Assembly: GCF_963360655.1 (NCBI RefSeq)
Contig: NZ_OY725717.1
Span: 248,001 to 312,000 of the forward strand
Length of the DNA stretch: 64,000 nt
Direction of reading: 5' to 3'
Source: Collinsella aerofaciens
Lineage (GTDB): Bacteria > Actinomycetota > Coriobacteriia > Coriobacteriales > Coriobacteriaceae
The position numbers were made by a program, and so were the translations under genes. The notes beneath the pieces were generated by a model, which ran no database searches, was not told the DNA's origin, and saw only the letters and a list, made by a program, of their open reading frames with translations. The stretch's first letter is position 1, and each line of letters opens with the position of its first letter. This document shows positions 1 to 64,000 of the stretch, piece after piece.

Positions 1-2
1 GC

Positions 3-647
3 GGCATCGCGTCGTTCACCATGTTTTCGATGGCCGTTCTCTCGGGCCGCATCGACGCCGCCGCGCTCTCCATTGCGCTCTTTGGCGCCTGTCTGGCCTT
101 TTTGCGCTACAACTTCAACCCCGCAAGCATCTTCTTGGGCGACTCGGGGTCGCTGCTTCTGGGCTTTGCGCTGGGCTCCATCTCGCTGCTCAACGTGAGC
201 CGCACCGCCGCGCTCACCTCGCTCATCATCCCGCTCATCGTTGCCGGCGTGCCCATCATCGACACGTTTAGCGCCATTGTGCGCCGCAAGCGCGCCCACA
301 TTAGCATCGGGCAGGCCGACAAAGGCCACATCCACCACCGCCTGATCCAAGAAGGCTACAACCAAAAACAGGCTGTGCTGCTCATCTATGCCTGGTGCAT
401 TATGCTTTCGGCCGGCGCCGCCGCGATTAACCAGGTCGAGGTGCCCATGCGCGTGCTCATCTTTACCGTGCTCGCCATTGGCTCGGCGGCCTTTGCCAAG
501 CATCTACATCTGTTTGAGCCCGTACTGCGCCACCATTACAACAAGCGCACGCACGAGGACGAGCTGGTCACCCCCGACGACCCCGCTTTTAAGCAGGAGG
601 AGCAGGCAGCCGAGGAGCGCAAAGAAGAGCGCCACCACAAGCTCTAG
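3..647 (+). CDS. TagO/WecA-type undecaprenyl-phosphate glycosyl-1-phosphate transferase, 5' end outside window
   Basis: This is the last 214 codons of a polytopic membrane enzyme of the MraY/WecA/TagO family, which moves a sugar-1-phosphate from a UDP-sugar onto undecaprenyl phosphate at the inner face of the membrane and so starts wall polymer or glycan synthesis. The frame is open to the window edge, so the start lies upstream. Visible family marks are FLGDSGSLLLGF, PIIDTFSAIVRR and the HIHHRL loop typical of WecA/TagO rather than MraY. Several hydrophobic segments follow one another, and the last 35 or so residues form a charged tail rich in Glu, Lys and His. Family assignment is firm; the exact substrate cannot be read from the sequence. 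Confidence 0.88.
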   Translation, partial: GIASFTMFSMAVLSGRIDAAALSIALFGACLAFLRYNFNPASIFLGDSGSLLLGFALGSISLLNVSRTAALTSLIIPLIVAGVPIIDTFSAIVRRKRAHISIGQADKGHIHHRLIQEGYNQKQAVLLIYAWCIMLSAGAAAINQVEVPMRVLIFTVLAIGSAAFAKHLHLFEPVLRHHYNKRTHEDELVTPDDPAFKQEEQAAEERKEERHHKL

Positions 648-817
648 GGCAAGCTGCCGAGGATGTGCCAAGGCACCGTTTGCCAAGCGCGGCCGCGCCG
701 CACCCATCGCACATGCCGCACCACGCGCGCCCCTCTCCCGCCCCTCGCCTACTTACGCACCACCCCTCCAATAAACGCGTTATCATCTTGACCCATGAAC
801 ATACGTTAGGAGCAATC

Positions 818-1867
818 ATGCCAAACGAGAACAGCTACGAAGTCGCGCTGCAAAAGAGCAACGCCATTCGCGAGGGCCTGGCCAAGACGCCCGAGAAGTT
901 CACCATGCTCACCGGCGACCGCCCCACCGGCCGCCTGCACCTGGGCCACTACTTTGGCACCCTCAAGGGCCGCGTTGAGCTGCAGAACATGGGCGCCAAG
1001 ACCAACGTGCTCATCGCCGACTACCAGGTCATCACCGACCGCGACACGACCGAGCACATCCAGGACAACGTGTACAACATGGTCATGGACTACCTTGCCT
1101 GCGGTATCGACCCCGACAAGACCATGATCTACGCGCACTCCGCCGTGCCCGCAGCAAACCAGCTCATGCTGCCGTTCCTGTCGCTGGTGTCCGAGGCCGA
1201 GCTGGCGCGCAACCCCACCGTCAAGGCCGAGATGGAGGCCTCGGGCCACGAGCTCACCGGTCTTCTGCTCACCTACCCGGTGCACCAGGCCTGCGACATT
1301 CTGTTCTGCAAGGGCAACGTCGTGCCCGTCGGTCGCGACCAGCTGCCGCACATCGAGCTCACCCGCACCATCGCCCGCCGCTTTAACAACCGCTACGGCA
1401 AGGTATTTCCCGAGGTCGACGCATTGCTGTCCGAGACCCCGCTGCTTCCCGGCCTTGACGGTCGCAAGATGAGCAAGAGCTACGGCAACGCCATCAATAT
1501 CTCGATGACCGCCGAGGAGACGGCCAAACGCATCAAGAAGAGCCAGACCGACTCCGAGCGCATGATCACGTTCGACCCCGAAAACCGCCCCGGCGTGTCC
1601 GGCCTGCTTTCGACAGCCGCCATCTGCACCGGTCGCTCCGAGGTCGAGATTGCCGAGGAGATCGGCATGGGCGGCTCCGGCCAGCTCAAGAAGTACGTGA
1701 CCGAGGCCGTCAACGAGTACTTCGCACCGATCCGCGAGCGTCGCCAGCGCTACGAGAACGATCTGGACTATGTGAAGGACGTCCTGCACGAGGGCAACCG
1801 TCGCGCCAACGAGATCGCCGATCAGACCCTGGCAGAGGTTCAGGACGCCATGGGCATGGTGTACTAG
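818..1867 (+). CDS. trpS: tryptophanyl-tRNA synthetase
   Basis: Class I aminoacyl-tRNA synthetase of 349 residues that charges tRNA-Trp in the cytoplasm. The ATP-binding HIGH-type motif reads HLGH at residues 41-44, inside GDRPTGRLHLGHYFG, and the second signature KMSKS is complete at residues 217-221. Length fits bacterial TrpS (about 330-350). An upstream frame extension is open to 665, but the ATG at 818 has a good ribosome site (TTAGGAG, about 5 bases ahead) and begins where the family usually begins. It is followed by a GC-rich hairpin and T run, so it is probably a single-gene transcript. Confidence 0.96.
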   Translation: MPNENSYEVALQKSNAIREGLAKTPEKFTMLTGDRPTGRLHLGHYFGTLKGRVELQNMGAKTNVLIADYQVITDRDTTEHIQDNVYNMVMDYLACGIDPDKTMIYAHSAVPAANQLMLPFLSLVSEAELARNPTVKAEMEASGHELTGLLLTYPVHQACDILFCKGNVVPVGRDQLPHIELTRTIARRFNNRYGKVFPEVDALLSETPLLPGLDGRKMSKSYGNAINISMTAEETAKRIKKSQTDSERMITFDPENRPGVSGLLSTAAICTGRSEVEIAEEIGMGGSGQLKKYVTEAVNEYFAPIRERRQRYENDLDYVKDVLHEGNRRANEIADQTLAEVQDAMGMVY

Positions 1868-1901
1868 ACCGATCTACTGGCTTGAGCTTTCGATTGCTTT
1901 A

Positions 1902-1930
1902 GGGCGGGCGCTGCGGCGTCCGCCTTTTTT
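1902..1930 (+). terminator. intrinsic terminator of trpS
   Basis: A GC-rich hairpin (GGCGGGCGC paired with GCGTCCGCC, loop TGCG) is followed by six T residues, 35 bases after the trpS stop codon. This is a textbook Rho-independent terminator on the plus strand. Confidence 0.85.
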
Positions 1931-1977
1931 GGAGCCGGACCGCTTCGGCTCCGTCCATCGCACCCCCTCGACAAACA

Positions 1978-2019
1978 GGAACAGGCCCGCCGGCAGTTAG
2001 CTGCCAGCGGGCCTGTTCC
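1978..2019 (-). repeat. 42-bp palindrome, possible terminator or small RNA hairpin
   Basis: Arms starting GGAACAGGCCCGC and ending GCGGGCCTGTTCC surround an inner GGCAG/CTGCC stem with loop TTAG. Read leftwards the hairpin is followed by TGTTTGT, so a minus-strand transcript could end here. The rest of the 1931-2203 interval holds no convincing gene. A short minus-strand frame from ATG 2088 (beginning MKKPALL) runs through the hairpin and back over the trpS end, so it was not accepted as a protein. Confidence 0.45.
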
Positions 2020-2203
2020 CGAAGTACACCGTTGAATCGCACAGAGGGGAGGGATGCGAATCAAACTCAACAGGGCAGGCTTTTTCATCGCCTATTGCCT
2101 GCTCCCTTGCTGAAACCAATATAGTTCACCGTGGTTTACTTTCTGACGGCAAAGTACGCCGCCACACCTTCTCCATAAGTTAGCTCTGGTAAACCTACAG
2201 TGT

Positions 2204-2244
2204 AAAACCACCACAAAGGGGACAGGCGCCTTTGTGGTGGTTTT
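2204..2244. repeat. family A palindromic repeat, copy 1
   Basis: Hairpin with arms AAAACCACCACAAAGG and CCTTTGTGGTGGTTTT and apical GGACAGGCG. It lies 16 bases beyond the stop codon of the leftward MGMT-like gene. Five near-identical copies exist in this window (starting 2611, 4188, 5149, 37105, 49726). Confidence 0.9.
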
Positions 2245-2260
2245 CGCCACGGAAGAACCG

Positions 2261-2581
2261 CTAGAGCCCGGCAGGCCAGCGACAGGCGCCCAGATCGACG
2301 TGCATGGGATCGGCAAACGTCACGCCCTCCCCCATCAAGAGCTCACGCTGAGCATCGGGGCCGCCAAAGGCAAAGCCCTCACAGATACGGCCGTCGGCAA
2401 ACACCACGCGATGACAGGGAATTTGGCCAGGGCGCGGGTTGCTGTGCAGCGCATAGCCCACATAGCGCGCGCTCCGCGGACGACCGGCGAGCAGCGCCAC
2501 CTGACCGTACGTAGCGACCATCCCCTCGGGAATCTGCTCGACCACCTCGTACACCCGCTCAAAAAAGCCCTCAGACGCCAT
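2261..2581 (-). CDS. MGMT-family (alkyltransferase-like) DNA-binding protein
   Basis: A 106-residue protein made only of the DNA-binding/active-site domain of O6-alkylguanine-DNA alkyltransferases; the N-terminal domain of full-length Ogt/MGMT is absent. The active-site stretch reads IPCHRV, so the acceptor cysteine is kept, unlike the ATL subfamily, which usually has Trp there. It may still transfer alkyl groups or may act only as a lesion sensor feeding nucleotide excision repair. The ATG at 2581 has GGGAG upstream and fits better than an upstream in-frame start. It is flanked on both sides by family A palindromes. Family call is firm; catalytic activity is inferred from the Cys only. Confidence 0.85.
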   Translation of the reverse strand: MASEGFFERVYEVVEQIPEGMVATYGQVALLAGRPRSARYVGYALHSNPRPGQIPCHRVVFADGRICEGFAFGGPDAQRELLMGEGVTFADPMHVDLGACRWPAGL

Positions 2582-2610
2582 CGATCGCTCCCTTCCACCC
2601 TGAAAAGCAT

Positions 2611-2650
2611 AAACCACCACAAAGGTACCTGTCCCCTTTGTGGTGGTTTT
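2611..2650. repeat. family A palindromic repeat, copy 2
   Basis: Same arms as copy 1 (AAACCACCACAAAGG / CCTTTGTGGTGGTTTT) but with the loop in the opposite orientation (TACCTGTCC). It lies 10 bases past the stop of the leftward degV-family gene. Confidence 0.9.
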
Positions 2651-2660
2651 GACCGGAAAG

Positions 2661-3515
2661 CTAGTTGGCGGGGCGGAAGAAGGCTACGGCTACGGCGCCG
2701 GGGCCCACGTGGGTGCCGATGGTGGCGCCAATGGTGTGGATGGGCAGCTCGTTCTCGGTGTGTCCAGCCCACAGCGCGGCGCTGTCCTCGATGTACTTCT
2801 TGAGCACAGCGTCCGAAAGGCCCGTATAGCCCAGTGCCAGCGGCATGGAAAAGTCGACGCCGCCCGCCTTTTCGACCTTCTGGTTGAGCAGGTTACGGCC
2901 GTTCTTGGAGCCACGAGCCTTGCCCAGCTGCACAATCAGGCCGTCCTCGGCGGCCACTACGGGCTTCACGTTGAGCAGCGTGCCCACAGCGCCCGCAGCG
3001 GCAGACAGGCGACCGCCGCGCACCAAGTACTCCAGCGTCTCGAGCAGGCCGATGACGACCACGCGGTCACGGACGGCCTCTACGGCCGCCGCGATTTGGG
3101 CCGCACTACGGCCCTCGTCCACCAAGCGCAGCGCATACTCGACCAGGACACGTTCGCCCAGGGTGACGTTATTGCTGTCTACCACGAACACGTCGCCGCC
3201 CGGCGCCTCGGCAAGTGCGGTACGGGCACTCTGATTGGTGCCCGAAAGCTTGGCGCCCACGGTAATAATCACTGCCTCGTCGCCGGCCTCACGCGTCTCG
3301 GCAATCGCCTGTGAAAACGCGTACGGGTTGACCTGACCGGTCTTGGGCAGCTCATCGCGCTCCACGAGCATCTCGTAAAAGCGCTGGTGATCGATGTCGA
3401 CGCCATCCATGTACACATCGGTACCAAAGGTAACGGACAGCGGCAGAACACGCAAAGCGGGGTGCTCAGCCGGCGACATATCGCTTGCGGAATCGGTAAT
3501 AATACGAATGGACAT
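2661..3515 (-). CDS. DegV family fatty-acid-binding protein
   Basis: A 284-residue DegV/FakB-type protein. Members bind one fatty acid, and FakB proteins present it to the kinase FakA for entry into phospholipid synthesis. The N terminus MSIRIITDSASDMSP is the family signature, and the C-terminal half has the usual GARKA-like region and the IGTHVGPGAVAVAFF end. The usual TSQPS segment is changed to TGQVNPY, so ligand preference may differ from the second DegV protein at 56303. The ATG at 3515 is preceded by AAAGGA; the longer upstream frame lacks family similarity. It is transcribed leftward, downstream of the MarR-type gene. Confidence 0.93.
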   Translation of the reverse strand: MSIRIITDSASDMSPAEHPALRVLPLSVTFGTDVYMDGVDIDHQRFYEMLVERDELPKTGQVNPYAFSQAIAETREAGDEAVIITVGAKLSGTNQSARTALAEAPGGDVFVVDSNNVTLGERVLVEYALRLVDEGRSAAQIAAAVEAVRDRVVVIGLLETLEYLVRGGRLSAAAGAVGTLLNVKPVVAAEDGLIVQLGKARGSKNGRNLLNQKVEKAGGVDFSMPLALGYTGLSDAVLKKYIEDSAALWAGHTENELPIHTIGATIGTHVGPGAVAVAFFRPAN

Positions 3516-3634
3516 AGCGAATCCTTTCTTGCGCAGGTCACGCGCGGGGAATTTTGACAGCAATGCCCCGGCACGGTATACGCGCTCAAACGGGACTATG
3601 CAGTTGTTAATGGAAAGCAAATGCCTGGGCGGCC

Positions 3635-4084
3635 TTAGATCTCGCGCAGGGTGTTGAGAATCGTACGCAGCGACGCATACATCTGCTCGCGCTGCTCCAC
3701 ACCCATAGCCTTACCGGTGGTATCGAGCACCTCGCGAATGATGCGGTCCGCCTCGCTCATGCTCTCGCCGCCCAGAGCGGTCAGGCGCACCGGAGCACGA
3801 TACTTAACGGCGGCATCGCCCGAATCATCGACCTCGACGTAGCCGCCCTCCTCCAGATGCGCGAGCGTACGCGAGACGGCGGCGCGGGTCACGCCTGCCA
3901 TGCGAGCCAGGTCAGCGCCAGTCAGGCCGTCCTTGCTGCGCTCAAGATAGTACAGGCACATCACGTCGGAGCCCTTGAGGCCCAGCCTTGCGCCCTCGGA
4001 TGTCTTAATGCGCTGGATCTCCTTGTAGAGCCCACTGATCAGTCCGACAAAGTCCTCGAAACGTGTCTCGTCGTTCTGCTGCAT
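3635..4084 (-). CDS. MarR family transcriptional regulator
   Basis: A 149-residue winged-helix regulator. The DNA-binding part is visible as LTGADLARMAGVTRAAVSRTLAHLEEGGYVEVDD, with the usual helical dimerisation segments at both ends. Start at ATG 4084 (MQQNDETRFEDF) with AAAGGCGG upstream. The next gene in the same direction is degV, about 120 bases on; MarR-type regulators of fatty-acid genes (FabT, FapR-like circuits) make control of lipid uptake plausible, but this is inference from position only. The ligand is unknown. Confidence 0.88.
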   Translation of the reverse strand: MQQNDETRFEDFVGLISGLYKEIQRIKTSEGARLGLKGSDVMCLYYLERSKDGLTGADLARMAGVTRAAVSRTLAHLEEGGYVEVDDSGDAAVKYRAPVRLTALGGESMSEADRIIREVLDTTGKAMGVEQREQMYASLRTILNTLREI

Positions 4085-4187
4085 GGGAGACGACCGCCTT
4101 TCGCTTGCATAATGCTTACGGGTAAACATCTTAGTCGCATAAGGCGACACCCGTACCCAAATACCCCATTTGTTAACCCATCAACAT

Positions 4188-4229
4188 AAAAACCACCACA
4201 AAGGGGACAGGCACCTTTGTGGTGGTTTT
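4188..4229. repeat. family A palindromic repeat, copy 3
   Basis: Hairpin with AAAACCACCACAAAGG / CCTTTGTGGTGGTTTT arms and loop GGACAGGCA, same orientation as copy 1. It lies between the B3/B4 gene stop (4258) and the marR start. Confidence 0.9.
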
Positions 4230-4257
4230 GACCGGCGAACATGATCCGCAGACGCCG

Positions 4258-4977
4258 CTACAGCTCCACACAGGGATTGTCGCGGGTCACAAGCGTCTTA
4301 ACGACAACCGTCGCTCCCAGATAGCGCTCGAGCAGCTCGGCTAGGCGATCGATCGCGGCCTGGCAATCCCCCATCCGCTCGGGCTCCACGCACTCAATCG
4401 CCAAGAACGCATCGGCCGAATCGTCGGACAGCGCCGTGCGAACGCCGTCGCGCCAGTTCCAGCAGCGGCACACGGCGCCCGCATCATCGATGTAGGCGAG
4501 CTCGCCGGGCAGCGTCGGATCGTCCGCCTCCTCGCCAGGCGGCAAGAATGCATCGCCACCGTCGGTCACCTTCAAGCGAAGGTCTCCCTCGATCGCATGC
4601 AGATCCTCGCCTCCCACGGGCAGCGCGTAGGTCAGCGACACCGTGTTGTAGATATCCACCGCGGGCGTAATGTGGCCCACCGGCTTGCCTTTGAGCACGC
4701 GTTTGAGCAAGTTCTCGATCGAGCAGCGCGCGCCTTTCTTGGTCTTGAACAGACGATAGGCCTCGCGCCATGCCTTGACCGGTGCGTTCTCGCTGATAGT
4801 GTCGCTGGTCAGATGACGCTCCGCATCGATATTGGCGCGGTCGAGCAACGCCGCAATCGCATCCACGTCCTCTTGAGAAATCTGAGCCGTGGGCTTCATG
4901 CCCTCCACGACCACAACACCGACCGCTGCCTGCGGAAACAGCTCCCAGAATGAATCCTCGGCAATAAAGCTCTTCAT
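4258..4977 (-). CDS. stand-alone B3/B4 domain protein
   Basis: A 239-residue protein resembling the B3/B4 tRNA-editing domain of the phenylalanyl-tRNA synthetase beta chain, found by itself in many bacteria. Recognisable segments are TISENAPVKAWREAYRLF near residue 65 and the VDIYNTVSLTYALPVGGEDL core near residue 110. Such free-standing proteins are presumed to act on misacylated aminoacyl-tRNA or small amino-acid ligands, but their role is not settled. ATG 4977 has GGGAGAG upstream. The gene stands alone between two family A palindromes. Confidence 0.78.
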   Translation of the reverse strand: MKSFIAEDSFWELFPQAAVGVVVVEGMKPTAQISQEDVDAIAALLDRANIDAERHLTSDTISENAPVKAWREAYRLFKTKKGARCSIENLLKRVLKGKPVGHITPAVDIYNTVSLTYALPVGGEDLHAIEGDLRLKVTDGGDAFLPPGEEADDPTLPGELAYIDDAGAVCRCWNWRDGVRTALSDDSADAFLAIECVEPERMGDCQAAIDRLAELLERYLGATVVVKTLVTRDNPCVEL

Positions 4978-5148
4978 ACGCTCTCCCTTCATTGTGCGCG
5001 CCCGAGTGAGGGCGCCTAAACAAAAAGCGCCCTCACAACGGCCACCTTCAAAGTCCTACGGTGCCGTCACAAGAACGCTTGCGCTGTCCCCATCCGGAGA
5101 AGGGGACGATATGTCAGGCGTATTGTAACCCGAGTCATCCACGCGAGC

Positions 5149-5185
5149 AAAACCACCACAAAGGTGCCTGTCCCCTTTGTGGTGG
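5149..5185. repeat. family A palindromic repeat, copy 4
   Basis: Hairpin with AAAACCACCACAAAGG on the left, loop TGCCTGTCC (opposite orientation to copy 1) and CCTTTGTGGTGG on the right. It begins 20 bases past the pckA stop codon on the leftward side. Confidence 0.88.
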
Positions 5186-5204
5186 ATATGGACTCACGGC
5201 GAAG

Positions 5205-6875
5205 CTAGTGGCGAAGTCCCAGCAGCCCGCGGCCGCGATGACGGGCGTCGGCGTGTACTTGAACGTGCGGGCCGGCGGCTTTGACGGACTCGGGCAGGTG
5301 CGAGTACTTCTTCTCGAAGTTCTCCTCGAACATCACCGCCAGGTTGTGCGCGGCCTCGTCATAGCGCGCGGTGCTCTGCCAGTATTGGCGCGGCACCAGG
5401 ATGCCATCGGGCACGCCGTGGCACGTCGTGGGAATGTCGACGTTAAAGATGTCGTCGTGCACAAACTCGCTGTCCTCGATGGTACCGTCGAGGGCGCGCG
5501 CGACCAGGGCGCGCGTGTAGGCCAGCTCGATGCGATGGCCCACGCCGTAGCCGCCGCCGATCCAGCCGGTGTTGACCAGGTACACGCGCGTGCGGCCGTC
5601 GGCAATGCGCTCGCCAAGCATCTTGGCGTAAACCATGGGGTCGAGCGGCATAAACGGCTCGCCGAACAGCGAAGAGAACGTGGGCGTGGGCTCGGTGACG
5701 CCGACCTCGGTGCCGGGAATCTTAGCCGTAAAGCCCGTCACAAAGTGGTACATGGCGGCGTCGGCCGTCAGGCGCGAGATGGGCGGCAGCACGCCAAAAG
5801 CGTCGCAAGTCAGGAACAGCACGACACTCGGAGTGGTGCCCATGCCCTTAGTCCACGCGTTAGGAATGTGCTCCACGGGATAGGCCACGCGCGTGTTGTG
5901 CGTGATCGAGATGTCGTCGTAGTTGGGCTTGCGGTTCTCGTCGAGCACCACGTTTTCGCAAATGGCGCCAAAACGGACGGCGTTGAAGATCTCGGGCTCG
6001 TGGAAGGCGTCCAGGCCCTCGCATTTGGCGTAGCAGCCACCCTCGATGTTGAAGATGCCCATGTCGGACCAACCGTGCTCGTCGTCGCCGATCAGCAGGC
6101 GCGTGGGGTTGGCAGAAAGCGTGGTCTTGCCCGTGCCGGACAGGCCAAAGAACACGGCAGTCTCGTGCGTGACGGGATCCATGCTGGCCGAGCAGTGCAT
6201 GGGCAGCACGTCATCCTCGACGGGCAGCAGATAGTTCATGACGCTAAAGATCGACTTTTTAATCTCGCCGGAGTAGCCGGTGCCGGCGACCAAAATCACG
6301 CGCTCCTGGAAGTTGATGACCACGGCGGCGCTGGAGTTGAGGCCCTTGATGGCAGGATCGCACTGGTAACCGGGCGCTGCGAGCACGCAGAAGTCGGGCT
6401 CGCCGGTGCGCGCGATTTCGCGGGCGAGCGGACGGGCGAGCATTTGCTTAATGAAGAGTGCCTGGCTGGCACGCTCGCAGGCAACAAGCAGGCGACGCGT
6501 GTGGTTGCGGTCAGCGCCCGCCATGCCGCGCGTGACGAACACGTCGCGCTCGTTGAGATAGTCGACGATGCCGGCCTTGATGGCCTCATAGCTCTCGACG
6601 GACAGTGGGCGGTTGACCGCACCCCAGGCAATCTTGTCGTGAACATCGGGGGTGTCAACGATAAAACGATCGTTGGGCGAACGACCAGTGCGCTCCCCCG
6701 TCTCGATCACGAGCGCGCCATTAGAAGCCATACGGCCCTCTTTGCGACGAATAGCGTGCTCGACAAGCTCTGCCGCCGGCAGGTCCACCAGCAGACGGGG
6801 TTGATTCTCGGCGGGATCTTCAACGAGCGTAATACCAAAGTTGGACAGAACTTCTGCAGGGGTAACACCAGGCAT
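5205..6875 (-). CDS. pckA: phosphoenolpyruvate carboxykinase (ATP)
   Basis: A 556-residue cytoplasmic enzyme interconverting oxaloacetate plus ATP with PEP, CO2 and ADP. Visible motifs include the substrate loop RSPNDRF near residue 65, MHCSAS, the kinase P-loop GLSGTGKTTLS near residue 250 and the metal-binding stretch DDEHGWSD. In fermenting gut bacteria the enzyme often runs in the CO2-fixing direction to feed succinate production. Start at ATG 6875 with a strong AAAGGAGG site. It is some 15-30 residues longer than typical, because of a basic C-terminal tail ending RHRGRGLLGLRH. The lactate permease gene lies upstream in the same direction. Confidence 0.96.
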   Translation of the reverse strand: MPGVTPAEVLSNFGITLVEDPAENQPRLLVDLPAAELVEHAIRRKEGRMASNGALVIETGERTGRSPNDRFIVDTPDVHDKIAWGAVNRPLSVESYEAIKAGIVDYLNERDVFVTRGMAGADRNHTRRLLVACERASQALFIKQMLARPLAREIARTGEPDFCVLAAPGYQCDPAIKGLNSSAAVVINFQERVILVAGTGYSGEIKKSIFSVMNYLLPVEDDVLPMHCSASMDPVTHETAVFFGLSGTGKTTLSANPTRLLIGDDEHGWSDMGIFNIEGGCYAKCEGLDAFHEPEIFNAVRFGAICENVVLDENRKPNYDDISITHNTRVAYPVEHIPNAWTKGMGTTPSVVLFLTCDAFGVLPPISRLTADAAMYHFVTGFTAKIPGTEVGVTEPTPTFSSLFGEPFMPLDPMVYAKMLGERIADGRTRVYLVNTGWIGGGYGVGHRIELAYTRALVARALDGTIEDSEFVHDDIFNVDIPTTCHGVPDGILVPRQYWQSTARYDEAAHNLAVMFEENFEKKYSHLPESVKAAGPHVQVHADARHRGRGLLGLRH

Positions 6876-7015
6876 GGGGCCTCCTTTAAAAACGCGACAC
6901 GTTGACGCGACGCGCACTTTACTCACGTAAAGCCTGTTGTACCCGATATGCAAAAACGTTTTTGCGGCAAGGGCGGCAAGCCCGCCCAACGGTCAAAAAT
7001 CGCAGGCAAGCGGCC

Positions 7016-7158
7016 TAGTCATTGGGGACGCTTTTAAACGACTAGTCATTGGGGACACTCTTGATCTTGAACAGGCAACATTCAAGGAATGTCCCCGGAT
7101 GCCGGCATTAGGGACGTTCCCAAAGTGCCGGCACATAAGGAACGTCCCTAAGTGCCGA
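7016..7158. repeat. family B intergenic repeat cluster, copy 1
   Basis: Tandem pieces CTAGTCATTGGGGAC and TTTTAAACGACTAGTC, followed by GGAATGTCCCC and an inner hairpin with TGCCGGCA and GTGCCGGCAC arms. The cluster abuts the lctP stop codon and fills most of the 283-base gap between lctP and pckA. Related clusters are at 53730, 60184 and 63522. Confidence 0.8.
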
Positions 7159-8730
7159 CTACAGCGGCAGGCCTTGGCCAAGCATGGCTATGGCGCTCAT
7201 CAGGACCAGCATGCCGGCAGCGTAGGGCAGCACCGCGCCCAGGAGTTCGGCATCCTTACCGCGCACGTGCACGGCGGCAAGACCAATGGCGAGGGTCTGC
7301 GGCGAGATCATCTTACCGGCGGCGACGCCCAGGGCGTTCAATGCGACCATCCAGTAGTCGCTCACACCCAGCGCAGTGGCGGCCTGGCTCTGAATGGGAC
7401 CAAACAGCATGCCCGAGGACGTACCCGAGCCGGTCACGAACGCACCGACTGCGCCGATCCACGGAGCCAGAATCGGGTAGAGACCGCCGGCGACCGCAAT
7501 GCAAAACGCACTGATCGACGAAATCATGCCGGCATAGCCCATCACCTTGGCGCAGCCCAGTACCGAAAGCATCGTGATCACCGTCGGCGTCATCTGCTTC
7601 ACAGTCGCGGCCAGCACCTCGCCCATCATGCGCGGCGAAGCGCCCTGAATGGCACCGCCGACAAACGCCGCCAGGAAAATCCAGACGCCTGGCGTGTTGA
7701 TCCACGAAAACGTAAGCATACCGGGATTCTCACCGCAATACACCTGCACATGGCTCGCAAACGGCGCGAGCGCAGCATGTACAGCGGGCACCAGATTAGA
7801 CGTGCCCAGCAGCAACACAAAGATCAGGATGAAGCACGACCAAGCCGAAAGCGCCGACTTAACGGTGAGCTTCTCCCCCGCCTCGATATTCATGTGAAAG
7901 CGTGCGTCCAGATGCCCCGACTTCTCGGCACGCATGGCAAGCGCAGCTGTCAGCGCGAGCGAAACGATGGATCCTACGACCACGGCCAGCTCGGGGCCCA
8001 CAAACATGGCAACGACCAGAGCCGCGCCGACAAACGAAACGCCGGAGAGCAACGCCACGCCGGCAACACCGTGCAGACGCTCGCCCACACTCGCGGCATT
8101 GCCCTGGTCATCGGCAACACGGCCCGCAACCAGCACAATAAATAGCGGCATCACCACAAAGAACGGTGCGAGCTGCACCAGCTGAACGGTCGCTAGGTGA
8201 AGGGAATCCAAACCCACCAGGTCGGCAACGGACACCGTGGGGATGCCGATGGAGCCGTAGGGCGTGGGCACGCCGTTGGCCAGCAGGCAGATGAGCACGG
8301 CAGGCACGGCCTCAAAGCCCAGGCCCGCGAGCATGCCGGCGGGAATGGCGACAGCGGTACCGAAGCCGGCCATGCCCTCCATAAAGCCACCGAAGCACCA
8401 AGCCACGAGCAGCGCCAGCAGACGGCGGTCGCTGCTGATGGAGGTGATCATGCTGCCGATCACGTCCATGGCGCCCGTACGAACGCACAGGTTATACGTG
8501 AACACCGCGGCGATGATCACCAGGACGATGGGCCACAGAGCCATCAAAAAACCTTCGAGCGAGGCGGTCGCGATCTGCGCTGCCGGCAGGTGCCACCATG
8601 CGAAGGCAAGCAAGCACGAAAGGACAAACGATCCGATAGCGGCCTTCCAAGCTGGCCATTTAAAGCACAGCAGCATCACGACCAGCCAAATAATCGGCAC
8701 AAGAGCCAGTAAGAATGCGGCGACGTCCAT
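7159..8730 (-). CDS. lctP: L-lactate permease
   Basis: A 523-residue polytopic membrane protein of the LctP family, which moves lactate (or glycolate) with protons. More than a dozen hydrophobic helices are evident. Family signatures are WCFGGFMEGMAGFGTAVAIP, LLANGVPTPYGSIGIPT and TGSGTSSGMLFGPIQSQAA. ATG 8730 is preceded by AAGGAG. The downstream gene in the same direction is pckA, separated by a repeat cluster. Lactate uptake and PEP carboxykinase together would suit lactate or C4-acid metabolism, but a shared transcript is not shown. Confidence 0.94.
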   Translation of the reverse strand: MDVAAFLLALVPIIWLVVMLLCFKWPAWKAAIGSFVLSCLLAFAWWHLPAAQIATASLEGFLMALWPIVLVIIAAVFTYNLCVRTGAMDVIGSMITSISSDRRLLALLVAWCFGGFMEGMAGFGTAVAIPAGMLAGLGFEAVPAVLICLLANGVPTPYGSIGIPTVSVADLVGLDSLHLATVQLVQLAPFFVVMPLFIVLVAGRVADDQGNAASVGERLHGVAGVALLSGVSFVGAALVVAMFVGPELAVVVGSIVSLALTAALAMRAEKSGHLDARFHMNIEAGEKLTVKSALSAWSCFILIFVLLLGTSNLVPAVHAALAPFASHVQVYCGENPGMLTFSWINTPGVWIFLAAFVGGAIQGASPRMMGEVLAATVKQMTPTVITMLSVLGCAKVMGYAGMISSISAFCIAVAGGLYPILAPWIGAVGAFVTGSGTSSGMLFGPIQSQAATALGVSDYWMVALNALGVAAGKMISPQTLAIGLAAVHVRGKDAELLGAVLPYAAGMLVLMSAIAMLGQGLPL

Positions 8731-8834
8731 AGGTAGAAGCTCCTTGGTACCGCGTGGGCGGCATCGAGGGTGTCACAAAACTTCAACAGGATACCGCACG
8801 TTTACCGACAAATTACAGCCGCCCGCCGAAATTA

Positions 8835-8851
8835 TTGAACAATCCGTTCAA
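8835..8851. promoter_or_regulatory. palindrome TTGAAC-N5-GTTCAA upstream of the flippase gene
   Basis: A perfect 6+6 inverted repeat between the divergent lctP and flippase genes, 26 bases before a TATACT -10-like element (8877-8882). It looks like an operator. The half-site resembles LexA boxes (GAAC/GTTC), but the spacing is N5 rather than N4, so no regulator is assigned. Confidence 0.4.
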
Positions 8852-8910
8852 AAACACGAGCGAACACCGTCGCGTCTATACTAAAGCGCAGCAATAGAAA
8901 GGACTCCGCT

Positions 8911-10491
8911 TTGAGCATCACGCCCCTCGATAGCATTCGCCGCGCCATCGCCCGCCGCAACGGCACCTCCAACCCCGCTGCATCGAGAGACGGCGCCGCG
9001 AAGGCCCAGGGCGGCCGCATCGAGAACGGCCTCTTCCCTGCCTCGCACACTGCCGAGGAACTCGCACGCATCCAAGAGCTGAGTCAGCGCAACGCCGGCG
9101 GGCCCGATAGCAGCCAAGCCACACGTCGCCGGCGCGAACGCGATCGCAAGCCCGGCCCCGTCCGCCGCATGGTCAACGCTTGGTGGAACCGTCTGCTCGG
9201 CGCCGTCTACGGCGGCGGCTTCTCCATGCAGGAAGCGGAATACGAGGAGCACGCCACCAGTCGCGACTATCTTTGGAACACCCTCGGCACCGCCGTGTGG
9301 GGCTTGGCGTTTCCGCTGCTCACCATCGTGTCTACGCAGCTCGTGGGCGCCGAAGAAGCCGGCAAGTTCTCCATCGCCTTTGTCACCGGCACGCTCATCA
9401 TGATCGCGTGCAACTACGGCGTGCGCAATTTCCAGGTCTCGGACATCGACGAAAAGACGTCCTTTGCCTCCTACCAGCTCAACCGCTGGCTTTGCGGAGC
9501 GCTCGCCCTAGGCTGCGGCCTCATGTACAGCAGCGCCCGCGGCTATGACACGCAGATGGCGATGATCGGCCTGGGCGTCTACCTGTATAAGGTCATCGAC
9601 GGCATCGCCGACGTGTACGAAGGCCGCCTGCAGCAGGCCGACAAGCTCTACCTGGCCGGCATGAGCCAAACGCTACGCTCCGTCGGCGTCATCGCGGTCT
9701 TCAGCGTGGCGCTGTTCCTCACGCGCAGCATGCCCATCGCGGCCATGGCCATGGGCATCGCCGCGATCGCCTCGCTCGTGCTGGTCACCGCGCCGCTCGC
9801 CCTGCTCGAGACCGAAAAATCGCGCCGCGTGAGTCTGCGCGAGGTCGGCCACCTGTTTGTCCATTGCGCCCCGCTCTTTGGCGCGCTATTCCTGTTCAAT
9901 CTTATCGAGAGCATGCCCAAGTTTGTGATGGAAGGCACGCTGGCATACAAATATCAGCTGTACTTTAATGCCCTGTTCTTTCCTGCGCAGGCTATTCTGT
10001 TGAGCATTGGATTTGTCTATAAACCGCAGCTCCTGCGCTTGTCGAGCATTTGGGCTAATCCTCGCAAGCGTCGTCGCTTTGACCTGATTATTGTTGCCGT
10101 TATGGCGCTGATCGTGGTCATCACCGGCGTGTGCGCCGCATTTATGACAGGTCCCGGTATTCCCCTCATGAGCTTTATGTACGGTCTCAGCTTTGAGCGC
10201 TACCGTACGCTGGCGCTGCTGATGGTCGTCGCCGGCGGCGTCACCGCGGCCATCGACTTTATCTACGCCATTATCACGGTGCTGCGCCATGCCGGTGACG
10301 TCACCAAGGTCTACCTGATTTGTTTTGCCGTGAGCGTGGTTTTGCCGGTGATTCTGATCAACCTGCTCGGCCTGATGGGCGCCGTCGTGAGTTACCTAGC
10401 CATCATGGCCCTACTGCTGGTACTGTTGATTATCGAGTACGCCCACATCCGCCAACGCATCGAACGCGACCGCAACCCATACGGCGCCTAA
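8911..10491 (+). CDS. polysaccharide/lipid flippase-like membrane protein
   Basis: A 526-residue membrane protein resembling the polysaccharide transporter (Wzx/MATE-like) superfamily that flips lipid-linked glycans. About 100 hydrophilic residues (Arg-rich, RRRRERDRK near residue 75) precede the first helix at SRDYLWNTLGTAVWGLAFPL, and about twelve to fourteen hydrophobic helices follow. The start is a TTG at 8911 with GAAAGGA seven bases ahead; no ATG fits the frame nearby. No glycan cluster surrounds it, so the substrate is unknown. Family call is from the helix pattern and moderate similarity only. Confidence 0.72.
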   Translation: MSITPLDSIRRAIARRNGTSNPAASRDGAAKAQGGRIENGLFPASHTAEELARIQELSQRNAGGPDSSQATRRRRERDRKPGPVRRMVNAWWNRLLGAVYGGGFSMQEAEYEEHATSRDYLWNTLGTAVWGLAFPLLTIVSTQLVGAEEAGKFSIAFVTGTLIMIACNYGVRNFQVSDIDEKTSFASYQLNRWLCGALALGCGLMYSSARGYDTQMAMIGLGVYLYKVIDGIADVYEGRLQQADKLYLAGMSQTLRSVGVIAVFSVALFLTRSMPIAAMAMGIAAIASLVLVTAPLALLETEKSRRVSLREVGHLFVHCAPLFGALFLFNLIESMPKFVMEGTLAYKYQLYFNALFFPAQAILLSIGFVYKPQLLRLSSIWANPRKRRRFDLIIVAVMALIVVITGVCAAFMTGPGIPLMSFMYGLSFERYRTLALLMVVAGGVTAAIDFIYAIITVLRHAGDVTKVYLICFAVSVVLPVILINLLGLMGAVVSYLAIMALLLVLLIIEYAHIRQRIERDRNPYGA

Positions 10492-10571
10492 TTAGCTGCC
10501 CCGGTCACCGAAATTTGCGATGGAATCGCCCCGGCTGGGGTCTCGTTGAAGACAATATGCATCACGTAAAA

Positions 10572-10694
10572 CTAAGTGAGTAGATTTTTACCGAATCCCC
10601 GACCACACCGACAGAGCACAAGTCTGTGACCTGCGGTTTTATTGAGGCAAATATGTTGGGTGCTCGGCATTTCCAAAAAAGTCTACTCACTTAG
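10572..10694. repeat. inverted repeat element (CTAAGTGAGTAGA arms)
   Basis: The left arm CTAAGTGAGTAGATTTTT (10572-10589) pairs with AAAAAAGTCTACTCACTTAG (10675-10694) across about 85 bases. The gap 10492-10808 holds no gene. A second hairpin from GTAGC to GCTAC lies at about 10763-10797. Related GTAGATTTT hairpins occur at 39196-39240. Confidence 0.65.
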
Positions 10695-10808
10695 CCAGCG
10701 GGCACCCAAATGATTATTTAATCCCCGTCCCAGAGAAATCAATTAGCGGGCAGAAGGGCAAAAGTAGCCAAAAAAGCCCCGTCCCAAATTAGCTACCACT
10801 TGCACCGA

Positions 10809-11648
10809 TTATTCGCCCGGGTTGATGTTCGCGTAGAACTCCGCCCCATCATCGAGCCGCAGGATGCCCACGCGACCGAACTCGGAGCCGGTGGCGGCGG
10901 CGCAGTCGATATCGATACGATCGGGCACACCGGCAGTGTCCTCGCCGCCCAAGCGCACGATCTGCCCGCGTCCCGATTCCTCATCGAGCCCCGCCAGACC
11001 ACCGACCTCGCAATAGCGCCCAAGCGATACCGTGGGCGTGTGGCCGCTCACCACGACCGGGCCCTTGCCCTCGGCAGAAAGCAGCCCGGTCGGCACATCC
11101 CAATAGCCGTGACGAATCCATAGCAGGTCATCGGACGACTGCACCGCGAGCATCTGCTGCAGCAGCTCGCGATCGGCACCCACCGCTCCGACGCCGTCGC
11201 CGCAATCGACACCATGCTCAAGCAAAAACGCACGCGCCGCCTCGGTCTGAATGCCGGCGTGCACCAGCAGGTACGGCCGCTCGGCAGTCTCGACCACCGC
11301 GTAGAGCGGCAGCGCGGCCATCCATCGCACGAGCTCCTCGTATGCCTCAAATTCCATGTCGTTGAGTTGCTCGCGCGTCGTCCAGCCACCGTTGATATCC
11401 CAGGTCTCGGCATCGAGCGGATCCTGGCCAATGATGGCATCGAGCATGATCTGCTCGTGATTACCCTTGAGCACGCGGGCGTTGGGCAGCGAGCGCACGA
11501 GCTTAATAACGCCGACCGGATCGGGCCCGCGATCGATCATGTCGCCCAGCACGTACAGTGTGTCGTCGGACGTCAACGAGATCTTAGACAGGGCCTCGTC
11601 AAGCGCACGCACGTGCCCGTGAGCATCAGATGTCACATAGATCGCCAT
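10809..11648 (-). CDS. calcineurin-like metallophosphoesterase
   Basis: A 279-residue protein phosphatase-like metallophosphoesterase. The dinuclear metal-site motifs are DAHGH (residues 8-12), GDMIDRGPDP and GNHEQ, followed by VSGHTPT, the order found in bacterial PPP-type serine/threonine phosphatases and Ap4A-type hydrolases. ATG 11648 is preceded by AAGGAGAGG. It is divergent from the antiporter gene. The natural substrate (phosphoprotein or dinucleotide) cannot be decided from sequence. Confidence 0.88.
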   Translation of the reverse strand: MAIYVTSDAHGHVRALDEALSKISLTSDDTLYVLGDMIDRGPDPVGVIKLVRSLPNARVLKGNHEQIMLDAIIGQDPLDAETWDINGGWTTREQLNDMEFEAYEELVRWMAALPLYAVVETAERPYLLVHAGIQTEAARAFLLEHGVDCGDGVGAVGADRELLQQMLAVQSSDDLLWIRHGYWDVPTGLLSAEGKGPVVVSGHTPTVSLGRYCEVGGLAGLDEESGRGQIVRLGGEDTAGVPDRIDIDCAAATGSEFGRVGILRLDDGAEFYANINPGE

Positions 11649-11901
11649 GGTACGCCTCTCCTTGCATTGCGGCCGAAGCCCGGCGCCGCAACTAAAACTT
11701 CAAGTTGAACTTAAACGTTACCCATTGTACTCCGTTGCAATAAAGCTGGAAAGGGTTTCCGAGCAGAGGCAAAGACGGAAGCCGTCTATGACGATATCGC
11801 GCACGCCCGCAATCCAACCCCATAAACCCACCATCTTTGGGTACAAATAACCGCAGGCAACCGACCGTGCCACGCCAACCACCCAGGAGCGGACACCATC
11901 T

Positions 11902-13503
11902 ATGAACCAGATCCTTCTCTTTATCGGCCTCGTCATCATTTTGTGCCTGACCATCAAACCCGTCGGCAAAAAACTCCCCTTCCCCACCCTGCTCATCTTT
12001 ATCGCGCTCGGCATGCTGTTGGGCGTCAACGGCCCGGCGCATATCGACTTTAGCGACTATGCGCTCACCGAAACCGTCTGCAGCACGGCGCTGCTGTTCA
12101 TCATGTTCTACGGCGGCTTTAACACCAATATCGACCGTGCCAAACCCGTCGCTGTGCCGGCGGTGCTGCTGAGCACGCTCGGCGTCGTCATCACTGCCGG
12201 CATCACCGGCGTGTTCGCCCGCTTCGCGCTGGGGTTCAACTGGATTGACGGCCTGCTGTTGGGATCGGTCGTGGCATCCACCGACGCGGCCAGCGTCTTT
12301 AGCGTGCTGCGCGAGCACAACCTGTCGCTGAGGGGCGGCACCGACTCGCTACTCGAGGTCGAATCGGGCTCCAACGACCCCGTCGCCTACATGCTCACCG
12401 CCGTGCTCGCCACACTCGCGGCCGGCGGCGACATCAACATTCCCGCACTGCTGGCCAAGCAGATTATCCTGGGCGCGGGCCTGGGCCTTGCCATCGGCTG
12501 GGCGGCGGGCCGCCTGATTGAACGCGCGCACGCAACGGCCGAGGGCGCGCAGACCATCTTTTTGTTCGCCGTGGCGATCGTCGCCTACGCACTACCAAGC
12601 TATCTGGGCGGCAACGGCTTTTTGGCTGTATACCTGGCCGGCATTGTGCTGGGTGCGAGCGACATCACTGGCAAGGTCGAGATGGCGCACTTTTTTGACA
12701 CCCTCACCGAGATGGCCGAGATGACCATCTTCTTTTTGCTGGGCCTGCTCGTTACACCCGCACGCCTGCCGCAAATGCTGCTACCGGGCCTGGCACTCAT
12801 GGCGTTTATGCTCTTTGCGAGCCGCCCCATCGCCGTAGGCATGCTGCTGGCGCCGTTTAGGACGAACCCTCGCCAGGTTGCGCTCGTAAGCTGGGCGGGT
12901 CTGCGCGGAGCAGCTTCGGTCGTCTTTAGTCTCTTTGCCGTGGTGGCCGGCGTTCCCGGCGGACACGACCTATTTGACCTGGTGTTTGTGATTGCCGTGT
13001 CGAGCATTGTGGTGCAGGGCTCGCTGCTACCGGCGGTGGCGAAAAAGCTCAATATGATCGACGCGGAAGGCGACGTGCGCCGTACGTTTAACGATTACCG
13101 CGACGAGGACGGCATGTCGTTTGTCAAGTTCAAGGTGGGCGCGGGCCATCCGTTTTCCGGACGCTCGCTCGCCGATATTGGCAGCGCAACGGACATGCTG
13201 GTGGTCTTGGTGCTGCGTGACGGCGCCCATCCGGTGCTGCCCAACGGCGATACCGTGATCCAGGAAGGCGATCTGCTGGTGATGGCCGCCCCAACGTTCG
13301 AAGAGCGTGCCGAGGTTACGCTGCGCGAGGTCACCGTGACACCCCACGGTCGCCTGGCCGGCCAGCGCCTGCGCGATGTGCCGCAAGGCAAGCATCCGTT
13401 TATTGTGGTGATGCTCAAGCGCGAAGGCCAAACGATCATCCCCGATGGCAACACCCTAATATACGCCGGCGACGAAGCCGTCATTGCCACACTGGCGTCG
13501 TAG
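11902..13503 (+). CDS. K+/H+ antiporter with two C-terminal TrkA-C domains
   Basis: A 533-residue CPA1-type cation/proton antiporter resembling NhaP2/CvrA. The first 390 or so residues form about 12-13 membrane helices, including the ion-path segment STDAASVFSVLREHNL and ESGSNDPVAYMLT. Two tandem RCK-C/TrkA-C regulatory domains follow (about residues 405-470 and 475-533), recognised by FSGRSLADIG, EGDLLVMAAP and GRLAGQRLRDV. Start at ATG 11902 with CAGGAG 12 bases upstream, a rather long spacing. The ligand of the TrkA-C domains is not predictable here. Confidence 0.9.
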   Translation: MNQILLFIGLVIILCLTIKPVGKKLPFPTLLIFIALGMLLGVNGPAHIDFSDYALTETVCSTALLFIMFYGGFNTNIDRAKPVAVPAVLLSTLGVVITAGITGVFARFALGFNWIDGLLLGSVVASTDAASVFSVLREHNLSLRGGTDSLLEVESGSNDPVAYMLTAVLATLAAGGDINIPALLAKQIILGAGLGLAIGWAAGRLIERAHATAEGAQTIFLFAVAIVAYALPSYLGGNGFLAVYLAGIVLGASDITGKVEMAHFFDTLTEMAEMTIFFLLGLLVTPARLPQMLLPGLALMAFMLFASRPIAVGMLLAPFRTNPRQVALVSWAGLRGAASVVFSLFAVVAGVPGGHDLFDLVFVIAVSSIVVQGSLLPAVAKKLNMIDAEGDVRRTFNDYRDEDGMSFVKFKVGAGHPFSGRSLADIGSATDMLVVLVLRDGAHPVLPNGDTVIQEGDLLVMAAPTFEERAEVTLREVTVTPHGRLAGQRLRDVPQGKHPFIVVMLKREGQTIIPDGNTLIYAGDEAVIATLAS

Positions 13504-13517
13504 TGACCAGGAGGTAG

Positions 13518-14195
13518 CTAATTTGAGACGGCCTTCTTTCTAATTTCTTTTAGTAAGCCTTTTTTAAACGCAGTACTACCACCAAAAAACTTCTGGTCAG
13601 TATTAGTCTGCTTATTCGCCTGATATTTCAGACTCGTAAACTCAATGGTACAGATATAGTCCGCGGCCTGAGCCAAATAGTAATCCGATGAAGTTGTCGG
13701 CTTATAGATAACTGCATTTTTAGCCAAAGCGTAATCGATTGCCTTGTGAAGCGCACTCGAAACCGAACCCTGTCCCCCATCGTAGTAAATCTTTACAGCA
13801 TCAAACTGCTGAAACCAACTCAAATTGTCGAATATGAAATCGATGATTTCACGCCGCATTGCATCAGCAATCTGTTTAAGAGTTCGGTACCGATGCGTCT
13901 TGAATACAAACACCTTGTACGAGATGGGCAAATGTCAAAACATAACTCGAAATAGTGAAAACAGCCTTTTTCTCTCACTGATGTCCAAGTCCTTGAACTG
14001 ATCTTTTCCATTCATGAGAGGAGAAGCATGGAACGGAAGAAGCGGCAATCCGCTTTCGGCTACCGCCCTTTCATATTTCTCTATTCCCTCAGCAATGGGA
14101 ATATCTTGTTCATGAAAAACAAAGGCCACAAGATAGTATCTTTCACGAAGATCATCGCTTCCAGATTCATCAATAAAGATACTCAGCTCTCGCAT
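13518..14195 (-). pseudogene. DUF3800 domain protein interrupted by in-frame TGA
   Basis: The leftward frame starts at ATG 14195 (MRELSIFIDESGSDD, AAGGAT upstream) and stops at a TGA at 13937-13935. The same frame then continues without a shift as HLPISYKVFVFKTHRYRT to a stop at 13518, giving a 225-codon DUF3800 protein if the TGA is ignored. DUF3800 proteins have an RNase H-like DESG motif and are common in mobile and defence regions; their activity is unknown. Base composition is clearly more AT-rich than the neighbours, which suggests transfer. The single nonsense codon could be recent decay or a sequencing error. Confidence 0.75.
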
Positions 14196-14205
14196 GGGCA
14201 ATCCT

Positions 14206-14236
14206 TAATAAAAAAGCCGGGGAAAACGTCCCCGGC
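14206..14236 (-). terminator. intrinsic terminator at the end of the BREX operon
   Basis: Read leftward, GCCGGGGACGTTTTCCCCGGC folds into a strong hairpin followed by TTTTTTATT. It lies about 115 bases beyond the stop of the last small gene and marks the likely end of the defence transcript. Confidence 0.85.
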
Positions 14237-14350
14237 ACTTGGAAGCCCTCTCTTAAGAGATGACCACCTAATTTATACCATGAAATTGGACGTATGTTCA
14301 AGCTTGAGTATAAAATACAAACATATGTTCGTCAATAGCAAAGATGGCAA

Positions 14351-14548
14351 TCATTCAGCGTCATCGTCAACGGCAAAGTCGCGGAGGTTGAGGCCTTCGC
14401 GTTCGGCTCGGGCTAGGAGCTCTTGCGGCAACTCGTCCTCGATATCCATCACGTCGAGCATGGCGGCCGGAAAGCCCACGCCGGCTGCACTCCCCGCACG
14501 GTCGAGCAGGCTCTCGCGTAGCTGATCTGCGTCAACTTCGATCTTCAT
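14351..14548 (-). CDS. small acidic protein at the 3' end of the BREX operon
   Basis: A 65-residue protein that I do not recognise, starting MKIEVDADQLRESLLDRAG and ending in an acidic tail (AVDDDAE). It has a strong AGGAGG ribosome site and lies 27 bases after the preceding 454-residue gene, so translation from the same message is likely. It has no membrane segment or cysteine. Its position as the last gene before the operon terminator makes it a candidate accessory or regulatory partner of BREX, by context only. Confidence 0.6.
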   Translation of the reverse strand: MKIEVDADQLRESLLDRAGSAAGVGFPAAMLDVMDIEDELPQELLARAEREGLNLRDFAVDDDAE

Positions 14549-14575
14549 GGTGAAACCTCCTATCGAGCCAAGCCC

Positions 14576-15940
14576 CTACTCACCAGCACCGAGCGCGTCA
14601 ACAGCAGCAACAAAAGCCGCAACCTGCTTGTCGTCCATCTGTGCAGCCAAACGCCCCACGGGCTCATCGTAGGCGAACTGCACCTTATCGATAAAGCAAT
14701 CCCAAGCACGCTCATCCACACGCACGGCGGCCTCGCAATACTGGCCGAGCTTTTTGAGTCCATACCAAAACGCATTCACATGACGCGCGGGGTCCTCGTC
14801 CAGCACACCATCATAGCGGCGCCCGTTAAACTCCCGCATACGCGCCACGGCGACCTCGAGCGAATCGCCGCCATCAGCCGAAGCCTCGTCCACAAGCTCG
14901 GGAATCGGAACCTCGCGCTGAACATTATGCCTGGTAACACCGTCATACTCGCCCACTAGCACGTCTTCGTCAAGCCGAGAATCGTAATCGAAATAGCTCA
15001 AGCCACTGCAAACCCCATGCGACGAGCCCGTACCAAACGCACAGAACAACCCGCCGTCGGCAACAACGCGACGGTAGGTCTCAAACGACTTCTTAACCTG
15101 AGCAAGCAACTCGGAAAGCTCCCCAGCATCGCACGCCGTCTCGCACGCAACGCACGCAGACTCGGGCAACGATACCGGCTCCACCGTGCTCCCCGCAACG
15201 CGGGCGGCGCGCTCGGCCCGATACGCCTGCGCCGCCAAGCGCGCTCGCTGCGCAGCGCCGCGCACGTTGGTAAGCTCGCGCTCCAACGCCACGTCGCCAG
15301 CAACATCACCGACCACGTTGTCCACAAACCCGTCAGCGCGCTGCGGGCCAGTCGCACTCAGCTCAGACTCAAACGTCGCTATGATCATGCCCGCAAGGTC
15401 CGTCGCATCGGCGGCACAACGCATCTGCTCCAGCTGCGTACATAGCAGGTCTGCGTCCAAAGGCACAGCATCCACAACGTGCACGTCACCCAAACGTGCC
15501 ACGTCCTGCAGCACTAAAGCGCTGGCCGCATCGTACGCCGCGCGCACCTTGTCCGCCGTATTCGCACGTAGCTTTACCTCGATAAACGCAAGTGTCTGCT
15601 CCAGACGCGTCAGCAGCCCGGCCTTGTCCTCCATGCGCAAAAAGGCAGCATAGCGGCGCTCCATCCGTAGCGGTCCAACAATGCCCACCTGCTTGCGAGC
15701 GCGTGCAAGCGCGGCGCCCTCAACACGGCGAACATACCCGTCAACAGCCCGCACGGCAGACTCGCGCGCAGCGTGCTCGGAAGCCTCGACGCCCCTAAGC
15801 ACACCCAACAGCCCGCGGGAGCGCGCCTTGCGCACCAGCTCCCCGCGATCGCACTGCTCAAGCGCCGTCTGACGCTTGCCTACCGATTCAAAGCCAAACA
15901 GCTCGTCGAGCAGCTCGCCAACAGAACGCTCGCCCGCCAT
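14576..15940 (-). CDS. unrecognised 454-residue protein downstream of brxL
   Basis: A soluble protein of 454 residues with no family I can name. The first two thirds are rich in Ala, Arg and Glu and probably helical. A cysteine cluster CVACETACDAGEL near residue 265 could bind metal or form disulfides. The C-terminal third has FGTGSSHGVCSGLSYFDYDSR and HVNAFWYGLKKLGQYCE, which look like a compact fold. ATG 15940 is preceded by AGGAGG, and the gene begins about 75 bases after the brxL stop in the same direction. It is not one of the six core BREX type 1 genes, so it is likely an accessory gene of this operon. Confidence 0.65.
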   Translation of the reverse strand: MAGERSVGELLDELFGFESVGKRQTALEQCDRGELVRKARSRGLLGVLRGVEASEHAARESAVRAVDGYVRRVEGAALARARKQVGIVGPLRMERRYAAFLRMEDKAGLLTRLEQTLAFIEVKLRANTADKVRAAYDAASALVLQDVARLGDVHVVDAVPLDADLLCTQLEQMRCAADATDLAGMIIATFESELSATGPQRADGFVDNVVGDVAGDVALERELTNVRGAAQRARLAAQAYRAERAARVAGSTVEPVSLPESACVACETACDAGELSELLAQVKKSFETYRRVVADGGLFCAFGTGSSHGVCSGLSYFDYDSRLDEDVLVGEYDGVTRHNVQREVPIPELVDEASADGGDSLEVAVARMREFNGRRYDGVLDEDPARHVNAFWYGLKKLGQYCEAAVRVDERAWDCFIDKVQFAYDEPVGRLAAQMDDKQVAAFVAAVDALGAGE

Positions 15941-16015
15941 GGCAAGGCCTCCTCACGCACTACGCACCAACATGTACGCGGGCCCACGCGCACGCAAGCC
16001 CGCTCGCCCGCACTC

Positions 16016-18397
16016 CTACAGATCCAGCGCCTTCTTCGCGGCGTCTACCGGGTCGCCATCCATGTAGAACACCGGACTCAAGCCCGAAATAATCTCGGAC
16101 GAAACACTCTGCAAACCCGCAATAGCACTCAGCGGCAAAATCACACGCTTGGCGCCGGCGTTTTTGGCCACGCGCATGATGTCCTCGAGCCCACGAATCT
16201 CGTCCATGGAGCCCGACATGCGCAAGATTCCCGGAATCGCCAGTGCGGGCATCACCGGGCGGTTGCACGCCGCGGAGCAAAGTCCCACAAACTCGGCGAG
16301 CGAGACTTCCTCGGACAGGCCCTTGCTCTGCAGGTCGTTGTAGAACAGCAGGTAATCCTTGGAGCCAATGTGCATGCCCGGCGCCACGCGGTTCGCCAGG
16401 TTCACAAAGTTGTCGAACGCGGCCTCCAGCGTATCGCGCACCGGCTTGTTAAAGGCCACGCCCTCGTGCTTAAACTTGCACTCGCCGGCAACGGCCTTGT
16501 TCTCCAGCTTGTACACGGCAACCTCGCCGCCCTGCGATCTGCCCACGCCAAACACGTGGCCGGACAGCAGTGGCCCGTCGGGAATCAGCGTGTCCTCGCT
16601 CTGCTCGGGCACGCGCACCACGTGCACGTCCTGCGGGTTGTCGGCATCCATATAGCCCAGGTTGACGTCGATAAACTCAACGCCCGCCATAATCTTGAGC
16701 TGCTCCTTTACGCGGCGACGGCCCTCGATGGCGTAATCCAACAGCCAGCGCACGTCGTCCTTGTCCATGGCCTCGTCGGGGAACAGCAGCTTTGCAAGGC
16801 CACTAAAGGTCTTGCGCACGGCGATCTCGTCACGCTTGTTAAAGTCGCTGTTAAAGCGGAAGTAACGGTCGATATGGTGCGTAAAGTCCTTGCGGCGCAT
16901 CTCCTTGCAAAACTCCGACAGGCAGTCGGTGATCAGGCCATAATGCCCGGTCAGCAGGCTCGAGCGCATCTTGGGAATCTCCCAGCCCGGCAGGTAATAG
17001 TGGATACGGTCGAAGAAGGCCGAATCGTTGTTAAACTCTGGCGGGAACGGATCAAACAGGTGCGTGGTCTTAAGGACGTTTTGCACGGTGTCGTTGATGT
17101 TGCCCTCAAAGACCATGGAGGCATCGGCGTTGATCTGGTCGCGGCCGCGCGCGTAGCTGCCACTCGCCATATAGTCCTTCATGATCTGCACGGCATTGGC
17201 GTCCTTAAAGCGCATGCCGGCGACCTCATCGAACGTCACGCAGTCCCAATGGCCCACCAAGCCCACGCGATCGGCGCGCATGGAGTTCATACGGCCGAAC
17301 AGGTTGGCCGTGGTGGTCTGACCGCCCGAAAGCAAGATGGCGTAGGGCGAGACCTCTTTGTAGATATGGCTCTTGCCGGTGCCGCGGGGACCCAGCTCGC
17401 ACAGGTTATAGTTGCGCTCGATGAGCGGCACCATACGCTCGATAAAGTGGAGGCGCTCTTTCTCGGAAAGCTCGCTGGGTTCGTAGCCAGCCGAGCGCAG
17501 CAGCATATTGAGCCACTCGTCGCGCGTAAAGTACTGGCGCTCGTCGATCATGGCATCCAGGTCCAGATTGGGCATCTGGATGGGCGTGAGCGACGCCACG
17601 CTAAACGGAGAGTCCTCGGGTCCGCGCTTTTTGCGCTTGGCCTTGGAGCGGCGCGGCGCATCGTCGCCAAAGACCTCCATGCCAAACTCGTCTTCCTCAT
17701 CCACGGGATGACGGTACTCGATGCTCATAATGCACCAAATGCCACCCTGCAGAATCTTGGAATAGTCGCGCACGTACTCGGCCGGCATTACAAACGGCTC
17801 AATAGTCAGATTGGCAAACGACGCCACGTAGATATCTTTGTACTCGTCGAGCTTGGCCGTCACCTTGTCGATGATGGTAAAACGACCCAGCTCGCGAATC
17901 TTGGACTTAATGCGCTCGGACTCATCGGGGCGCACGTAGTTATCGGTGAGGATCCTGCGGATGCGCTCCAAACCCTCTGCCACGGCATCCTCGTCGTCGG
18001 TCGAGCAGTACATGCCCAGCAGATACTCCAGTACAAAGGTGGGCACGTTGGCGCCGCGCTTCATAAGGGCCGTCAGGTCTTTGCGCACGATCTTGCCAGC
18101 AAAGTGCTCGAGCAGCTTGCCGTCCAGCCCATCCATGTCGTAGCCGTCGTCCTCGGGGGCCTCGTCCACGGCCTGGTCATAGCCATCGGTCGAGGATTCG
18201 TCCTCGGCGGGCGCCGCAACCTCATCGGGTACCGCGGCCACCGTCGGCTCCGGGGCAGGCGCGGCAGCCACGGCCTCTGCGGCAGTCTCAGCCTCCGGGG
18301 CGAGCACGGCCTCCTCTGCAGACACCGCAACCTGCACCGGCGCATTCACATCAATCGAGGGAACTTCCCACAGATTGTCGTCATTGCTATCAAACAT
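16016..18397 (-). CDS. brxL: BREX system AAA+/Lon-like protein BrxL
   Basis: A 793-residue BrxL, one of the core proteins of BREX type 1 phage defence. The family region begins at about residue 88 (DGLDGKLLEHFAGKIVRKDLT, then GANVPTFVLEYLLGMYC). It contains Walker A GPRGTGKS at 336-343, followed by YAILLSGGQTTTANLFG and a Lon-like C-terminal region (VILPLSAIAGLQSVSSEI). Known BrxL proteins form DNA-binding, MCM-like AAA+ rings. Residues 1 to about 87 are an unusual acidic Ala/Glu/Pro-rich extension. ATG 18397 has TAGGAG upstream and lies 11 bases after the pglZ stop. Confidence 0.93.
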   Translation of the reverse strand: MFDSNDDNLWEVPSIDVNAPVQVAVSAEEAVLAPEAETAAEAVAAAPAPEPTVAAVPDEVAAPAEDESSTDGYDQAVDEAPEDDGYDMDGLDGKLLEHFAGKIVRKDLTALMKRGANVPTFVLEYLLGMYCSTDDEDAVAEGLERIRRILTDNYVRPDESERIKSKIRELGRFTIIDKVTAKLDEYKDIYVASFANLTIEPFVMPAEYVRDYSKILQGGIWCIMSIEYRHPVDEEDEFGMEVFGDDAPRRSKAKRKKRGPEDSPFSVASLTPIQMPNLDLDAMIDERQYFTRDEWLNMLLRSAGYEPSELSEKERLHFIERMVPLIERNYNLCELGPRGTGKSHIYKEVSPYAILLSGGQTTTANLFGRMNSMRADRVGLVGHWDCVTFDEVAGMRFKDANAVQIMKDYMASGSYARGRDQINADASMVFEGNINDTVQNVLKTTHLFDPFPPEFNNDSAFFDRIHYYLPGWEIPKMRSSLLTGHYGLITDCLSEFCKEMRRKDFTHHIDRYFRFNSDFNKRDEIAVRKTFSGLAKLLFPDEAMDKDDVRWLLDYAIEGRRRVKEQLKIMAGVEFIDVNLGYMDADNPQDVHVVRVPEQSEDTLIPDGPLLSGHVFGVGRSQGGEVAVYKLENKAVAGECKFKHEGVAFNKPVRDTLEAAFDNFVNLANRVAPGMHIGSKDYLLFYNDLQSKGLSEEVSLAEFVGLCSAACNRPVMPALAIPGILRMSGSMDEIRGLEDIMRVAKNAGAKRVILPLSAIAGLQSVSSEIISGLSPVFYMDGDPVDAAKKALDL

Positions 18398-18408
18398 AGG
18401 GCACACTC

Positions 18409-21117
18409 CTAAAAACCAAAGTCAGCAACAGGGGCAAACGAAACAGCAATGGTATACGTCTCGCGCCAAACGATCTTGCCCGTCTCGTGCTCGCGGCAGA
18501 CCAGATAGTACGGACCCTTGGCCGAGAATCCATCCACTGCATGCAACGCAAACTTGGCATGCACCACGCGCTCCTGCGAGTTAACAGAAGTCTTGTTGGC
18601 ATGCGCCTTGACCGTATCGCTCACCTCGTTGCCACTCGCATCGGTAAACACCAGCTCGTACTCGCACGGCAAGACCTTACCTTGGGCAGGTTCTTCCTGG
18701 ATCAAGTTGACCGAGAAGAGCGAGTTGGTCACTCGGCGTCCCTCACTTAGTACGCGCAGCGTCGCCGAGCGCGTGTCGACAAAGTCCTTGGAACCCGAGC
18801 GCGCACGCCAAAAACCGATAACGGGCACGCAGAGCTCCTGCAGGCTCATGCCGCCGTGGACGTAGTTGTTAGTGCCGCCGGGACGCTTGAAGTGCACGTT
18901 CTCGCGCGGGGCAAACCCCTCAAAACCGGCGCCCAAACGTCCCATGTTAACATTAACAAACACCTCACGTACCTCGTCCGAAAGCTCGCCCACGGCCTCG
19001 TTGGGCACCACCAGATGACGCTTGCCGTACATGACGGGAGCGTCAAGGACGGGAAGGTCCGGTTTGCCGAGCATCTGGCACTCGCTGAGCTCCCGACGCG
19101 TGTAGATAAAGCCGTGGTCCGCCGTTATAACAACACGCGCGCCCGGGGCGTCGGTGCACACGCGACGCGCCAACGCAGCAAGTTCCTCCACGGTGTCCGC
19201 ACAGGCACCGAAGACGTCATCCTGCGTAGCGGCCTTCTCGCCCGTAGCATCGATCTTGTTGTGGTAGAGGTAGACAAGTCTTGAGTCCTTGAGCAGCGCC
19301 TTACGCTCGGTTCCCGCCATGTTGAGGTATGCGCTCGAGCGTAAAGCGCGGGCCGTAGGCTCAACATGGGTAAGCACGGCCTCGCGTTGCGGAGTCGTTG
19401 CGGTGGGCTTGCCGTCAGCCAGCACAAACGAACCATCCGCTGCAAGCCCAAGCGCCTGATGCGGCAGCAGCGCGGGCATGCCCACCTCTGTAATGGAGGG
19501 AAAGACCGCCTGCATGCTAGAAACCTTGACGTTGCCGCCGCGCTCGCGCTCGAGCAGCGCCGCGACGTCGCAGGCCACCTCATAGCGCAGCGCGTCGCTC
19601 ACGATAACGACCGTCGTTTTAGCAGAGCCCACAAAGGTGGGCAGCACATGCCAGTAGAACTCATCCTGCCGTTCGGGACCCTCGATGTAGCCGCAATCGG
19701 CCAACTCCCCTTGCGCAGCGGATGTCCAGCAGGCATTGGCATCGGCCAAGAACCAGTTACTGTAGAGATTCTCCGCCCAGTCCGCCACAGCGCGGGCAGG
19801 CTCCTCGAGCGTATCGCACTCGACGGAGCGCGCCCGCAGATACGCGGTGCACATATGGCGATAGGCAGCATCCATGGAATACCAATCGGACGTATAGGCA
19901 TCCCACACCTGCTGGGGTTGCGCCAGATGGAACCCGCCCGCATGTGCCTGCCTAAATGCGCACATATCGGCCACAGCGGCAAGCAAACCAAAGTAGCTCT
20001 CGACACGGCGATACCAGCTTAGGTCGCAGCGACGCGCCACAAAGGCGCGTGCGTCCTCAACACGGTCTGCACCCTGGGCAAACGAGCAGAACAGCTGCGA
20101 GAGCACAGCCTCATTGACGCACGGGAACACATCAAGCGAGGCCAGCGCATCGATCGGCAGAGCCTCAAACCGCACAAAGAGCCCGCGGGCATCCTCCACC
20201 AAACGACAGATCTCAAATAGGTCCTCGCTCGACGCCTGGGTATCGGCGGCCTGGTCCCACGCGCGCACCGCCTCAAGGCAATAGGGGCCGTAGGCGGGAG
20301 CCACATAGCTTTCGAGTCCCTTGAGCGCTCCCTCGGGAAGCGCGGTAGACGCCGCTGTAAGGAGCACATGGGATGAAAGCATAAGCAATGAGTCGCGCTC
20401 ATACAGCGGTCCCTCAAACCCATAGCAGCGAAGCATAAAGGCAGAGAGCACATCGCGCACGCAGTACTTGTCCATCAACTCGGCCAGCGCCTCGGGACCC
20501 TCGTGCAGCAGCATGGTCATACAGCCACGCAGCACAAACGCGGGGCGCGCGTCACCAAGCTCTTTACCGCCAAAAATCACCGTAAGGATGCCGAGTTCGA
20601 TATCGGATGCGCCCGAGGCATGCGGAACACACGCGGCAAACTTAGCGCAGCGGGTCTTGGCATCAAAAAACGTCTTGTGCTCGCGCAGGCTCTCGCGCAC
20701 GGCGTCGATATTCTCGATGCCCAGCTGATCGGCCAAAAGCGAAAGATAGTCAGCCTGGAACTGATCGGCATACAGCTCAACATCGGCAAGCCAATCACCC
20801 TCAAGCCTGCCGCGCGGGCAACGGCGATACAGCAAGATATCGCTCGCAAGGTCATCGCGGTTGATGAGCTTCTTGACGGCAAACATACGGCCCTCGCAGG
20901 CCTCAACAAAGCGCACCGGGCGCTCAAGGTCACCGTGAGCAGGCATTACGCCGGCATCGGCCCCCACGCCGTCGAAACCCTCGGCAGCCAATCGCTCAAA
21001 CTCAGGAGCAAACTCGCCGTCTGCATCGTGCCAAACCACCACACGGCGCGGCGCGCATGAGGACAACGGCTGCAAAAATCGCAGCTTGAGCTGTTCTTCT
21101 ACATCGATCTTGGGCAT
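18409..21117 (-). CDS. pglZ: BREX-1 system phosphatase PglZ
   Basis: A 902-residue PglZ of the type seen in BREX type 1. The central region belongs to the alkaline-phosphatase-like superfamily. Metal-ligand segments are VIVSDALRYE (about 504-513), FPSITEVGMPAL (about 539-550) and VITADHGFIYTRRE (about 663-676). PglZ is essential for BREX defence together with the methyltransferase PglX and is thought to act with it in a complex. ATG 21117 has AAGGAT upstream, 23 bases after the stop of the preceding pglX C-terminal gene. Length agrees with the family. Confidence 0.93.
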   Translation of the reverse strand: MPKIDVEEQLKLRFLQPLSSCAPRRVVVWHDADGEFAPEFERLAAEGFDGVGADAGVMPAHGDLERPVRFVEACEGRMFAVKKLINRDDLASDILLYRRCPRGRLEGDWLADVELYADQFQADYLSLLADQLGIENIDAVRESLREHKTFFDAKTRCAKFAACVPHASGASDIELGILTVIFGGKELGDARPAFVLRGCMTMLLHEGPEALAELMDKYCVRDVLSAFMLRCYGFEGPLYERDSLLMLSSHVLLTAASTALPEGALKGLESYVAPAYGPYCLEAVRAWDQAADTQASSEDLFEICRLVEDARGLFVRFEALPIDALASLDVFPCVNEAVLSQLFCSFAQGADRVEDARAFVARRCDLSWYRRVESYFGLLAAVADMCAFRQAHAGGFHLAQPQQVWDAYTSDWYSMDAAYRHMCTAYLRARSVECDTLEEPARAVADWAENLYSNWFLADANACWTSAAQGELADCGYIEGPERQDEFYWHVLPTFVGSAKTTVVIVSDALRYEVACDVAALLERERGGNVKVSSMQAVFPSITEVGMPALLPHQALGLAADGSFVLADGKPTATTPQREAVLTHVEPTARALRSSAYLNMAGTERKALLKDSRLVYLYHNKIDATGEKAATQDDVFGACADTVEELAALARRVCTDAPGARVVITADHGFIYTRRELSECQMLGKPDLPVLDAPVMYGKRHLVVPNEAVGELSDEVREVFVNVNMGRLGAGFEGFAPRENVHFKRPGGTNNYVHGGMSLQELCVPVIGFWRARSGSKDFVDTRSATLRVLSEGRRVTNSLFSVNLIQEEPAQGKVLPCEYELVFTDASGNEVSDTVKAHANKTSVNSQERVVHAKFALHAVDGFSAKGPYYLVCREHETGKIVWRETYTIAVSFAPVADFGF

Positions 21118-21140
21118 GAATATCCTTACCGTATCTGCAG

Positions 21141-22109
21141 TTACTTAATCTTCGCCAGCACATCCTGAAACTTGGCGTAGTTGACCTTGACGCCGTCATC
21201 CAGGTCGATCTTAATCATCTGGTCTGCCAAGTGGTGCAGTTTCTCCTCGTAGGCAACGGTCTCTTTGAGCTGGTCGTTGAGCTTTTTGATGCGCTTATCC
21301 AAGCGCACGCGCTCGCCGCGCTCGGCACTGACAAGGGCATCGTTGGCATACCCGATCTGGGCACGGTAGCGCTCCTGCTGCTCATGCACATAGTCGGTGC
21401 GGATGCGAGCCAACAGGTCAGGCTGGTAGCGATGCATGTAAACAAGGCACTTGAAGCCGTTCTTCTTGCCGCTGTCGAACAGCCAGTAGATGGGGCGCTT
21501 CTTATAGGTCTGGCAGTGGTCCTTAAAGAAGTCCTTCAAAAAGTAGGTGCGGATTACCTCGCGCGAGGTACCCTTGCCGCCGAGTGCCTCGGCAATAAAG
21601 GCCAGGTTCTGCTCAAGCGTCCCCTCGCCATACACGGTGCGCACAAAGTCGATAAAGTAGCGCACGATGTCGTCGTCAAAGTACTCGTCATCGGTAATGG
21701 GCAGCACGTTATCGCTATCGGGCATAAAGGTCACATGATCAGAGTTGGGCATCTTGACCAGATAGTCATCGACTGTGGCGCCCTGATCGGCCAGGACCAG
21801 CCCGTCCACATCCAACGAATAGCGGCCAAACATGCAGCCCACGGCATAGCTTATGAGCGAGGTGATCTCGTCTCGCTTGGTGCGCACGTATTTGTTGCCC
21901 TTATAGCTCTCGGGAATCTCGTCGGCGGTATTGAAAATGCGCGCCACCGAAACGTACTTATCCTCGACCTCGATGGGCACCTCACCCTCCATATTGTAGA
22001 TCTTGGCAAAGATTCGGTTGAGCTCTTCCTCGTTACTGCGAAGCTGCTCGAAGCGAGCATTGACCTCGGCCTTGCGGGCCTCGTATTTTTCTTGAAGTAA
22101 AGTGGCCAT
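21141..22109 (-). CDS. pglX: C-terminal part of PglX as a separate gene
   Basis: This 322-residue protein corresponds to the C-terminal domain of full-length BREX-1 PglX. Recognisable stretches are RSNEEELNRIFAKIYNMEGE, ISYAVGCMFGRYSLDVDG, LPITDDEYFDDDIV, and KRPIYWLFDSGKKNGFK with YMHRYQPDLLARIRTDYVHE. It has no methyltransferase motifs. It has its own ATG (22109) with AAAGGAT ahead, so it is translated independently. The N-terminal part is encoded at 22980-25490, and the two are separated by an AT-rich insertion. The two products could reassemble into a working enzyme; this is inference. Confidence 0.88.
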   Translation of the reverse strand: MATLLQEKYEARKAEVNARFEQLRSNEEELNRIFAKIYNMEGEVPIEVEDKYVSVARIFNTADEIPESYKGNKYVRTKRDEITSLISYAVGCMFGRYSLDVDGLVLADQGATVDDYLVKMPNSDHVTFMPDSDNVLPITDDEYFDDDIVRYFIDFVRTVYGEGTLEQNLAFIAEALGGKGTSREVIRTYFLKDFFKDHCQTYKKRPIYWLFDSGKKNGFKCLVYMHRYQPDLLARIRTDYVHEQQERYRAQIGYANDALVSAERGERVRLDKRIKKLNDQLKETVAYEEKLHHLADQMIKIDLDDGVKVNYAKFQDVLAKIK

Positions 22110-22370
22110 GAGGCCATCCTTTCATTGTTGATGAGTTGTCAAGAGGCTTAAACTAGGGGACCGAAATCTCCAAAAATACCCCGACCTTACCGATCGACTT
22201 CTGGAAAAGCTATTCACCGCATCGGGCATTTGCAAAAACGCACTAGTGACTCATGAAGTCGCAAACCAAACCCTGCGAACTGCATCAAGCGTAAAGGAAA
22301 GACAACTTGATATCATTTCTCAGCTCACTAGTTAAAGCCAACTAAATACCCGGACACGAGCTGAAACCCA
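22110..22370. other. AT-rich gap within split pglX, with a plus-strand frame remnant
   Basis: 261 bases between the cargo gene and pglX C-terminal part. On the plus strand, codons 22135-22335 form an uninterrupted frame with protein-like composition (reading LGDRNLQKYPDLTDR ... VKERQLDIISQLTS, then stop), but there is no ATG, GTG or ribosome site. It may be the 3' end of a gene truncated by recombination. The AAAGGAT site for the pglX C-terminal gene occupies the left edge. Confidence 0.4.
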
Positions 22371-22970
22371 TTAACGAATATCAGGCCCAGCCTTTATCAG
22401 CTTCATCCATTTACATAGAGTCGAATTCTTGATTAGAATTCTTGCAGTGAGTCTTTTGATGTCACCTGCCGGGTCATCCTTTCGTTTTCCCGCAACATCC
22501 TCGATAGCGAACCATATATCGCCCTTTGACTTAAATGCACAGAATCTGCCGTGAGCAAATCCATTTCGTAAGTGATAAAACAAACTGATCGTTTGATTGC
22601 TTTTGGCATCATAAAAGACAGCAGACTCGAAGGGCTTTGACTCGATGCCAGCGCAATCAAACAAATCAGCATTACGCAAAGCCTGTTCCATATCACCAAC
22701 AGCCGCGGCAGACCAATATAAAGACTTATTTGAGCTTGCTGCCTTAAGTTTTTTATTCAAATATTGGGGTTTTCTCCAGGGAGTATCCCACCCGTATTCA
22801 GATACCGGAATGCTTCTGCTAGACAGCCCCGGAGCTGGAGTTTCGACAACAAAGAACCTAAGAAGCGGGGAAAGCACAGGGCCCAGTGACTTTTGAGATA
22901 AACCACATTTAACCCATGCAGGATTAGATTCAACAAACACAACCTTATTTGCTGATACTGTTTCAAACAT
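22371..22970 (-). CDS. cargo gene inside split pglX, R-x4-H (HEPN-like) motif protein
   Basis: A 199-residue protein counted from ATG 22970 (GGTGAG upstream); a GTG directly after the pglX stop at 22979 would add three residues. I do not recognise a named family. The segment ISLFYHLRNGFAHGRF at about residues 127-142 contains R-N-G-F-A-H, the R-x4-H arrangement typical of HEPN domain nucleases and related defence or toxin proteins. GC content is visibly lower than that of the flanking BREX genes, which points to insertion. Translation is probably coupled to the upstream pglX part. The HEPN assignment rests on one motif and is tentative. Confidence 0.6.
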   Translation of the reverse strand: MFETVSANKVVFVESNPAWVKCGLSQKSLGPVLSPLLRFFVVETPAPGLSSRSIPVSEYGWDTPWRKPQYLNKKLKAASSNKSLYWSAAAVGDMEQALRNADLFDCAGIESKPFESAVFYDAKSNQTISLFYHLRNGFAHGRFCAFKSKGDIWFAIEDVAGKRKDDPAGDIKRLTARILIKNSTLCKWMKLIKAGPDIR

Positions 22971-22979
22971 GAATCTCAC

Positions 22980-25490
22980 CTAAACCAAGGGGTTGCGTTT
23001 GAAATCCCAGGAGGTTTCAAACGAATCCCAATCGGTTTTTGATAGTTCGCGGCACGAGTCGACCATGTCGTTGACCAACGGCTCCTGTTCCTCGTTCTGA
23101 ATGATCGGGTAGGTTGCGATTTGGCCTACCTCGAAATTAAGCGTCGGCGAGAGCATGCTTGCGACACGCATGATCACAGAGCTGTTACAAGCTCCCTGGA
23201 GATACTTGAGTGACTCCTCGTCGCTAAAAACGCTCGTGCCCGCCACATCAAAGATATGCCCAGCAGGCTTAAAACGAAACGCAATGGACCCGCTTGAAAT
23301 CTTCGACCAGGTAATCGATGGGCTAAAGAAGCAGTTTGTATTCTGTGGCCTGGAAAGCAATCTACCATTCTGGTCTTTGTAATTACGGATCTCCTGTCCG
23401 TCATTCTCCCAGTTAACAACTGAGCTATTATTTCCGTACCATTTGCGGAAATCGCCGCCCTTGTTGTAGGGGAACCACTTGCAAGCGCTTTCAATCGACT
23501 CTTGAATAGATCCACAGGAATAGACGCTCTTGCAATCATCGACTTCCCACCACTCGCGAACGAAACGAGCGTTCTCGCCAGTAGCAAGCCCTTGGCGCGG
23601 CTTGCCATACTCACTGAGCTGTTTTGCGTTTCCAAACGCATCCAGAAGAGCGTCACTGGCCCAGTAGGCTATGGGAATGCCTGGGATCTGTTTAAAGGTG
23701 TCGGCGCCGCGACGGTAGAACCAGCCGCAGTCGGGGTTCTGGATCGCCGCAAGCAGCTTAAGGCGCTTCGCCTCGCTGCCGTTGATGTCGACGAGGCGCA
23801 CGTAAGCGCCCTCGTATGCCGCGCGACCGTTGTAGATGACATCGGCGGTTACGTTGACGACCTCGCCGCCGATGGCGTCAAATGCGCGGGGGCCGAGATG
23901 AGCCATCGAGACAATCGTTTTGCCCTCGATGATCGAAGAGCGCATCTTCTCAAAGCTGCCCAGGAACATCCAACTCTGCATGGTAACCATTGCAGCGTAG
24001 CCCTTATCCTCGACAAGGTTAAAACCGCGCTCGATAAAGCACGTGCAGAGGTCGCTCTTCACGTCGGGGTAGTTCTTCTTGATCCACTTGCTCATGAATG
24101 GATTAAAGCTGCTGCTGCCCATATACGGAGGATTCGCAACGGTGCAGGCAAAACGACGGGACAGCTTCTCGCAGATGGCGGCAGCGCTTTCGAGCTTAGT
24201 TTTGGCCGTAGCGGCAAAAAGGTCATCGGAACAACTCGCGGCGGCAGCCTTGAGCTCGTCGATCTCGTCCTCTGAGGGATTGAGCAGCGAACCGATCTCG
24301 CCCAAATGACTCAGCTCCTCGGCGAGCTTCTTGTTACCCGGCAGCTCGTCCTCCCCTAGCGGGATGCTCGAGAGCACGGCAACGTCGGCGCGAACGCCAC
24401 GCCTAAAGAAGCGACGATCGTGCTCGCGGGCGCACATGGCAAGCGCCAGCTCCGCGATCTGAGCCGCACGGGGGTCGATCTCCATGCCAGCGAGGTTTTT
24501 GGTCAGGATGAGCTCCGGGATCTCGCGCTCGCGGTAGCCGCGCTCCTCGTACACGGCAAAGAGCAGCTCAAACGCATAGACCAGGATATGGCCCGAGCCA
24601 CATGCGGGGTCGCAGAGGGTTATCTCCTCGGGGCTCGAAATGCGGATGAAGTCCTCGTGCTCAGTATCAGGCTCGATGTAATACTCCATGCGCTCGCGCA
24701 GCGAACTCCCCGGGTTGTTGAGCATCCACAGACGGCCGAGCGAGTTCTGGACCATATAGCGCACGATCCACTCGGGGGTGAAGAGCTGCGTGGCGGGCGC
24801 GATGTCCGCCGCCGCTGCTTTGCGTTTTGCCTTGAAGAACTCGTCTTTGACGTCAGCGTTGTAGTACTGATACATCCAGCCCAGAACGGTCACGCCCTTG
24901 CGCCAGCCCTCGTCAGCGAGAATGGTGTTGAGTTTGCCCACCACGCCGTCGGACATCATGAGGCCCTGGGGCAACAGCAGCTCCATGGCACCGCCCACGC
25001 GTTCAAAGACGCCCGGCAGGCAATCGGCAAGCTCCTCGCACTGAGCCATAAACAGGTAGCGCCACAGCGGTTCATCCAAGCCCGCCATCTTGAGCTCGGC
25101 TATGCGATCGGTATCGGCCGTCGCTATCTCCACGTCCAGTGCGTTCTCCACGGCCTCGCTGCCATGGCTGCCGTCCGCACGGCTCAGCATGCGCATACGG
25201 CTGGGGAGCCATCCGCGTGCATCCATAAAGCGAATGGCCACGATGCGGTTGAACCAGGTGTAGGCCGCTCGGTCGCGCAGCGCCTCGTGACCCACCTCTG
25301 TCTGTATGCGCAGCAGCTCGTCACGCTGCTCAACCTCAGCAGGACTTAGGGGCAGGCCGTTGACGGTCTCGGACCCAACGGGCGAAGGTGCAGGTTCGGT
25401 GATGCCGTAGCGCACCATCTGTGCCTCCACGCCTTTGATGAGCTCTGTACGGGCCCAGGTGCAGAAGCTCTTAAGAGCAGAATCGTTCAT
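22980..25490 (-). CDS. pglX: BREX-1 adenine-specific DNA methyltransferase PglX, N-terminal and target-recognition part
   Basis: An 836-residue protein carrying the methyltransferase core and target-recognition region of PglX, which methylates adenine in the BREX recognition site and marks self DNA. The SAM-binding motif DPACGSG is at 294-300 and the catalytic NPPY at 453-456. The protein ends at ETSWDFKRNPLV, a sequence that in intact PglX (about 1,200 residues) runs straight into the C-terminal domain. Here that domain is a separate downstream gene at 21141-22109. ATG 25490 has AAAGG upstream, about 65 bases after the brxC stop. Confidence 0.92.
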   Translation of the reverse strand: MNDSALKSFCTWARTELIKGVEAQMVRYGITEPAPSPVGSETVNGLPLSPAEVEQRDELLRIQTEVGHEALRDRAAYTWFNRIVAIRFMDARGWLPSRMRMLSRADGSHGSEAVENALDVEIATADTDRIAELKMAGLDEPLWRYLFMAQCEELADCLPGVFERVGGAMELLLPQGLMMSDGVVGKLNTILADEGWRKGVTVLGWMYQYYNADVKDEFFKAKRKAAAADIAPATQLFTPEWIVRYMVQNSLGRLWMLNNPGSSLRERMEYYIEPDTEHEDFIRISSPEEITLCDPACGSGHILVYAFELLFAVYEERGYREREIPELILTKNLAGMEIDPRAAQIAELALAMCAREHDRRFFRRGVRADVAVLSSIPLGEDELPGNKKLAEELSHLGEIGSLLNPSEDEIDELKAAAASCSDDLFAATAKTKLESAAAICEKLSRRFACTVANPPYMGSSSFNPFMSKWIKKNYPDVKSDLCTCFIERGFNLVEDKGYAAMVTMQSWMFLGSFEKMRSSIIEGKTIVSMAHLGPRAFDAIGGEVVNVTADVIYNGRAAYEGAYVRLVDINGSEAKRLKLLAAIQNPDCGWFYRRGADTFKQIPGIPIAYWASDALLDAFGNAKQLSEYGKPRQGLATGENARFVREWWEVDDCKSVYSCGSIQESIESACKWFPYNKGGDFRKWYGNNSSVVNWENDGQEIRNYKDQNGRLLSRPQNTNCFFSPSITWSKISSGSIAFRFKPAGHIFDVAGTSVFSDEESLKYLQGACNSSVIMRVASMLSPTLNFEVGQIATYPIIQNEEQEPLVNDMVDSCRELSKTDWDSFETSWDFKRNPLV

Positions 25491-25556
25491 GGTTGATGAG
25501 CCTTTCTAAACGCCATAAACCACCGGTGCTCGCTTTGGCACCGGTGGCCCCGCGAG

Positions 25557-28500
25557 TTAGTTGATACGAATCTCGTCGTTTGCAGCGAGCTCCTGCATAA
25601 GGCGAGAGCGCAGGTCGTCCACGTAGCGCTCCACGTCCTCTGCGGACAAGAGGCGACTCGGCTTGGCCAAATCGGCGCGGCGCACGGTCTTGATCTTGCG
25701 CTGGGGCTTAGACGCGGGCACGGGCGCAGACGATGCGGCGCCCTTGTTGGAGATCTTCTTGACCACCTCACCCGTACTCGTGACCTCGGTGGTGCGGCGC
25801 TCGTTGTCCATTCGCATGCGGGCCTCATCCACGGCGTCGTATATCTTGTTGGTTGCAGCAACGATCCAGTTTTCCCAGTTTGCCGCGAGGGCGTTAAGCT
25901 CGTTGAGGCTCTGGACGCCATGGGCGCGGTTCTTGAACGACTCATACCTGGTGTTGGCGTCCGCGATGGCATCCTTGGCCTGCTTGACAAAACCATCTTG
26001 GCTCTCGGCCTGCTTCCGCAAATCCTGCAGGTCGTTTTCGATACGACACAAGAACTCGTTGCGGCGAATGCCCAGGTGCTTTTTGATGTCTTCCTCGACG
26101 GGTGCCATCAACGGCTGAAGGTCTTTAATGCGGCCGTAGGGCTTTGGGTCTTTGAGGATCTCGCGTACCTTTGCCACGTTCTCCACAGCGTTGGGAATGT
26201 CATCGGAGGCATACTCGATGCCCTCGGTGCGACTCAAGAAATCCTTGGCGTGGTCAAACGCTGTTCGTTGGTTGGACTCGAAGAACTCAACCACCTTGTC
26301 AAAGTCTTCCTTGGCATCGAACAGGCGGTCCTCGTGCTTGGTGAACGTGGTCAAGAACGCCTCGGAATCGCTCTGGTCCTTAAGAACGTCGACCACCTCC
26401 GAGCGCATCTTCTCGCACTCGTCCTCACCGGGATACGGGTAGGCCGGCTTGATACCCGTGTAGTAGTCGCGTGCCATGGCGACGCACACCTCACGCAAGC
26501 CCTCAAGGCGCTCCTTGAGCTCGGCCACGAGCTTATCCTCGTTGGAGGGCACGGTCTTGAGATCAAACAGGCCACGCATAAGCTCGCCCGTGGCGCGCAG
26601 CAACCGGTCGCTCATGCGCACGCGCAAACGCACCTGGGCCTTATCGGCATCCTTACGCAGGAGCGACACCATGCGGCTGTCGTTAGCTTGAACCGTCTGA
26701 CCGCCAAACAGCACCTGCGCGCGCTGCTCCACTACAAGCTGCGCCACCACATTTGCGATGTCAACCTCGCGCCAGCCATAGGGCTTTTGCTGGTACCTGC
26801 GCTGGATATCGCCCATAGCGGTATCCAGGTGGCGCTGGTGCTGAACTTTGAGGTAGTCCTCGACCTCCTTGAGCGCACGCGTGTTACCCGCGTCCATGCC
26901 AGCGAGCCCCGCTTGAACGTTGCCCGCCAGAGTGGAGCGGATATCGGAATCGCTCGTGACCGGCGCGCCGATATAGTCGGCCTTTTCAAAGACCACATCG
27001 CACAGCTGCGCCAGCACTTGCTCAAAGACCTGAGCGGGTTTGGCCGCGCGGACCTCAATTATGCGGCCGTTGACCGCGCAACGTGCATGGAGTACGGCCT
27101 CGCTCAAAAGGACATCGGCCTCTTTCTCGTTATAGGCTGCCTCGCGCATCTTGGACTCGACGATCTGGCGCGTACTCGGCTGAAGCTCCTGGAGATTTCG
27201 CGTCTTGGCGTACTTGCGGATCTTGGCGGCGTTGACGAGCGTCTCCCAATAATCCGCCTCGTCGCTCAAAGCCACGATGGCTTTGCCCGAAGAAGCCAAG
27301 GCCAGCTCGGTATCGTCCGCACGGCCCAGATCGCTCGCCATAGTCGCCACGCAAAGCTCCATGCCGCCCATGCTGGCACCGTGGATTGAGCCGTCCACAT
27401 AGCGGTCAAAAGGAAAGTCGTTGGCCCCGCGGTTGAGTTTACGCGCGGTGTAGATGCTGTCGAACAGGCGCTTTTTGATAGACTCGATCACCTGCGCGTT
27501 ATCGACCGGAGTGCGTGCGATCTCCTGCGCTATCTCCTGCTCCTCGTCGGTGAGGAAGCTATAGGCATCGCCCTGGCGTGCCACGTAGTTCTCGCGCTCC
27601 AGGCGGGCAAGGGACTCCTTGACGCGGTCCTTGAGGGCGCGCATGTCCACGTCGAGGCCGTCGATCATGAAGATGGAGATGTTCTCGACCGTGGCCTTAA
27701 CGTAGCCGATGTAACGAATCAGGTACAGGAGCTTGAGCACCTGAACGTCGTAGGGTTCAAGGCCCTTTGCGTCCTCGGCCGCACGGACCGCGCGGTCGAC
27801 CACCTGGTTGATGCCGTGCTCAAGGTCTTTGGAAATAGTGTCGAAGAAGCACCAGAACGGCACGAGTGCACCGGTCTGGTCATACTGGATGGCCTGAGCG
27901 CTCTCCTGGAACGCGCTCAGCATGGAGCGCTCGCCCGTTGACATGTGCTTGGCCTTGACACCGTGCTTGCGCACCTCGGTCATCACGTCGGGCAGGAGCT
28001 TAAACTGGTAGCCCACAAACGGGTAGCTGGCCACAAAATCCTTGGAGTTGGCGTAGCCGGCAAGGTCGGAGCGCGAGCCACCCTCAAAGGTAAAGTTGTT
28101 TTTAAGCACGGCGGCGTCTTGCTCGTAGACCTGTGCAAGCATATCGGCCGTCGGCGCGGTCTTCTCGAGCACACGGCGCTGGATGACCTCGTCCACGCTG
28201 GAGCTGGAGAGCGAAAGGCGGGTATTGAAGCGGCCCTGGATCTTTGAAAAGTCGTTGCCCACGGGCAGGCTCAGGTTGTCGATGGCCTCCTGGCTCGTAA
28301 CCATCACCCACACGCGGCCACCGCAGGCGGCACCCAGCTCCTCGACGACGGTCTGAAGGCTCAGCATAAGGCTTGGGTCCTTGTCGTTTGTAATAAACTG
28401 ACCCACCTCGTCGACCATAAAGAGCAAACGGAAGTTGCCGCCGTGGGCCGCTGCCTGAGCGTCTACGTAGTCCTTGACCTTTTTGGCAAAGACATCAGGG

Positions 28501-29219
28501 GCCAAAACCTCGTCCTCAGAACCCTCGAGCCAGTTCCATGCGGCCTTTTCGCTCATGCCGAGCACGCTCTGCAGCACCTCGACGACGTCGTCCTCAAAGT
28601 AGCTGTAGGTATCGCGGGTCTGGAGCCAAGACTCGCCGTTGACGCGCTCAAAGGCCTCGCGGAACTCCCGGGTCTTGCCCAGGGAATCGATGTAGTCCTC
28701 GAGCTTTGCAAGCTTGAGGTCCTCGCCGTAGAAGCCGCGCGCCTCGTAGAACATGCGCTCAAAGCCGCGAAGCAGCGCCGTGGGAGCCGTATCACCCTGC
28801 TTCCACTGGCCCGCCTTGCTATCGATGTTAAAGAGGATGGCCTGCGTGGGCACCGAGCACGCGCGCTCCATGGCAGCCGCGACCATGGGGTCGACGATTT
28901 TGCCGTCAAAGTAGCGAATGGCGCTCATGCCACCGATCTGGCGATTCTCGAGCAGGTAGCTCAGCATCTTGAGGAAGTGCGATTTACCGGAACCGAAGAA
29001 GCCACTGATCCACACGCCGATCTTGTCGGTGGGCACATCGATGGCATCGCCGTATGCCTTGAAGAACGTGGCAAGGTGCCCTTGCAGCTCGCGCGTCACC
29101 ACGTACTCGTCAAGCTCCTGGCGGATGGACCCATCTTTTGAATCCTGGACCTTGACCACGCCGTTGATGGAGCGGTTGATGTCTTTTGCAAAGAGGTCGC
29201 GAATGATAGTGTTGTCCAT
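25557..29219 (-). CDS. brxC: BREX system P-loop ATPase BrxC
   Basis: A 1,220-residue BrxC, a large ATPase and core BREX protein. The Walker A sequence GFFGSGKS is at residues 73-80 inside VWISGFFGSGKSHFLKML. Other conserved stretches are LLFMVDEVGQFI (Walker B region) and VWVMVTSQEAI. The N terminus MDNTIIRDLFAKDINRSING is the family start, and ATG 29219 is preceded by AAAGGAG. Its length is normal for the family. The gene sits between brxB (about 77 bases upstream) and pglX. BrxC is required for defence in studied BREX systems; its precise mechanical role is not known. Confidence 0.95.
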   Translation of the reverse strand: MDNTIIRDLFAKDINRSINGVVKVQDSKDGSIRQELDEYVVTRELQGHLATFFKAYGDAIDVPTDKIGVWISGFFGSGKSHFLKMLSYLLENRQIGGMSAIRYFDGKIVDPMVAAAMERACSVPTQAILFNIDSKAGQWKQGDTAPTALLRGFERMFYEARGFYGEDLKLAKLEDYIDSLGKTREFREAFERVNGESWLQTRDTYSYFEDDVVEVLQSVLGMSEKAAWNWLEGSEDEVLAPDVFAKKVKDYVDAQAAAHGGNFRLLFMVDEVGQFITNDKDPSLMLSLQTVVEELGAACGGRVWVMVTSQEAIDNLSLPVGNDFSKIQGRFNTRLSLSSSSVDEVIQRRVLEKTAPTADMLAQVYEQDAAVLKNNFTFEGGSRSDLAGYANSKDFVASYPFVGYQFKLLPDVMTEVRKHGVKAKHMSTGERSMLSAFQESAQAIQYDQTGALVPFWCFFDTISKDLEHGINQVVDRAVRAAEDAKGLEPYDVQVLKLLYLIRYIGYVKATVENISIFMIDGLDVDMRALKDRVKESLARLERENYVARQGDAYSFLTDEEQEIAQEIARTPVDNAQVIESIKKRLFDSIYTARKLNRGANDFPFDRYVDGSIHGASMGGMELCVATMASDLGRADDTELALASSGKAIVALSDEADYWETLVNAAKIRKYAKTRNLQELQPSTRQIVESKMREAAYNEKEADVLLSEAVLHARCAVNGRIIEVRAAKPAQVFEQVLAQLCDVVFEKADYIGAPVTSDSDIRSTLAGNVQAGLAGMDAGNTRALKEVEDYLKVQHQRHLDTAMGDIQRRYQQKPYGWREVDIANVVAQLVVEQRAQVLFGGQTVQANDSRMVSLLRKDADKAQVRLRVRMSDRLLRATGELMRGLFDLKTVPSNEDKLVAELKERLEGLREVCVAMARDYYTGIKPAYPYPGEDECEKMRSEVVDVLKDQSDSEAFLTTFTKHEDRLFDAKEDFDKVVEFFESNQRTAFDHAKDFLSRTEGIEYASDDIPNAVENVAKVREILKDPKPYGRIKDLQPLMAPVEEDIKKHLGIRRNEFLCRIENDLQDLRKQAESQDGFVKQAKDAIADANTRYESFKNRAHGVQSLNELNALAANWENWIVAATNKIYDAVDEARMRMDNERRTTEVTSTGEVVKKISNKGAASSAPVPASKPQRKIKTVRRADLAKPSRLLSAEDVERYVDDLRSRLMQELAANDEIRIN

Positions 29220-29296
29220 GGGTGCTCCTTTGGGTTTGGGAACGTATGGCAAAGGGTTGTTGCCGGCGGCAGTGCCTTGTCTGCGGGGAGCCGTGC

Positions 29297-29989
29297 TTAC
29301 GAGATATCGATGGCGCGGTAGTAGTTGTCGGCCGGCAGACGGTTAAAGAGCTGGAAAGAAGAGCCGTTGAAACTGCCCGGATAGGCGGCGACCACAGGCA
29401 CCTCATCAAAATCCGCAAGCATGCAGTGGAGAAGCGTGTGTATGCGAAAGAACGGGAAAACCTCGCCCGCGCCGGTGAGGAGAACGACGTCTCCAGGCGC
29501 GTGCGGCTCGGTCTGCTCAAGGATGTACACGGCGACTTTCTCGGGCGAGGCGAACTTGGCCACGTCCTCGAGCACGCGCTGGGTACCGCGGCGCTCCTCT
29601 TGGTGCGGGATAGCCTTGAGGACACGGCGCTTTTCGAGAATTGCCAGCACGGCGTCGTAAAGGTTCACGACCTTGAGCGTGCACGGAAGCTTGTCGGCCT
29701 CGGCATCGCGTGAAAGGGTGTCAAATAATGCACGCGCCTCAAACTCCAGCGCGGGGTCATAGCAAAAAGTGTGGAAGCCGATCTCATTGCCTATGCCCTT
29801 GTTGGCCAAAAAGTCCTCGCTGCACAGGCACTCGCGCAGAAGCTGCGCACGGCGCTCAAATTCCTGACAGGCGCGCTCGGAGCGGGCATGCGCCGCCACG
29901 ACGCTCTTGCGGGAATGGATACCGATATTGGTGGTGAGATCAGTCGCCGGGGTGATAACAGGGTCGACGGCGCTTTTGACGGGAGCCAC
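29297..29989 (-). CDS. brxB: BREX protein BrxB (DUF1788)
   Basis: A 230-residue DUF1788 protein, a core component of BREX type 1. Typical segments are GIGNEIGFHTFCYDP, the LTGAGEVFPFFRIHTLLHCM core and VVAAYPGSFNGSSFQLFNRL near the C terminus. The start is a GTG at 29989, one base after the brxA stop codon, so translation is coupled to brxA; AGGGCGG lies upstream. BrxB is thought to be part of the BREX complex, with no enzymatic motif visible. Confidence 0.92.
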   Translation of the reverse strand: MAPVKSAVDPVITPATDLTTNIGIHSRKSVVAAHARSERACQEFERRAQLLRECLCSEDFLANKGIGNEIGFHTFCYDPALEFEARALFDTLSRDAEADKLPCTLKVVNLYDAVLAILEKRRVLKAIPHQEERRGTQRVLEDVAKFASPEKVAVYILEQTEPHAPGDVVLLTGAGEVFPFFRIHTLLHCMLADFDEVPVVAAYPGSFNGSSFQLFNRLPADNYYRAIDIS

Positions 29990-29990
29990 G

Positions 29991-30674
29991 CTACATCACC
30001 GCCCTGCCGGTAAGGGCCGCGATAAGCGACTGCTCGCCCAGCTGAACCAAGGCTCGCTCGACATCGGAATCGAGGAAGAGTGGTGACAGGCGCTCGGACT
30101 CCGGGCCCTGGCCCTCGCCGATAAGGCCGGCATGGCGGAGCGTCTGGCGGAGCGAGCCCTTAATGCGCTTGACCGTGGCCTCAGTCCAGCGGGCCGCGTC
30201 CGGATACTCCGTGGTAAAGCGTGTCATAAAGGCGTTGAGGTCAACCGCCGTAAAGGCATAATCGAAGTTTTGTAGGCGCTCCCCTACCTCGACGAGCACG
30301 AGCTCGCGCACGATATCGTAGCGGCAGATCATGCTGTAGAAGATGGCCTGGTCCGCCTGCGTGGGAGTGCCGGATGCCATGAGCCTGGTTAGGGATGACG
30401 CAGCCTCGACGGCGGTTTTGGGGTCGATGCCGCGCGCGGCGCATACGGCGTCCGTGGGCACCATGGCGTCAAGGCGGCGAAGGCACACGGTTGCGCGGTT
30501 GGCGACCATGCGCTCCGTGGGATATTGAAAGAGGTTCTCGCTCTTTACGCGTACAATGACCTGCTCGTCGCTTGCGCCCTGCATACGAAGGGCAGCGACG
30601 ATGCGCATCTCATGCGGGAGGAATTGCTCGCGGGTGAGCACCCCCCCCCGAACGCTTTTTGTGGTTACATCCAC
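29991..30674 (-). CDS. brxA: BREX protein BrxA (DUF1819)
   Basis: First gene of the BREX operon, a DUF1819 protein that in studied homologues is a small helical DNA-binding protein. Family matches are FLPHEMRIVAALRMQGASDE and VKSENLFQYPTERMVANRA. The most likely start is the GTG at 30674, eight bases after a GGAG, giving 227 residues; a frame extension to 30743 has no family similarity. A run of nine G (30641-30649, plus-strand C) falls at codons 9-12. Gain or loss of one base there would shift the frame, so expression may be switchable. A GTG directly after the run (codon 12) is an alternative start that would put the tract in the leader. Confidence 0.9.
   Translation of the reverse strand: MDVTTKSVRGGVLTREQFLPHEMRIVAALRMQGASDEQVIVRVKSENLFQYPTERMVANRATVCLRRLDAMVPTDAVCAARGIDPKTAVEAASSLTRLMASGTPTQADQAIFYSMICRYDIVRELVLVEVGERLQNFDYAFTAVDLNAFMTRFTTEYPDAARWTEATVKRIKGSLRQTLRHAGLIGEGQGPESERLSPLFLDSDVERALVQLGEQSLIAALTGRAVM
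30641..30649 (-). repeat. brxA: poly-G(9) tract at the 5' end of brxA
   Basis: Nine consecutive C on the plus strand, G on the coding strand, giving codons CGG GGG GGG GTG near the beginning of brxA. Homopolymers of this length are classic slipped-strand sites for phase variation. Confidence 0.85.
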
Positions 30675-30763
30675 AGTACACGCTCCAAGGGTGTCAAAGG
30701 CTGTCACAAGTGCGCCGCAACCCGGCAGGCAGGCGCGGCGCACATGACAATAATCATACCTGT

Positions 30764-30795
30764 TGGTAAAAAAGTTACCACGCCCAGAGTGTCAA
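30764..30795 (-). promoter_or_regulatory. probable BREX operon promoter with overlapping palindromic operator
   Basis: On the minus strand TTGACA (30795-30790) is a consensus -35. Ten bases further lies the perfect palindrome TGGTAA-N5-TTACCA (30764-30780), which would cover the -10 region; the -10 itself (TTTTTA or TTTTAC) is weak. This arrangement suggests repression of the defence operon by a dimeric regulator not encoded next to it. The start codon is about 90 bases downstream. Confidence 0.5.
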
Positions 30796-30939
30796 ATGTT
30801 GAGCAACAAAATTTAATCCGGTTAACGGTCATTTTCGCAGCTTAGAAACTTTAACGAGGTCGCCCCAAATCACACTTGCCAGACAACCGCGCTTACGAAT
30901 GCAGGCACGCATACGCACAACGCCACCCTCCGCTACACT

Positions 30940-30977
30940 CAACATAGAGTTCTACATATGATTCTATGTAAGGAGTT
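30940..30977 (+). promoter_or_regulatory. palindromic promoter region of the antitoxin remnant
   Basis: ACATAGA and TCTATGT form an inverted repeat (about 30943-30969) just before an AAGGAG ribosome site. Autoregulated antitoxin genes commonly have such an operator; a TACACT -10-like element lies just upstream. Confidence 0.45.
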
Positions 30978-30981
30978 TCAT

Positions 30982-31153
30982 ATGCCTGTCGTAAAGCCTA
31001 TTTCTGATCAGACGCGCGCTAACTACCATTCAGGAACGCGAAGATCACATTCAACGTACCATCGCTCATGGTTATGACGACCTCACCAACGGTCGTGTGC
31101 GCCCCTGGAAACAAGCGAAGGCCGAGGCAGATCGGATGCGAGCCATCAGGTAA
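30982..31153 (+). pseudogene. remnant of a Phd/YefM-type antitoxin gene
   Basis: ATG 30982, after AAGGAG, begins MPVVKPISD, the classical N terminus of Phd/YefM-type antitoxins. After about 14 codons the sensible reading moves to the +1 frame at 31025 and continues as TIQEREDHIQRTIAHGYDDL ... EADRMRAIR to a TAA at 31151. The product would be far shorter than a complete antitoxin and is frameshifted, with the middle missing, so the gene is broken. No toxin gene follows. It is probably debris of a toxin-antitoxin module at the edge of the defence region. Confidence 0.65.
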
Positions 31154-31285
31154 GGTCACCCCCCATGTAACCATCCTGTAAATCATAGCGGCGTAGTCGA
31201 GTTTTACCGTGATGCGGTCGCGCCTGGCGCTCCACTGTGCTAAAGTATCCCGAACGTTCAAACGACTACGAGGGGGAACTAGAAG

Positions 31286-32410
31286 ATGGCACGTGTGCAC
31301 AACTTCTCAGCTGGCCCGGCCGCGCTGCCTACCAGCGTGCTCGCCGAGATCGCCGACGAGATGATGGACTACCGCGGTTGTGGCATGTCCGTGCTCGAGA
31401 TGAGCCATCGATCTAGCATGTACCAGCAGATTATCGACGACGCCGAGGCAACCCTGCGTCGTCTGCTGAGCATCCCCGACAACTACCGTGTCCTGTTTTT
31501 GCAGGGCGGCGCCACGCTGCAGTTTGCGGGCATCCCCATGAACCTCATGCGCCGCGGGCGCGCCGGCTACATCGTGACCGGCAACTTTGCCAACAAGGCA
31601 TACAAAGAAGCCGCCAAGTACGGCGAGGCCGTGCTGCTCGCGAGCTCCAAGGACACCAATTTCGACCGCATACCCACCATGGCCGACGTCAACGCGCGCA
31701 TTGCCGCCGAGGCCGCGGGCGACGGGCTCGACTACGTTTACATCTGCCAGAACAACACCATCTTTGGCACCATGTACCACGAGCTGCCCGCTTGCGGCGA
31801 CGTACCGCTGGTCGCAGATGTCTCGAGCTGCTTTCTGTCGCAGCCGCTCGACGTCGAGCGCTACGGGCTCATCTACGCCGGCGCTCAGAAAAACGCCGGC
31901 GCCGCGGGCGTGACCGTGGTTATCGTGCGCGACGACCTCATCGCCGACGGCCCCGCCTTTGCGCAGACACCGCAGTACATGGACCTTAAGGCCCAGGCCG
32001 CCAAGGGCTCCATGCTCAACACGCCCAACACCTTTGGCATCTACGTGTGCGGCAAGGTGTTCCATTGGGTCGAGGAGACCGGCGGACTTGCCGCCATGGC
32101 CGAGCGCAACTGGGCCAAGGCCAACCTGCTCTACGACCTGCTCGAGCACAGCGAGCTGTTCCATGGCACCACGCAGGCCGACAGCCGCTCCATCGCCAAT
32201 GTCACCTTCCGCACCGGCGACGCCGAACTCGACGCGGCCTTTGTCGCAGGCGCGGCCGAGCACCAGATTCAAAACGTCAAGGGCCATCGCCTGGTGGGCG
32301 GCATGCGCGCCAGCGTCTACAACGCCGTAACCATGGAAGACGTGCAGGCACTGGCCTCGTACATGAAGGACTTCGAAACGCAGCGTAGTTTGAGCCCGCG
32401 ATCTAACTAG
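31286..32410 (+). CDS. serC: phosphoserine aminotransferase
   Basis: A 374-residue PLP-dependent class V aminotransferase that converts 3-phosphohydroxypyruvate and glutamate to phosphoserine. The N terminus RVHNFSAGPAALPTSVL is diagnostic of SerC. The PLP-lysine region reads YGLIYAGAQKNAGAAGVTVV and the phosphate-binding GGATLQF region is present near residue 75. ATG 31286 follows GAGGGGG. serA follows after about 70 bases in the same direction, so both steps from 3-phosphoglycerate to phosphoserine are probably co-transcribed. Confidence 0.97.
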   Translation: MARVHNFSAGPAALPTSVLAEIADEMMDYRGCGMSVLEMSHRSSMYQQIIDDAEATLRRLLSIPDNYRVLFLQGGATLQFAGIPMNLMRRGRAGYIVTGNFANKAYKEAAKYGEAVLLASSKDTNFDRIPTMADVNARIAAEAAGDGLDYVYICQNNTIFGTMYHELPACGDVPLVADVSSCFLSQPLDVERYGLIYAGAQKNAGAAGVTVVIVRDDLIADGPAFAQTPQYMDLKAQAAKGSMLNTPNTFGIYVCGKVFHWVEETGGLAAMAERNWAKANLLYDLLEHSELFHGTTQADSRSIANVTFRTGDAELDAAFVAGAAEHQIQNVKGHRLVGGMRASVYNAVTMEDVQALASYMKDFETQRSLSPRSN

Positions 32411-32479
32411 CCCGCAACGCGCGGGCCGACCAGCCACTTCAAACCACCTGTTTAAACCAAACCTGCTAAGGAGTTTTTC

Positions 32480-33643
32480 ATGCGCAAGATTAAGACCATC
32501 GACGACATCACCAAGGACGGCAAAGTCGAGTTTGGCGAGGGCTACGAATTTGTGAGCACCGCCGAGGAGGCCGACGCCATCCTGATGCGCTCGACTGACC
32601 TGCACGGCTACGAGCTGCCCGAGGGCATCCGCGCCATCGCCCGCTGCGGCGCCGGCGTCAACAACATCCCCGTCGAGGAGTACGCCAAGAAGGGCGTCGT
32701 CGTCTTTAACTCCCCCGGCGCCAACAGCAACGCCGTTAAGGAGCTCGTCCTAGGCATGCTGGTGCTCTCGAGCCGCGGCGTGGTGCAATCGATGAACTGG
32801 GTGCGCGACAACGCCGACGATCCCGAGATTCAGGTCGATGCCGAGAAGGCCAAGAAGGCCTTTGTGGGCCGCGAGCTCAAGGGCAAGCGCATCGGTGTCA
32901 TCGGCCTGGGCAACGTGGGCTCCAAGGTCGCCAACGCCTGCGTCGACCTGGGCATGGACGTTTACGGCTACGACCCGTTCATTTCCGTCGAGCATGCGTG
33001 GGTGCTGAGCCGCGAGGTGCAGCGTGTGGGCACGCTCGAGGATCTCTGCCGCGGCTGCGACTACCTCACCGTACACGTGCCCAGCAAGGCCGACACCATC
33101 GGCATGATCAGCACCGAGCAGATCAACCTGCTGGCCCCGGACGCCGTGCTGATCAACTACGCACGCGAGACCATCATTGACGAGGACGCCGTCGACGCTG
33201 CCCTGCGCGAGGGCAAGCTGAGCTGGTTTAGCTGCGACTTTGCCACGCCCAAGACCGTCAAGATGCCGAACACGTTTATCACCACGCACTCGGGCGCCGG
33301 CACTGGCGAGGCCGAGGCCAACTGCGCCGATATGGCCATCAGCGAGCTCAAGGATTACCTGGAGAACGGCAACATCGCACATAGCGTCAACTACCCCGCC
33401 TGCAGCATGGGCAAGGCGCGCGCCGCAAGCCGCATCGCCTGCCTGCACGCCAACGTGCCCAACATGATCGGCCAGATCACGGCCATTCTCGCCAAGGACA
33501 ACGCCAACGTGCAGCGTATGACCAACGAGTCCGCTGGCGAGAACGCCTACACCATGTTCGACACCGACGAGCACCTGGACAGCAGCACCATCGAGGCGCT
33601 CAAGCAGATTCCGTCGATGTATCGCGTGCGCGTAATCAAATAG
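32480..33643 (+). CDS. serA: D-3-phosphoglycerate dehydrogenase
   Basis: A 387-residue NAD-dependent 2-hydroxyacid dehydrogenase, the first enzyme of serine synthesis. The nucleotide-binding motif GVIGLGNVGS is near residue 145. The C-terminal 75 or so residues form an ACT-like domain (NVPNMIGQITAILAKDNANV), the usual site of serine feedback control. This is the short type without the intervening domain. Start ATG 32480 has TAAGGAG. It lies directly downstream of serC and ends at a strong terminator. Confidence 0.95.
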   Translation: MRKIKTIDDITKDGKVEFGEGYEFVSTAEEADAILMRSTDLHGYELPEGIRAIARCGAGVNNIPVEEYAKKGVVVFNSPGANSNAVKELVLGMLVLSSRGVVQSMNWVRDNADDPEIQVDAEKAKKAFVGRELKGKRIGVIGLGNVGSKVANACVDLGMDVYGYDPFISVEHAWVLSREVQRVGTLEDLCRGCDYLTVHVPSKADTIGMISTEQINLLAPDAVLINYARETIIDEDAVDAALREGKLSWFSCDFATPKTVKMPNTFITTHSGAGTGEAEANCADMAISELKDYLENGNIAHSVNYPACSMGKARAASRIACLHANVPNMIGQITAILAKDNANVQRMTNESAGENAYTMFDTDEHLDSSTIEALKQIPSMYRVRVIK

Positions 33644-33705
33644 CGCCGGCTGATCTGACGGGCAGTTCCCCATGTGGCCTGCCCGTCACTGACATTGAAT
33701 GCCCG

Positions 33706-33742
33706 CGGGGACGCCTTTCGCACGAGAGGCGCCCCCGTTTTT
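33706..33742 (+). terminator. intrinsic terminator after serCA
   Basis: A hairpin with CGGGGACGCCT and AGGCGCCCCCG arms is followed by TTTTT. A second inverted repeat (GACGGGCAG / TGCCCGTC) lies just before it, at 33657-33687. Confidence 0.85.
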
Positions 33743-33820
33743 GTGAGCACTCCATTAAATACACCGAGCCGCTTCTTGACATACAATCTGTATATTGACC
33801 TAACTATCTGTGAGGTGCCT

Positions 33821-35041
33821 ATGGTTGATACAGATTTTGCTTGGCGGCTTACGCAAGGACTCGTGCGGATCGACAGCTCAGACCCGGGTGCGTATGAGGA
33901 CGAGATTGAGCGCTATATCAAAGCGTTGGTTGAGGAACGGGTGGCACAGCTGAGCCATCCGGTGCTCCATGCCGTGCAGGTTGAGGAACTCGAGGTGCTG
34001 CCCGGGCGCCGCAACCTTATGGTCACCGTGCCGGGACTGAGCGACGAGCCACGGCTCGTCTATATCTGCCATATGGATACCGTTACGCTGGGCGATGGCT
34101 GGGACGCGGACATTCCGCCGCTCGGAGCGATCGTGCGCAACGATAAACTCTATGGCCGCGGTGCCTGCGATATGAAGGGTGGCCTGGCCTGCGCCATTGC
34201 CGCACTGGTCCATACGCTCGAGCGCGTGGCGGCAGAAGGCGAGCTGCCCCGCCGTGGCTTCTCACTCATTTGCTCGGTCGACGAGGAGGACTTTATGCGC
34301 GGCTCAGAGGCCGCGATCGATGCCGGCTGGGTCGGCTCGCGCGAATGGGTGCTGGACACCGAACCCACCGACGGACAGATCCAGGCGGCGCACAAGGGGC
34401 GCACGTGGTTCGAGATTGAAATGGCTGGCGTAACGGCGCATGCGAGCCAGCCGTGGAAGGGCGCGGATGCCGTCGCCGCCATGGCCGAGGTCGTGTGTTC
34501 GCTCCGTCGCGCGTTTGTGGCGCTGCCCGCGCACGATGAGCTGGGGCCTTCGACCATCACGTTTGGCCAAATCGAGGGCGGATATCGCCCCTATGTCGTG
34601 CCCGACCGCGCCAAAGTCTGGGTCGACATGCGCCTGACCCCGCCGACCGATACGGCCGCCGCGACGCGCATGGTAGAGCAAGCCATCGCCGTTGCCGAAG
34701 CCGCGGTCCCCGGCTGCCATGGAAGCTACACCGTGACAGGCGACCGCCCCGCTATCGAGCGCGATCCAAGCTCTCCTCTTCTAGCCGCGCTCAAGCGTGC
34801 CGCCGATGACGTGACGGGGGCGGACACGACCGTCGGCTTCTTTACCGGCTACACCGACACCGCTGTCATTGCCGGCAAGACAGGTAACCGCAATTGCATG
34901 AGCTACGGTTCCGGGTCGCTCGCGCTCGCGCACAAGCCCAACGAATATGTGCCCCATGCCGATATCGTTCGTTGTCAGCAGGTGCTGATCGCGCTCGCCG
35001 ATAACGTGCTCTGGGACGCGAGCGGCCAAGTTGGGGCATAA
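33821..35041 (+). CDS. M20 family metallopeptidase (ArgE/DapE/ACY1 type)
   Basis: A 406-residue zinc-dependent amidohydrolase of peptidase family M20. Metal ligands are visible as ICHMDTV (His84, Asp86), GRGACDMKGG (Asp117), the SVDEED acidic pair near residue 150 and a C-terminal His in KPNEYVPHAD. Substrates in this family include N-acyl amino acids and small peptides; no closer assignment is possible. The start at ATG 33821 matches the family N terminus (DFAWRLTQGLVRIDS); a longer in-frame extension does not. A TTGACA element is at 33776. A DUF1015 gene follows closely. Confidence 0.88.
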   Translation: MVDTDFAWRLTQGLVRIDSSDPGAYEDEIERYIKALVEERVAQLSHPVLHAVQVEELEVLPGRRNLMVTVPGLSDEPRLVYICHMDTVTLGDGWDADIPPLGAIVRNDKLYGRGACDMKGGLACAIAALVHTLERVAAEGELPRRGFSLICSVDEEDFMRGSEAAIDAGWVGSREWVLDTEPTDGQIQAAHKGRTWFEIEMAGVTAHASQPWKGADAVAAMAEVVCSLRRAFVALPAHDELGPSTITFGQIEGGYRPYVVPDRAKVWVDMRLTPPTDTAAATRMVEQAIAVAEAAVPGCHGSYTVTGDRPAIERDPSSPLLAALKRAADDVTGADTTVGFFTGYTDTAVIAGKTGNRNCMSYGSGSLALAHKPNEYVPHADIVRCQQVLIALADNVLWDASGQVGA

Positions 35042-35080
35042 TAAGCCGCGAACAAACCGACTCGTGCGTTAGGACCGCCC

Positions 35081-35764
35081 ATGAAAGCACTTCCGTTTCC
35101 CTGCATCCGCCCGGCTCAGGACCGCGTGCTCGAGGCGCTGCCTGCAATGGGCAGCATCCTGAGCGGCAACGATGCTCTGCGCGGAGCCATTGCCGATGGC
35201 CTGATGCTCAAGGACCCGGGCGCGGCGTATTACGTGTACGAATGCTCGGGCGAGCCGGGGCGCGTAACAGGTGTCGTGGCGATCTGCCCGACGAGTGTAC
35301 TTGCGGGCGGCAAGGGCGTTGCCAGCGCTGACGTGGCCGCCGCTGCGCACGCGATCGCCGAACTCAAAGTTCAGCCTCGTCCCGTGTCGCTCGCCTACGA
35401 GGCCTCGCCCGTCATGGATATCATCCTGGGCGCCGCCAAAGAGGGCGCGTCGCTCTACGCCGTCACCGACCCCGCGGGCATTACGCACCGCGCGTGGGAG
35501 GTCAAGCGCGAGGACGCCGTCGGGGCCATCCGCGCTATGCTCGACCAAGCACCGGAGCCAGCACTGGTCGACGACCCTACCTACGCTGCCGCGCTGGTCG
35601 GGGCATCACAGCTCCTGACCGACGATGCCCGTGCCGCCGGCACCTACACGGGCAAAGAGCCGTTCATCTTTGCCGTAGCTGTGCTCTTCCCCGCCGCGCA
35701 GGTCAGCGGCGCCGCGCCGCAGGTTCCGACAGGTCTGCTCACGCACCAGGTCGCGCGGTTCTAG
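35081..35764 (+). CDS. short DUF1015-like protein
   Basis: A 227-residue protein resembling the N-terminal half of DUF1015 proteins, which are usually about 400 residues. The start FPCIRPAQDRV and the segment YYVYECSGEPGRVTGVVAIC are family-like, as is FIFAVAVLFPAAQV near the end. DUF1015 genes are often found with serine-biosynthesis genes, as here (serCA about 1.4 kb upstream). Its function is unknown. The ATG follows TTAGGA, 40 bases after the M20 peptidase gene, so they may share a transcript. It could be a genuine short subfamily or a C-terminal truncation. Confidence 0.7.
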   Translation: MKALPFPCIRPAQDRVLEALPAMGSILSGNDALRGAIADGLMLKDPGAAYYVYECSGEPGRVTGVVAICPTSVLAGGKGVASADVAAAAHAIAELKVQPRPVSLAYEASPVMDIILGAAKEGASLYAVTDPAGITHRAWEVKREDAVGAIRAMLDQAPEPALVDDPTYAAALVGASQLLTDDARAAGTYTGKEPFIFAVAVLFPAAQVSGAAPQVPTGLLTHQVARF

Positions 35765-35809
35765 CAAGACCAGACCGCCCAACACAAAAATCGGCAGTTC
35801 AACAAACAG

Positions 35810-35850
35810 GGGGCGGAGATGCAGCAGGTACATGCATCTCCGCCCCTTTT
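35810..35850 (+). terminator. intrinsic terminator after the DUF1015 gene
   Basis: Perfect hairpin arms GGGGCGGAGATGCA and TGCATCTCCGCCCC with a short loop, followed by TTTT. It also lies just beyond the convergent histidine phosphatase gene and may serve both strands. Confidence 0.85.
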
Positions 35851-35893
35851 GCGTCGAGTGGTTATGCCGGCGACTCGTGCCGCCACGTTCGCG

Positions 35894-36529
35894 TTATCCG
35901 CGCTGCGGACCTGCAGTAGCCACAAGCGGTTCAAGCCCCAGCTCGCGCGCGTAATCCTCCTGCGTAAAAATCTCAATCAGCTCAAACGTACCGGCCTCGT
36001 CGTCAAACACGAAATGCAGCACCGAGCAGTTGCCCGGCACGCGTTCGCGCTCGTCGGCCGCCGCACCCCTCACGTGGTCCATGAACTCCTTGATGGCCGA
36101 GCCATGGCTTACCGCGAGCACGCACGTATGGTCCGGACGCTGCATAAGCTCGGTCAGCGTCGCCACCATGCGCTCGCGCACCTGCATCTGGCCCTCGCCG
36201 CCAAACTGGCGATAGAAGTCGCGCCACGGGCGCTCGGGCATGAGCATCACGCGCTCGGCCTCATAGTCACCAAAGAACCACTCACGCAGGCCGTCCAGGC
36301 GCTCGTACGCCAAGCCCGGCCACAAGTTGGCGATAGTCTGCTCGGTGCGATGAAGCGTGGAGGTGTAGGCATGATCGGGCTCAATGCCGCGCGCACGTAA
36401 AAACATGCCGGCGCGCGCCGCCTGGTCGCAGCCCAACTGCGTAAGCGGCGAGTCACTCCACCCCTGAATGATACGCTTGAGGTTGAATATCGTCTGTCCA
36501 TGACGGACCAGATACAGATCTTTATTCAT
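35894..36529 (-). CDS. histidine phosphatase family protein
   Basis: A 211-residue phosphoglycerate-mutase-like phosphatase. The catalytic motif LVRHGQT is at residues 7-13, the second conserved His is in AVSHGSAIKEF, and the acidic acceptor is in LREWFFGDYE. Such enzymes dephosphorylate small metabolites or act as cofactor-dependent mutases; the substrate is unknown. ATG 36529 follows AAAGGA. It lies 17 bases after a paralogous phosphatase gene in the same direction, which suggests tandem duplication. Confidence 0.9.
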   Translation of the reverse strand: MNKDLYLVRHGQTIFNLKRIIQGWSDSPLTQLGCDQAARAGMFLRARGIEPDHAYTSTLHRTEQTIANLWPGLAYERLDGLREWFFGDYEAERVMLMPERPWRDFYRQFGGEGQMQVRERMVATLTELMQRPDHTCVLAVSHGSAIKEFMDHVRGAAADERERVPGNCSVLHFVFDDEAGTFELIEIFTQEDYARELGLEPLVATAGPQRG

Positions 36530-36546
36530 AGGGGTCCTTTCGTTCG

Positions 36547-37089
36547 TTACCAATCAAGGAGCGAAAACGCCCCGTCGCAATAGCCAAAATGAAGCACGGC
36601 GCCGTTGTCGGGTAGCTCCCCCTCGCCAGTCACATACTCAAGAAACTCCTGGCAGGCTGAGCCGTGGGAAACCGCCAGCACGCAGTCGTGCTGCGGCCTG
36701 GCCATGATGCGGGACAGCGCCGCGACCATGCGCGACTGAAGCTCACTTTCCGACTCGCCACCAAAGGCAACCGGATAATCACCCCAGGGCTGCGGCGGCA
36801 TCTCGCGATTTGATGTGCCCTCCAGCGAGCCAAAATGCCACTCACGCAGGTCATCGACCAGCTCTATGGAACGGCCCTCGCCAACGATAAGCTCGGCCGT
36901 ATGCCGCGCCCGGCCCAACGGCGAGGAATACACATGATCAAAGGCCACGCCACGCGCCGCAAACGCCGTACGCGCCGTCAGCGCCTGCTCGCGCCCGCGC
37001 GCCGTAAGCGACGAATCGTGCCAGCCCTGCAAAATGCTCTGCACATTGAGCTCAGTCTGCCCATGCCGAACCAAATACAGATCTGCCAC
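36547..37089 (-). CDS. histidine phosphatase family protein, second copy
   Basis: A 180-residue paralogue of the next gene. It has LVRHGQT at residues 6-12, VYSSPLGRARHTAE, LREWHFGSLEG and LAVSHGSACQEF. The start is taken as the GTG at 37089 (VADLYLVRHGQTELN) behind AGGGGAGG. A longer frame reaches back through the family A palindrome and translates it as HHKGACPLCGG, which is repeat-derived and not part of the gene. The product is a small phosphatase of unknown substrate. Confidence 0.88.
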   Translation of the reverse strand: MADLYLVRHGQTELNVQSILQGWHDSSLTARGREQALTARTAFAARGVAFDHVYSSPLGRARHTAELIVGEGRSIELVDDLREWHFGSLEGTSNREMPPQPWGDYPVAFGGESESELQSRMVAALSRIMARPQHDCVLAVSHGSACQEFLEYVTGEGELPDNGAVLHFGYCDGAFSLLDW

Positions 37090-37104
37090 ACACCCTCCCC
37101 TCGT

Positions 37105-37141
37105 ACCACCACAAAGGGGACAGGCACCTTTGTGGTGGTTT
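37105..37141. repeat. family A palindromic repeat, copy 5
   Basis: ACCACCACAAAGG / CCTTTGTGGTGGTTT arms with loop GGACAGGCA, same orientation as copy 1. It lies 30 bases past the nitroreductase stop and 15 bases before the phosphatase start, both leftward. Confidence 0.9.
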
Positions 37142-37171
37142 ACCGCCGGATCACACCGCGGTGACACTCAA

Positions 37172-37843
37172 CTACACCAGCACGTCGGCGAGCGAACGCT
37201 TGGGTACGTGGTGCACCTGCGCCTCGTCGCGCCAATAATTGATGGAGCCGTCGGGGTTGGAATCGATCGCATCGATCACCTGTGTCTCGGCCGGAACGCC
37301 AAACGCCATGATCAGCTTGAGCTCATATTTGTCGTTATCGAGCCCCATGGCATCGATCGCGCGGGGCGTAAAGGCCTTGAACATGCAGGCTGCCACCTCG
37401 GGCGAGGCGCTGCGGGCGGCGAGCATCATCGTCTGCGCGGCAATGCCCGTGTCGACCTCGGTAATGGGAGCGGCGGGCTTGCCCGGAACGGCGCGCTCGG
37501 CCAGAATCGCGATGTAGCCGGTCGGGCGCTCACCCTCATCGGGGCCCGGCCAATCCTTGAGCGCACCGGCCCATGCAAGCTCGTCAAATACACGCGCGCA
37601 GTCCTCTGCACCGCTTACCACATGAAAACGCAGACGCTGAGCATTGGCGCCACAGGGAGCCAGGTGCGCCAGTTCCGCCAGCTCGAGCAAAAACTCGCGC
37701 GGCACGCGCATGGACTCGTCAAAGCGGCGGCACGTGCGAGCGCGGCGAACCAACGCATCGAACGCATCCAGGCCGAGCTTTTCGCAACCTTGCTTTGCCA
37801 TCGATTCGACACTCGACGGTGCCTCGGGAACTGCTTCGTTCAT
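37172..37843 (-). CDS. nitroreductase family protein
   Basis: A 223-residue FMN-dependent nitroreductase-like flavoprotein. The N-terminal FMN-binding segment reads RRARTCRRFDESMRV, typical of the family, followed by AHLAPCGANAQRLRFHVV and DTGIAAQTMMLAA. These enzymes reduce nitroaromatics, quinones or flavins using NAD(P)H. Start at ATG 37843 behind GGGGG. A DtxR/IdeR-like box lies 29-47 bases upstream of the start codon, so iron-responsive expression is likely. Confidence 0.88.
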   Translation of the reverse strand: MNEAVPEAPSSVESMAKQGCEKLGLDAFDALVRRARTCRRFDESMRVPREFLLELAELAHLAPCGANAQRLRFHVVSGAEDCARVFDELAWAGALKDWPGPDEGERPTGYIAILAERAVPGKPAAPITEVDTGIAAQTMMLAARSASPEVAACMFKAFTPRAIDAMGLDNDKYELKLIMAFGVPAETQVIDAIDSNPDGSINYWRDEAQVHHVPKRSLADVLV

Positions 37844-37871
37844 AGGGACCCCCAATACAAGCCAATTGTCC

Positions 37872-37890
37872 TTAGGAGAATCTAACCTAA
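37872..37890 (-). promoter_or_regulatory. DtxR/IdeR-like iron box upstream of the nitroreductase gene
   Basis: On the minus strand the 19-mer TTAGGTTAGATTCTCCTAA matches the DtxR/IdeR consensus (TTAGGTTAGGCTAACCTAA) at 15 of 19 positions, counted by eye. It sits in the promoter region of the nitroreductase gene. A CCTAGG palindrome follows directly at 37893. Confidence 0.6.
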
Positions 37891-38107
37891 AACCTAGGCA
37901 ATTACATACAGCGGCGTAATGTTCTACAATTGTTGATTAATCCTCACTGGAGCGGGAACAAAAGTAACAATTCGGGAATGTGGGGCGGCAATTCGTCCTT
38001 CCCGCCCCATGCATCGGCGCCCTTGGGCGATACTTGTTGCAGCACTTTTGGCGTACGCCGCACGGAGAGCAATGAACGCGACGTGCACCGCACGGAAAGG
38101 AGACATT

Positions 38108-38710
38108 ATGGGCATCTTTAAGAATGATGACCAAAAATCGAGCCAGTTTGGATTTGACGAGAAAAGCATGGCAGGCAAGGCCGTCAAGGCCGTGCGCTGG
38201 ATTTACGCCATCACGGGCGTCTTGGCGCTCGTCGCCGGCATCGCACTGCTGTTTGCGCCTGCCAAGTCCCTCGTCTTCCTAACGACCGTCTTGGGCTTCT
38301 ACTTTGTGATCACGGCCGCGATCAGGCTGTTTACCGCTGTTTTCGAGCCACTGCTGCCCACCGGCTGGCGCGTGACGAGCATCATCTCCAACCTACTCAT
38401 TATCTTGGGCGGCGTCATAATCCTGCGCAACCAGGCCTTCTCGACCGCGACGCTCACCACGATGGTGGTTATCGTGGCCGGCTTTGGCTGGATCGTCGAA
38501 GGTGTCATGTCCATTCTGGAGTCCGAGCTTTCGTCCAACCGTGCCCTCGCCATCCTGAGCGGCGCACTCTCCATCATCGCCGGCATGTTCGTGTTTATCT
38601 ATCCGCTGTGGTCGGCCAAGATGCTCGTCATCTTTAGCGGCGCCGCACTGCTGGTGTTTGGCGTAACGCTGATTGTTCGCGCTATTCAATTTGGCAAACT
38701 GGTGCACTAG
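38108..38710 (+). CDS. DUF308 (HdeD-like) membrane protein
   Basis: A 200-residue small membrane protein with about six transmembrane helices arranged as repeated pairs, as in the HdeD/DUF308 family. In E. coli HdeD is linked to acid resistance, but most members have no known role. A soluble N terminus of about 30 residues precedes the first helix (VRWIYAITGVLALVAGIALL). ATG 38108 follows AAAGGAG. The stop codon directly abuts the start of the next gene, so the two are co-translated. Confidence 0.82.
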   Translation: MGIFKNDDQKSSQFGFDEKSMAGKAVKAVRWIYAITGVLALVAGIALLFAPAKSLVFLTTVLGFYFVITAAIRLFTAVFEPLLPTGWRVTSIISNLLIILGGVIILRNQAFSTATLTTMVVIVAGFGWIVEGVMSILESELSSNRALAILSGALSIIAGMFVFIYPLWSAKMLVIFSGAALLVFGVTLIVRAIQFGKLVH

Positions 38711-39193
38711 ATGCCGCGAACGCTCTTTATTGATGCAGACGCCTGCCCGGTCACGCGCGAGTCGATTGACTGCGCGCGGCGGGCGGGCGTTGCCGTCGTT
38801 ATCGCCGGCAACAGCACGCAGAACCTGGAACGCCACATTCGCCGCAACGATCCGCGCGACGTCGAGCATGCGCGACGCGGATTTTGGGTCACGACGCTCG
38901 ATGTGAGCGTGGGCGCCGACAGCGCCGACTTTGCCATTGTCGAACGCCTGCAGGCGGGCGACGTAGTCGTGACGCAGGACATTGGCTTGGCGAGCATGGT
39001 GCTCGGGCGCGATGCCGCCGCCATCGGCGTGCGCGGGCGCGTCTACGATAAGGCGACCATCGACATGCAACTGTTTATTCGCCACGAGGAAAAGAAGGTG
39101 CGCCGCGCCGGCGGTCGCACTCGCGGTCCGGCGGCATTTACCAGCGAAGACCGGGCCCGCTTTAAGCGCAACCTCACCGAGCTGCTGCGCTAA
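38711..39193 (+). CDS. YaiI/YqxD family protein (UPF0178)
   Basis: A 160-residue protein of the UPF0178/DUF188 family with a PIN-like fold. The signature MPRTLFIDADACPVTRE opens the protein, and VVTQDIGLASMVLGRDA and GRTRGPAAFTSEDRARF follow. The conserved acidic residues suggest a nuclease or phosphatase, but no activity is established for the family. Its ATG directly follows the stop of the DUF308 gene. Confidence 0.88.
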   Translation: MPRTLFIDADACPVTRESIDCARRAGVAVVIAGNSTQNLERHIRRNDPRDVEHARRGFWVTTLDVSVGADSADFAIVERLQAGDVVVTQDIGLASMVLGRDAAAIGVRGRVYDKATIDMQLFIRHEEKKVRRAGGRTRGPAAFTSEDRARFKRNLTELLR

Positions 39194-39195
39194 CC

Positions 39196-39240
39196 AAGGT
39201 AGATTTTCGGGACATGCCTAAAAATCTACCTTTTTGTTTT
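39196..39240 (+). terminator. intrinsic terminator after the YaiI gene
   Basis: Arms AAGGTAGATTTT and AAAATCTACCTT with loop region CGGGACATGCCTA, followed by TTTGTTTT. A similar imperfect GGTAGAT/ATCTAC hairpin at 39268-39300 precedes the convergent permease stop. Confidence 0.8.
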
Positions 39241-39299
39241 GGCAGCGGGGAATGCCCTGGTCACAGGGGTAGATCGTAAGACATGTCCCAATAATCTAC

Positions 39300-40388
39300 T
39301 TAAAGGCCAACGGCGGATAGGATGAGGCCCCAGCCGGCACCGATGACGTACATCATGATCAGGAACAGGACGTTTTCGCGGGCGCTGCGGTTGGTGCGGA
39401 ACAGCACCAGGTAGCCCACACCAGCAGAGATGAGCGTGCCGGCGAGCATCGGGGCCAGCTGCAGCGCGCCTTCCAGGTACAGTTGTGTGATGACGACGCT
39501 GGCCGAGCAGTTGGGAATCAGGCCGACAAGCGCCGAACCCAGGACGGCGAGCGTCTCGTTGCCACGCAGGAACTGCTCGATCGCGGACTCGCCGAAGGTC
39601 TCGAGCACGGCGACCAGAATCAGCGTCACCAGAAAAATGAATACCGATACCTGCACGGTGTGCGAGATGGCGCTGCGAATAATCGACAGGAGGGGCGCGC
39701 CCTCGTGAGAGCGGGAGTGACCGTGGCCATCATGGTGTTCATGCTCGTCCTCATGACCGTGATCGTGGCCATGTCCGTGTTCGTGCTCGTCCTCGTCTTC
39801 ATCGCAACCGCAATGGTCGCGCTCGCACAGCTCATGGATGTGATCGGCGCTCACGCCCGCCTCGGCCACCTCGTCGATGATGTCACCGCCAGTGTGGTCG
39901 TCGTGCGCGCAGTTCACGTGGGCCGGGTTGGCCGCGGTTCCCAGCACGGTACGGCGAATCGCCGCATGCGCGCGAGCGTTACGACGCAGGCCGCGAATGG
40001 CGGCGTCCACGATAAAGCCCGTGACCAGCGCGATCAGTGCTTTCGAAGCCAAAAGCATCGCCATGGTCTGCACGGGCACCTGCTCGGCGAGCAACAGCGG
40101 CAGCATCTCATCGGAGGTCGAAAGGAACACCGCCACCAACGTGCCCAAGGTCACGACGCGACCGGCGTACAGTGTGGCCGCCATTGCCGAAAAGCCGCAC
40201 TGCGGCACCATGCCTAGCAACGAGCCAACCACGGGACCCGCGGCGCCGGCGCGCTTGATGGCCCCGTTAACGCGGTCACCCGCGACGTGCTCCAAGGTCT
40301 CGAGAGCCAGATACGTCACCAACAAGAATGGCACCAGCGAGAGCGTGTCCTTGCCGGCGTCAAGCAGAATATCAATCAGCAAATCCAT
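39300..40388 (-). CDS. putative manganese/arsenic-type permease (ArsP_2) with His-rich loop
   Basis: A 362-residue membrane protein resembling the family annotated as putative manganese transporter or ArsP_2. Helices flank signatures such as GMVPQCGFSAMAATLYAG and its internal repeat LVGLIPNCSASVVITQLY, an inverted-repeat fold. Between the two halves (about residues 180-225) is a cytoplasmic loop packed with His, Asp and Glu (for example HEHGHGHDHGHEDEHEHH), a likely divalent-metal-binding segment. A promoter TTGGCA-N16-TACAAT with an overlapping CTAGG palindrome lies upstream. The substrate is inferred, not shown. Confidence 0.8.
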   Translation of the reverse strand: MDLLIDILLDAGKDTLSLVPFLLVTYLALETLEHVAGDRVNGAIKRAGAAGPVVGSLLGMVPQCGFSAMAATLYAGRVVTLGTLVAVFLSTSDEMLPLLLAEQVPVQTMAMLLASKALIALVTGFIVDAAIRGLRRNARAHAAIRRTVLGTAANPAHVNCAHDDHTGGDIIDEVAEAGVSADHIHELCERDHCGCDEDEDEHEHGHGHDHGHEDEHEHHDGHGHSRSHEGAPLLSIIRSAISHTVQVSVFIFLVTLILVAVLETFGESAIEQFLRGNETLAVLGSALVGLIPNCSASVVITQLYLEGALQLAPMLAGTLISAGVGYLVLFRTNRSARENVLFLIMMYVIGAGWGLILSAVGL

Positions 40389-40430
40389 GACGGATGGAAC
40401 CTTTCGTGTCTTTCGGCAGCATTGTAAAAG

Positions 40431-40482
40431 TCCTAGCGGTCAACTAGGGTATTGTAGTTGTCCTAGGCGCGATGCCAATAGT
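40431..40482 (-). promoter_or_regulatory. promoter and palindromic operator of the His-rich permease gene
   Basis: On the minus strand TTGGCA, 16 bases and TACAAT form a sigma-70-type promoter. The interrupted palindrome TCCTAG-N7-CTAGGG (40431-40449) lies just downstream of the -10, and another CCTAGG palindrome (about 40462) lies in the spacer. The CTAGG half-sites suggest a metal-responsive repressor, possibly the DtxR-type protein at 46454; this is inference. Confidence 0.5.
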
Positions 40483-40560
40483 TGCCCATGGTAAACTATC
40501 ATCTCGCCACATCTCAATGAACCCGAGCCGCGCGGTGCGGCCCGTCCAAGGAGCAGTTAT

Positions 40561-41529
40561 ATGAACGTTTCACAAGCACTCGAATACGAGCGCCAGCCGT
40601 TTATTCCCATGTTTATCTATGGCGATCACGGCGCCATGGAGTCCGAGCGCCAGAAGGGCGAGGAGGCCCTCAAGGTGCTCGAAACCGAGTACTTTACCGC
40701 CGAGGGCGACCCCAGCTTCGACTTTGCCACCGTGCGCGACCTGGCCGACCGCAACCGCGACCTGTGCGACCAGATTGGCGAGGCACGCCTGCGCAACGTG
40801 ACGCCCGCGACGCTTTCGCGCGGCCTGTCCGATGCCGACACCTGCGCCGCCATCGGTAAGATGCAAAAGCGCACCGCCGCGTCGGTCATGCGCGAGATCC
40901 GCGGCGACCGCGACGCGCTCGGCGTGGCCTACGCCCGCAAGCCCATCCAGGGCACCGTGCTCGGTATCGACATCGAGACCACCGGCCGTGCACCCGAGCG
41001 CGGCTATATCATCAACGTGGGCTGGGAGATCATGGATCTCACCAGCGACGCCGTGCCGCATGACGCCGAGGCACACTACTGTGGCCTGCCCGACATCTAC
41101 CGCGGCGAGGATGTGCCGTTGTCGAATATCCACCACATCACCTGGGACGACATTGACGGCAAAAAGCCGTTCCGCGAGAACAAGGAATTGCAGAAGCAGC
41201 TGCTCAAGCTTATGAAGAAATACCCGTACATGGCGCATAACGCCGCGTTCGAGGACAGCTGGTTCAAAATTCATCTGGACGGTTACGCCGAGGCACGCCG
41301 CGCCGGCAAGATTATCGTCATCGACTCGCGCCAGATCTGCCGCAGCCTGGATGCCGACGTGCGCTCGCTCCCCCGCGAGTCCGCGCCCGCCGCGCTCGAG
41401 AACTGGGCCCGCCGCCGCGGCACCCTCGCCGCCGACGCCAACGAGCAGCACCTGGGCCTCGACGACACCGACCTCATGCTCCGCACCGTCCAAGCCGAGT
41501 TCAACCTCAAGAACCTGTTTGCCAAGTAG
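40561..41529 (+). CDS. DnaQ-like 3'-5' exonuclease domain protein
   Basis: A 322-residue protein whose C-terminal part (from about residue 135) is a DEDD-type exonuclease. Exo I reads VLGIDIETTGRAPERGYI, exo II lies around MAHNAAFEDSWF, and exo III residues are in HLGLDDTDLMLRT. About 130 residues upstream are hydrophilic and helical and not recognised. Start at ATG 40561 behind AAGGAG. Whether it edits replication or degrades RNA or DNA in another process cannot be told. Confidence 0.82.
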   Translation: MNVSQALEYERQPFIPMFIYGDHGAMESERQKGEEALKVLETEYFTAEGDPSFDFATVRDLADRNRDLCDQIGEARLRNVTPATLSRGLSDADTCAAIGKMQKRTAASVMREIRGDRDALGVAYARKPIQGTVLGIDIETTGRAPERGYIINVGWEIMDLTSDAVPHDAEAHYCGLPDIYRGEDVPLSNIHHITWDDIDGKKPFRENKELQKQLLKLMKKYPYMAHNAAFEDSWFKIHLDGYAEARRAGKIIVIDSRQICRSLDADVRSLPRESAPAALENWARRRGTLAADANEQHLGLDDTDLMLRTVQAEFNLKNLFAK

Positions 41530-41563
41530 AAACGTCTACGACAAACTCCGACGTAGATCACGA

Positions 41564-41599
41564 GCGGCCTCGCAGCGGGAAACCCCGCAGCGGGGCCGC
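41564..41599. terminator. strong hairpin after the exonuclease gene
   Basis: Nested arms GCGGCCTCGCAGCGGG and CCCCGCAGCGGGGCCGC fold back 34 bases after the stop codon. There is no clear T run, so it may be a processing or Rho-independent element of reduced strength. The remainder of 41600-41880 is AT-rich with no gene seen. Confidence 0.55.
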
Positions 41600-41880
41600 C
41601 CTACGTTCCACAGATAGATCTGCCATCACAAATTCTGAACCCTCATTTTGAACGATTTCGACCAATTCCCAACACGCAATTCGTTGTCGGATGGTGATAC
41701 ATCGATATCAAATGTGCAGCAATTGAGTATTTATATGCTATAGCTAAGCTGCGAAAACTTTTATTTAGGGCATACCAACTCATAATTGCGTCAAGCTTTT
41801 GGACAGCATTTGGTTAGACCTCTAAAACGGCTTTTCCACTCAGCGCCGTCAACACGGCATTAGCTGACACGATATATATC

Positions 41881-43071
41881 ATGAGTATCGTATTGTCACA
41901 TACCACTGCAAAAGCGGTCTACCAGGCCGCGCATTCGGTGTCTGCGAAAGGCATCGAGTCCTGTAACCCTGCCGCGATTTACGGATCATGTCCCACCGGA
42001 ACGCTCCTTGACGCAGCCGCAGAATGGCTCACCAAACATGATGTTTCCCTCGACGCGAATGATTCCCTCGAGGTGATGGTGTTTGATCGCAGGAATGCGC
42101 GCCATGCAATGAACTGTCAATGCCACGTTTCTTCAAAACGATTCTCGAACTCACGCTTTATAGAGCTTGAAGATGGCATCTTCATTGTTGGCGTTGAGCT
42201 TTGCGCACTTCAGGCCGCCACCTATCTTCCTTTTCGCGAACTGGTGGAGTACTACTTTGAACTATGCGGCGCTTATTCCCTTGGAACCGACTCTCCCACC
42301 TCCTATACCGAGCGTTTCGCGCTCACCTCGACCGAGAGATTGAAACAGTTCTTTAATTCCATTACCAGATGCGACGGTCTGGCTCTTGCCCGAAAGGCGA
42401 TCCAATGTGTGCGCGACGGATGCCGGTCTCCTATGGAAACAGCCTTTGTCATGATGCTAACGCTGCCCAAAAGCGAAGGAGGGCTTGGTATTAAGGGAAT
42501 TGAGACCGATTACGAGGTACAGGTCACCGCTGCCGCAAAGAATCTCACGAGACGCAAAAAGTTCTTTATGGATGCGTATCTAAAGAAATCTCGCACAGAC
42601 ATTGAATACAACGGTTTTTATCATGACGCGGAAGAAGACCGCGCCATCGATGAGGAGCGCAAGAATGCACTTGCGTCCATGGGGTACGGAATCATCACCG
42701 TCAGTCGTTATTCCTTTATGCATGCCAGCTCTTTCGTTAGGGTCATGGAAGCAATCCAGCGGAAAGAGGGCGTACGCCCCTCGCGTCTGCCAAAAGACTT
42801 TCAAATCATGCAAGAGGACCTGAGACAGTTTGTGCTCAGAAGGTTTATAGAAGAGAAAAAGCGAATTCAGAAGCAGCTTCGCCAGGATTCCGAAGAGCGT
42901 CAACGAATCGACCTCGAAAAAGCAACGCTCGAAGGCATCACGCTGGATGACCCGACAATTAATGAAGTTCCGGCAATCGATGACATGCAGACTGTCGAAT
43001 CCGACAGCCCATCATTTGCCCAAACAAGCAGCCTCGCGCCCGAGGGCAGGGTCTTCGGGGCCGGAGACTAG
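41881..43071 (+). CDS. PD-(D/E)XK endonuclease-like protein (Vsr/DUF559-like C-terminal domain)
   Basis: A 396-residue protein with a probable nuclease core at about residues 180-300. SPMETAFVMML supplies an acidic residue; FFMDAYLKK and DIEYNGFYHD follow with the D ... (E)YxG...H arrangement of Vsr/DUF559-type nucleases. RKNALASMGYGIITVSRYSF matches the usual strand after the core. The first 180 residues are not recognised. A charged coiled region (EEKKRIQKQLRQDSEERQR) follows the core. Such proteins are common in Coriobacteriia but have no known role; no toxin, antitoxin or methylase neighbour is present. Confidence 0.65.
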   Translation: MSIVLSHTTAKAVYQAAHSVSAKGIESCNPAAIYGSCPTGTLLDAAAEWLTKHDVSLDANDSLEVMVFDRRNARHAMNCQCHVSSKRFSNSRFIELEDGIFIVGVELCALQAATYLPFRELVEYYFELCGAYSLGTDSPTSYTERFALTSTERLKQFFNSITRCDGLALARKAIQCVRDGCRSPMETAFVMMLTLPKSEGGLGIKGIETDYEVQVTAAAKNLTRRKKFFMDAYLKKSRTDIEYNGFYHDAEEDRAIDEERKNALASMGYGIITVSRYSFMHASSFVRVMEAIQRKEGVRPSRLPKDFQIMQEDLRQFVLRRFIEEKKRIQKQLRQDSEERQRIDLEKATLEGITLDDPTINEVPAIDDMQTVESDSPSFAQTSSLAPEGRVFGAGD

Positions 43072-43337
43072 GCCGGCTAACAAGGTGGGTACCCTAGCGA
43101 CGTGCAAAATTGCGAGTATTCAGCAGAGCCGGGTGTCTATCACCCTCGAGTGGATCCAAATGTGAAGCGAAATCACTCTTGCGTGAGAGCGTTAGGCAAC
43201 ATTTGAGGAAGAACTCATCGGATTAACACCCTAAGATAACTCTTGAACTGCATTATATGGCCTGCAATAAATTAACAGACCCCCTATCGTTGCAGAATAC
43301 TCCAATTTTTGCACGGCTCAGGGGCACCCACCCCGGC
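43072..43337. repeat. inverted-repeat-bounded noncoding element (MITE-like)
   Basis: The left arm (43072-43125), containing GGTGGGTACCC, GTGCAAAATTGC and GAGTATTCAGCA, recurs reverse-complemented at 43291-43337 as TGCAGAATACTCC, AATTTTTGCACGG and GGGGCACCCACC. About 165 AT-rich bases without a gene lie between. The left arm begins immediately at the stop codon of the endonuclease-like gene. Confidence 0.65.
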
Positions 43338-43416
43338 ATCGGCTATCAAAACCGCTCAGTCCGGGATCTCGTCCACTATTCCCCATCATTTTGTACAACG
43401 AATTACCTGAACGTCA

Positions 43417-43477
43417 TTGACATATGAACATGCACTCATATAATCGAAAGTAAATTATATGAGCGCATGTTCATATG
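43417..43477 (+). promoter_or_regulatory. consensus promoter and paired ArsR/SmtB operators of the metal-efflux operon
   Basis: TTGACA (43417-43422), a 16-base spacer and TATAAT (43439-43444) form a near-perfect promoter. Two oppositely oriented copies of an ATATGA-type operator lie at 43421-43443, inside the promoter, and 43453-43477. They mirror each other around 43448, so bound repressor would block RNA polymerase. Confidence 0.8.
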
Positions 43478-43490
43478 AAAGGATATTGCA

Positions 43491-43856
43491 ATGAGCATCC
43501 GCGTTGATGAAACGAAACTCGACATCGAGGCCACCGAACCCGCGATCCCGACCACCTGCTCGCCCGAGGACCTTCCCGACGAGGAGCTTCTCTACGACCT
43601 CGCCGACCTGTTCAAGGTCTTCAGCGACACCACGCGCATCAAGATCCTCTATGCCCTCATGGGCCGCGAGCTCTGCGTGGCAGACATCGCCGAAGCGACC
43701 GAAACCTCGCAGTCCGCGGTGTCGCACCAGCTGCGCACACTCAAGCAGTCGCACCTGGTTAAATTCCGGCGCGACGGGCGCAATATCCTCTACTCGCTCG
43801 CCGACGACCACGTCTACACCATGCTCAACCAAGGCATGAGCCACATCTGCGAATAG
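43491..43856 (+). CDS. ArsR/SmtB-family metal-sensing repressor
   Basis: A 121-residue winged-helix repressor. The recognition helix is in TSQSAVSHQLRTLKQSHLV. The C-terminal helix carries D-x-H-x10-H-x2-E (DDHVYTMLNQGMSHICE), the exact spacing of the alpha-5 zinc site of SmtB, so zinc (or a similar ion) is the likely inducer. ELCVAD retains one Cys of the alpha-3 site used by CadC. It is the first gene of an operon with an HMA metallochaperone and a P1B ATPase, and is flanked by repeated operators. Confidence 0.93.
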   Translation: MSIRVDETKLDIEATEPAIPTTCSPEDLPDEELLYDLADLFKVFSDTTRIKILYALMGRELCVADIAEATETSQSAVSHQLRTLKQSHLVKFRRDGRNILYSLADDHVYTMLNQGMSHICE

Positions 43857-43918
43857 CGACCAACCACGGTACCAGCGCGGCCTGCACCCAAGCCGCAAAT
43901 ACAGAGAAAGGAACCCCC

Positions 43919-44137
43919 ATGAAAAAGCAGTTCAAGCTCGACGAAATCGACTGCGCCAACTGTGCGCGCGAGCTTCAGGACGAGCTGGCCAAGCTCGAGG
44001 GCGTCAAATCCGTGTCCGTCAACTTCATGACCCAAAAATTGACGCTCGAAGCCGATGACGCCGAGTTCGACGAGGTACTCAACCGCGTTGTAGAGTTTAC
44101 GGCCGACGCCGAGCCGGACTGCGAGATCATTCTCTAG
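43919..44137 (+). CDS. small HMA-domain metal-binding protein
   Basis: A 72-residue heavy-metal-associated domain protein with the ferredoxin-like fold of Atx1/CopZ. The metal site reads IDCANCAREL, with the preceding Asp typical of Zn/Cd/Pb-binding domains rather than copper CopZ. The adjacent P1B ATPase lacks an N-terminal HMA domain, so this protein may take its place. ATG 43919 follows AAAGGAA. Confidence 0.9.
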   Translation: MKKQFKLDEIDCANCARELQDELAKLEGVKSVSVNFMTQKLTLEADDAEFDEVLNRVVEFTADAEPDCEIIL

Positions 44138-44157
44138 CCCGGGTTTACGCCAACCTG

Positions 44158-44183
44158 CAAGGCCGCGCTTGCCGCGGCCTTTG
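44158..44183 (+). terminator. hairpin between the HMA gene and the ATPase gene
   Basis: A near-perfect palindrome built on AAGGCCGCG and CGCGGCCTT. It could attenuate read-through so that the ATPase gene is driven partly by its own operator-containing promoter. Confidence 0.55.
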
Positions 44184-44190
44184 CTCGCGA

Positions 44191-44215
44191 AATTATATGA
44201 GCGAGTGTTCATTCA
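44191..44215 (+). promoter_or_regulatory. third ArsR/SmtB operator copy, upstream of the ATPase gene
   Basis: AATTATATGAGCG ... TGTTCATTCA is nearly identical to the operator at 43453-43477. It lies 22 bases before the ATPase start codon, so the ATPase is under a second direct control. Confidence 0.7.
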
Positions 44216-44237
44216 TTCAAATGGGAGGATACGAGTC

Positions 44238-46190
44238 ATGACCACCGCCGATCCCAAAAAGAAAAAGAAGAAGCGTAAGAAGAAAGAGTCCCTTGAGCAT
44301 AAGCGCAACCGCATCGTGGTAGCGCTGGGCATTTTTGCCGTGGTGTACGCCCTCGATGAGTTCGGCACCCTCACCGCCGCATTCGGTACCCCGGGCGACA
44401 TCTACGCCAGCTTTATGCTGTTCCTCATACCGTTTTTGATTGCCGGCTACGACGTGCTGCAAAAGGCATTCAATAACATCCGCCGCGGCAAGGCCTTCGA
44501 CGAGAGTTTCCTTATGGCCGTCGCGACCATCGGCGCGTTTGCCATGGTGCTCTTCCCCGATACCGACCCGCACATGGCCGAAGGCGCCGCCGTCATGCTG
44601 TTCTACCAGGTCGGCGAGCTGTTCCAGGCATACGCCGTGGGCAAGAGCCGTAAATCGATCAGCGCCATGATGGACATAGCACCCGACTACGCCAACGTCG
44701 AGCAACCCGACGGCTCACTCGAACAGGTCTTCCCCGATGACATCGCGGTCGGCACCGTGATCGTGGTCAAGCCCGGCGAGCGCGTGCCCATCGACGGCGT
44801 CATCGTCGAGGGCGAAACCCAGCTCGACACCGCCGCCCTTACCGGTGAGTCGGTCCCCCGCCCGGCCAAAACCGGAGACGATATCATCAGCGGCTGCATC
44901 AACATGACGGGGCTCATCCACGTGCGCACCACCAAGCCCTTTGGCGAGTCCACCGTCGCACGCGTCCTGGAGCTCGTGGAGAATGCCAGCGAAAAGAAGG
45001 CACGCACCGAGAACTTCATCACGCGCTTTGCCCGCATCTACACGCCCGCCGTCACCGGCGCTGCCGCGGTGCTCGCGCTCGGCGGTGGCCTGGTCACCGG
45101 TGCCTGGTCCGACTGGATTCTGCGCGGCCTGACCTTCTTGGTCGTCAGCTGCCCGTGCGCGTTGGTGATCAGCGTGCCGCTCAGTTTCTTTGGCGGCATC
45201 GGCGGCGCGTCCAAGCTGGGCGTTCTCATCAAGGGTTCTAACTACCTCGAGACGCTCGCCGACGTGGACACCGTCGTCTTTGACAAGACGGGCACCCTCA
45301 CCAACGGCACGTTCTCGGTGGTCGCGGTACACCCCGAGGCAGGCTATACCGAGCAATCGCTGCTTGAAGTCGCAGCCCTTGCTGAGTCGTTCTCCGATCA
45401 CCCCATCGCGCAGTCCGTACGTGTCGCCTACCAGGGCGAGGTCGACCCCAAGCGCGTAAGCGACTCCACCAACGACGCGGGCCATGGCGTGACGGCAACC
45501 ATCGACGGCAAGCACGTCGTCGTTGGCAACGCAAAGATGCTCGCCGCGGCCGGAGTCGAAGCGCCCGATTGCGAGGTCGTCGGAACGATTCTGCATGTGC
45601 TCGTTGACGGCGTGTACGCCGGCCACATCGTGATTGCAGACACCGTCAAGGCCGATGCTGAGCAAACGATTCGCGACCTGCACGCCGCCGGTGTCAAGCG
45701 CACCGTCATGCTCACGGGCGACCGCGAGGAGGTTGCGGCGTCTGTGGTCAAGCAACTCAGTCTCGACGAGTTCCACGCGCAGCTGCTGCCGGGCGATAAG
45801 GTCGAGCGCGTCGAGGCGCTGCTTGCAACCGAGAGTGGCAAGGGCAAGCTCGCCTTTGTGGGCGACGGCATCAACGATGCGCCCGTGCTTACGCGCGCCG
45901 ATGTGGGCATTGCCATGGGCGCTATGGGTTCTGACGCTGCGATCGAGGCCGCCGATGTCGTGCTCATGGACGACAAGCCGTCCAACATTTCCCGCGCGAT
46001 CCGCGTGGCACGCAAGACCATGACGATCGTCTGGCAGAACATCATCTTTGCGCTGGGCGTTAAGCTGCTGATCCTTGTGCTGGCAGCGCTGGGCATCGCC
46101 AACATGTGGCTTGCCGTGTTCGGCGACGTAGGCGTGGCGATCATCGCCATCCTGAACGCCATGCGCGCGATGGGTGTCAAGAACTTGTAG
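44238..46190 (+). CDS. P1B-type heavy-metal-translocating ATPase (Zn/Cd type)
   Basis: A 650-residue ATP-driven metal exporter. The membrane metal site CPC is in LVVSCPCALVISVP near residue 303. The phosphorylation motif DKTGTL is near residue 347, the HP motif is in SDHPIAQSV, and the hinge is GDGINDAPVL. The actuator TGES is in AALTGESVPRP. The protein starts with an unusual lysine stretch (KKKKKKRKKK), and no CxxC metal-binding domain precedes the first helix. The SmtB-like repressor and Asp-type HMA partner point to Zn/Cd/Pb export. Confidence 0.94.
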   Translation: MTTADPKKKKKKRKKKESLEHKRNRIVVALGIFAVVYALDEFGTLTAAFGTPGDIYASFMLFLIPFLIAGYDVLQKAFNNIRRGKAFDESFLMAVATIGAFAMVLFPDTDPHMAEGAAVMLFYQVGELFQAYAVGKSRKSISAMMDIAPDYANVEQPDGSLEQVFPDDIAVGTVIVVKPGERVPIDGVIVEGETQLDTAALTGESVPRPAKTGDDIISGCINMTGLIHVRTTKPFGESTVARVLELVENASEKKARTENFITRFARIYTPAVTGAAAVLALGGGLVTGAWSDWILRGLTFLVVSCPCALVISVPLSFFGGIGGASKLGVLIKGSNYLETLADVDTVVFDKTGTLTNGTFSVVAVHPEAGYTEQSLLEVAALAESFSDHPIAQSVRVAYQGEVDPKRVSDSTNDAGHGVTATIDGKHVVVGNAKMLAAAGVEAPDCEVVGTILHVLVDGVYAGHIVIADTVKADAEQTIRDLHAAGVKRTVMLTGDREEVAASVVKQLSLDEFHAQLLPGDKVERVEALLATESGKGKLAFVGDGINDAPVLTRADVGIAMGAMGSDAAIEAADVVLMDDKPSNISRAIRVARKTMTIVWQNIIFALGVKLLILVLAALGIANMWLAVFGDVGVAIIAILNAMRAMGVKNL

Positions 46191-46206
46191 CGTTCGTGGG
46201 CTGTCC

Positions 46207-46335
46207 GGCCGGGGCCGGGCTTGGTTTTGAAAACGTCCTCGACCAATGAAGTGCCCCCGTTCTGCTCCTTCGGAGCTACGAACGGGGGCACTTCTGGTCT
46301 GCGGAATGTTTTCAAAACCAAGCCCGGCCCCGGCC
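46207..46335. repeat. 129-bp nested palindrome between convergent genes
   Basis: Outer arms 46207-46234 and 46308-46335 are perfect 28-base inverse complements. Inside, GAAGTGCCCCCGTTC (46248-46262) pairs with GAACGGGGGCACTTC (46280-46294), and innermost GCTCC pairs with GGAGC. The whole could extrude as one long hairpin. It lies between the ATPase stop and the DtxR-type gene stop and may terminate both transcripts. Confidence 0.85.
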
Positions 46336-46453
46336 TGCGGTAACGTTGCTGGCGGTTCTTGGGCATCGCTTGCTGGTGGGGTTCCTTGTCTGAGTTGGAC
46401 TTAGTTGGTGGGACCACTCATCTCGGTCGCTGTCCCGCGCCGCTGCGGGAGTG

Positions 46454-46843
46454 CTAGTCGGTCATTATTGGCGCCGAAGCACCGTCCCGTCCCAGCATCG
46501 CCCTCAGCTTCTCGAAGCTTTCCTCGCTTAGGCAGTGCTCCATGTGGCAGCCCTCTTGCGACGCGACCTCAGCCGAAACACCCGCATCCTCCAGCAGCCC
46601 CACGAAAAAGCAGTGACGCTCCCACATTTGACGAGCGACCTCCAGACCACGCTCCGTCAGATGAACATCTCGCTTGCCCATTTCGACGTAGCCGTTGTTC
46701 TCCAACGTCGCCATAGCTTTTGAAACGCTTGCCTTAGTTACGCCAAGGTACTCTGCAACATCAATCGAGCGCACGATGCCCTGACGTTGCGACAGAACGT
46801 AGATCGATTCGAGATAGTCTTCTCCGGATTCACGTAGGGCCAT
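46454..46843 (-). CDS. DtxR/MntR-family metal-dependent regulator
   Basis: A 129-residue regulator of the short MntR/DtxR type without an SH3-like third domain. The winged helix includes RSIDVAEYLGVTKASVSKAM, and metal ligands are expected in HLTERG, ERHCFFVGLLED and GCHMEHCLSEES (Cys-x-x-Glu-His arrangement). It would bind Fe2+ or Mn2+ and repress uptake genes. Start at ATG 46843 behind AAAGGCGG; a longer frame has no similarity. Repeated GTTAGCC half-sites in its own promoter suggest autoregulation. Likely targets in this window are the boxes at 37872 and perhaps 40431. Confidence 0.9.
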   Translation of the reverse strand: MALRESGEDYLESIYVLSQRQGIVRSIDVAEYLGVTKASVSKAMATLENNGYVEMGKRDVHLTERGLEVARQMWERHCFFVGLLEDAGVSAEVASQEGCHMEHCLSEESFEKLRAMLGRDGASAPIMTD

Positions 46844-46867
46844 GGGCCGCCTTTCGCAATGATTGCT

Positions 46868-46947
46868 AGTTAGCCTTTGGATACTTTCCACGGCTAACTT
46901 TACCGCAAAAGTTGCCCATGTCTTACTACTTTGCCTAAAAGTTAGCC
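46868..46947 (-). promoter_or_regulatory. repeated GTTAGCC half-sites upstream of the DtxR-type gene
   Basis: AGTTAGCC (46868-46875), GGCTAACTT (46892-46900) and AAAAGTTAGCC (46937-46947) lie upstream of the start codon. The GGCTAAC core is shared with the DtxR/IdeR consensus, so the sites are candidate autoregulatory boxes. Confidence 0.5.
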
Positions 46948-47030
46948 GCGTTTCACAAAACGTGCGGGACGAAAACAAAATGGGGACGCCCCGCAAGGAA
47001 TGTCCCCAGGTGCCAGGTGCCGGCCCGCAG

Positions 47031-47801
47031 CTACACGAGTCCAAAGTGCTTCGCAGCGTTGTAGATGCCGTCGTCGTCCACGGCAGTCGTCACATAGGTC
47101 GCTGCAGCTTTCACCGTGTCCTGCGCGTTGCCCATGGCCACACTTGTGCCCACGGCCGAGAACATCGACAGGTCGTTCTCGCCGTCGCCAAAGGCAATCG
47201 CCTCGCTCGCGTCGATACCAAGCCGCTCGAGCGTCGCCGCCACGCCCAGGTCCTTGCCGCCGTTAGCGGGAATAATGTCGCAGAACAGGTCGCACCAGCG
47301 CGTGGTGAGCGAATGCGACACGGCGTCGGTCACGATATGTTCGTCGGCCGGGTCCACAAAGGCGCAGAACTGGTAGACCGGTGCGTCAAAGGCGTGCTCA
47401 AACGGCTCCTCGTGGTAGACGATTCCCGCGTTGCTGCCAGCCGTCACCACGCGCTCGGACAGGCGGTTCACAAACGAGTTCTCGCCCTGCATGCACAGCG
47501 AGTCGTAGCGCCCCTGCGCCACCTGGTCCACAATCACCGCGACGTCGTCCGGATCGATCGGACAGCTGCGGTAAACCCCCTCGGCATCAAAGCAGTGCTG
47601 ACCCGAGAGCGTAATGTACGCATCCCAACCCAGGTCGAACAGCCAGTCCGGTATCTGGTAGGTCGGGCGACCCGTGGCGATCACGCACGCAATCCCCTGC
47701 TCGTGAAAGCTATCGAGCACCTGCTGCGCCGACGCCGGAATCCGGTGCGTCTTAAAGCTCAGCAGCGTGCCGTCGATATCGAAAAATGCGGCCTTGATCA
47801 T
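47031..47801 (-). CDS. Cof-type HAD hydrolase
   Basis: A 256-residue HAD superfamily phosphatase of the Cof/type IIB subfamily. Motif I is FFDIDGTLLS (nucleophile Asp8), motif II is VIATGRP, and motifs III/IV are in GGKDLGVAATLERL and AFGDGENDLSMFS. Such enzymes remove phosphate from sugar phosphates, flavin precursors or pyridoxal phosphate with low specificity. The start ATG 47801 lies six bases past the stop of the upstream ABC-F gene, so the two are probably co-transcribed. Confidence 0.92.
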   Translation of the reverse strand: MIKAAFFDIDGTLLSFKTHRIPASAQQVLDSFHEQGIACVIATGRPTYQIPDWLFDLGWDAYITLSGQHCFDAEGVYRSCPIDPDDVAVIVDQVAQGRYDSLCMQGENSFVNRLSERVVTAGSNAGIVYHEEPFEHAFDAPVYQFCAFVDPADEHIVTDAVSHSLTTRWCDLFCDIIPANGGKDLGVAATLERLGIDASEAIAFGDGENDLSMFSAVGTSVAMGNAQDTVKAAATYVTTAVDDDGIYNAAKHFGLV

Positions 47802-47807
47802 CCTCGT

Positions 47808-49667
47808 CTACTCCTCGCCCTCGAGCTTTTCGCTCGCCTCGAGCCACGCCATCTCCAGCTCGTCCATGGCGGCGTGAGCCTCGTCGATCTTTGCCTGCTG
47901 CTCGCCGAGCGCCGTGTAGTTGGTGGGATCGACTTGGGCCATTGCTGCCTCGGCCTCCTCAACGCGGGTGCGCTGCGTCTCCATCTTGCGCTCGAGCGAA
48001 CTCACCTCTCGGCGGAGCTTCTGGCGCTCGGCGTTGGACAGGCCGTTGGGCTGACCGCTCGACTTGGGCTTTTCGGCCGCAGCTGCCGCGGCACCGGTGT
48101 CGAACGTGCCGGTCTTGGCGCTCGGCGCGCCCACGGGCTCGCCCTCGGCGGTAGCGTTGCACAGGCGCAGGTACTGGTCCACGCCACCGGGCATATGCGT
48201 CAGGTGGCCGTCGAGCAGCGCCCACTGCTGGTCGGTCACGCGCTCCATCAAAAAGCGGTCGTGCGTCACCAGGATCAGCGTGCCGGGCCAGCCGTCCAGC
48301 AGGTCCTCGACAATCGCGAGCATGTCGGTATCCAGGTCGTTGCCCGGCTCGTCCAGGATGAGCACGTTGGGCTCGTCCAGAATCGTCAGCAACAGCGACA
48401 GGCGACGGCGCTGGCCGCCCGAAAGATCGCCGATGCGGCTCCAGAGCTGCTGCGTCGTAAAGCCCAGGCGCTCGCAAAGCTTCTCGGGCGAAGTCTCCTT
48501 GCCGTCGATGACGTAGTACTTCTTATAGTGGCTGAGCACCTCGCGGATCGTGTCGCCCATGTAGGGCTCGAGCTCCTCGAGCTGCTGCGACAACACACCA
48601 AAGCGCACCGTCTGGCCAATCTTTACACGGCCGCGCAGGGGCGCGATCTTGCCCTGAATCACGTCGAGCAGTGTCGACTTGCCGGCGCCGTTCTCGCCCA
48701 AAAGACCATAGCGGTCGCCCGCGCCGATGAGCCAGGTCACATCGGTGAGCACCTGCTTGGGCGCGCCGTCGGTATCGGCATAGCCGGCGTCCACGTCGAC
48801 CACATCGATAACCTGCTTGCCCAGGCGGCTCACGGCCAGGCGCTTGAGCTCCAGCTCGTCACGCACGGGCGGCACGTCGGCGATCAGCTCACGAGCGGCA
48901 TCCACGCGAAACTTGGGCTTGGTGGAACGAGCCTGGGCACCGCGGCTCAGCCACGCGAGCTCCTTGCGCGCCATGTTGCGACGGCGCTCCTCGGTAACGG
49001 CGGCCATGCGGTCGCGCTCCACGCGCTGCAGGATGTATGCCGAATAGCCGCCCTCGAAGGGATCGACCTGGCCGTCGTGGACCTCCCACATGCTAGTGCA
49101 GACCTCGTCCAAGAACCAGCGGTCGTGCGTGACCACGAGCATGGCACCCTGGCCGCGCTGCCAGCGGGCCTTTAAGTGACGCGCGAGCCAGTTGATGGTG
49201 CGCATATCCAGGTGGTTGGTGGGCTCGTCGAGCATGAGCACGTCGTAATCGCCGATCAGCAAGCGCGCGAGGTCCACGCGACGGCGCTGACCGCCCGAAA
49301 GCTCGCCCACCGTGCCCTCCCAGGGCACATCGCTGATGAGGCCGGCGAGGATCTGGCGCGTGCGGGGGCTCGACGCCCACTCGTACTCGGGGGCGTCGCC
49401 CACAACGGCATGATGCACGGTATCAGTATCGACCAGGTTGTCCTTTTGGCCGAGCAGACCGATCGTCGTGCCGCGGCGGTGCGTCACGCGTCCGTCGTCG
49501 GGCTCCAGCGTGCCAGCGAGCACGCTCAGCAGCGTCGACTTGCCGTCGCCGTTTTTACCGACAATACCAATGCGGTCGCCCTCGCCCACGCCGAGCGTCA
49601 CGCTATCGAAAATATGCTTGGTGGGAAACTCTAGGCTGACGGAATCGCATCCCAAAAGAATCGCCAT
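47808..49667 (-). CDS. ABC-F family ATPase with C-terminal coiled-coil (Uup-like)
   Basis: A 619-residue soluble protein with two ABC nucleotide-binding domains and no membrane part. Walker A sites are GKNGDGKST (37-45) and GENGAGKST, and both signatures are LSGGQRRR with LDEPTNHLD and LDEPGNDLD. The linker between domains is rich in charged residues. The C-terminal 75 residues form a coiled coil (LRREVSSLERKMETQRTRVE), as in Uup. ABC-F proteins act on ribosomes or nascent chains; a role in resistance cannot be judged. The ATG at 49667 has AGGAG upstream. Confidence 0.9.
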   Translation of the reverse strand: MAILLGCDSVSLEFPTKHIFDSVTLGVGEGDRIGIVGKNGDGKSTLLSVLAGTLEPDDGRVTHRRGTTIGLLGQKDNLVDTDTVHHAVVGDAPEYEWASSPRTRQILAGLISDVPWEGTVGELSGGQRRRVDLARLLIGDYDVLMLDEPTNHLDMRTINWLARHLKARWQRGQGAMLVVTHDRWFLDEVCTSMWEVHDGQVDPFEGGYSAYILQRVERDRMAAVTEERRRNMARKELAWLSRGAQARSTKPKFRVDAARELIADVPPVRDELELKRLAVSRLGKQVIDVVDVDAGYADTDGAPKQVLTDVTWLIGAGDRYGLLGENGAGKSTLLDVIQGKIAPLRGRVKIGQTVRFGVLSQQLEELEPYMGDTIREVLSHYKKYYVIDGKETSPEKLCERLGFTTQQLWSRIGDLSGGQRRRLSLLLTILDEPNVLILDEPGNDLDTDMLAIVEDLLDGWPGTLILVTHDRFLMERVTDQQWALLDGHLTHMPGGVDQYLRLCNATAEGEPVGAPSAKTGTFDTGAAAAAAEKPKSSGQPNGLSNAERQKLRREVSSLERKMETQRTRVEEAEAAMAQVDPTNYTALGEQQAKIDEAHAAMDELEMAWLEASEKLEGEE

Positions 49668-49725
49668 ATGCCCTGCTCCTTCGTAGAAATTCAACGTTGT
49701 CCATGATAGCAGCGAGCCCCACCCC

Positions 49726-49761
49726 AAACCACCACGAAGGCGCCTGTCCCCTTTGTGGTGG
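49726..49761. repeat. family A palindromic repeat, copy 6
   Basis: AAACCACCACGAAGG / CCTTTGTGGTGGT with loop CGCCTGTCC, in the opposite orientation to copy 1; one base of the left arm is changed (A to G). It lies between pstB and the ABC-F gene. Confidence 0.85.
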
Positions 49762-49779
49762 TCGTTTCGGTCGCAGAGT

Positions 49780-49814
49780 AAAAGGCGGGCCATCTCCCAC
49801 AAGAGATGACCCGC
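49780..49814 (-). terminator. intrinsic terminator of the pst operon
   Basis: Read leftward, GCGGGTCATCTC pairs with GAGATGGCCCGC around TTGTGG, followed by CTTTTA. It lies about 60 bases beyond the pstB stop codon. Confidence 0.7.
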
Positions 49815-49871
49815 TTCTCCAATCAGTCCCGCGGCAACCGTGGCCGCCGCGGGCCTCAAGCATGTCCCGGA

Positions 49872-50740
<869 letters not shown>

Positions 50741-50744
<4 letters not shown>

Positions 50745-51667
50745 TCGGCCGTCATCTTCCTTGCCAGTTGCTTGCCCACAATGCGGGCGATTACGTTAAA
50801 CAGCAGCACGCAAATCATCAGCAGTGCCGCGGTACCCCAAACGATCTGCTGGGCCTCGGGGCTGCCTTCGCCATAGATCTTGTAGATATGCACGGCGAGC
50901 GACTCACCGGGGCGGAACACGTTCCAGGCGCAAGTAGGGCTCGACAGGTTAAGGCTCAAGAAGTTGAGGCGAACCGGCGAGCTCATGCCCGAGGTAAAGA
51001 GCAGCGCCGCGGCCTCGCCAAAGACGCGGCCGGCCGAAAGCACGATGCCGGTCACGATAGCGGGCATGGCCTCGGGAATCAGGATGTGCAGCATGGCCTC
51101 CCAGCGGGTGAGGCCCATGGCCAGGCACGCATCGCGCTGGGCCTGCGGCACGTCCTCGAGCGCCTGCTGGATCACGCGCACCAGAATGGGGATATTGAAC
51201 ATGGTGAGCGCGACGGCGCCGGAGATGATGGAGTACTTCCAGCCCAGCTGCACCGAGAACACCAGAAAACCGAACATGCCGACAACGATGGAAGGCAGCG
51301 AGGACAGCGTCTCGATGGCGGTGGAGGCAATGTCGCGGACGGGTCCGTCGGGTGCGTACTCAACCAAAAAGACCGCGCCACCCAGGCTGATGGGCACCGA
51401 GATGATCAGGGTGATCAGCAGCAGGTAGAACGAGTCGAACAGCTGGTAGAGCACGCCGCCCTGCGTTCCGTTGGCGCGCGACGGCTCCGTGAGAAAGCCC
51501 GGCTGGAACAGCGTCGAGATGCCCTCGAACAGGATATAGGCCACCATGGAGACGACGATGAGCATGACGATGGCGACGATCGCCGTCAACACGCCCGTGG
51601 CGAAGCGGTCCTGCTTTTGGACACGCCCGAGCCTCGCCTCGTCGATGTGGATACGCGTGCTAGCCAC
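50741..51667 (-). CDS. pstA: phosphate ABC transporter permease PstA
   Basis: A 308-residue inner-membrane permease with six helices. The PstA pattern is visible in AVFLVEYAP, the TLSSLPSIVVGMFGF segment and the ABC-coupling loop EAMLHILIPEAMPAIVTGIVL. The start is a GTG at 51667, overlapping the pstC stop by a few bases. It partners PstC and PstB. Confidence 0.94.
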
Positions 51668-52568
51668 GAGCCTTCGCCCCCTTGCGGCCGATAAGGTGGA
51701 TGATCAGGATGAAGATGAGACTCATGCCCATCAGCAGCAGACCGAGCGCCCACAGAACATCGTCCTGGGCCGAGCCCTCGGCATAGACCGCCATAGACGT
51801 GGTGAGCGTGGTGGTGATGGTGGACGCCGGCGACAGCAGCGACGTCGGCATGGCCTCGATACCGCCGATGACCATGCGCACGGCGAGCGTCTCGCCAAAG
51901 GCGCGGGTCATGCCAAGGATGACCGCGGTCATGAGCGACGGCATGGCGCTCTTGAGCACCACGTGCCAGATGGTCTGCCAGCGGGTATAGCCCAGCGCGA
52001 GCGAGCCCTGTCGGTAGCTGTCGGGCACGGCGCGCAGGCCATCGACCGAAAGCGTGGTCATGGTCGGCAGGATCATGACGGCCAGCACGATGGCGCCGGA
52101 TAAGATGCCCAGGCCCGTGCTCACGTGGAAAACGCTCTTCATAAGACCGACGACCACGTGAAAACCGATCAGGCCAAAGACGACCGAGGGGATGCCGGTC
52201 AAAAGCTCAATGAGCGGCTGAAAGATCTTAGAGCCAAACTTAGGGCTAATCTCGACCGCAAAGATGGCAGAGCCGATGGCGATGGGCAGCGCGATGAGCG
52301 TGGAGAGCACCATGACCGCAAACGAGGTGACAATCAGGGGCAGGGCGCCGGTGTAGGGCAGGCCGCTTTCGGCTGTGTTGGCCAGGTCCCACTTGGTGCC
52401 GGTGAAGAACTCGACGACCGAAACGCCGTCCTTGAGAAAAGCCGAGAGGCCCTTTTGGGCGACCATAAAGATGAGCGCGGCAACGACAAGCGTCACGAGC
52501 GCAACGCACGCGCCCGTGACGCCCAGGCCCACGTTCTCAAGGTCGCGCTTTGGCAGCTGTTTTGCCAT
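51660..52568 (-). CDS. pstC: phosphate ABC transporter permease PstC
   Basis: A 302-residue permease with six helices. PstC features are IFAVEISPKFGSKIFQPLIE, ELLTGIPSVVFGLIGF and the coupling loop TRWQTIWHVVLKSAMPSLMTAVILG. ATG 52568 follows GGAAAGG. It lies 24 bases after pstS and overlaps pstA. Confidence 0.94.
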   Translation of the reverse strand: MAKQLPKRDLENVGLGVTGACVALVTLVVAALIFMVAQKGLSAFLKDGVSVVEFFTGTKWDLANTAESGLPYTGALPLIVTSFAVMVLSTLIALPIAIGSAIFAVEISPKFGSKIFQPLIELLTGIPSVVFGLIGFHVVVGLMKSVFHVSTGLGILSGAIVLAVMILPTMTTLSVDGLRAVPDSYRQGSLALGYTRWQTIWHVVLKSAMPSLMTAVILGMTRAFGETLAVRMVIGGIEAMPTSLLSPASTITTTLTTSMAVYAEGSAQDDVLWALGLLLMGMSLIFILIIHLIGRKGAKARG

Positions 52569-52592
52569 TGCAAACCTTTCCGGGGCGATTAC

Positions 52593-53531
52593 TTATTTAG
52601 CGGAGACCTTGCCGCTGGCGTCCTTGACGACCTTCATGGCAGAGACGGGGATAAAGCCCTGCTCCTCGACGAGCTTGCCCTGGACGTCATCGGAAAGCAT
52701 GAACTCCAGGAAGGCCTTGGTGGCCTCGTCGGCATCCTTAGCGCAGTACATGTGCTCGGTAGCCCAGATCTTGAAGGAGTCGTCGGTGACATTCTTGCTC
52801 TTGGGCTCGACGCCCTCGACCTTGATGGCGTTGAACTTGGAGTCATCAAAGTGCGAGAAGTCGAGGTAGGAGATGGCGTTGTCGGTACTGCCCATCTGAG
52901 TCTGGACATCGCCGGACTTGTCGAGTTCGGCGTCGCCCTTAAAGTCGACGGCCTCGTCGCCAAAAACGGCGGCCTCGAAGGTGGCACGGGTGCCAGAGCC
53001 AGCCTTGCGGTTGAGAACGACGATCTTGGCGTCGTCGCCGCCGACCTCCTTCCAGTTGGTGATCTGGCCGGAGAAGATGCCCTTGAGCTGCTCGAGGGAC
53101 AGGTCGTCGACCGTCACGTTCTTGGAAACGACGGGGCCCATGCCCACGACGGCAACCTCGTGGTCGACGAGGTTCTTGACCTGGTCGGCCTCGAGCTTGG
53201 TCTCGGCGAAGACGTCGGAGTTACCGATGGTGACGGTGCCGGCGGCAACAGCGGTCAGGCCCTTGCCCGAACCGTTACCCGAGCCGGAGACGGAGACATC
53301 GGGGTTGGCGTCCATGAACTTCTCGGCAGCGGCCTCGACGAGAGCCTGGAACGAAGAGGCACCGTCGTAGGTCACCTCGCCGGAGACGGACTCGGCAGCA
53401 GCGGCGCTACCCTTGTCGGCGGCATCGGATGCGCCGGAGCCGCCGCACCCAACGAGACCGAGACCGACGATGCTGGCAAGACCACCAGCGAGGCCGAGGA
53501 ACTGACGACGAGAATAAGCCTGATCGAGCAT
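52593..53531 (-). CDS. pstS: phosphate-binding lipoprotein PstS
   Basis: A 312-residue periplasmic-type phosphate-binding protein, anchored as a lipoprotein. The N terminus has a twin-arginine-like start (SRRQFLGLAGG) and a lipobox with Cys29 (LGLVGC), so it is exported and lipid-linked. Phosphate-contact segments are GSGNGSGKGLTAVAAG and NRKAGSGTRATFEAAVFG. The ATG at 53531 has AAAGGAAG upstream; upstream residues in the same frame are not a signal peptide. First gene of pstSCAB. Confidence 0.95.
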   Translation of the reverse strand: MLDQAYSRRQFLGLAGGLASIVGLGLVGCGGSGASDAADKGSAAAAESVSGEVTYDGASSFQALVEAAAEKFMDANPDVSVSGSGNGSGKGLTAVAAGTVTIGNSDVFAETKLEADQVKNLVDHEVAVVGMGPVVSKNVTVDDLSLEQLKGIFSGQITNWKEVGGDDAKIVVLNRKAGSGTRATFEAAVFGDEAVDFKGDAELDKSGDVQTQMGSTDNAISYLDFSHFDDSKFNAIKVEGVEPKSKNVTDDSFKIWATEHMYCAKDADEATKAFLEFMLSDDVQGKLVEEQGFIPVSAMKVVKDASGKVSAK

Positions 53532-53729
53532 GATCTTCCTTTCATACATGCGATTCGCGGGCACCCTGCCCGCTTTGCTGTTTGGAAAGATACGGCCTCG
53601 ATCGGGCAGTGCCCGCGCCAACTGCGGTTTTTTACGGGCATCTGATAGACCCTTACCGCAAGCGCAGCACGGCCTTTACAAACGAATAACAATCCAGCGC
53701 CGAACATGGCGCACCTTTTACACCAGAGG

Positions 53730-53820
53730 AAGGTAGTTGTTGGGGACGTTCTTAAACGACTAGTCGTTGGGGACGTTCTTGTTTGACTAGTCATTTAAGA
53801 ACGTCCCCAAGGACTACCTT
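53730..53820. repeat. family B intergenic repeat, copy 2 (inverted arms)
   Basis: AAGGTAGT followed by GGGGACGTTCTT on the left and AAGAACGTCCCC followed by ACTACCTT on the right form a long inverted repeat. The interior repeats GACTAGTC twice. It sits in the 460-base gap upstream of pstS, which holds no gene. Confidence 0.85.
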
Positions 53821-53844
53821 GGAAACCCCACAGGTTGAGCATAA

Positions 53845-53991
53845 GTCAGCGAAAACGCCCCTAAGCGAGCAAGGTGACGTGAAAGAGGAGGGAAGCGTAC
53901 TTTTGTACGCGACCGACGATTGAACGTCAGATTGCCGCTTGGGGGCGTTTGCAGCGTCGAGCTGTTACGCGGTTTGGTAAAACCGCGTAAC
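53845..53991 (-). other. family D structured element, copy 1
   Basis: A 147-base element next to the dipeptidase stop codon. An outer stem joins AACGCCCCTAAGCG (53854-53867) to CGCTTGGGGGCGTT (53936-53949). An inner stem joins GACGT to ACGTC, with a GCGTAC/GTACGC hairpin at its tip. The conserved motif GCAGCGTCGAGC leads into a 28-base hairpin (53964-53991). A second copy with different stem sequence but the same fold lies at 60385-60533. Confidence 0.7.
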
Positions 53992-53992
53992 C

Positions 53993-55429
53993 CTAAAGCT
54001 CTAATTCATTCAAACGGAGGATCGCAACAATATAGATCTTGAGCGCCTGCTTGAGCTGTTCCTCGTTGGCGCACTCGTTGGGGCCGTGCATCTGGCCGCC
54101 CCATGCGGGCAGCTCCAGGCCGGTCTCCTCGGGGCCAAACGAGACGGCGCGGGCAAAGTTGCGCGCGTACGTGCCGCCGCCCATGGCAAAGGGCTCGGCA
54201 TGCTTGCCGGTGAACTCGTTATAGGTATCGATAAGCGCCTTCACGGCCGGATCGTCGGCAGACACCGAGAACGGCACCTTCGCACGACCCACACGGCACG
54301 TCACGCCAAAACGGCCCACGAGCGGCTCGAGCTGCTCGCGGATGGTATCGGCACTCGTGCTGTCGGGGAAGCGCACGTCGATGACCTGCTCGATATGGCC
54401 ATCCGCCACACGGATGACGCCAGCGTTGCAGGTAAGCGGGCCAAACGCTGGGCTCGTCGCGTCGATACCCAGGCCGCGACCATAGGCATCCGCATGCACA
54501 AAGGCCAGGAACTTGACGAACTCGTGCTCGGCAGGCGTCAGCAGGCGCTCGTCGCGTGCACCAAACGCGTCCTCGGCCTCGCGCAGATACGACACGATCA
54601 GGCCGACGGCATTGATCGTCCCCTCGGGCATCGAGGCGTGACCGCCAATACCGTGGGCGAAAATCTGCACATGACCATTGTCGAGAGCCGTGATCTCCAG
54701 GCGGTCAGCATTCTCGACCGGCGCCGGCAGCTCATCGGCGGCAATCGCGAGCTCGCAGATAGACTGCGACGGAATGGCGTTGCTCGCCTCGGCACCGCTC
54801 CAGGACACAATGCGCCCGCCGTCGATCTTGGGGCTCACGAACGTCGCCCCAAACTGGCCCTTCTCAGCATTGCAGACCGGGAACTCGGCATCGGGCGTAA
54901 ACAAAAAGTCGGGGTCTGCGTTGTTCTCCAGATAATGGTGAACGTCGGACATGCCCACTTCCTCATCGCAGCCCAGCAGCGCGCGGAAGGTGTAGCGCGG
55001 AACAATGCCGTGCTTGAGCAAGTAGGCGCCGGCGTAGAGTGACAATACCGCCGGGCCCTTGTCGTCAATCACGCCGCGACCGAGCAGCCAGCCCTCGCGG
55101 CGCTCCATGGTGAACGGGTCGGTGTTCCAGCCAGGGCCGGCGGGAACCACGTCCACGTGGCAGATAGTCGCGAGCTGTTTGTCGCCGCGGCCCGGGATAT
55201 CGGCGATTCCCACATAGCCCTCGTCGTCGCTCGTCTGATAGCCGAGCTTCTGCGCGATGCCGAGCGCGCAATCGAGCGCGTCACGGACCGGGCGGCCAAA
55301 CGGCGCGCCGGGCTCCGCATCGGCAGAAACTGCCACGGACGGATAACTCACCAGCTGCTCGATATCGGCGACGACATCCTCCCAGACCTCGTCGACATAC
55401 TCGGCAACGCTCTGCTCCACCTGATTCAT
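53993..55429 (-). CDS. Sapep/PepV-type M20 dipeptidase
   Basis: A 478-residue metal-dependent dipeptidase of the Sapep family (Mn or Zn). Metal ligands are visible in ATICHVDVVPAG, GRGVIDDKGPAVL and GCDEEVGMSD, and the C-terminal His is in QMHGPNECANEE. Family length is 460-480, so the gene is complete. It acts in the cytosol on dipeptides from oligopeptide uptake. ATG 55429 has AAGGAGG upstream. A family D element follows its stop by one base. Confidence 0.92.
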   Translation of the reverse strand: MNQVEQSVAEYVDEVWEDVVADIEQLVSYPSVAVSADAEPGAPFGRPVRDALDCALGIAQKLGYQTSDDEGYVGIADIPGRGDKQLATICHVDVVPAGPGWNTDPFTMERREGWLLGRGVIDDKGPAVLSLYAGAYLLKHGIVPRYTFRALLGCDEEVGMSDVHHYLENNADPDFLFTPDAEFPVCNAEKGQFGATFVSPKIDGGRIVSWSGAEASNAIPSQSICELAIAADELPAPVENADRLEITALDNGHVQIFAHGIGGHASMPEGTINAVGLIVSYLREAEDAFGARDERLLTPAEHEFVKFLAFVHADAYGRGLGIDATSPAFGPLTCNAGVIRVADGHIEQVIDVRFPDSTSADTIREQLEPLVGRFGVTCRVGRAKVPFSVSADDPAVKALIDTYNEFTGKHAEPFAMGGGTYARNFARAVSFGPEETGLELPAWGGQMHGPNECANEEQLKQALKIYIVAILRLNELEL

Positions 55430-55483
55430 GGACGACCTCCTTACCAATGAGCGGCGAGCGTGCCCGCCCCTCACATCAAATAC

Positions 55484-56146
55484 CTATATAGCGAAAAGTT
55501 TAGCAAGCTCGGCCGCCGAGTGCACCACTGCATCGGCACCCGCCGCCTCGTGCTCGCCCGGCGCCGCCGCGCCCGAATAGATACCAATGCACGGCACGCT
55601 CATCGCGTGCGCGCCCTCGACGTCGTTAAAGCGATCGCCGATCATCACGGCATCGCCCGCGGCCGCACCCAAGGCCGCCAACGCGTCGCGGACCGAATCG
55701 GCCTTGGTCTCGCGCCCCTGCGGCGGATTCATGCCAACCACCGCCTCAAACTGAGAAAGTCCCAGCTCTCCCACCATGTCAACGCACTTTGCCTCCATGC
55801 GCGACGTCGCCACGGCCAAGCGCTTGCCCTGGGCGACCAACCCATCCAGCAGCTCGGGGATCCCGTCAAACACGGGATACTCCTCCGGTCCCAGCTCGTC
55901 AAAAAAGGCGCGGTACTCGTCGGCCACCACAAGCGACTCCTCGCGGGAGAAGCCATAAAAGTCGTGAAAACTCTTCCACAGGGGCGGCCCGATCATGCGA
56001 CGCAGGTCACCCATCTGCGCCTCCGAAAACCCGCGTGCAGCCAGCGTCTTGCGCGTCGAGGTCATCACCGCCCGACCCGTATCGGCCACCGTGCCATCAA
56101 AATCAAACAGCACGACCGGCCGTTTGCATATCTCCAGCGCCTCCAT
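55484..56146 (-). CDS. HAD-family phosphatase (Gph/PGP-like)
   Basis: A 220-residue HAD hydrolase. The nucleophile motif is VLFDFDGTVADTG, motif II is in LAVATSRMEAK, motif III is a Lys in the QGRETKADSV region, and motif IV is DAVMIGDRFNDVEGA. The cap domain is helical (type IA), as in phosphoglycolate phosphatase. The substrate is uncertain. The start could be ATG 56146 or the in-frame ATG 56152; the former has GAGGG at better spacing. Confidence 0.88.
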   Translation of the reverse strand: MEALEICKRPVVLFDFDGTVADTGRAVMTSTRKTLAARGFSEAQMGDLRRMIGPPLWKSFHDFYGFSREESLVVADEYRAFFDELGPEEYPVFDGIPELLDGLVAQGKRLAVATSRMEAKCVDMVGELGLSQFEAVVGMNPPQGRETKADSVRDALAALGAAAGDAVMIGDRFNDVEGAHAMSVPCIGIYSGAAAPGEHEAAGADAVVHSAAELAKLFAI

Positions 56147-56302
56147 CGGCATCCCTCTTCCCCAGTTGACGATTTCCACACCGACACTTCAAACTGTTGA
56201 CTATTCAACAATTGAACCTAGAAATGTGGAACGACTCCACTATACTTGTCGCACTTTGCTCTCAGAAGGCGGCGCCGTCGCGCCCCAACGAAAGGTGCAA
56301 TT

Positions 56303-57163
56303 ATGTCTTTTGCCATCATAACCGACTCCACGTCGGACATCTCCCCCGCCCGCGCCCAAGAGCTCGGCATTTACGTGATTCCGCTGCATGTGATTATCGA
56401 GGGCGAGGACCTGCTCGACCAGGTGCAGATTACCGCCCAAGAGTACGTCGCCCGCATGGCCGGCTCCGAGCAGCTGCCGCACACCTCGCAGCCGAGTGCC
56501 GGCGAGTTCAAGGAACTCTTTGACCGCGTGCGCGCCGACGGCCACGATAGCGCCATCTTTATCTCGCTGTGCAGCGAGTGGTCCGCCTGCTACGCCAACG
56601 CCAGCCTGACGGCCGAGACGCACGAGCTCGACGTGCGCTGCATCGACTCGCGCACCGGCTCGGGCGCCGAGGGCCTGCTGGTGGAGTACGCGCTGGCCAT
56701 GCGCGAGGACGGCCGCAGCCTGGACGAGACCGAGGCGCAGATCCGCGCGACGCTGCCCGACGCCCACCTGCTGCTGATTCCCCGCACGCTCGAGAATCTC
56801 GTTAAGAACGGCCGCGCGCCCAAGCTCGCCGGCCAGCTCACGCAAATGCTCAACATTCGCCTGGCCGTTTCGCCGGAGTGGAAATCGGGCGAGATCAAGG
56901 CCATAAAAAAGGGCCGCGGTGCCAAGCGCATCGTTACCAACACCATGGCCGATTGCCTCGCATTTTTGGCCGAGTATCCGGGCTCCAGCGTGCGCGTGCT
57001 CACGACCGGCGCCGCCGAGGAGCAGGAGCTTGTCAACGAGGCACTCGCGGGTCAGGATTACGTAGACGCCGGCACCGGCCCCATCGGCTGCACCATCGCC
57101 ACCCACGTAGGCGTCGACGCCATCGCCATCAGCTACTGCCCCCGCTACCAGCCAACTCACTAG
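56303..57163 (+). CDS. DegV family fatty-acid-binding protein, second copy
   Basis: A 286-residue DegV/FakB-type protein. The N terminus MSFAIITDSTSDISPAR and the loop LPHTSQPSAGEF keep the usual residues around the fatty-acid carboxylate, unlike the copy at 2661. RTLENLVKNGRAPKLAGQLT and VLTTGAAEEQEL are further family landmarks. ATG 56303 follows GAAAGG. No fakA-like kinase gene is in the window. Confidence 0.94.
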   Translation: MSFAIITDSTSDISPARAQELGIYVIPLHVIIEGEDLLDQVQITAQEYVARMAGSEQLPHTSQPSAGEFKELFDRVRADGHDSAIFISLCSEWSACYANASLTAETHELDVRCIDSRTGSGAEGLLVEYALAMREDGRSLDETEAQIRATLPDAHLLLIPRTLENLVKNGRAPKLAGQLTQMLNIRLAVSPEWKSGEIKAIKKGRGAKRIVTNTMADCLAFLAEYPGSSVRVLTTGAAEEQELVNEALAGQDYVDAGTGPIGCTIATHVGVDAIAISYCPRYQPTH

Positions 57164-57176
57164 GGACGCCCACATC

Positions 57177-57243
57177 AGTTGCGGTGGAATAGGGACTGTT
57201 TTTGGCTTATTAGCCGCCAATCAATCCCTATTCCACCGCAACT
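57177..57243. repeat. family C hairpin, copy 1
   Basis: Arms AGTTGCGGTGGAATAGGGA (57177-57195) and TCCCTATTCCACCGCAACT (57225-57243) are perfectly complementary. It lies between convergent genes (degV and the toxin). The basal ten bases are shared with a hairpin at 63441. Confidence 0.85.
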
Positions 57244-57256
57244 TAGAAATCGGCAA

Positions 57257-57565
57257 TCAGCCCTGCGGACCCTGGAACAGCTCCTCATGAGAGCCCATTC
57301 TGACCAGCCGGATCACAGGATTAGTCTTATGCGGCAAGTAGAGAACGACCACGTCGACCAAGCCATCGGATAGATGGAAATCGATGTGGCCGTTGTAGTT
57401 GCCGCCCGGGTTTGAAAGCTCATTGGCGCCATATTCCGCGGGAAGCGAGCCGTGAGCTGCAAGCTCTGCGACCGCCGCCCTAAACTCGGTTTTTAGCTGC
57501 GGATGGATGCGCATCGTCCGTTTGTAATCCGCCTTAAACTGAGCCTCGACTTTAATCTCAAACAT
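57257..57565 (-). CDS. YafQ-family mRNA interferase toxin
   Basis: A 102-residue type II toxin of the RelE/YafQ fold, a ribosome-dependent mRNA endonuclease. The C-terminal signature RMGSHEELF matches the YafQ consensus with the catalytic His. The start ATG 57565 is two bases after the antitoxin stop, a typical coupled arrangement. The gene looks intact. Confidence 0.9.
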   Translation of the reverse strand: MFEIKVEAQFKADYKRTMRIHPQLKTEFRAAVAELAAHGSLPAEYGANELSNPGGNYNGHIDFHLSDGLVDVVVLYLPHKTNPVIRLVRMGSHEELFQGPQG

Positions 57566-57567
57566 CG

Positions 57568-57867
57568 CTAGTCCTCATCGAGGAACGATATAAGCTCATC
57601 AGCGTTATTGAATGACGGGCTGTCGTCCGTCAAAATCCCCAACTCATGAGCCTCGGCGATCACCATGGCGCGTCTCGTCGCCTCGTTGGGCACCTCTGCC
57701 CTTCCTACGATCTCAAAAGGAATCTTTCGCTGATTTACCAGCTGCCGAACAGCAAGGTTGAGATACGAATTGAGACTTAGACCAACCGTATCCAAGAACT
57801 CAGTCGCCTGCTCCTTGAGCCCCTCTTCGATGCGAACCGTCGTAGGCTTAACCGTTGCAGTGGACAT
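57568..57867 (-). CDS. RelB/DinJ-family antitoxin
   Basis: A 99-residue antitoxin. The N-terminal ribbon-helix-helix DNA-binding part is TTVRIEEGLKEQATEFLDTVGLS with LNSYLNLAVRQLV. The C-terminal half, rich in acidic residues (NNADELISFLDED), would wrap the YafQ-type toxin. It precedes the toxin gene, and a perfect 14-base inverted repeat lies upstream. Confidence 0.9.
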   Translation of the reverse strand: MSTATVKPTTVRIEEGLKEQATEFLDTVGLSLNSYLNLAVRQLVNQRKIPFEIVGRAEVPNEATRRAMVIAEAHELGILTDDSPSFNNADELISFLDED

Positions 57868-57896
57868 ACGCGACCTCCTCGCCTCGTCTTTTGCAT

Positions 57897-57949
57897 CAGT
57901 ATACCCAATTTAGATGGCAGACTGATGTTAAATAGCATCAGTCTGCCAT
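57897..57949 (-). promoter_or_regulatory. toxin-antitoxin promoter with inverted repeat
   Basis: Perfect arms ATGGCAGACTGATG (57914-57927) and CATCAGTCTGCCAT (57936-57949) lie just upstream of a leftward TATACT -10 (about 57898-57903, extended TGGG). This is the place expected for an antitoxin operator. It may also act as a terminator of the preceding LOG gene. Confidence 0.6.
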
Positions 57950-57980
57950 TCACAATACTACAACGACAGGCACGCTCGCC

Positions 57981-58739
57981 CTATATCAACCCGCTGAGCG
58001 CAATGTCGACGGACTCGTTGAGGTCATCGGTAATGTGTACCAGATCCGGATCGAGCGGGCTGATCATACCGGCGCTCATCACCGGGCCGTTGAGCCAGTC
58101 GAACAGGCCCTGCCAGTACTCGCTGCCCACCAGCACGAGCGGCATGCGCTTGACCTTGTGCGTCTGCACCAGCGTGAGCACCTCGAACATCTCGTCGAGC
58201 GTGCCAAAGCCGCCGGGAAACACGATGGCGCCCGAGCTGTACTTAACGAACATGGTTTTGCGCACAAAGAAGTAGCGGAAGTCCATACCGAGGTTTACGT
58301 ATTTGTTGAGCCCCTGCTCGTGCGGCAATTCAATGCCCAGGCCAACTGACTTGCCATTGACACTCGCCGCTCCCCTGTTGGCCGCTTCCATGATGCCGGG
58401 GCCGCCACCGGTGATGACCGCCACGCCACGTTGCGCGATCTTGCGCCCGACGGTACGCGCCGCTTTGTAGAGCGGATCGGTCTTGGGCGTGCGGGCGCTA
58501 CCGAAGATGGTCACCGCGGGCCCGAGCTCGGCAAGCGCGCCAAAGCCGTCGACAAACTCAGCCTGAATGCGCAGTACGCGCCACGGATCGGCATGCAACC
58601 AGTCGGTCGACTCCTCGGGCGCCAGCAGGTTGGCGTAGGTGTTGTCCTTGGGAATCATGGGACCGCGCATGACCACAGGACCGCGTCGGTACGTCTCGTC
58701 GTAGGCAGGCTCGCCCTCGACGTTCTCATTCTTAATCAT
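57981..58739 (-). CDS. LOG family protein (TIGR00730 Rossmann fold)
   Basis: A 252-residue LOG-family protein, related to cytokinin-activating phosphoribohydrolases that split nucleoside 5'-monophosphates. The nucleotide-binding motif PGGFGTLDEMFE and GGGPGIMEAANRGA are complete. In bacteria the natural substrate is unclear. ATG 58739 has GATAGGAG upstream. The longer N terminus (about 60 residues before TIFGSARTP) is normal for this subtype. Confidence 0.88.
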   Translation of the reverse strand: MIKNENVEGEPAYDETYRRGPVVMRGPMIPKDNTYANLLAPEESTDWLHADPWRVLRIQAEFVDGFGALAELGPAVTIFGSARTPKTDPLYKAARTVGRKIAQRGVAVITGGGPGIMEAANRGAASVNGKSVGLGIELPHEQGLNKYVNLGMDFRYFFVRKTMFVKYSSGAIVFPGGFGTLDEMFEVLTLVQTHKVKRMPLVLVGSEYWQGLFDWLNGPVMSAGMISPLDPDLVHITDDLNESVDIALSGLI

Positions 58740-58952
58740 GGGTACTCCTATCGAGAAAAAGAAAAGCGGGCGGGGTCGACGCCATGCGCCAAACACCCGC
58801 CCGAACATCAACTATTCGGTATGGTACCCACGTTGCATCAAGCGCTTGCAAGGCATCGGTCAGCGGTCGCGCAGCCGGCGTCAGCGAATGTGACGAGCGG
58901 CTGCCGCTCAACCTTTGCCGTTGCCCACGCTCTGCAAGCGTGCCTGTCGCCC

Positions 58953-60092
58953 TTAGTAATCCACCGCAGCAGGACTGTTCATCCAGTCGCTCACGAATGC
59001 ACCGTAACGGCCCTCGATAATGGCCTGGCGGGCACGCTGCATAAGGTTGAGCAGGTAGTAGATGTTGTGCATCGACAGCAGAATGCCGCCGAGCATCTCC
59101 TTCTGCGTGACCATGTGGCGGATGAGCGCGCGGCTGTAGCCGCCCGTGCACACCGGGCAGGTGCAGGTGGGATCGATGGGGCCGTCGTCGTGCGCAAAAC
59201 GCGCGTTGCGGAAGTTGAGGCGACCCTCGCTGGAGAACGCCGTGCCCATGCGGCCGGTGCGCGTCGGCAGCACGCAGTCGAACATGTCGATGCCCACGCC
59301 CACACCGCGCACGAGGGTGGTGGGGTTGCCGACGCCCATCAGGTAGCGTGGCTTGTGCTTGGGCATGTACTCGGAAGCCAGCGGCGCCAGGGTCTCGAAC
59401 ATGGTCTCGTGGTCCTCGCCCACCGAGTAGCCGCCGATGCCGTAGCCGGGGAAGTCACCGCACTCCTCCAGATGGCGCAGCGAGCGCAGGCGCAAGTCCA
59501 GATGCATGCCACCCTGAACGATGCCGAAAAGTGCCTGGTCATCGCGGGTGTGAGCCTTGTAGCAGCGCTCGGCCCACATACTCGACAGCTCAACGGCGCG
59601 CTCAACGTAGGCGCGCGTGGCGGGATAGCCCGGGCACTGGTCCAGCTGCATGCAGATGTCGGAGCCGAGCTTCATGGCGATTTCCATGTTGTCCTCGGGC
59701 GTCCAGAACACGTGGCGACCGTCGTAGTCGTTGACGATAAAGCGTACGCCCTCGTCGGTGAGCTTGACGGCGTCGTTGTGGCTGAACACCTGGAAGCCGC
59801 CCGAGTCGGTAAGAATGGGGCCATGCCAGTTCATAAATTTGTGCAGTCCGCCCAGCTCAGCGATGGTGTCCTCGCCGGGACGCATGGACAGGTGGTAGGT
59901 GTTGGCGAGCACGATCTGCGCACCGAGCTGCTTGACGGTCTCGGTGGGGATGCCCTTGACGTTTGCCTTGGTGCCCACGGGCATAAAGATCGGCGTCTCG
60001 ATGTCGCCATGCGGGGTGTGCAGCACGCCGGCACGCGCGTGCGTCGTCGGGTCCTCGGCGATCAGGTCGAATTTAAAAAGGTTCTGGTCCAT
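58953..60092 (-). CDS. tgt: queuine tRNA-ribosyltransferase
   Basis: A 379-residue tRNA-guanine transglycosylase, which replaces guanine 34 with preQ1 in tRNAs with GUN anticodons. Catalytic segments are ILTDSGGFQVFSHND (Asp) and GVGIDMFDCVLPTRTGR, and the zinc site is CTCPVCTGGYSRALIRHM with a later HNIYYL. Length and start (MDQNLFKFDLIAEDP after CAAGGAG) are normal. No queuosine synthesis genes are in the window. Confidence 0.96.
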   Translation of the reverse strand: MDQNLFKFDLIAEDPTTHARAGVLHTPHGDIETPIFMPVGTKANVKGIPTETVKQLGAQIVLANTYHLSMRPGEDTIAELGGLHKFMNWHGPILTDSGGFQVFSHNDAVKLTDEGVRFIVNDYDGRHVFWTPEDNMEIAMKLGSDICMQLDQCPGYPATRAYVERAVELSSMWAERCYKAHTRDDQALFGIVQGGMHLDLRLRSLRHLEECGDFPGYGIGGYSVGEDHETMFETLAPLASEYMPKHKPRYLMGVGNPTTLVRGVGVGIDMFDCVLPTRTGRMGTAFSSEGRLNFRNARFAHDDGPIDPTCTCPVCTGGYSRALIRHMVTQKEMLGGILLSMHNIYYLLNLMQRARQAIIEGRYGAFVSDWMNSPAAVDY

Positions 60093-60183
60093 AAACTGGA
60101 ACTCCTTGGTTGCGGCTCATACGCAAACCATTATACGGGCAACCCGCAAGGAGCACCGACTCGACAGAAACTGGCGCATTAAA

Positions 60184-60349
60184 CAACTAGCCGTTGGGGA
60201 CGTTCTTAAACGACTAGTTGTTGGGGACAGCCTTCAGCGCCATCTTGCAAAGGAGTGTCCCAATCTGCCGGCACTTAGGGACCGTCCCCAAGTGCCGACA
60301 AGACTGTCCCCTTCGACTAGTCATTTAAGAACGTCCCCAACGACTACTT
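60184..60349. repeat. family B intergenic repeat cluster, copy 3
   Basis: Begins AACTAGCCGTTGGGGACGTT and ends TTAAGAACGTCCCCAACGAC. Inner pieces include GACTAGT twice and a CTGCCGGCACTTAGGGAC / GTCCCCAAGTGCCGAC pair like that in copy 1. It occupies the gap between tgt and the family D element; no gene is seen. Confidence 0.85.
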
Positions 60350-60384
60350 TTCGTCAGCAACGCAAACGCCGATGCCCTGGCAAC

Positions 60385-60533
60385 GTCAGCGAGCGGTCGC
60401 CAGAGCGAACAAATTGGCATGAAAAGAGGGCGGCATAGACCTTCTGGTCATGCCGCCCTCTTTGAATGACAAGTTGTCGCTCTGGTGACCGCGCAGCGTC
60501 GAGCCGTTACGCGGTTTGGTAAAACCGCGTAAC
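60385..60533 (-). other. family D structured element, copy 2
   Basis: Same layout as 53845-53991. The outer stem joins GCGGTCGCCAGAGCGA (60393-60408) to TCGCTCTGGTGACCGC (60477-60492), all paired with one G-U. The inner hairpin has GGGCGGCATAGACC and GGTCATGCCGCCC arms. Then GCAGCGTCGAGC leads to the same 28-base hairpin (60506-60533), two bases from the SDR stop codon. Confidence 0.7.
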
Positions 60534-60535
60534 CC

Positions 60536-61336
60536 CTACGGACGCTGGCCCATGCCACCCTCGAGGGTGACGGTCTCGCCGTTCATATACTTAAAGTCGG
60601 GGCCGCAAAGCTGAACGACCACGCGGCCGATCTCCTTCTCGACGTCGCCGTAGTGGCCCGCCGGCGGCATGTGAACGTTGGCCTTGAACGCCTCGGGATA
60701 GGCATCCTGGAAGTTCTCGAGCGCAGCAGTCCAGGCAAGCGGGCACACGATGTTGACGTTGATGCCGTCCTTGCCCCACTCGTTGGCGGCGACGCGGGTC
60801 AAGCCGCGGATGCCTTCCTTGGCGGCGGCGTAGCTGCACTGGCCGTAGTTGCCAAACAGGCCGGCGCCCGAAGCAAAGTTGACCACGGAGCCCTTGGTCT
60901 CCTTCAGGTGCGGATAGGCCTTCTGCATGTACAGGTAGGTGGCATACAGGCCAGAGTAAATGGCCAGGTTAAACTGGTCCATAGTGTGGTCGGCGATGGT
61001 CACGCCCGAGGCGCTGGCCTGGGCGTTGTTGACGACGGCGTCGATGCGGCCGAACTCCTCAATCGCCTTGTCGATAACGTTCTGTACGACGGCCTCGTTG
61101 TCCTGACCGGCAGAAACATCGGCCTGAACAGGCAGAACCTTGACGCCGTACTCAGCCTCGAGAGACTCCTTGGCGGCCTCGAGCTTGGCGACGTTGCGGC
61201 CGGTGATGACGAGGTTCGCGCCCTCCTTGGCAAAAGCGATATCGATGCCGTAGCCGATGGAGCCAGCGGAGCCGTCCTTGAGCGTGGCCTTGCCGCCGCC
61301 GGTGACGATCACGGTCTTACCAGTGAAAAGTCCCAT
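60536..61336 (-). CDS. short-chain dehydrogenase/reductase
   Basis: A 266-residue classical SDR oxidoreductase using NAD(P)H. The catalytic Tyr-Lys pair is in SYAAAKEGIRGLTR and the Ser in VVNFASGAGLFG. The NNAQ segment replaces the usual NNAG. The glycine-rich nucleotide motif is interrupted: TVIVTGGG is followed by KATLKDGSAGSIGYG, so the loop is longer than normal. The substrate is unknown; bile-acid or ketoacyl reduction are possibilities in gut Coriobacteriia but are not supported by specific residues. ATG 61336 follows AAAGGA. Confidence 0.82.
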   Translation of the reverse strand: MGLFTGKTVIVTGGGKATLKDGSAGSIGYGIDIAFAKEGANLVITGRNVAKLEAAKESLEAEYGVKVLPVQADVSAGQDNEAVVQNVIDKAIEEFGRIDAVVNNAQASASGVTIADHTMDQFNLAIYSGLYATYLYMQKAYPHLKETKGSVVNFASGAGLFGNYGQCSYAAAKEGIRGLTRVAANEWGKDGINVNIVCPLAWTAALENFQDAYPEAFKANVHMPPAGHYGDVEKEIGRVVVQLCGPDFKYMNGETVTLEGGMGQRP

Positions 61337-61626
61337 ACGAAGTCCTTTCAAAATCGCGACGGGCACGCCCGCCGACTGCGCGCATCCAAAATAAACGCGC
61401 CAAAAGCTGAAATGCAACTTTAGCTTCTTCAAGTGAAAAATAAAGCCCATGGCGGGCGAACGGCGCAACGTCTTTCGGCGAAGGGAATGTCAAGTAAAAA
61501 TTGGATAGAGCGGCCGAGTTTTTGTTAACGCGACGAGTCATCGAACACGTTTTGAAACTTTGCTGCGGGGCGCGGGATGTCGGCGCGAGACTTTATCATA
61601 GGGTGACAAACAACGATGAGGAGCAC

Positions 61627-63414
61627 ATGCCTATGACAGACGAGCTGGACCCCCAGACTCAACAGCATATTGATGATTCCGCAGACACCATTGACGACTG
61701 CGATACTTCTACCAGCAGCGATGGCAGCATTGATGCCGCCGTCGAGGAGGCTCCTGCCGCCGCAGGCGAGGCCGCAGACGCAAATGTCGCCGCAGAGCAA
61801 GACAAAGAAGAGCAGCTAGAGCAGCCGAACCCGAGCGATACTGAGCCCAAGGCCGAGAACGCTCCGCAAGTAGCAGGCCCCATCGAGGTGTCTTCGGAAG
61901 AAGAGCTCGACGCCGTCATGGACTCCATGATGGATGCCGTCAAAGCGATGAAGGACGCTGTCGCCGATGCCGATATCGACGCCGAGGAAGAGGAAGCAGC
62001 CGAGGCCGCCTCGACGTTTGTGCCCGGCGAGACCCCGGTTGCCGACCAGGGCAGCACCATGCCCTCGTTCCTGCAACTCGAGCACCCCACGATCGGCGCC
62101 GACGCGGTCGACCCGCACGCAGCGGGCTTTTCCGTGATCGAAGGCGGCACCGGCAATATCGCCGCGCCGCAGACTGCCGATGCGAATGCCGCCAAGGCCG
62201 CACACCCAACCACCTCGCATGCTCCCGCCACGAGCCGCGACCTGGGGAGCGCCGTCTCAAACACCGCTAACGCCGTGGGCACTTTTATCGCCCAGGGCGC
62301 GTCGGCCATGCGCGAGATGAACGCCGCCAAGAAGGCACTCGCCGATGCCCGCGCCCATTTAGCCGAGCTTGAGCAGCGCATCGCCGACCAGGCAGAGGAG
62401 CTCGAGACGCGCCAGGACATCGCAGACCGCTACGATCAGATCATCGCCGATCAACGCCAGGCGATTGCCGCGGCACAAAAGACCGCTGCGGCAGCTGAAA
62501 TTAACCGTGATGCCCGTGCCGCCAAAGCGACTGAGCTCAAGGGCCAGCTCGAGCAAATGAAGGCAGAAGATGATGCGACCGAGCTCCGCCTGAAGGCTGC
62601 ACTCGACGCCGTGGAAGCCCGCGAGGCGAGCTCGCGCGAGACCGGCAACCGCCTCGTTCGTCGCCTTGAGGATTCCAAGCGCATCCGCGACAAAGTGAAG
62701 GCTGAGCGCGATGCCGGTGTCGCCGCCGCACGACAAACTGCCGATGCTACGCGCGCGCAGCTCGAGACCTTGCGTCGCGAGTATGCCGAGCTGCAGCGCA
62801 ACCCTTCGGCAAATCCCGCCAATTACACCGTGCGCACCAGCGAGTTGTCTATGCAAATCTCCGACGCTGCCGACACCCTCCGCAAGGCCGAGGAAGATAT
62901 TCCGCGCGTGACCGCCGATCTTGAGCATTCACTCGCCGCCGCCGAGCAGGCCGTCGAGCAGGCACAGGCCCCCATCGCTGACGCTAAACGAGCGCACCAG
63001 GCCGTAACGGCTGAGGCAGATGCCGCGCGCGACGAGTTGCAGTCCGCAAAAACTGCCGCCGCGACGCGCCAGCGCGAGCTGCGCGAAAAGATCGCCACAC
63101 AGGACAAGGCACGCCGCGAGCAAGAGCAGGCCATCGCAAACGCCCGGGCAGATGCCGCGCATGCGCAGTCGATTATCGAGCAGGCGACCGAGGTGCACGA
63201 CCATCCCGAGATCACCGAATCGCTCGCCGGGTCCTTGGCACGCGACAAGGCCGAGTATACCGAGACCGAGCGCGAAGTTGCCCAACTCGAGGCCGCCGAA
63301 GACGACGTACGCAAGCGAACCCGCGACTCACGCGTCAAATTCACCGGAGCCATCGCCTGCATTGTCGCCGTAATCCTCGTGATCGTCCTGATCTGGCTGT
63401 TCGCGAGCAAGTAA
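61627..63414 (+). CDS. large coiled-coil protein with C-terminal membrane anchor
   Basis: A 595-residue protein I do not recognise. Residues 1-190 are acidic and low in complexity (many Ala, Glu, Asp). From about 200 to 560 there is a long Ala/Glu/Gln/Arg-rich coiled coil (for example ALADARAHLAELEQRIADQA). One hydrophobic segment, ACIVAVILVIVLIWLFA, ends the protein, so it is probably tail-anchored with the coil in the cytoplasm. It could be a structural, envelope or division-related scaffold. The start ATG 61627 has GAGGAG; an ATG two codons later is equally possible. Confidence 0.7.
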   Translation: MPMTDELDPQTQQHIDDSADTIDDCDTSTSSDGSIDAAVEEAPAAAGEAADANVAAEQDKEEQLEQPNPSDTEPKAENAPQVAGPIEVSSEEELDAVMDSMMDAVKAMKDAVADADIDAEEEEAAEAASTFVPGETPVADQGSTMPSFLQLEHPTIGADAVDPHAAGFSVIEGGTGNIAAPQTADANAAKAAHPTTSHAPATSRDLGSAVSNTANAVGTFIAQGASAMREMNAAKKALADARAHLAELEQRIADQAEELETRQDIADRYDQIIADQRQAIAAAQKTAAAAEINRDARAAKATELKGQLEQMKAEDDATELRLKAALDAVEAREASSRETGNRLVRRLEDSKRIRDKVKAERDAGVAAARQTADATRAQLETLRREYAELQRNPSANPANYTVRTSELSMQISDAADTLRKAEEDIPRVTADLEHSLAAAEQAVEQAQAPIADAKRAHQAVTAEADAARDELQSAKTAAATRQRELREKIATQDKARREQEQAIANARADAAHAQSIIEQATEVHDHPEITESLAGSLARDKAEYTETEREVAQLEAAEDDVRKRTRDSRVKFTGAIACIVAVILVIVLIWLFASK

Positions 63415-63440
63415 ACCAGCTGCCAAAAAACACTCAACGC

Positions 63441-63507
63441 AGTTGCGGTGAGATAGTTCCTGTTTAGCCTCAAAAAAGGCCAATTCAAGAACTATCTCAC
63501 CGCAACT
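63441..63507. repeat. family C hairpin, copy 2
   Basis: Arms AGTTGCGGTGAGATAGTTC (63441-63459) and GAACTATCTCACCGCAACT (63489-63507) are perfectly complementary. The first ten bases equal copy 1; the next nine differ but stay paired. It follows the coiled-coil gene and may act as its terminator. Confidence 0.85.
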
Positions 63508-63521
63508 TATTAGATTGATGC

Positions 63522-63582
63522 AAGGTAGTCATTGAGGACGTTCTTAAACGACCAGTCGAACAAGAACGTCCCCAACGACCAC
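63522..63582. repeat. family B intergenic repeat, copy 4
   Basis: AAGGTAGTCATTGAGGACGT and ACAAGAACGTCCCCAACGAC form a shorter inverted version of the family B unit, with GACCAGTC in place of GACTAGTC. It lies just upstream of the insertion element. Confidence 0.8.
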
Positions 63583-63589
63583 ATCGACA

Positions 63590-63750
63590 ACCAAAGAAAT
63601 GCCGATGTTATGGCAGAGTCAGACACTATGACCCAATCCAGGGGCACGGAAACGACAGGAGCCCCCGCTCGTGACCGCGGGTCGGGGCTGCGACAATGTT
63701 GTTGAAGTGCCAGAGGCGCAGCCGCGCCGCAACGAGGTTGGGAGGCTCCC
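63590..63750 (+). mobile_element. probable left noncoding end of an IS110-type element
   Basis: About 150 bases between the family B repeat and the transposase start hold no gene but fold well (for example CCCCCGCTCG with CGCGGGTCGGGG near 63664-63690). IS110 elements carry a noncoding end that specifies a bridge RNA, and this interval is where it would be. The exact end of the element cannot be set from one copy. Confidence 0.45.
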
Positions 63751-64000
63751 GTGCCTAGATATTCTACCGCCTTCGGAATGGACGTACACCTCAGGTCCAC
63801 CACCGTCTGCGCGCTCGACGCGGAGACGGGCGAGGCCGTGACGAGGAGGTTCCGCGGCAACCCCTGGGGCGAGGTCGCGGAGTGGATGTCGGGCTTCCCC
63901 GGCCCGTCGCTCGCCGCCTACGAGAGCGGCTACCTCGGCTTCGCCCCGCAGAGGGAGCTCTCCGGGCTCGGCGTCGACTGCGTCGTCGCGGCCGTCTCCA
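63751..64000 (+). CDS. IS110-family transposase, 3' part outside window
   Basis: The first 83 codons of a DEDD transposase. The start is a GTG at 63751 with GGGAGG eight bases ahead. FGMDVHLRSTTVCALD supplies the first catalytic Asp (residue 11), and LAAYESGYLGF the Glu (residue 58), the order and spacing of IS110 transposases. The frame is open to the window edge. These enzymes act with a bridge RNA encoded in the element to choose target and donor sites. Confidence 0.8.
   Translation, partial: MPRYSTAFGMDVHLRSTTVCALDAETGEAVTRRFRGNPWGEVAEWMSGFPGPSLAAYESGYLGFAPQRELSGLGVDCVVAAVS

Follow-up and report, generated by a model that had tools for sequence, protein, structure and literature searches.

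The pglX gene of a Collinsella aerofaciens type 1 BREX operon is divided into two genes, and together they quite probably encode a PglX that is naturally made of two subunits, a constant C-terminal one (PglX-C) and an exchangeable specificity one (PglX-N), with a junction between the genes that serves as a slot for cargo. The fixed position of the split, conservation, selection, co-occurrence, and reassortment were observed in the sequences; physical association of the two products and their methylation activity are inferred. A functional two-subunit enzyme had been called plausible in a preliminary description; the fixed split site, the selection, and the co-occurrence of the halves make it the best reading, with the DNA between them as unrelated cargo.

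Organization of the BREX locus and of the two pglX genes

The locus lies within the 64,000-nt window analyzed here, i.e., forward-strand positions 248,001–312,000 of NZ_OY725717.1 (assembly GCF_963360655.1). The type 1 gene set brxA, brxB, brxC, pglX, pglZ, and brxL is present in one operon, with brxABC, pglZ, and brxL all intact (Table 1). Judged by gene content, the type 1 BREX operon is complete. Functionally, the type is characterized by N6-adenine methylation of a non-palindromic 6-bp site and by phage exclusion. A one-piece PglX of about 1200 amino acids is usual in type 1 BREX and stands outside the formal definition of the type; no single polypeptide of this size is encoded at the locus, where PglX is made up of 836 and 322 amino acids. 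The genome contains one pglX-N and one pglX-C.

Table 1. Features of the BREX locus, in positions of the window.
Feature	Position	Strand	Basis
brxA	29991–30743	-	PADLOC BrxA, E 2.1e-28
brxB	29297–29989	-	Pfam BrxB, E 1e-31
brxC	25557–29252	-	NCBIfam BREX_BrxC, E 0
pglX-N, 836 aa	22980–25490	-	NF033452 model 1–899, E 4.7e-273; PDB BrxX/PglX relatives
Exchangeable TRD part of pglX-N, residues ~485–829	23004–24038	-	Identity blocks
Conserved pglX-N 3' end (~66 bp), TRD/cargo seam	22979–23044	-	About 80–86% DNA identity
Cargo gene, HEPN-family protein, 202 aa	22371–22979	-	14-member family, invariant RNxxAH
Spacer without recognizable gene	22110–22370		Six-frame translation; same spacer in genome G041
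Shine-Dalgarno-like gaaagga of pglX-C	22117–22123	-	Between-genome DNA conservation restarts about here
pglX-C, 322 aa, rest of the C-terminal domain	21141–22109	-	NF033452 model 906–1209, E 2.1e-115
pglZ	18409–21117	-	Pfam PglZ, E 4.6e-43
brxL	16016–18406	-	Pfam BrxL_ATPase, E 1.8e-131

The split was mapped on the NF033452 model (BREX-1 PglX, 1210 positions), and since the two products together cover nearly all of it, almost no PglX sequence has been lost. In terms of E. coli BrxX, the N half extends up to residue 870 and the C half starts from about residue 891 (891–1195, PDB BrxX). PglX-N comprises the N-terminal domain (NTD), the N6-methyltransferase domain (MTD), the target-recognition domain (TRD), and the first part of the C-terminal domain (CTD). 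It has an NPPY motif and homology over the MTD and TRD, contains no internal stop, and terminates in ETSWDFKRNPLV. The interval between the two genes is 870 bp long and AT-rich (44% GC). These results bear out the preliminary description as to the split at the edge of the CTD and its coordinates, the approximately 870 AT-rich bases, the small coupled gene among them, and the presence of start codons with Shine-Dalgarno-like sites, here for pglX-C and the cargo gene. A reverse-oriented frame remnant, also proposed there, found no support: the spacer offers only a plus-strand open stretch of ~50 codons in which no gene was recognized, and it is shared with a close relative (G041). For pglX-C at this locus, matches to an own promoter or terminator stayed near the chance level, and an Rfam search of positions 21000–26000 returned no RNA element. 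Methyltransferase motif I, when sought with a strict pattern, was missed at many loci, fused and split alike, and the pattern was set aside.

Recurrence of the split and conservation of both halves

Among 24 relatives that gave a full-length match, 20 carry pglX-C as a gene of its own, which indicates a conserved architecture and not a single break, and separate pglX-C genes also occur in Bacillota, Spirochaetota, and others. PglX-N was accompanied by a C part, separate or fused, in all 24 relatives with a strong N match; N homologues that are always complete without the CTD, the finding named beforehand as contrary to the proposal, were thus not what the comparison gave. The end of the N product, ETSWDFKRxPL[V/I] directly before the stop, was identical in 41 of 44 split loci, although many of the genomes counted are kin and the counts are not independent events. 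Repeated at one residue across dozens of genomes, the split goes far beyond chance. Fused relatives mostly bridge the split point with a linker of 20 residues, and some with one of 33–45. In the tree of C sequences, a clade of 33 rows, drawn from Coriobacteriia and other Actinomycetota, consists of the stand-alone form, and at least 10 changes between split and fused forms were counted overall. The best-matching plasmid records shown were annotated as pglX, once as a putative restriction enzyme.

Purifying selection was evident on PglX-C (dN/dS 0.03–0.19) as well as on the methyltransferase part of PglX-N (0.11–0.16, with 0.24 for one nearly identical pair). The metal-site residues D131, D146, and Y240 of PglX-C are invariant and D133 is nearly so; these four align with D997, D999, D1012, and Y1113 of E. 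coli BrxX in the order D131, D133, D146, and Y240, the latter set having been described as its metal site (PMC11842806).

Insertional inactivation, in which foreign DNA broke pglX and left BREX dead or kept for its other parts, would account for the foreign AT-rich DNA that separates the halves, and an interrupted pglX has been read as loss of function before (PMC9716671). However, a common split residue, selection on both halves with conservation across orders, and intact start codons and Shine-Dalgarno-like sites are at odds with such damage, as are one C gene common to two intact N genes in Anaerotardibacter (L037) and a locus split with an insert of only 50 bp (L075). Inactivation is hence considered very improbable.

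The AlphaFold2 model of PglX-C alone was of moderate quality (mean pLDDT 66), and below E 0.001 it matched only BrxX/PglX entries. The CTD of Salmonella PglX could not be expressed alone (PMC11341690), that construct being an engineered cut. The gene for PglX-C commonly lies next to pglZ (median gap, 52 bp) or brxC, and its product is conserved far better than PglZ at equal distance (for the relative L112, about 73% vs. 34–36%). Both observations would suit an independent regulator or DNA-binding BREX subunit, acting for instance with PglZ or BrxC, that does not complete PglX, as would the C-terminal PglX variants of Salmonella that separate restriction from modification (reviewed in PMC12707154). 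Such a role appears improbable, as PglX-C retains the length and the metal-site residues of the fused CTD, fused relatives keep the CTD within PglX, and every N-bearing relative has a C part.

Exchange of the specificity segment and the cargo slot

Between Collinsella genomes, the TRD segment of pglX-N is replaced wholesale, with identity falling from ~0.95 to 0.24–0.7 and rising again at the last residues. The ~66-bp seam stays alike across genomes that differ in TRD and cargo. TRD and cargo reassort independently: the present locus shares its TRD but not its cargo with L109, as do L108 with L031 and L029, L032, and L046 among themselves, and it shares its cargo but not its TRD with L108. A fixed pairing of one cargo per TRD was ruled out in Collinsella by these mismatches. 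In Anaerotardibacter (L037), one C gene of 319 aa is flanked by two full N genes, 857 and 855 aa in length, which show an identity of 0.88–0.97 over residues 1–480 and then down to 0.27, i.e., near-identical methyltransferase parts with different TRDs. Two N genes and one C gene are also present in G476. The link to pglX shuffling in lactobacilli suggested by the preliminary description holds for relatives, as inverted partial pglX-N (TRD) copies occur in G470, G471, and G472, together with a tyrosine recombinase in G471; it does not extend to the present genome, in which no inverted or partial spare copies were found.

The cargo gene starts with GTG, with an ATG start possible at 22970, and its Shine-Dalgarno-like sequence AGGTGAG overlaps the stop codon of pglX-N, to which it is apparently translationally coupled. 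The product carries the HEPN RX4–6H motif as R-N-G-F-A-H at the end of a helix (129–142 in the model), and R-N-x-x-A-H is invariant in 14 of 14 family members. The Pfam family pEK499_p136 HEPN matched 10 of the 14 (best 4.3e-7); a fold search with the model (pLDDT 66) gave no usable match. The cargo, a predicted nuclease, is most likely an RNase that would serve as a backup or abortive-infection effector. This HEPN family occurs at 16 of the 45 split loci and at none of the 31 fused ones, and elsewhere the slot holds other HEPN, DUF2971, or SIR2-like genes. An apparent family of 399–450 aa upstream of C in other loci was traced to antisense DUF3800 genes read on the wrong strand. At some loci such antisense genes separate N from C, and C may therefore need its own promoter.

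The cargo might also be what drives the arrangement, a selfish toxin-antitoxin-like cassette landing at a conserved junction with the split as a tolerated side effect. The diversity of the cargo, often HEPN or DUF2971, the separation of N from C by >200 bp at 42 of 45 split loci, and an in-frame addition of ~260 residues at the split point of an unsplit pglX (L078) are in favor of this. However, L075 and L063 are split with no cargo gene in between, and in a clade with the order brxC-C-N, C precedes N, so that insertion between the two does not alone account for the split. Cargo as the driving force is accordingly unlikely, though it deserves some weight. It is compatible with a working two-piece enzyme and differs in the driving force. 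An additional accessory slot, between pglX and pglZ, is occupied at 19 of 42 split loci and at 17 of 31 fused loci, and this about equal use ruled out a relocation of that slot to the N-C junction.

The proposed two-piece PglX in relation to known systems

The two-subunit reading envisages PglX as a natural heterodimer of PglX-N, with the N-terminal bundle, methyltransferase, and TRD, and PglX-C, the conserved CTD remainder with the metal site and the DNA-contact helices described for E. coli BrxX. The break falls within a variable linker, of about 20 residues in the majority of fused relatives, immediately ahead of the first long PglX-C helix, and because of this position the halves could reassemble without a peptide bond. 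Separation would make C constant and free the specificity half for swapping, duplication, and inversion shuffling, the likely routes being homologous recombination in Collinsella, two N genes around one C, and inversion in other Coriobacteriia. The intergenic DNA would be a slot for accessory genes read together with pglX-N. A further proposal, doubtful at present, makes split BREX a multi-specificity system, in which one PglX-C works with several interchangeable PglX-N and the N-coupled cargo, HEPN RNase or other, is a guard. The assembled complex would keep this guard inactive, and disturbance of the complex by a phage anti-BREX protein, such as the CTD-binding Ocr, would release it.

The one-piece type 1 BREX systems of E. 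coli HS, Salmonella, and Bacillus cereus share with this locus the six core genes in canonical order as well as the conserved NTD, MTD, TRD, CTD, and metal-site residues; here, however, PglX is encoded by two genes, broken between BrxX residues 870 and ~891, with an accessory gene within. The shuffled pglX of L. rhamnosus resembles the inverted partial pglX-N copies and the recombinase of the relatives above, but its PglX is a single piece of 1198 aa, whereas here C is a separate gene, the split point marks the end of the TRD cassettes, and the Collinsella genome is without spare copies. Interrupted or duplicated pglX genes were reported by Goldfarb et al. (2015), as cited in PMC11842806 and PMC9716671, and interrupted ones in cyanobacterial MAGs and haloarchaea were treated as loss of function (PMC9716671). 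These reports likewise have pglX as two partial genes; as represented in the citing papers, they are read as interruptions, and a fixed split site, selection, a shared C, and a cargo slot are not described. In the literature on split, inverted, truncated, or separate pglX/BrxX, with Goldfarb et al. (2015) represented by citing papers, no account of a stable PglX in two subunits and with a slot for cargo was found. Accessory genes such as BrxU/GmrSD and PARIS are known between pglX and pglZ, and standalone HEPN RNases are included among the BREX "auxiliary and backup effectors" (PMC12839542). The present cargo is similar in being defense-type and inside the operon, HEPN included, but its slot is within pglX, between the specificity half and the C half. 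Type I restriction-modification, with separate HsdM/HsdS and exchangeable TRDs, also combines a constant subunit with an exchangeable specificity part; the difference is that methyltransferase and TRD are united here and the CTD is the constant partner. The system is not Type I restriction-modification.

The split form makes the role of the CTD testable by simple gene deletion and complementation, and the cargo slot gives a fixed place to seek new BREX-linked effectors. Pipelines that score split genes as truncated pglX may wrongly call such systems broken. A two-subunit PglX would explain how the exchange or addition of a single gene can change BREX specificity with the rest of the system left as it is.

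The break in pglX and its conservation

The 2.3 Mb genome of the window (G000), whose closest named relatives belong to Collinsella, harbors a complete type 1 BREX operon on the minus strand of the window, in which the methyltransferase PglX is encoded by two genes, pglX-N (N) and pglX-C (C). In alignment with E. coli BrxX, N extended up to residue 870 and C from residue 891. With the published BrxX domain map (NTD, 1–210; MTD, 211–650; TRD, 651–837; CTD, 838–1205; PMC11842806), this places the break just past the target recognition domain (TRD), within the early C-terminal domain (CTD). Near the downstream end of the operon is a DUF3800-like gene with one in-frame stop, and DUF3800 genes lie antisense within the N–C gap in several related split loci. 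The ORF directly downstream of brxL (454 aa) had no match in Pfam, PADLOC, or PHROGs.

Features of the BREX operon in the window and of the compared BREX loci (L)
Sequence	Feature	Position	Strand	BREX-1 PglX model (1210 positions)
Window	brxA	29991–30743	-	
Window	brxB	29297–29989	-	
Window	brxC	25557–29252	-	
Window	pglX-N	22980–25490	-	1–899
Window	cargo gene	22371–22979	-	
Window	pglX-C	21141–22109	-	906–1209
Window	pglZ	18409–21117	-	
Window	brxL	16016–18406	-	
Window	454-aa ORF	14576–15940	-	
Window	DUF3800-like gene	13518–14201	-	
L033	large gap family	2766–5456		
L036	large gap family	4846–5475		
L040	large gap family	2963–5896		
L116	large gap family	9407–13024		
L117	large gap family	10132–13029		
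L044	1128-aa cargo	2634–6020		
L110 (oriented; G013:C1:786710–787186)	partial pglX-C	8815–9291		
L133	two pglX-N, one pglX-C	2834–11288		
L045	N-cargo fusion	8406–11606		
L131	N-cargo fusion	10964–14164		

Of the 44 split loci in which N precedes C, 41 had an N product that stopped right behind the conserved SWDFKR(x)PL(V/I) with zero extra residues; C started with M-x-x-L-x-x-K-[YF], and its AF2 model showed a long helix from residue 5. In fused relatives, where N and C share one frame, the linker between both points was mostly 20 residues and 33–45 in others, and one fused locus (L078) carried some 260 additional in-frame residues. These fixed ends, together with the variable linker, indicate that the junction is a seam that tolerates change, with better conserved parts on either side.

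C matches were found in 26 of 197 related genomes. Among the 24 with a full-length match not at a contig edge, 20 had a stand-alone C frame (307–367 aa) and four a fused frame (1030–1189 aa). A wider scan of species genomes revealed stand-alone C, with fused forms beside it, in Coriobacteriaceae, Eggerthellaceae, Atopobiaceae, Oscillospirales, Selenomonadaceae, and others, including one Spirochaetales and one Gastranaerophilales MAG. Split pglX is a conserved architecture. In the C tree, a group of 33 rows from Coriobacteriia and other Actinomycetota was split throughout; quick trees required 10 changes between split and fused states for C (all rows) and 15 for N, and both a single origin with transfer and multiple origins are possible.

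C was present in all 24 relatives with a strong N match, and the sole strong C match without N was at a contig edge. Pairwise dN/dS of C was 0.07–0.19 against the window and 0.03–0.15 in six other pairs; over residues 1–480 of N, it was 0.11–0.16, with 0.24 in one nearly identical pair. All 72 full-length N parts, from split and fused loci, contained the NPPY motif and no stop, and the metal-binding residues of E. coli BrxX were retained in C. By these sequence comparisons, both N and C are under selection.

Cargo between the two genes

The 202-aa cargo product of the window belongs to a 14-member family from N–C slots with an invariant R-N-x-x-A-H. The Pfam HEPN model pEK499_p136 matched 10 of the 14 (best 4.3e-7); the window's own member had a weak HEPN match, and its fold prediction was too weak to count as support. 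All 16 loci carrying this family were split and none of the 31 fused loci carried it (p-value of 8.5e-5, only indicative since the loci are related). A Shine-Dalgarno-like AGGTGAG overlaps the pglX-N stop codon, which suggests that translation of the cargo is coupled to that of pglX-N. Other slots contained RiboL-PSP-HEPN, DUF2971, SIR2-like, RhuM, and unnamed genes. Such cargo is in line with published accounts of auxiliary and backup effectors in BREX (PMC12839542).

A mostly large, unannotated gap family (up to 1205 aa) was also observed, its L033 member showing a weak LmuB-like match (E 6e-4). The L044 cargo contained domains resembling the RNA polymerase alpha-CTD and sigma-70 region 4.

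Exchange of N around a single C

Between Collinsella genomes, N was ∼95% identical over its initial ∼485 residues, the next ∼345 were swapped wholesale, and the final residues were again conserved; beyond them the cargo varied, and identity resumed at the Shine-Dalgarno-like site of C. The window shared its cargo (93%) with genome G041, the TRD being different, and its TRD (89%) with G013, the cargo being different. TRD and cargo are thus reassorted independently of each other, for which homologous recombination within the conserved seams is the simplest explanation.

In Anaerotardibacter muris (L037), one C gene (319 aa) was flanked by two complete N genes (857 and 855 aa), both terminating at the split point, about 88–97% alike to residue 480 and as low as 27% in the TRD. 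In a Gastranaerophilales MAG (L071/L133, G476), one C was accompanied by two complete N genes and a spare fragment of a TRD. A separate clade with the order brxC-C-N carried inverted partial N copies whose end coincides with the split point (in L041, L045, L131, L132, and L134) and inverted repeats of 74–129 nt, with a tyrosine recombinase in L131 (Pfam Phage_integrase, E 1.5e-26) and a spare TRD followed by its own HEPN-family gene in L134. A search of the window's own genome found no spare N or C. The multi-N and inverted-copy arrangements make sense if C is a shared subunit for which N can be exchanged.

In L133, the accessory genes between the two N genes and after them differ (HEPN-like; DUF2971 plus RhuM), and the single C follows. 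In L045 and L131, both of the brxC-C-N clade, the N frame continues into a part with weak similarity to DUF2971 (E 0.043), making a naturally occurring fusion of N and cargo. L110 has a second, partial pglX-C (residues 147–305, 63% identity), located well away from that genome's BREX operon.

Relation to known PglX

Duplicated, phase-variable, or interrupted pglX was noted earlier (previous work cited in PMC11842806; PMC9716671), and in L. rhamnosus a partial pglX adjoins an integrase (PMC7513527). The words "split" and "fission" are absent from the main text of the 2026 BREX survey. Against the mostly open-access literature compared, the proposed two-subunit form of PglX, with its slot for cargo, appears to be new, its priority not being certain. 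In E. coli and Salmonella, mutated PglX shows that DNA binding or defence requires the CTD, and the anti-restriction protein Ocr binds the CTD (PMC11842806, PMC11341690). The Salmonella CTD was not expressible alone, the cut there being engineered (PMC11341690). On the simplest reading of the sequences, PglX-N and PglX-C would reassemble into the known two-jawed enzyme, in which PglX-C would supply DNA contacts outside the recognition site.
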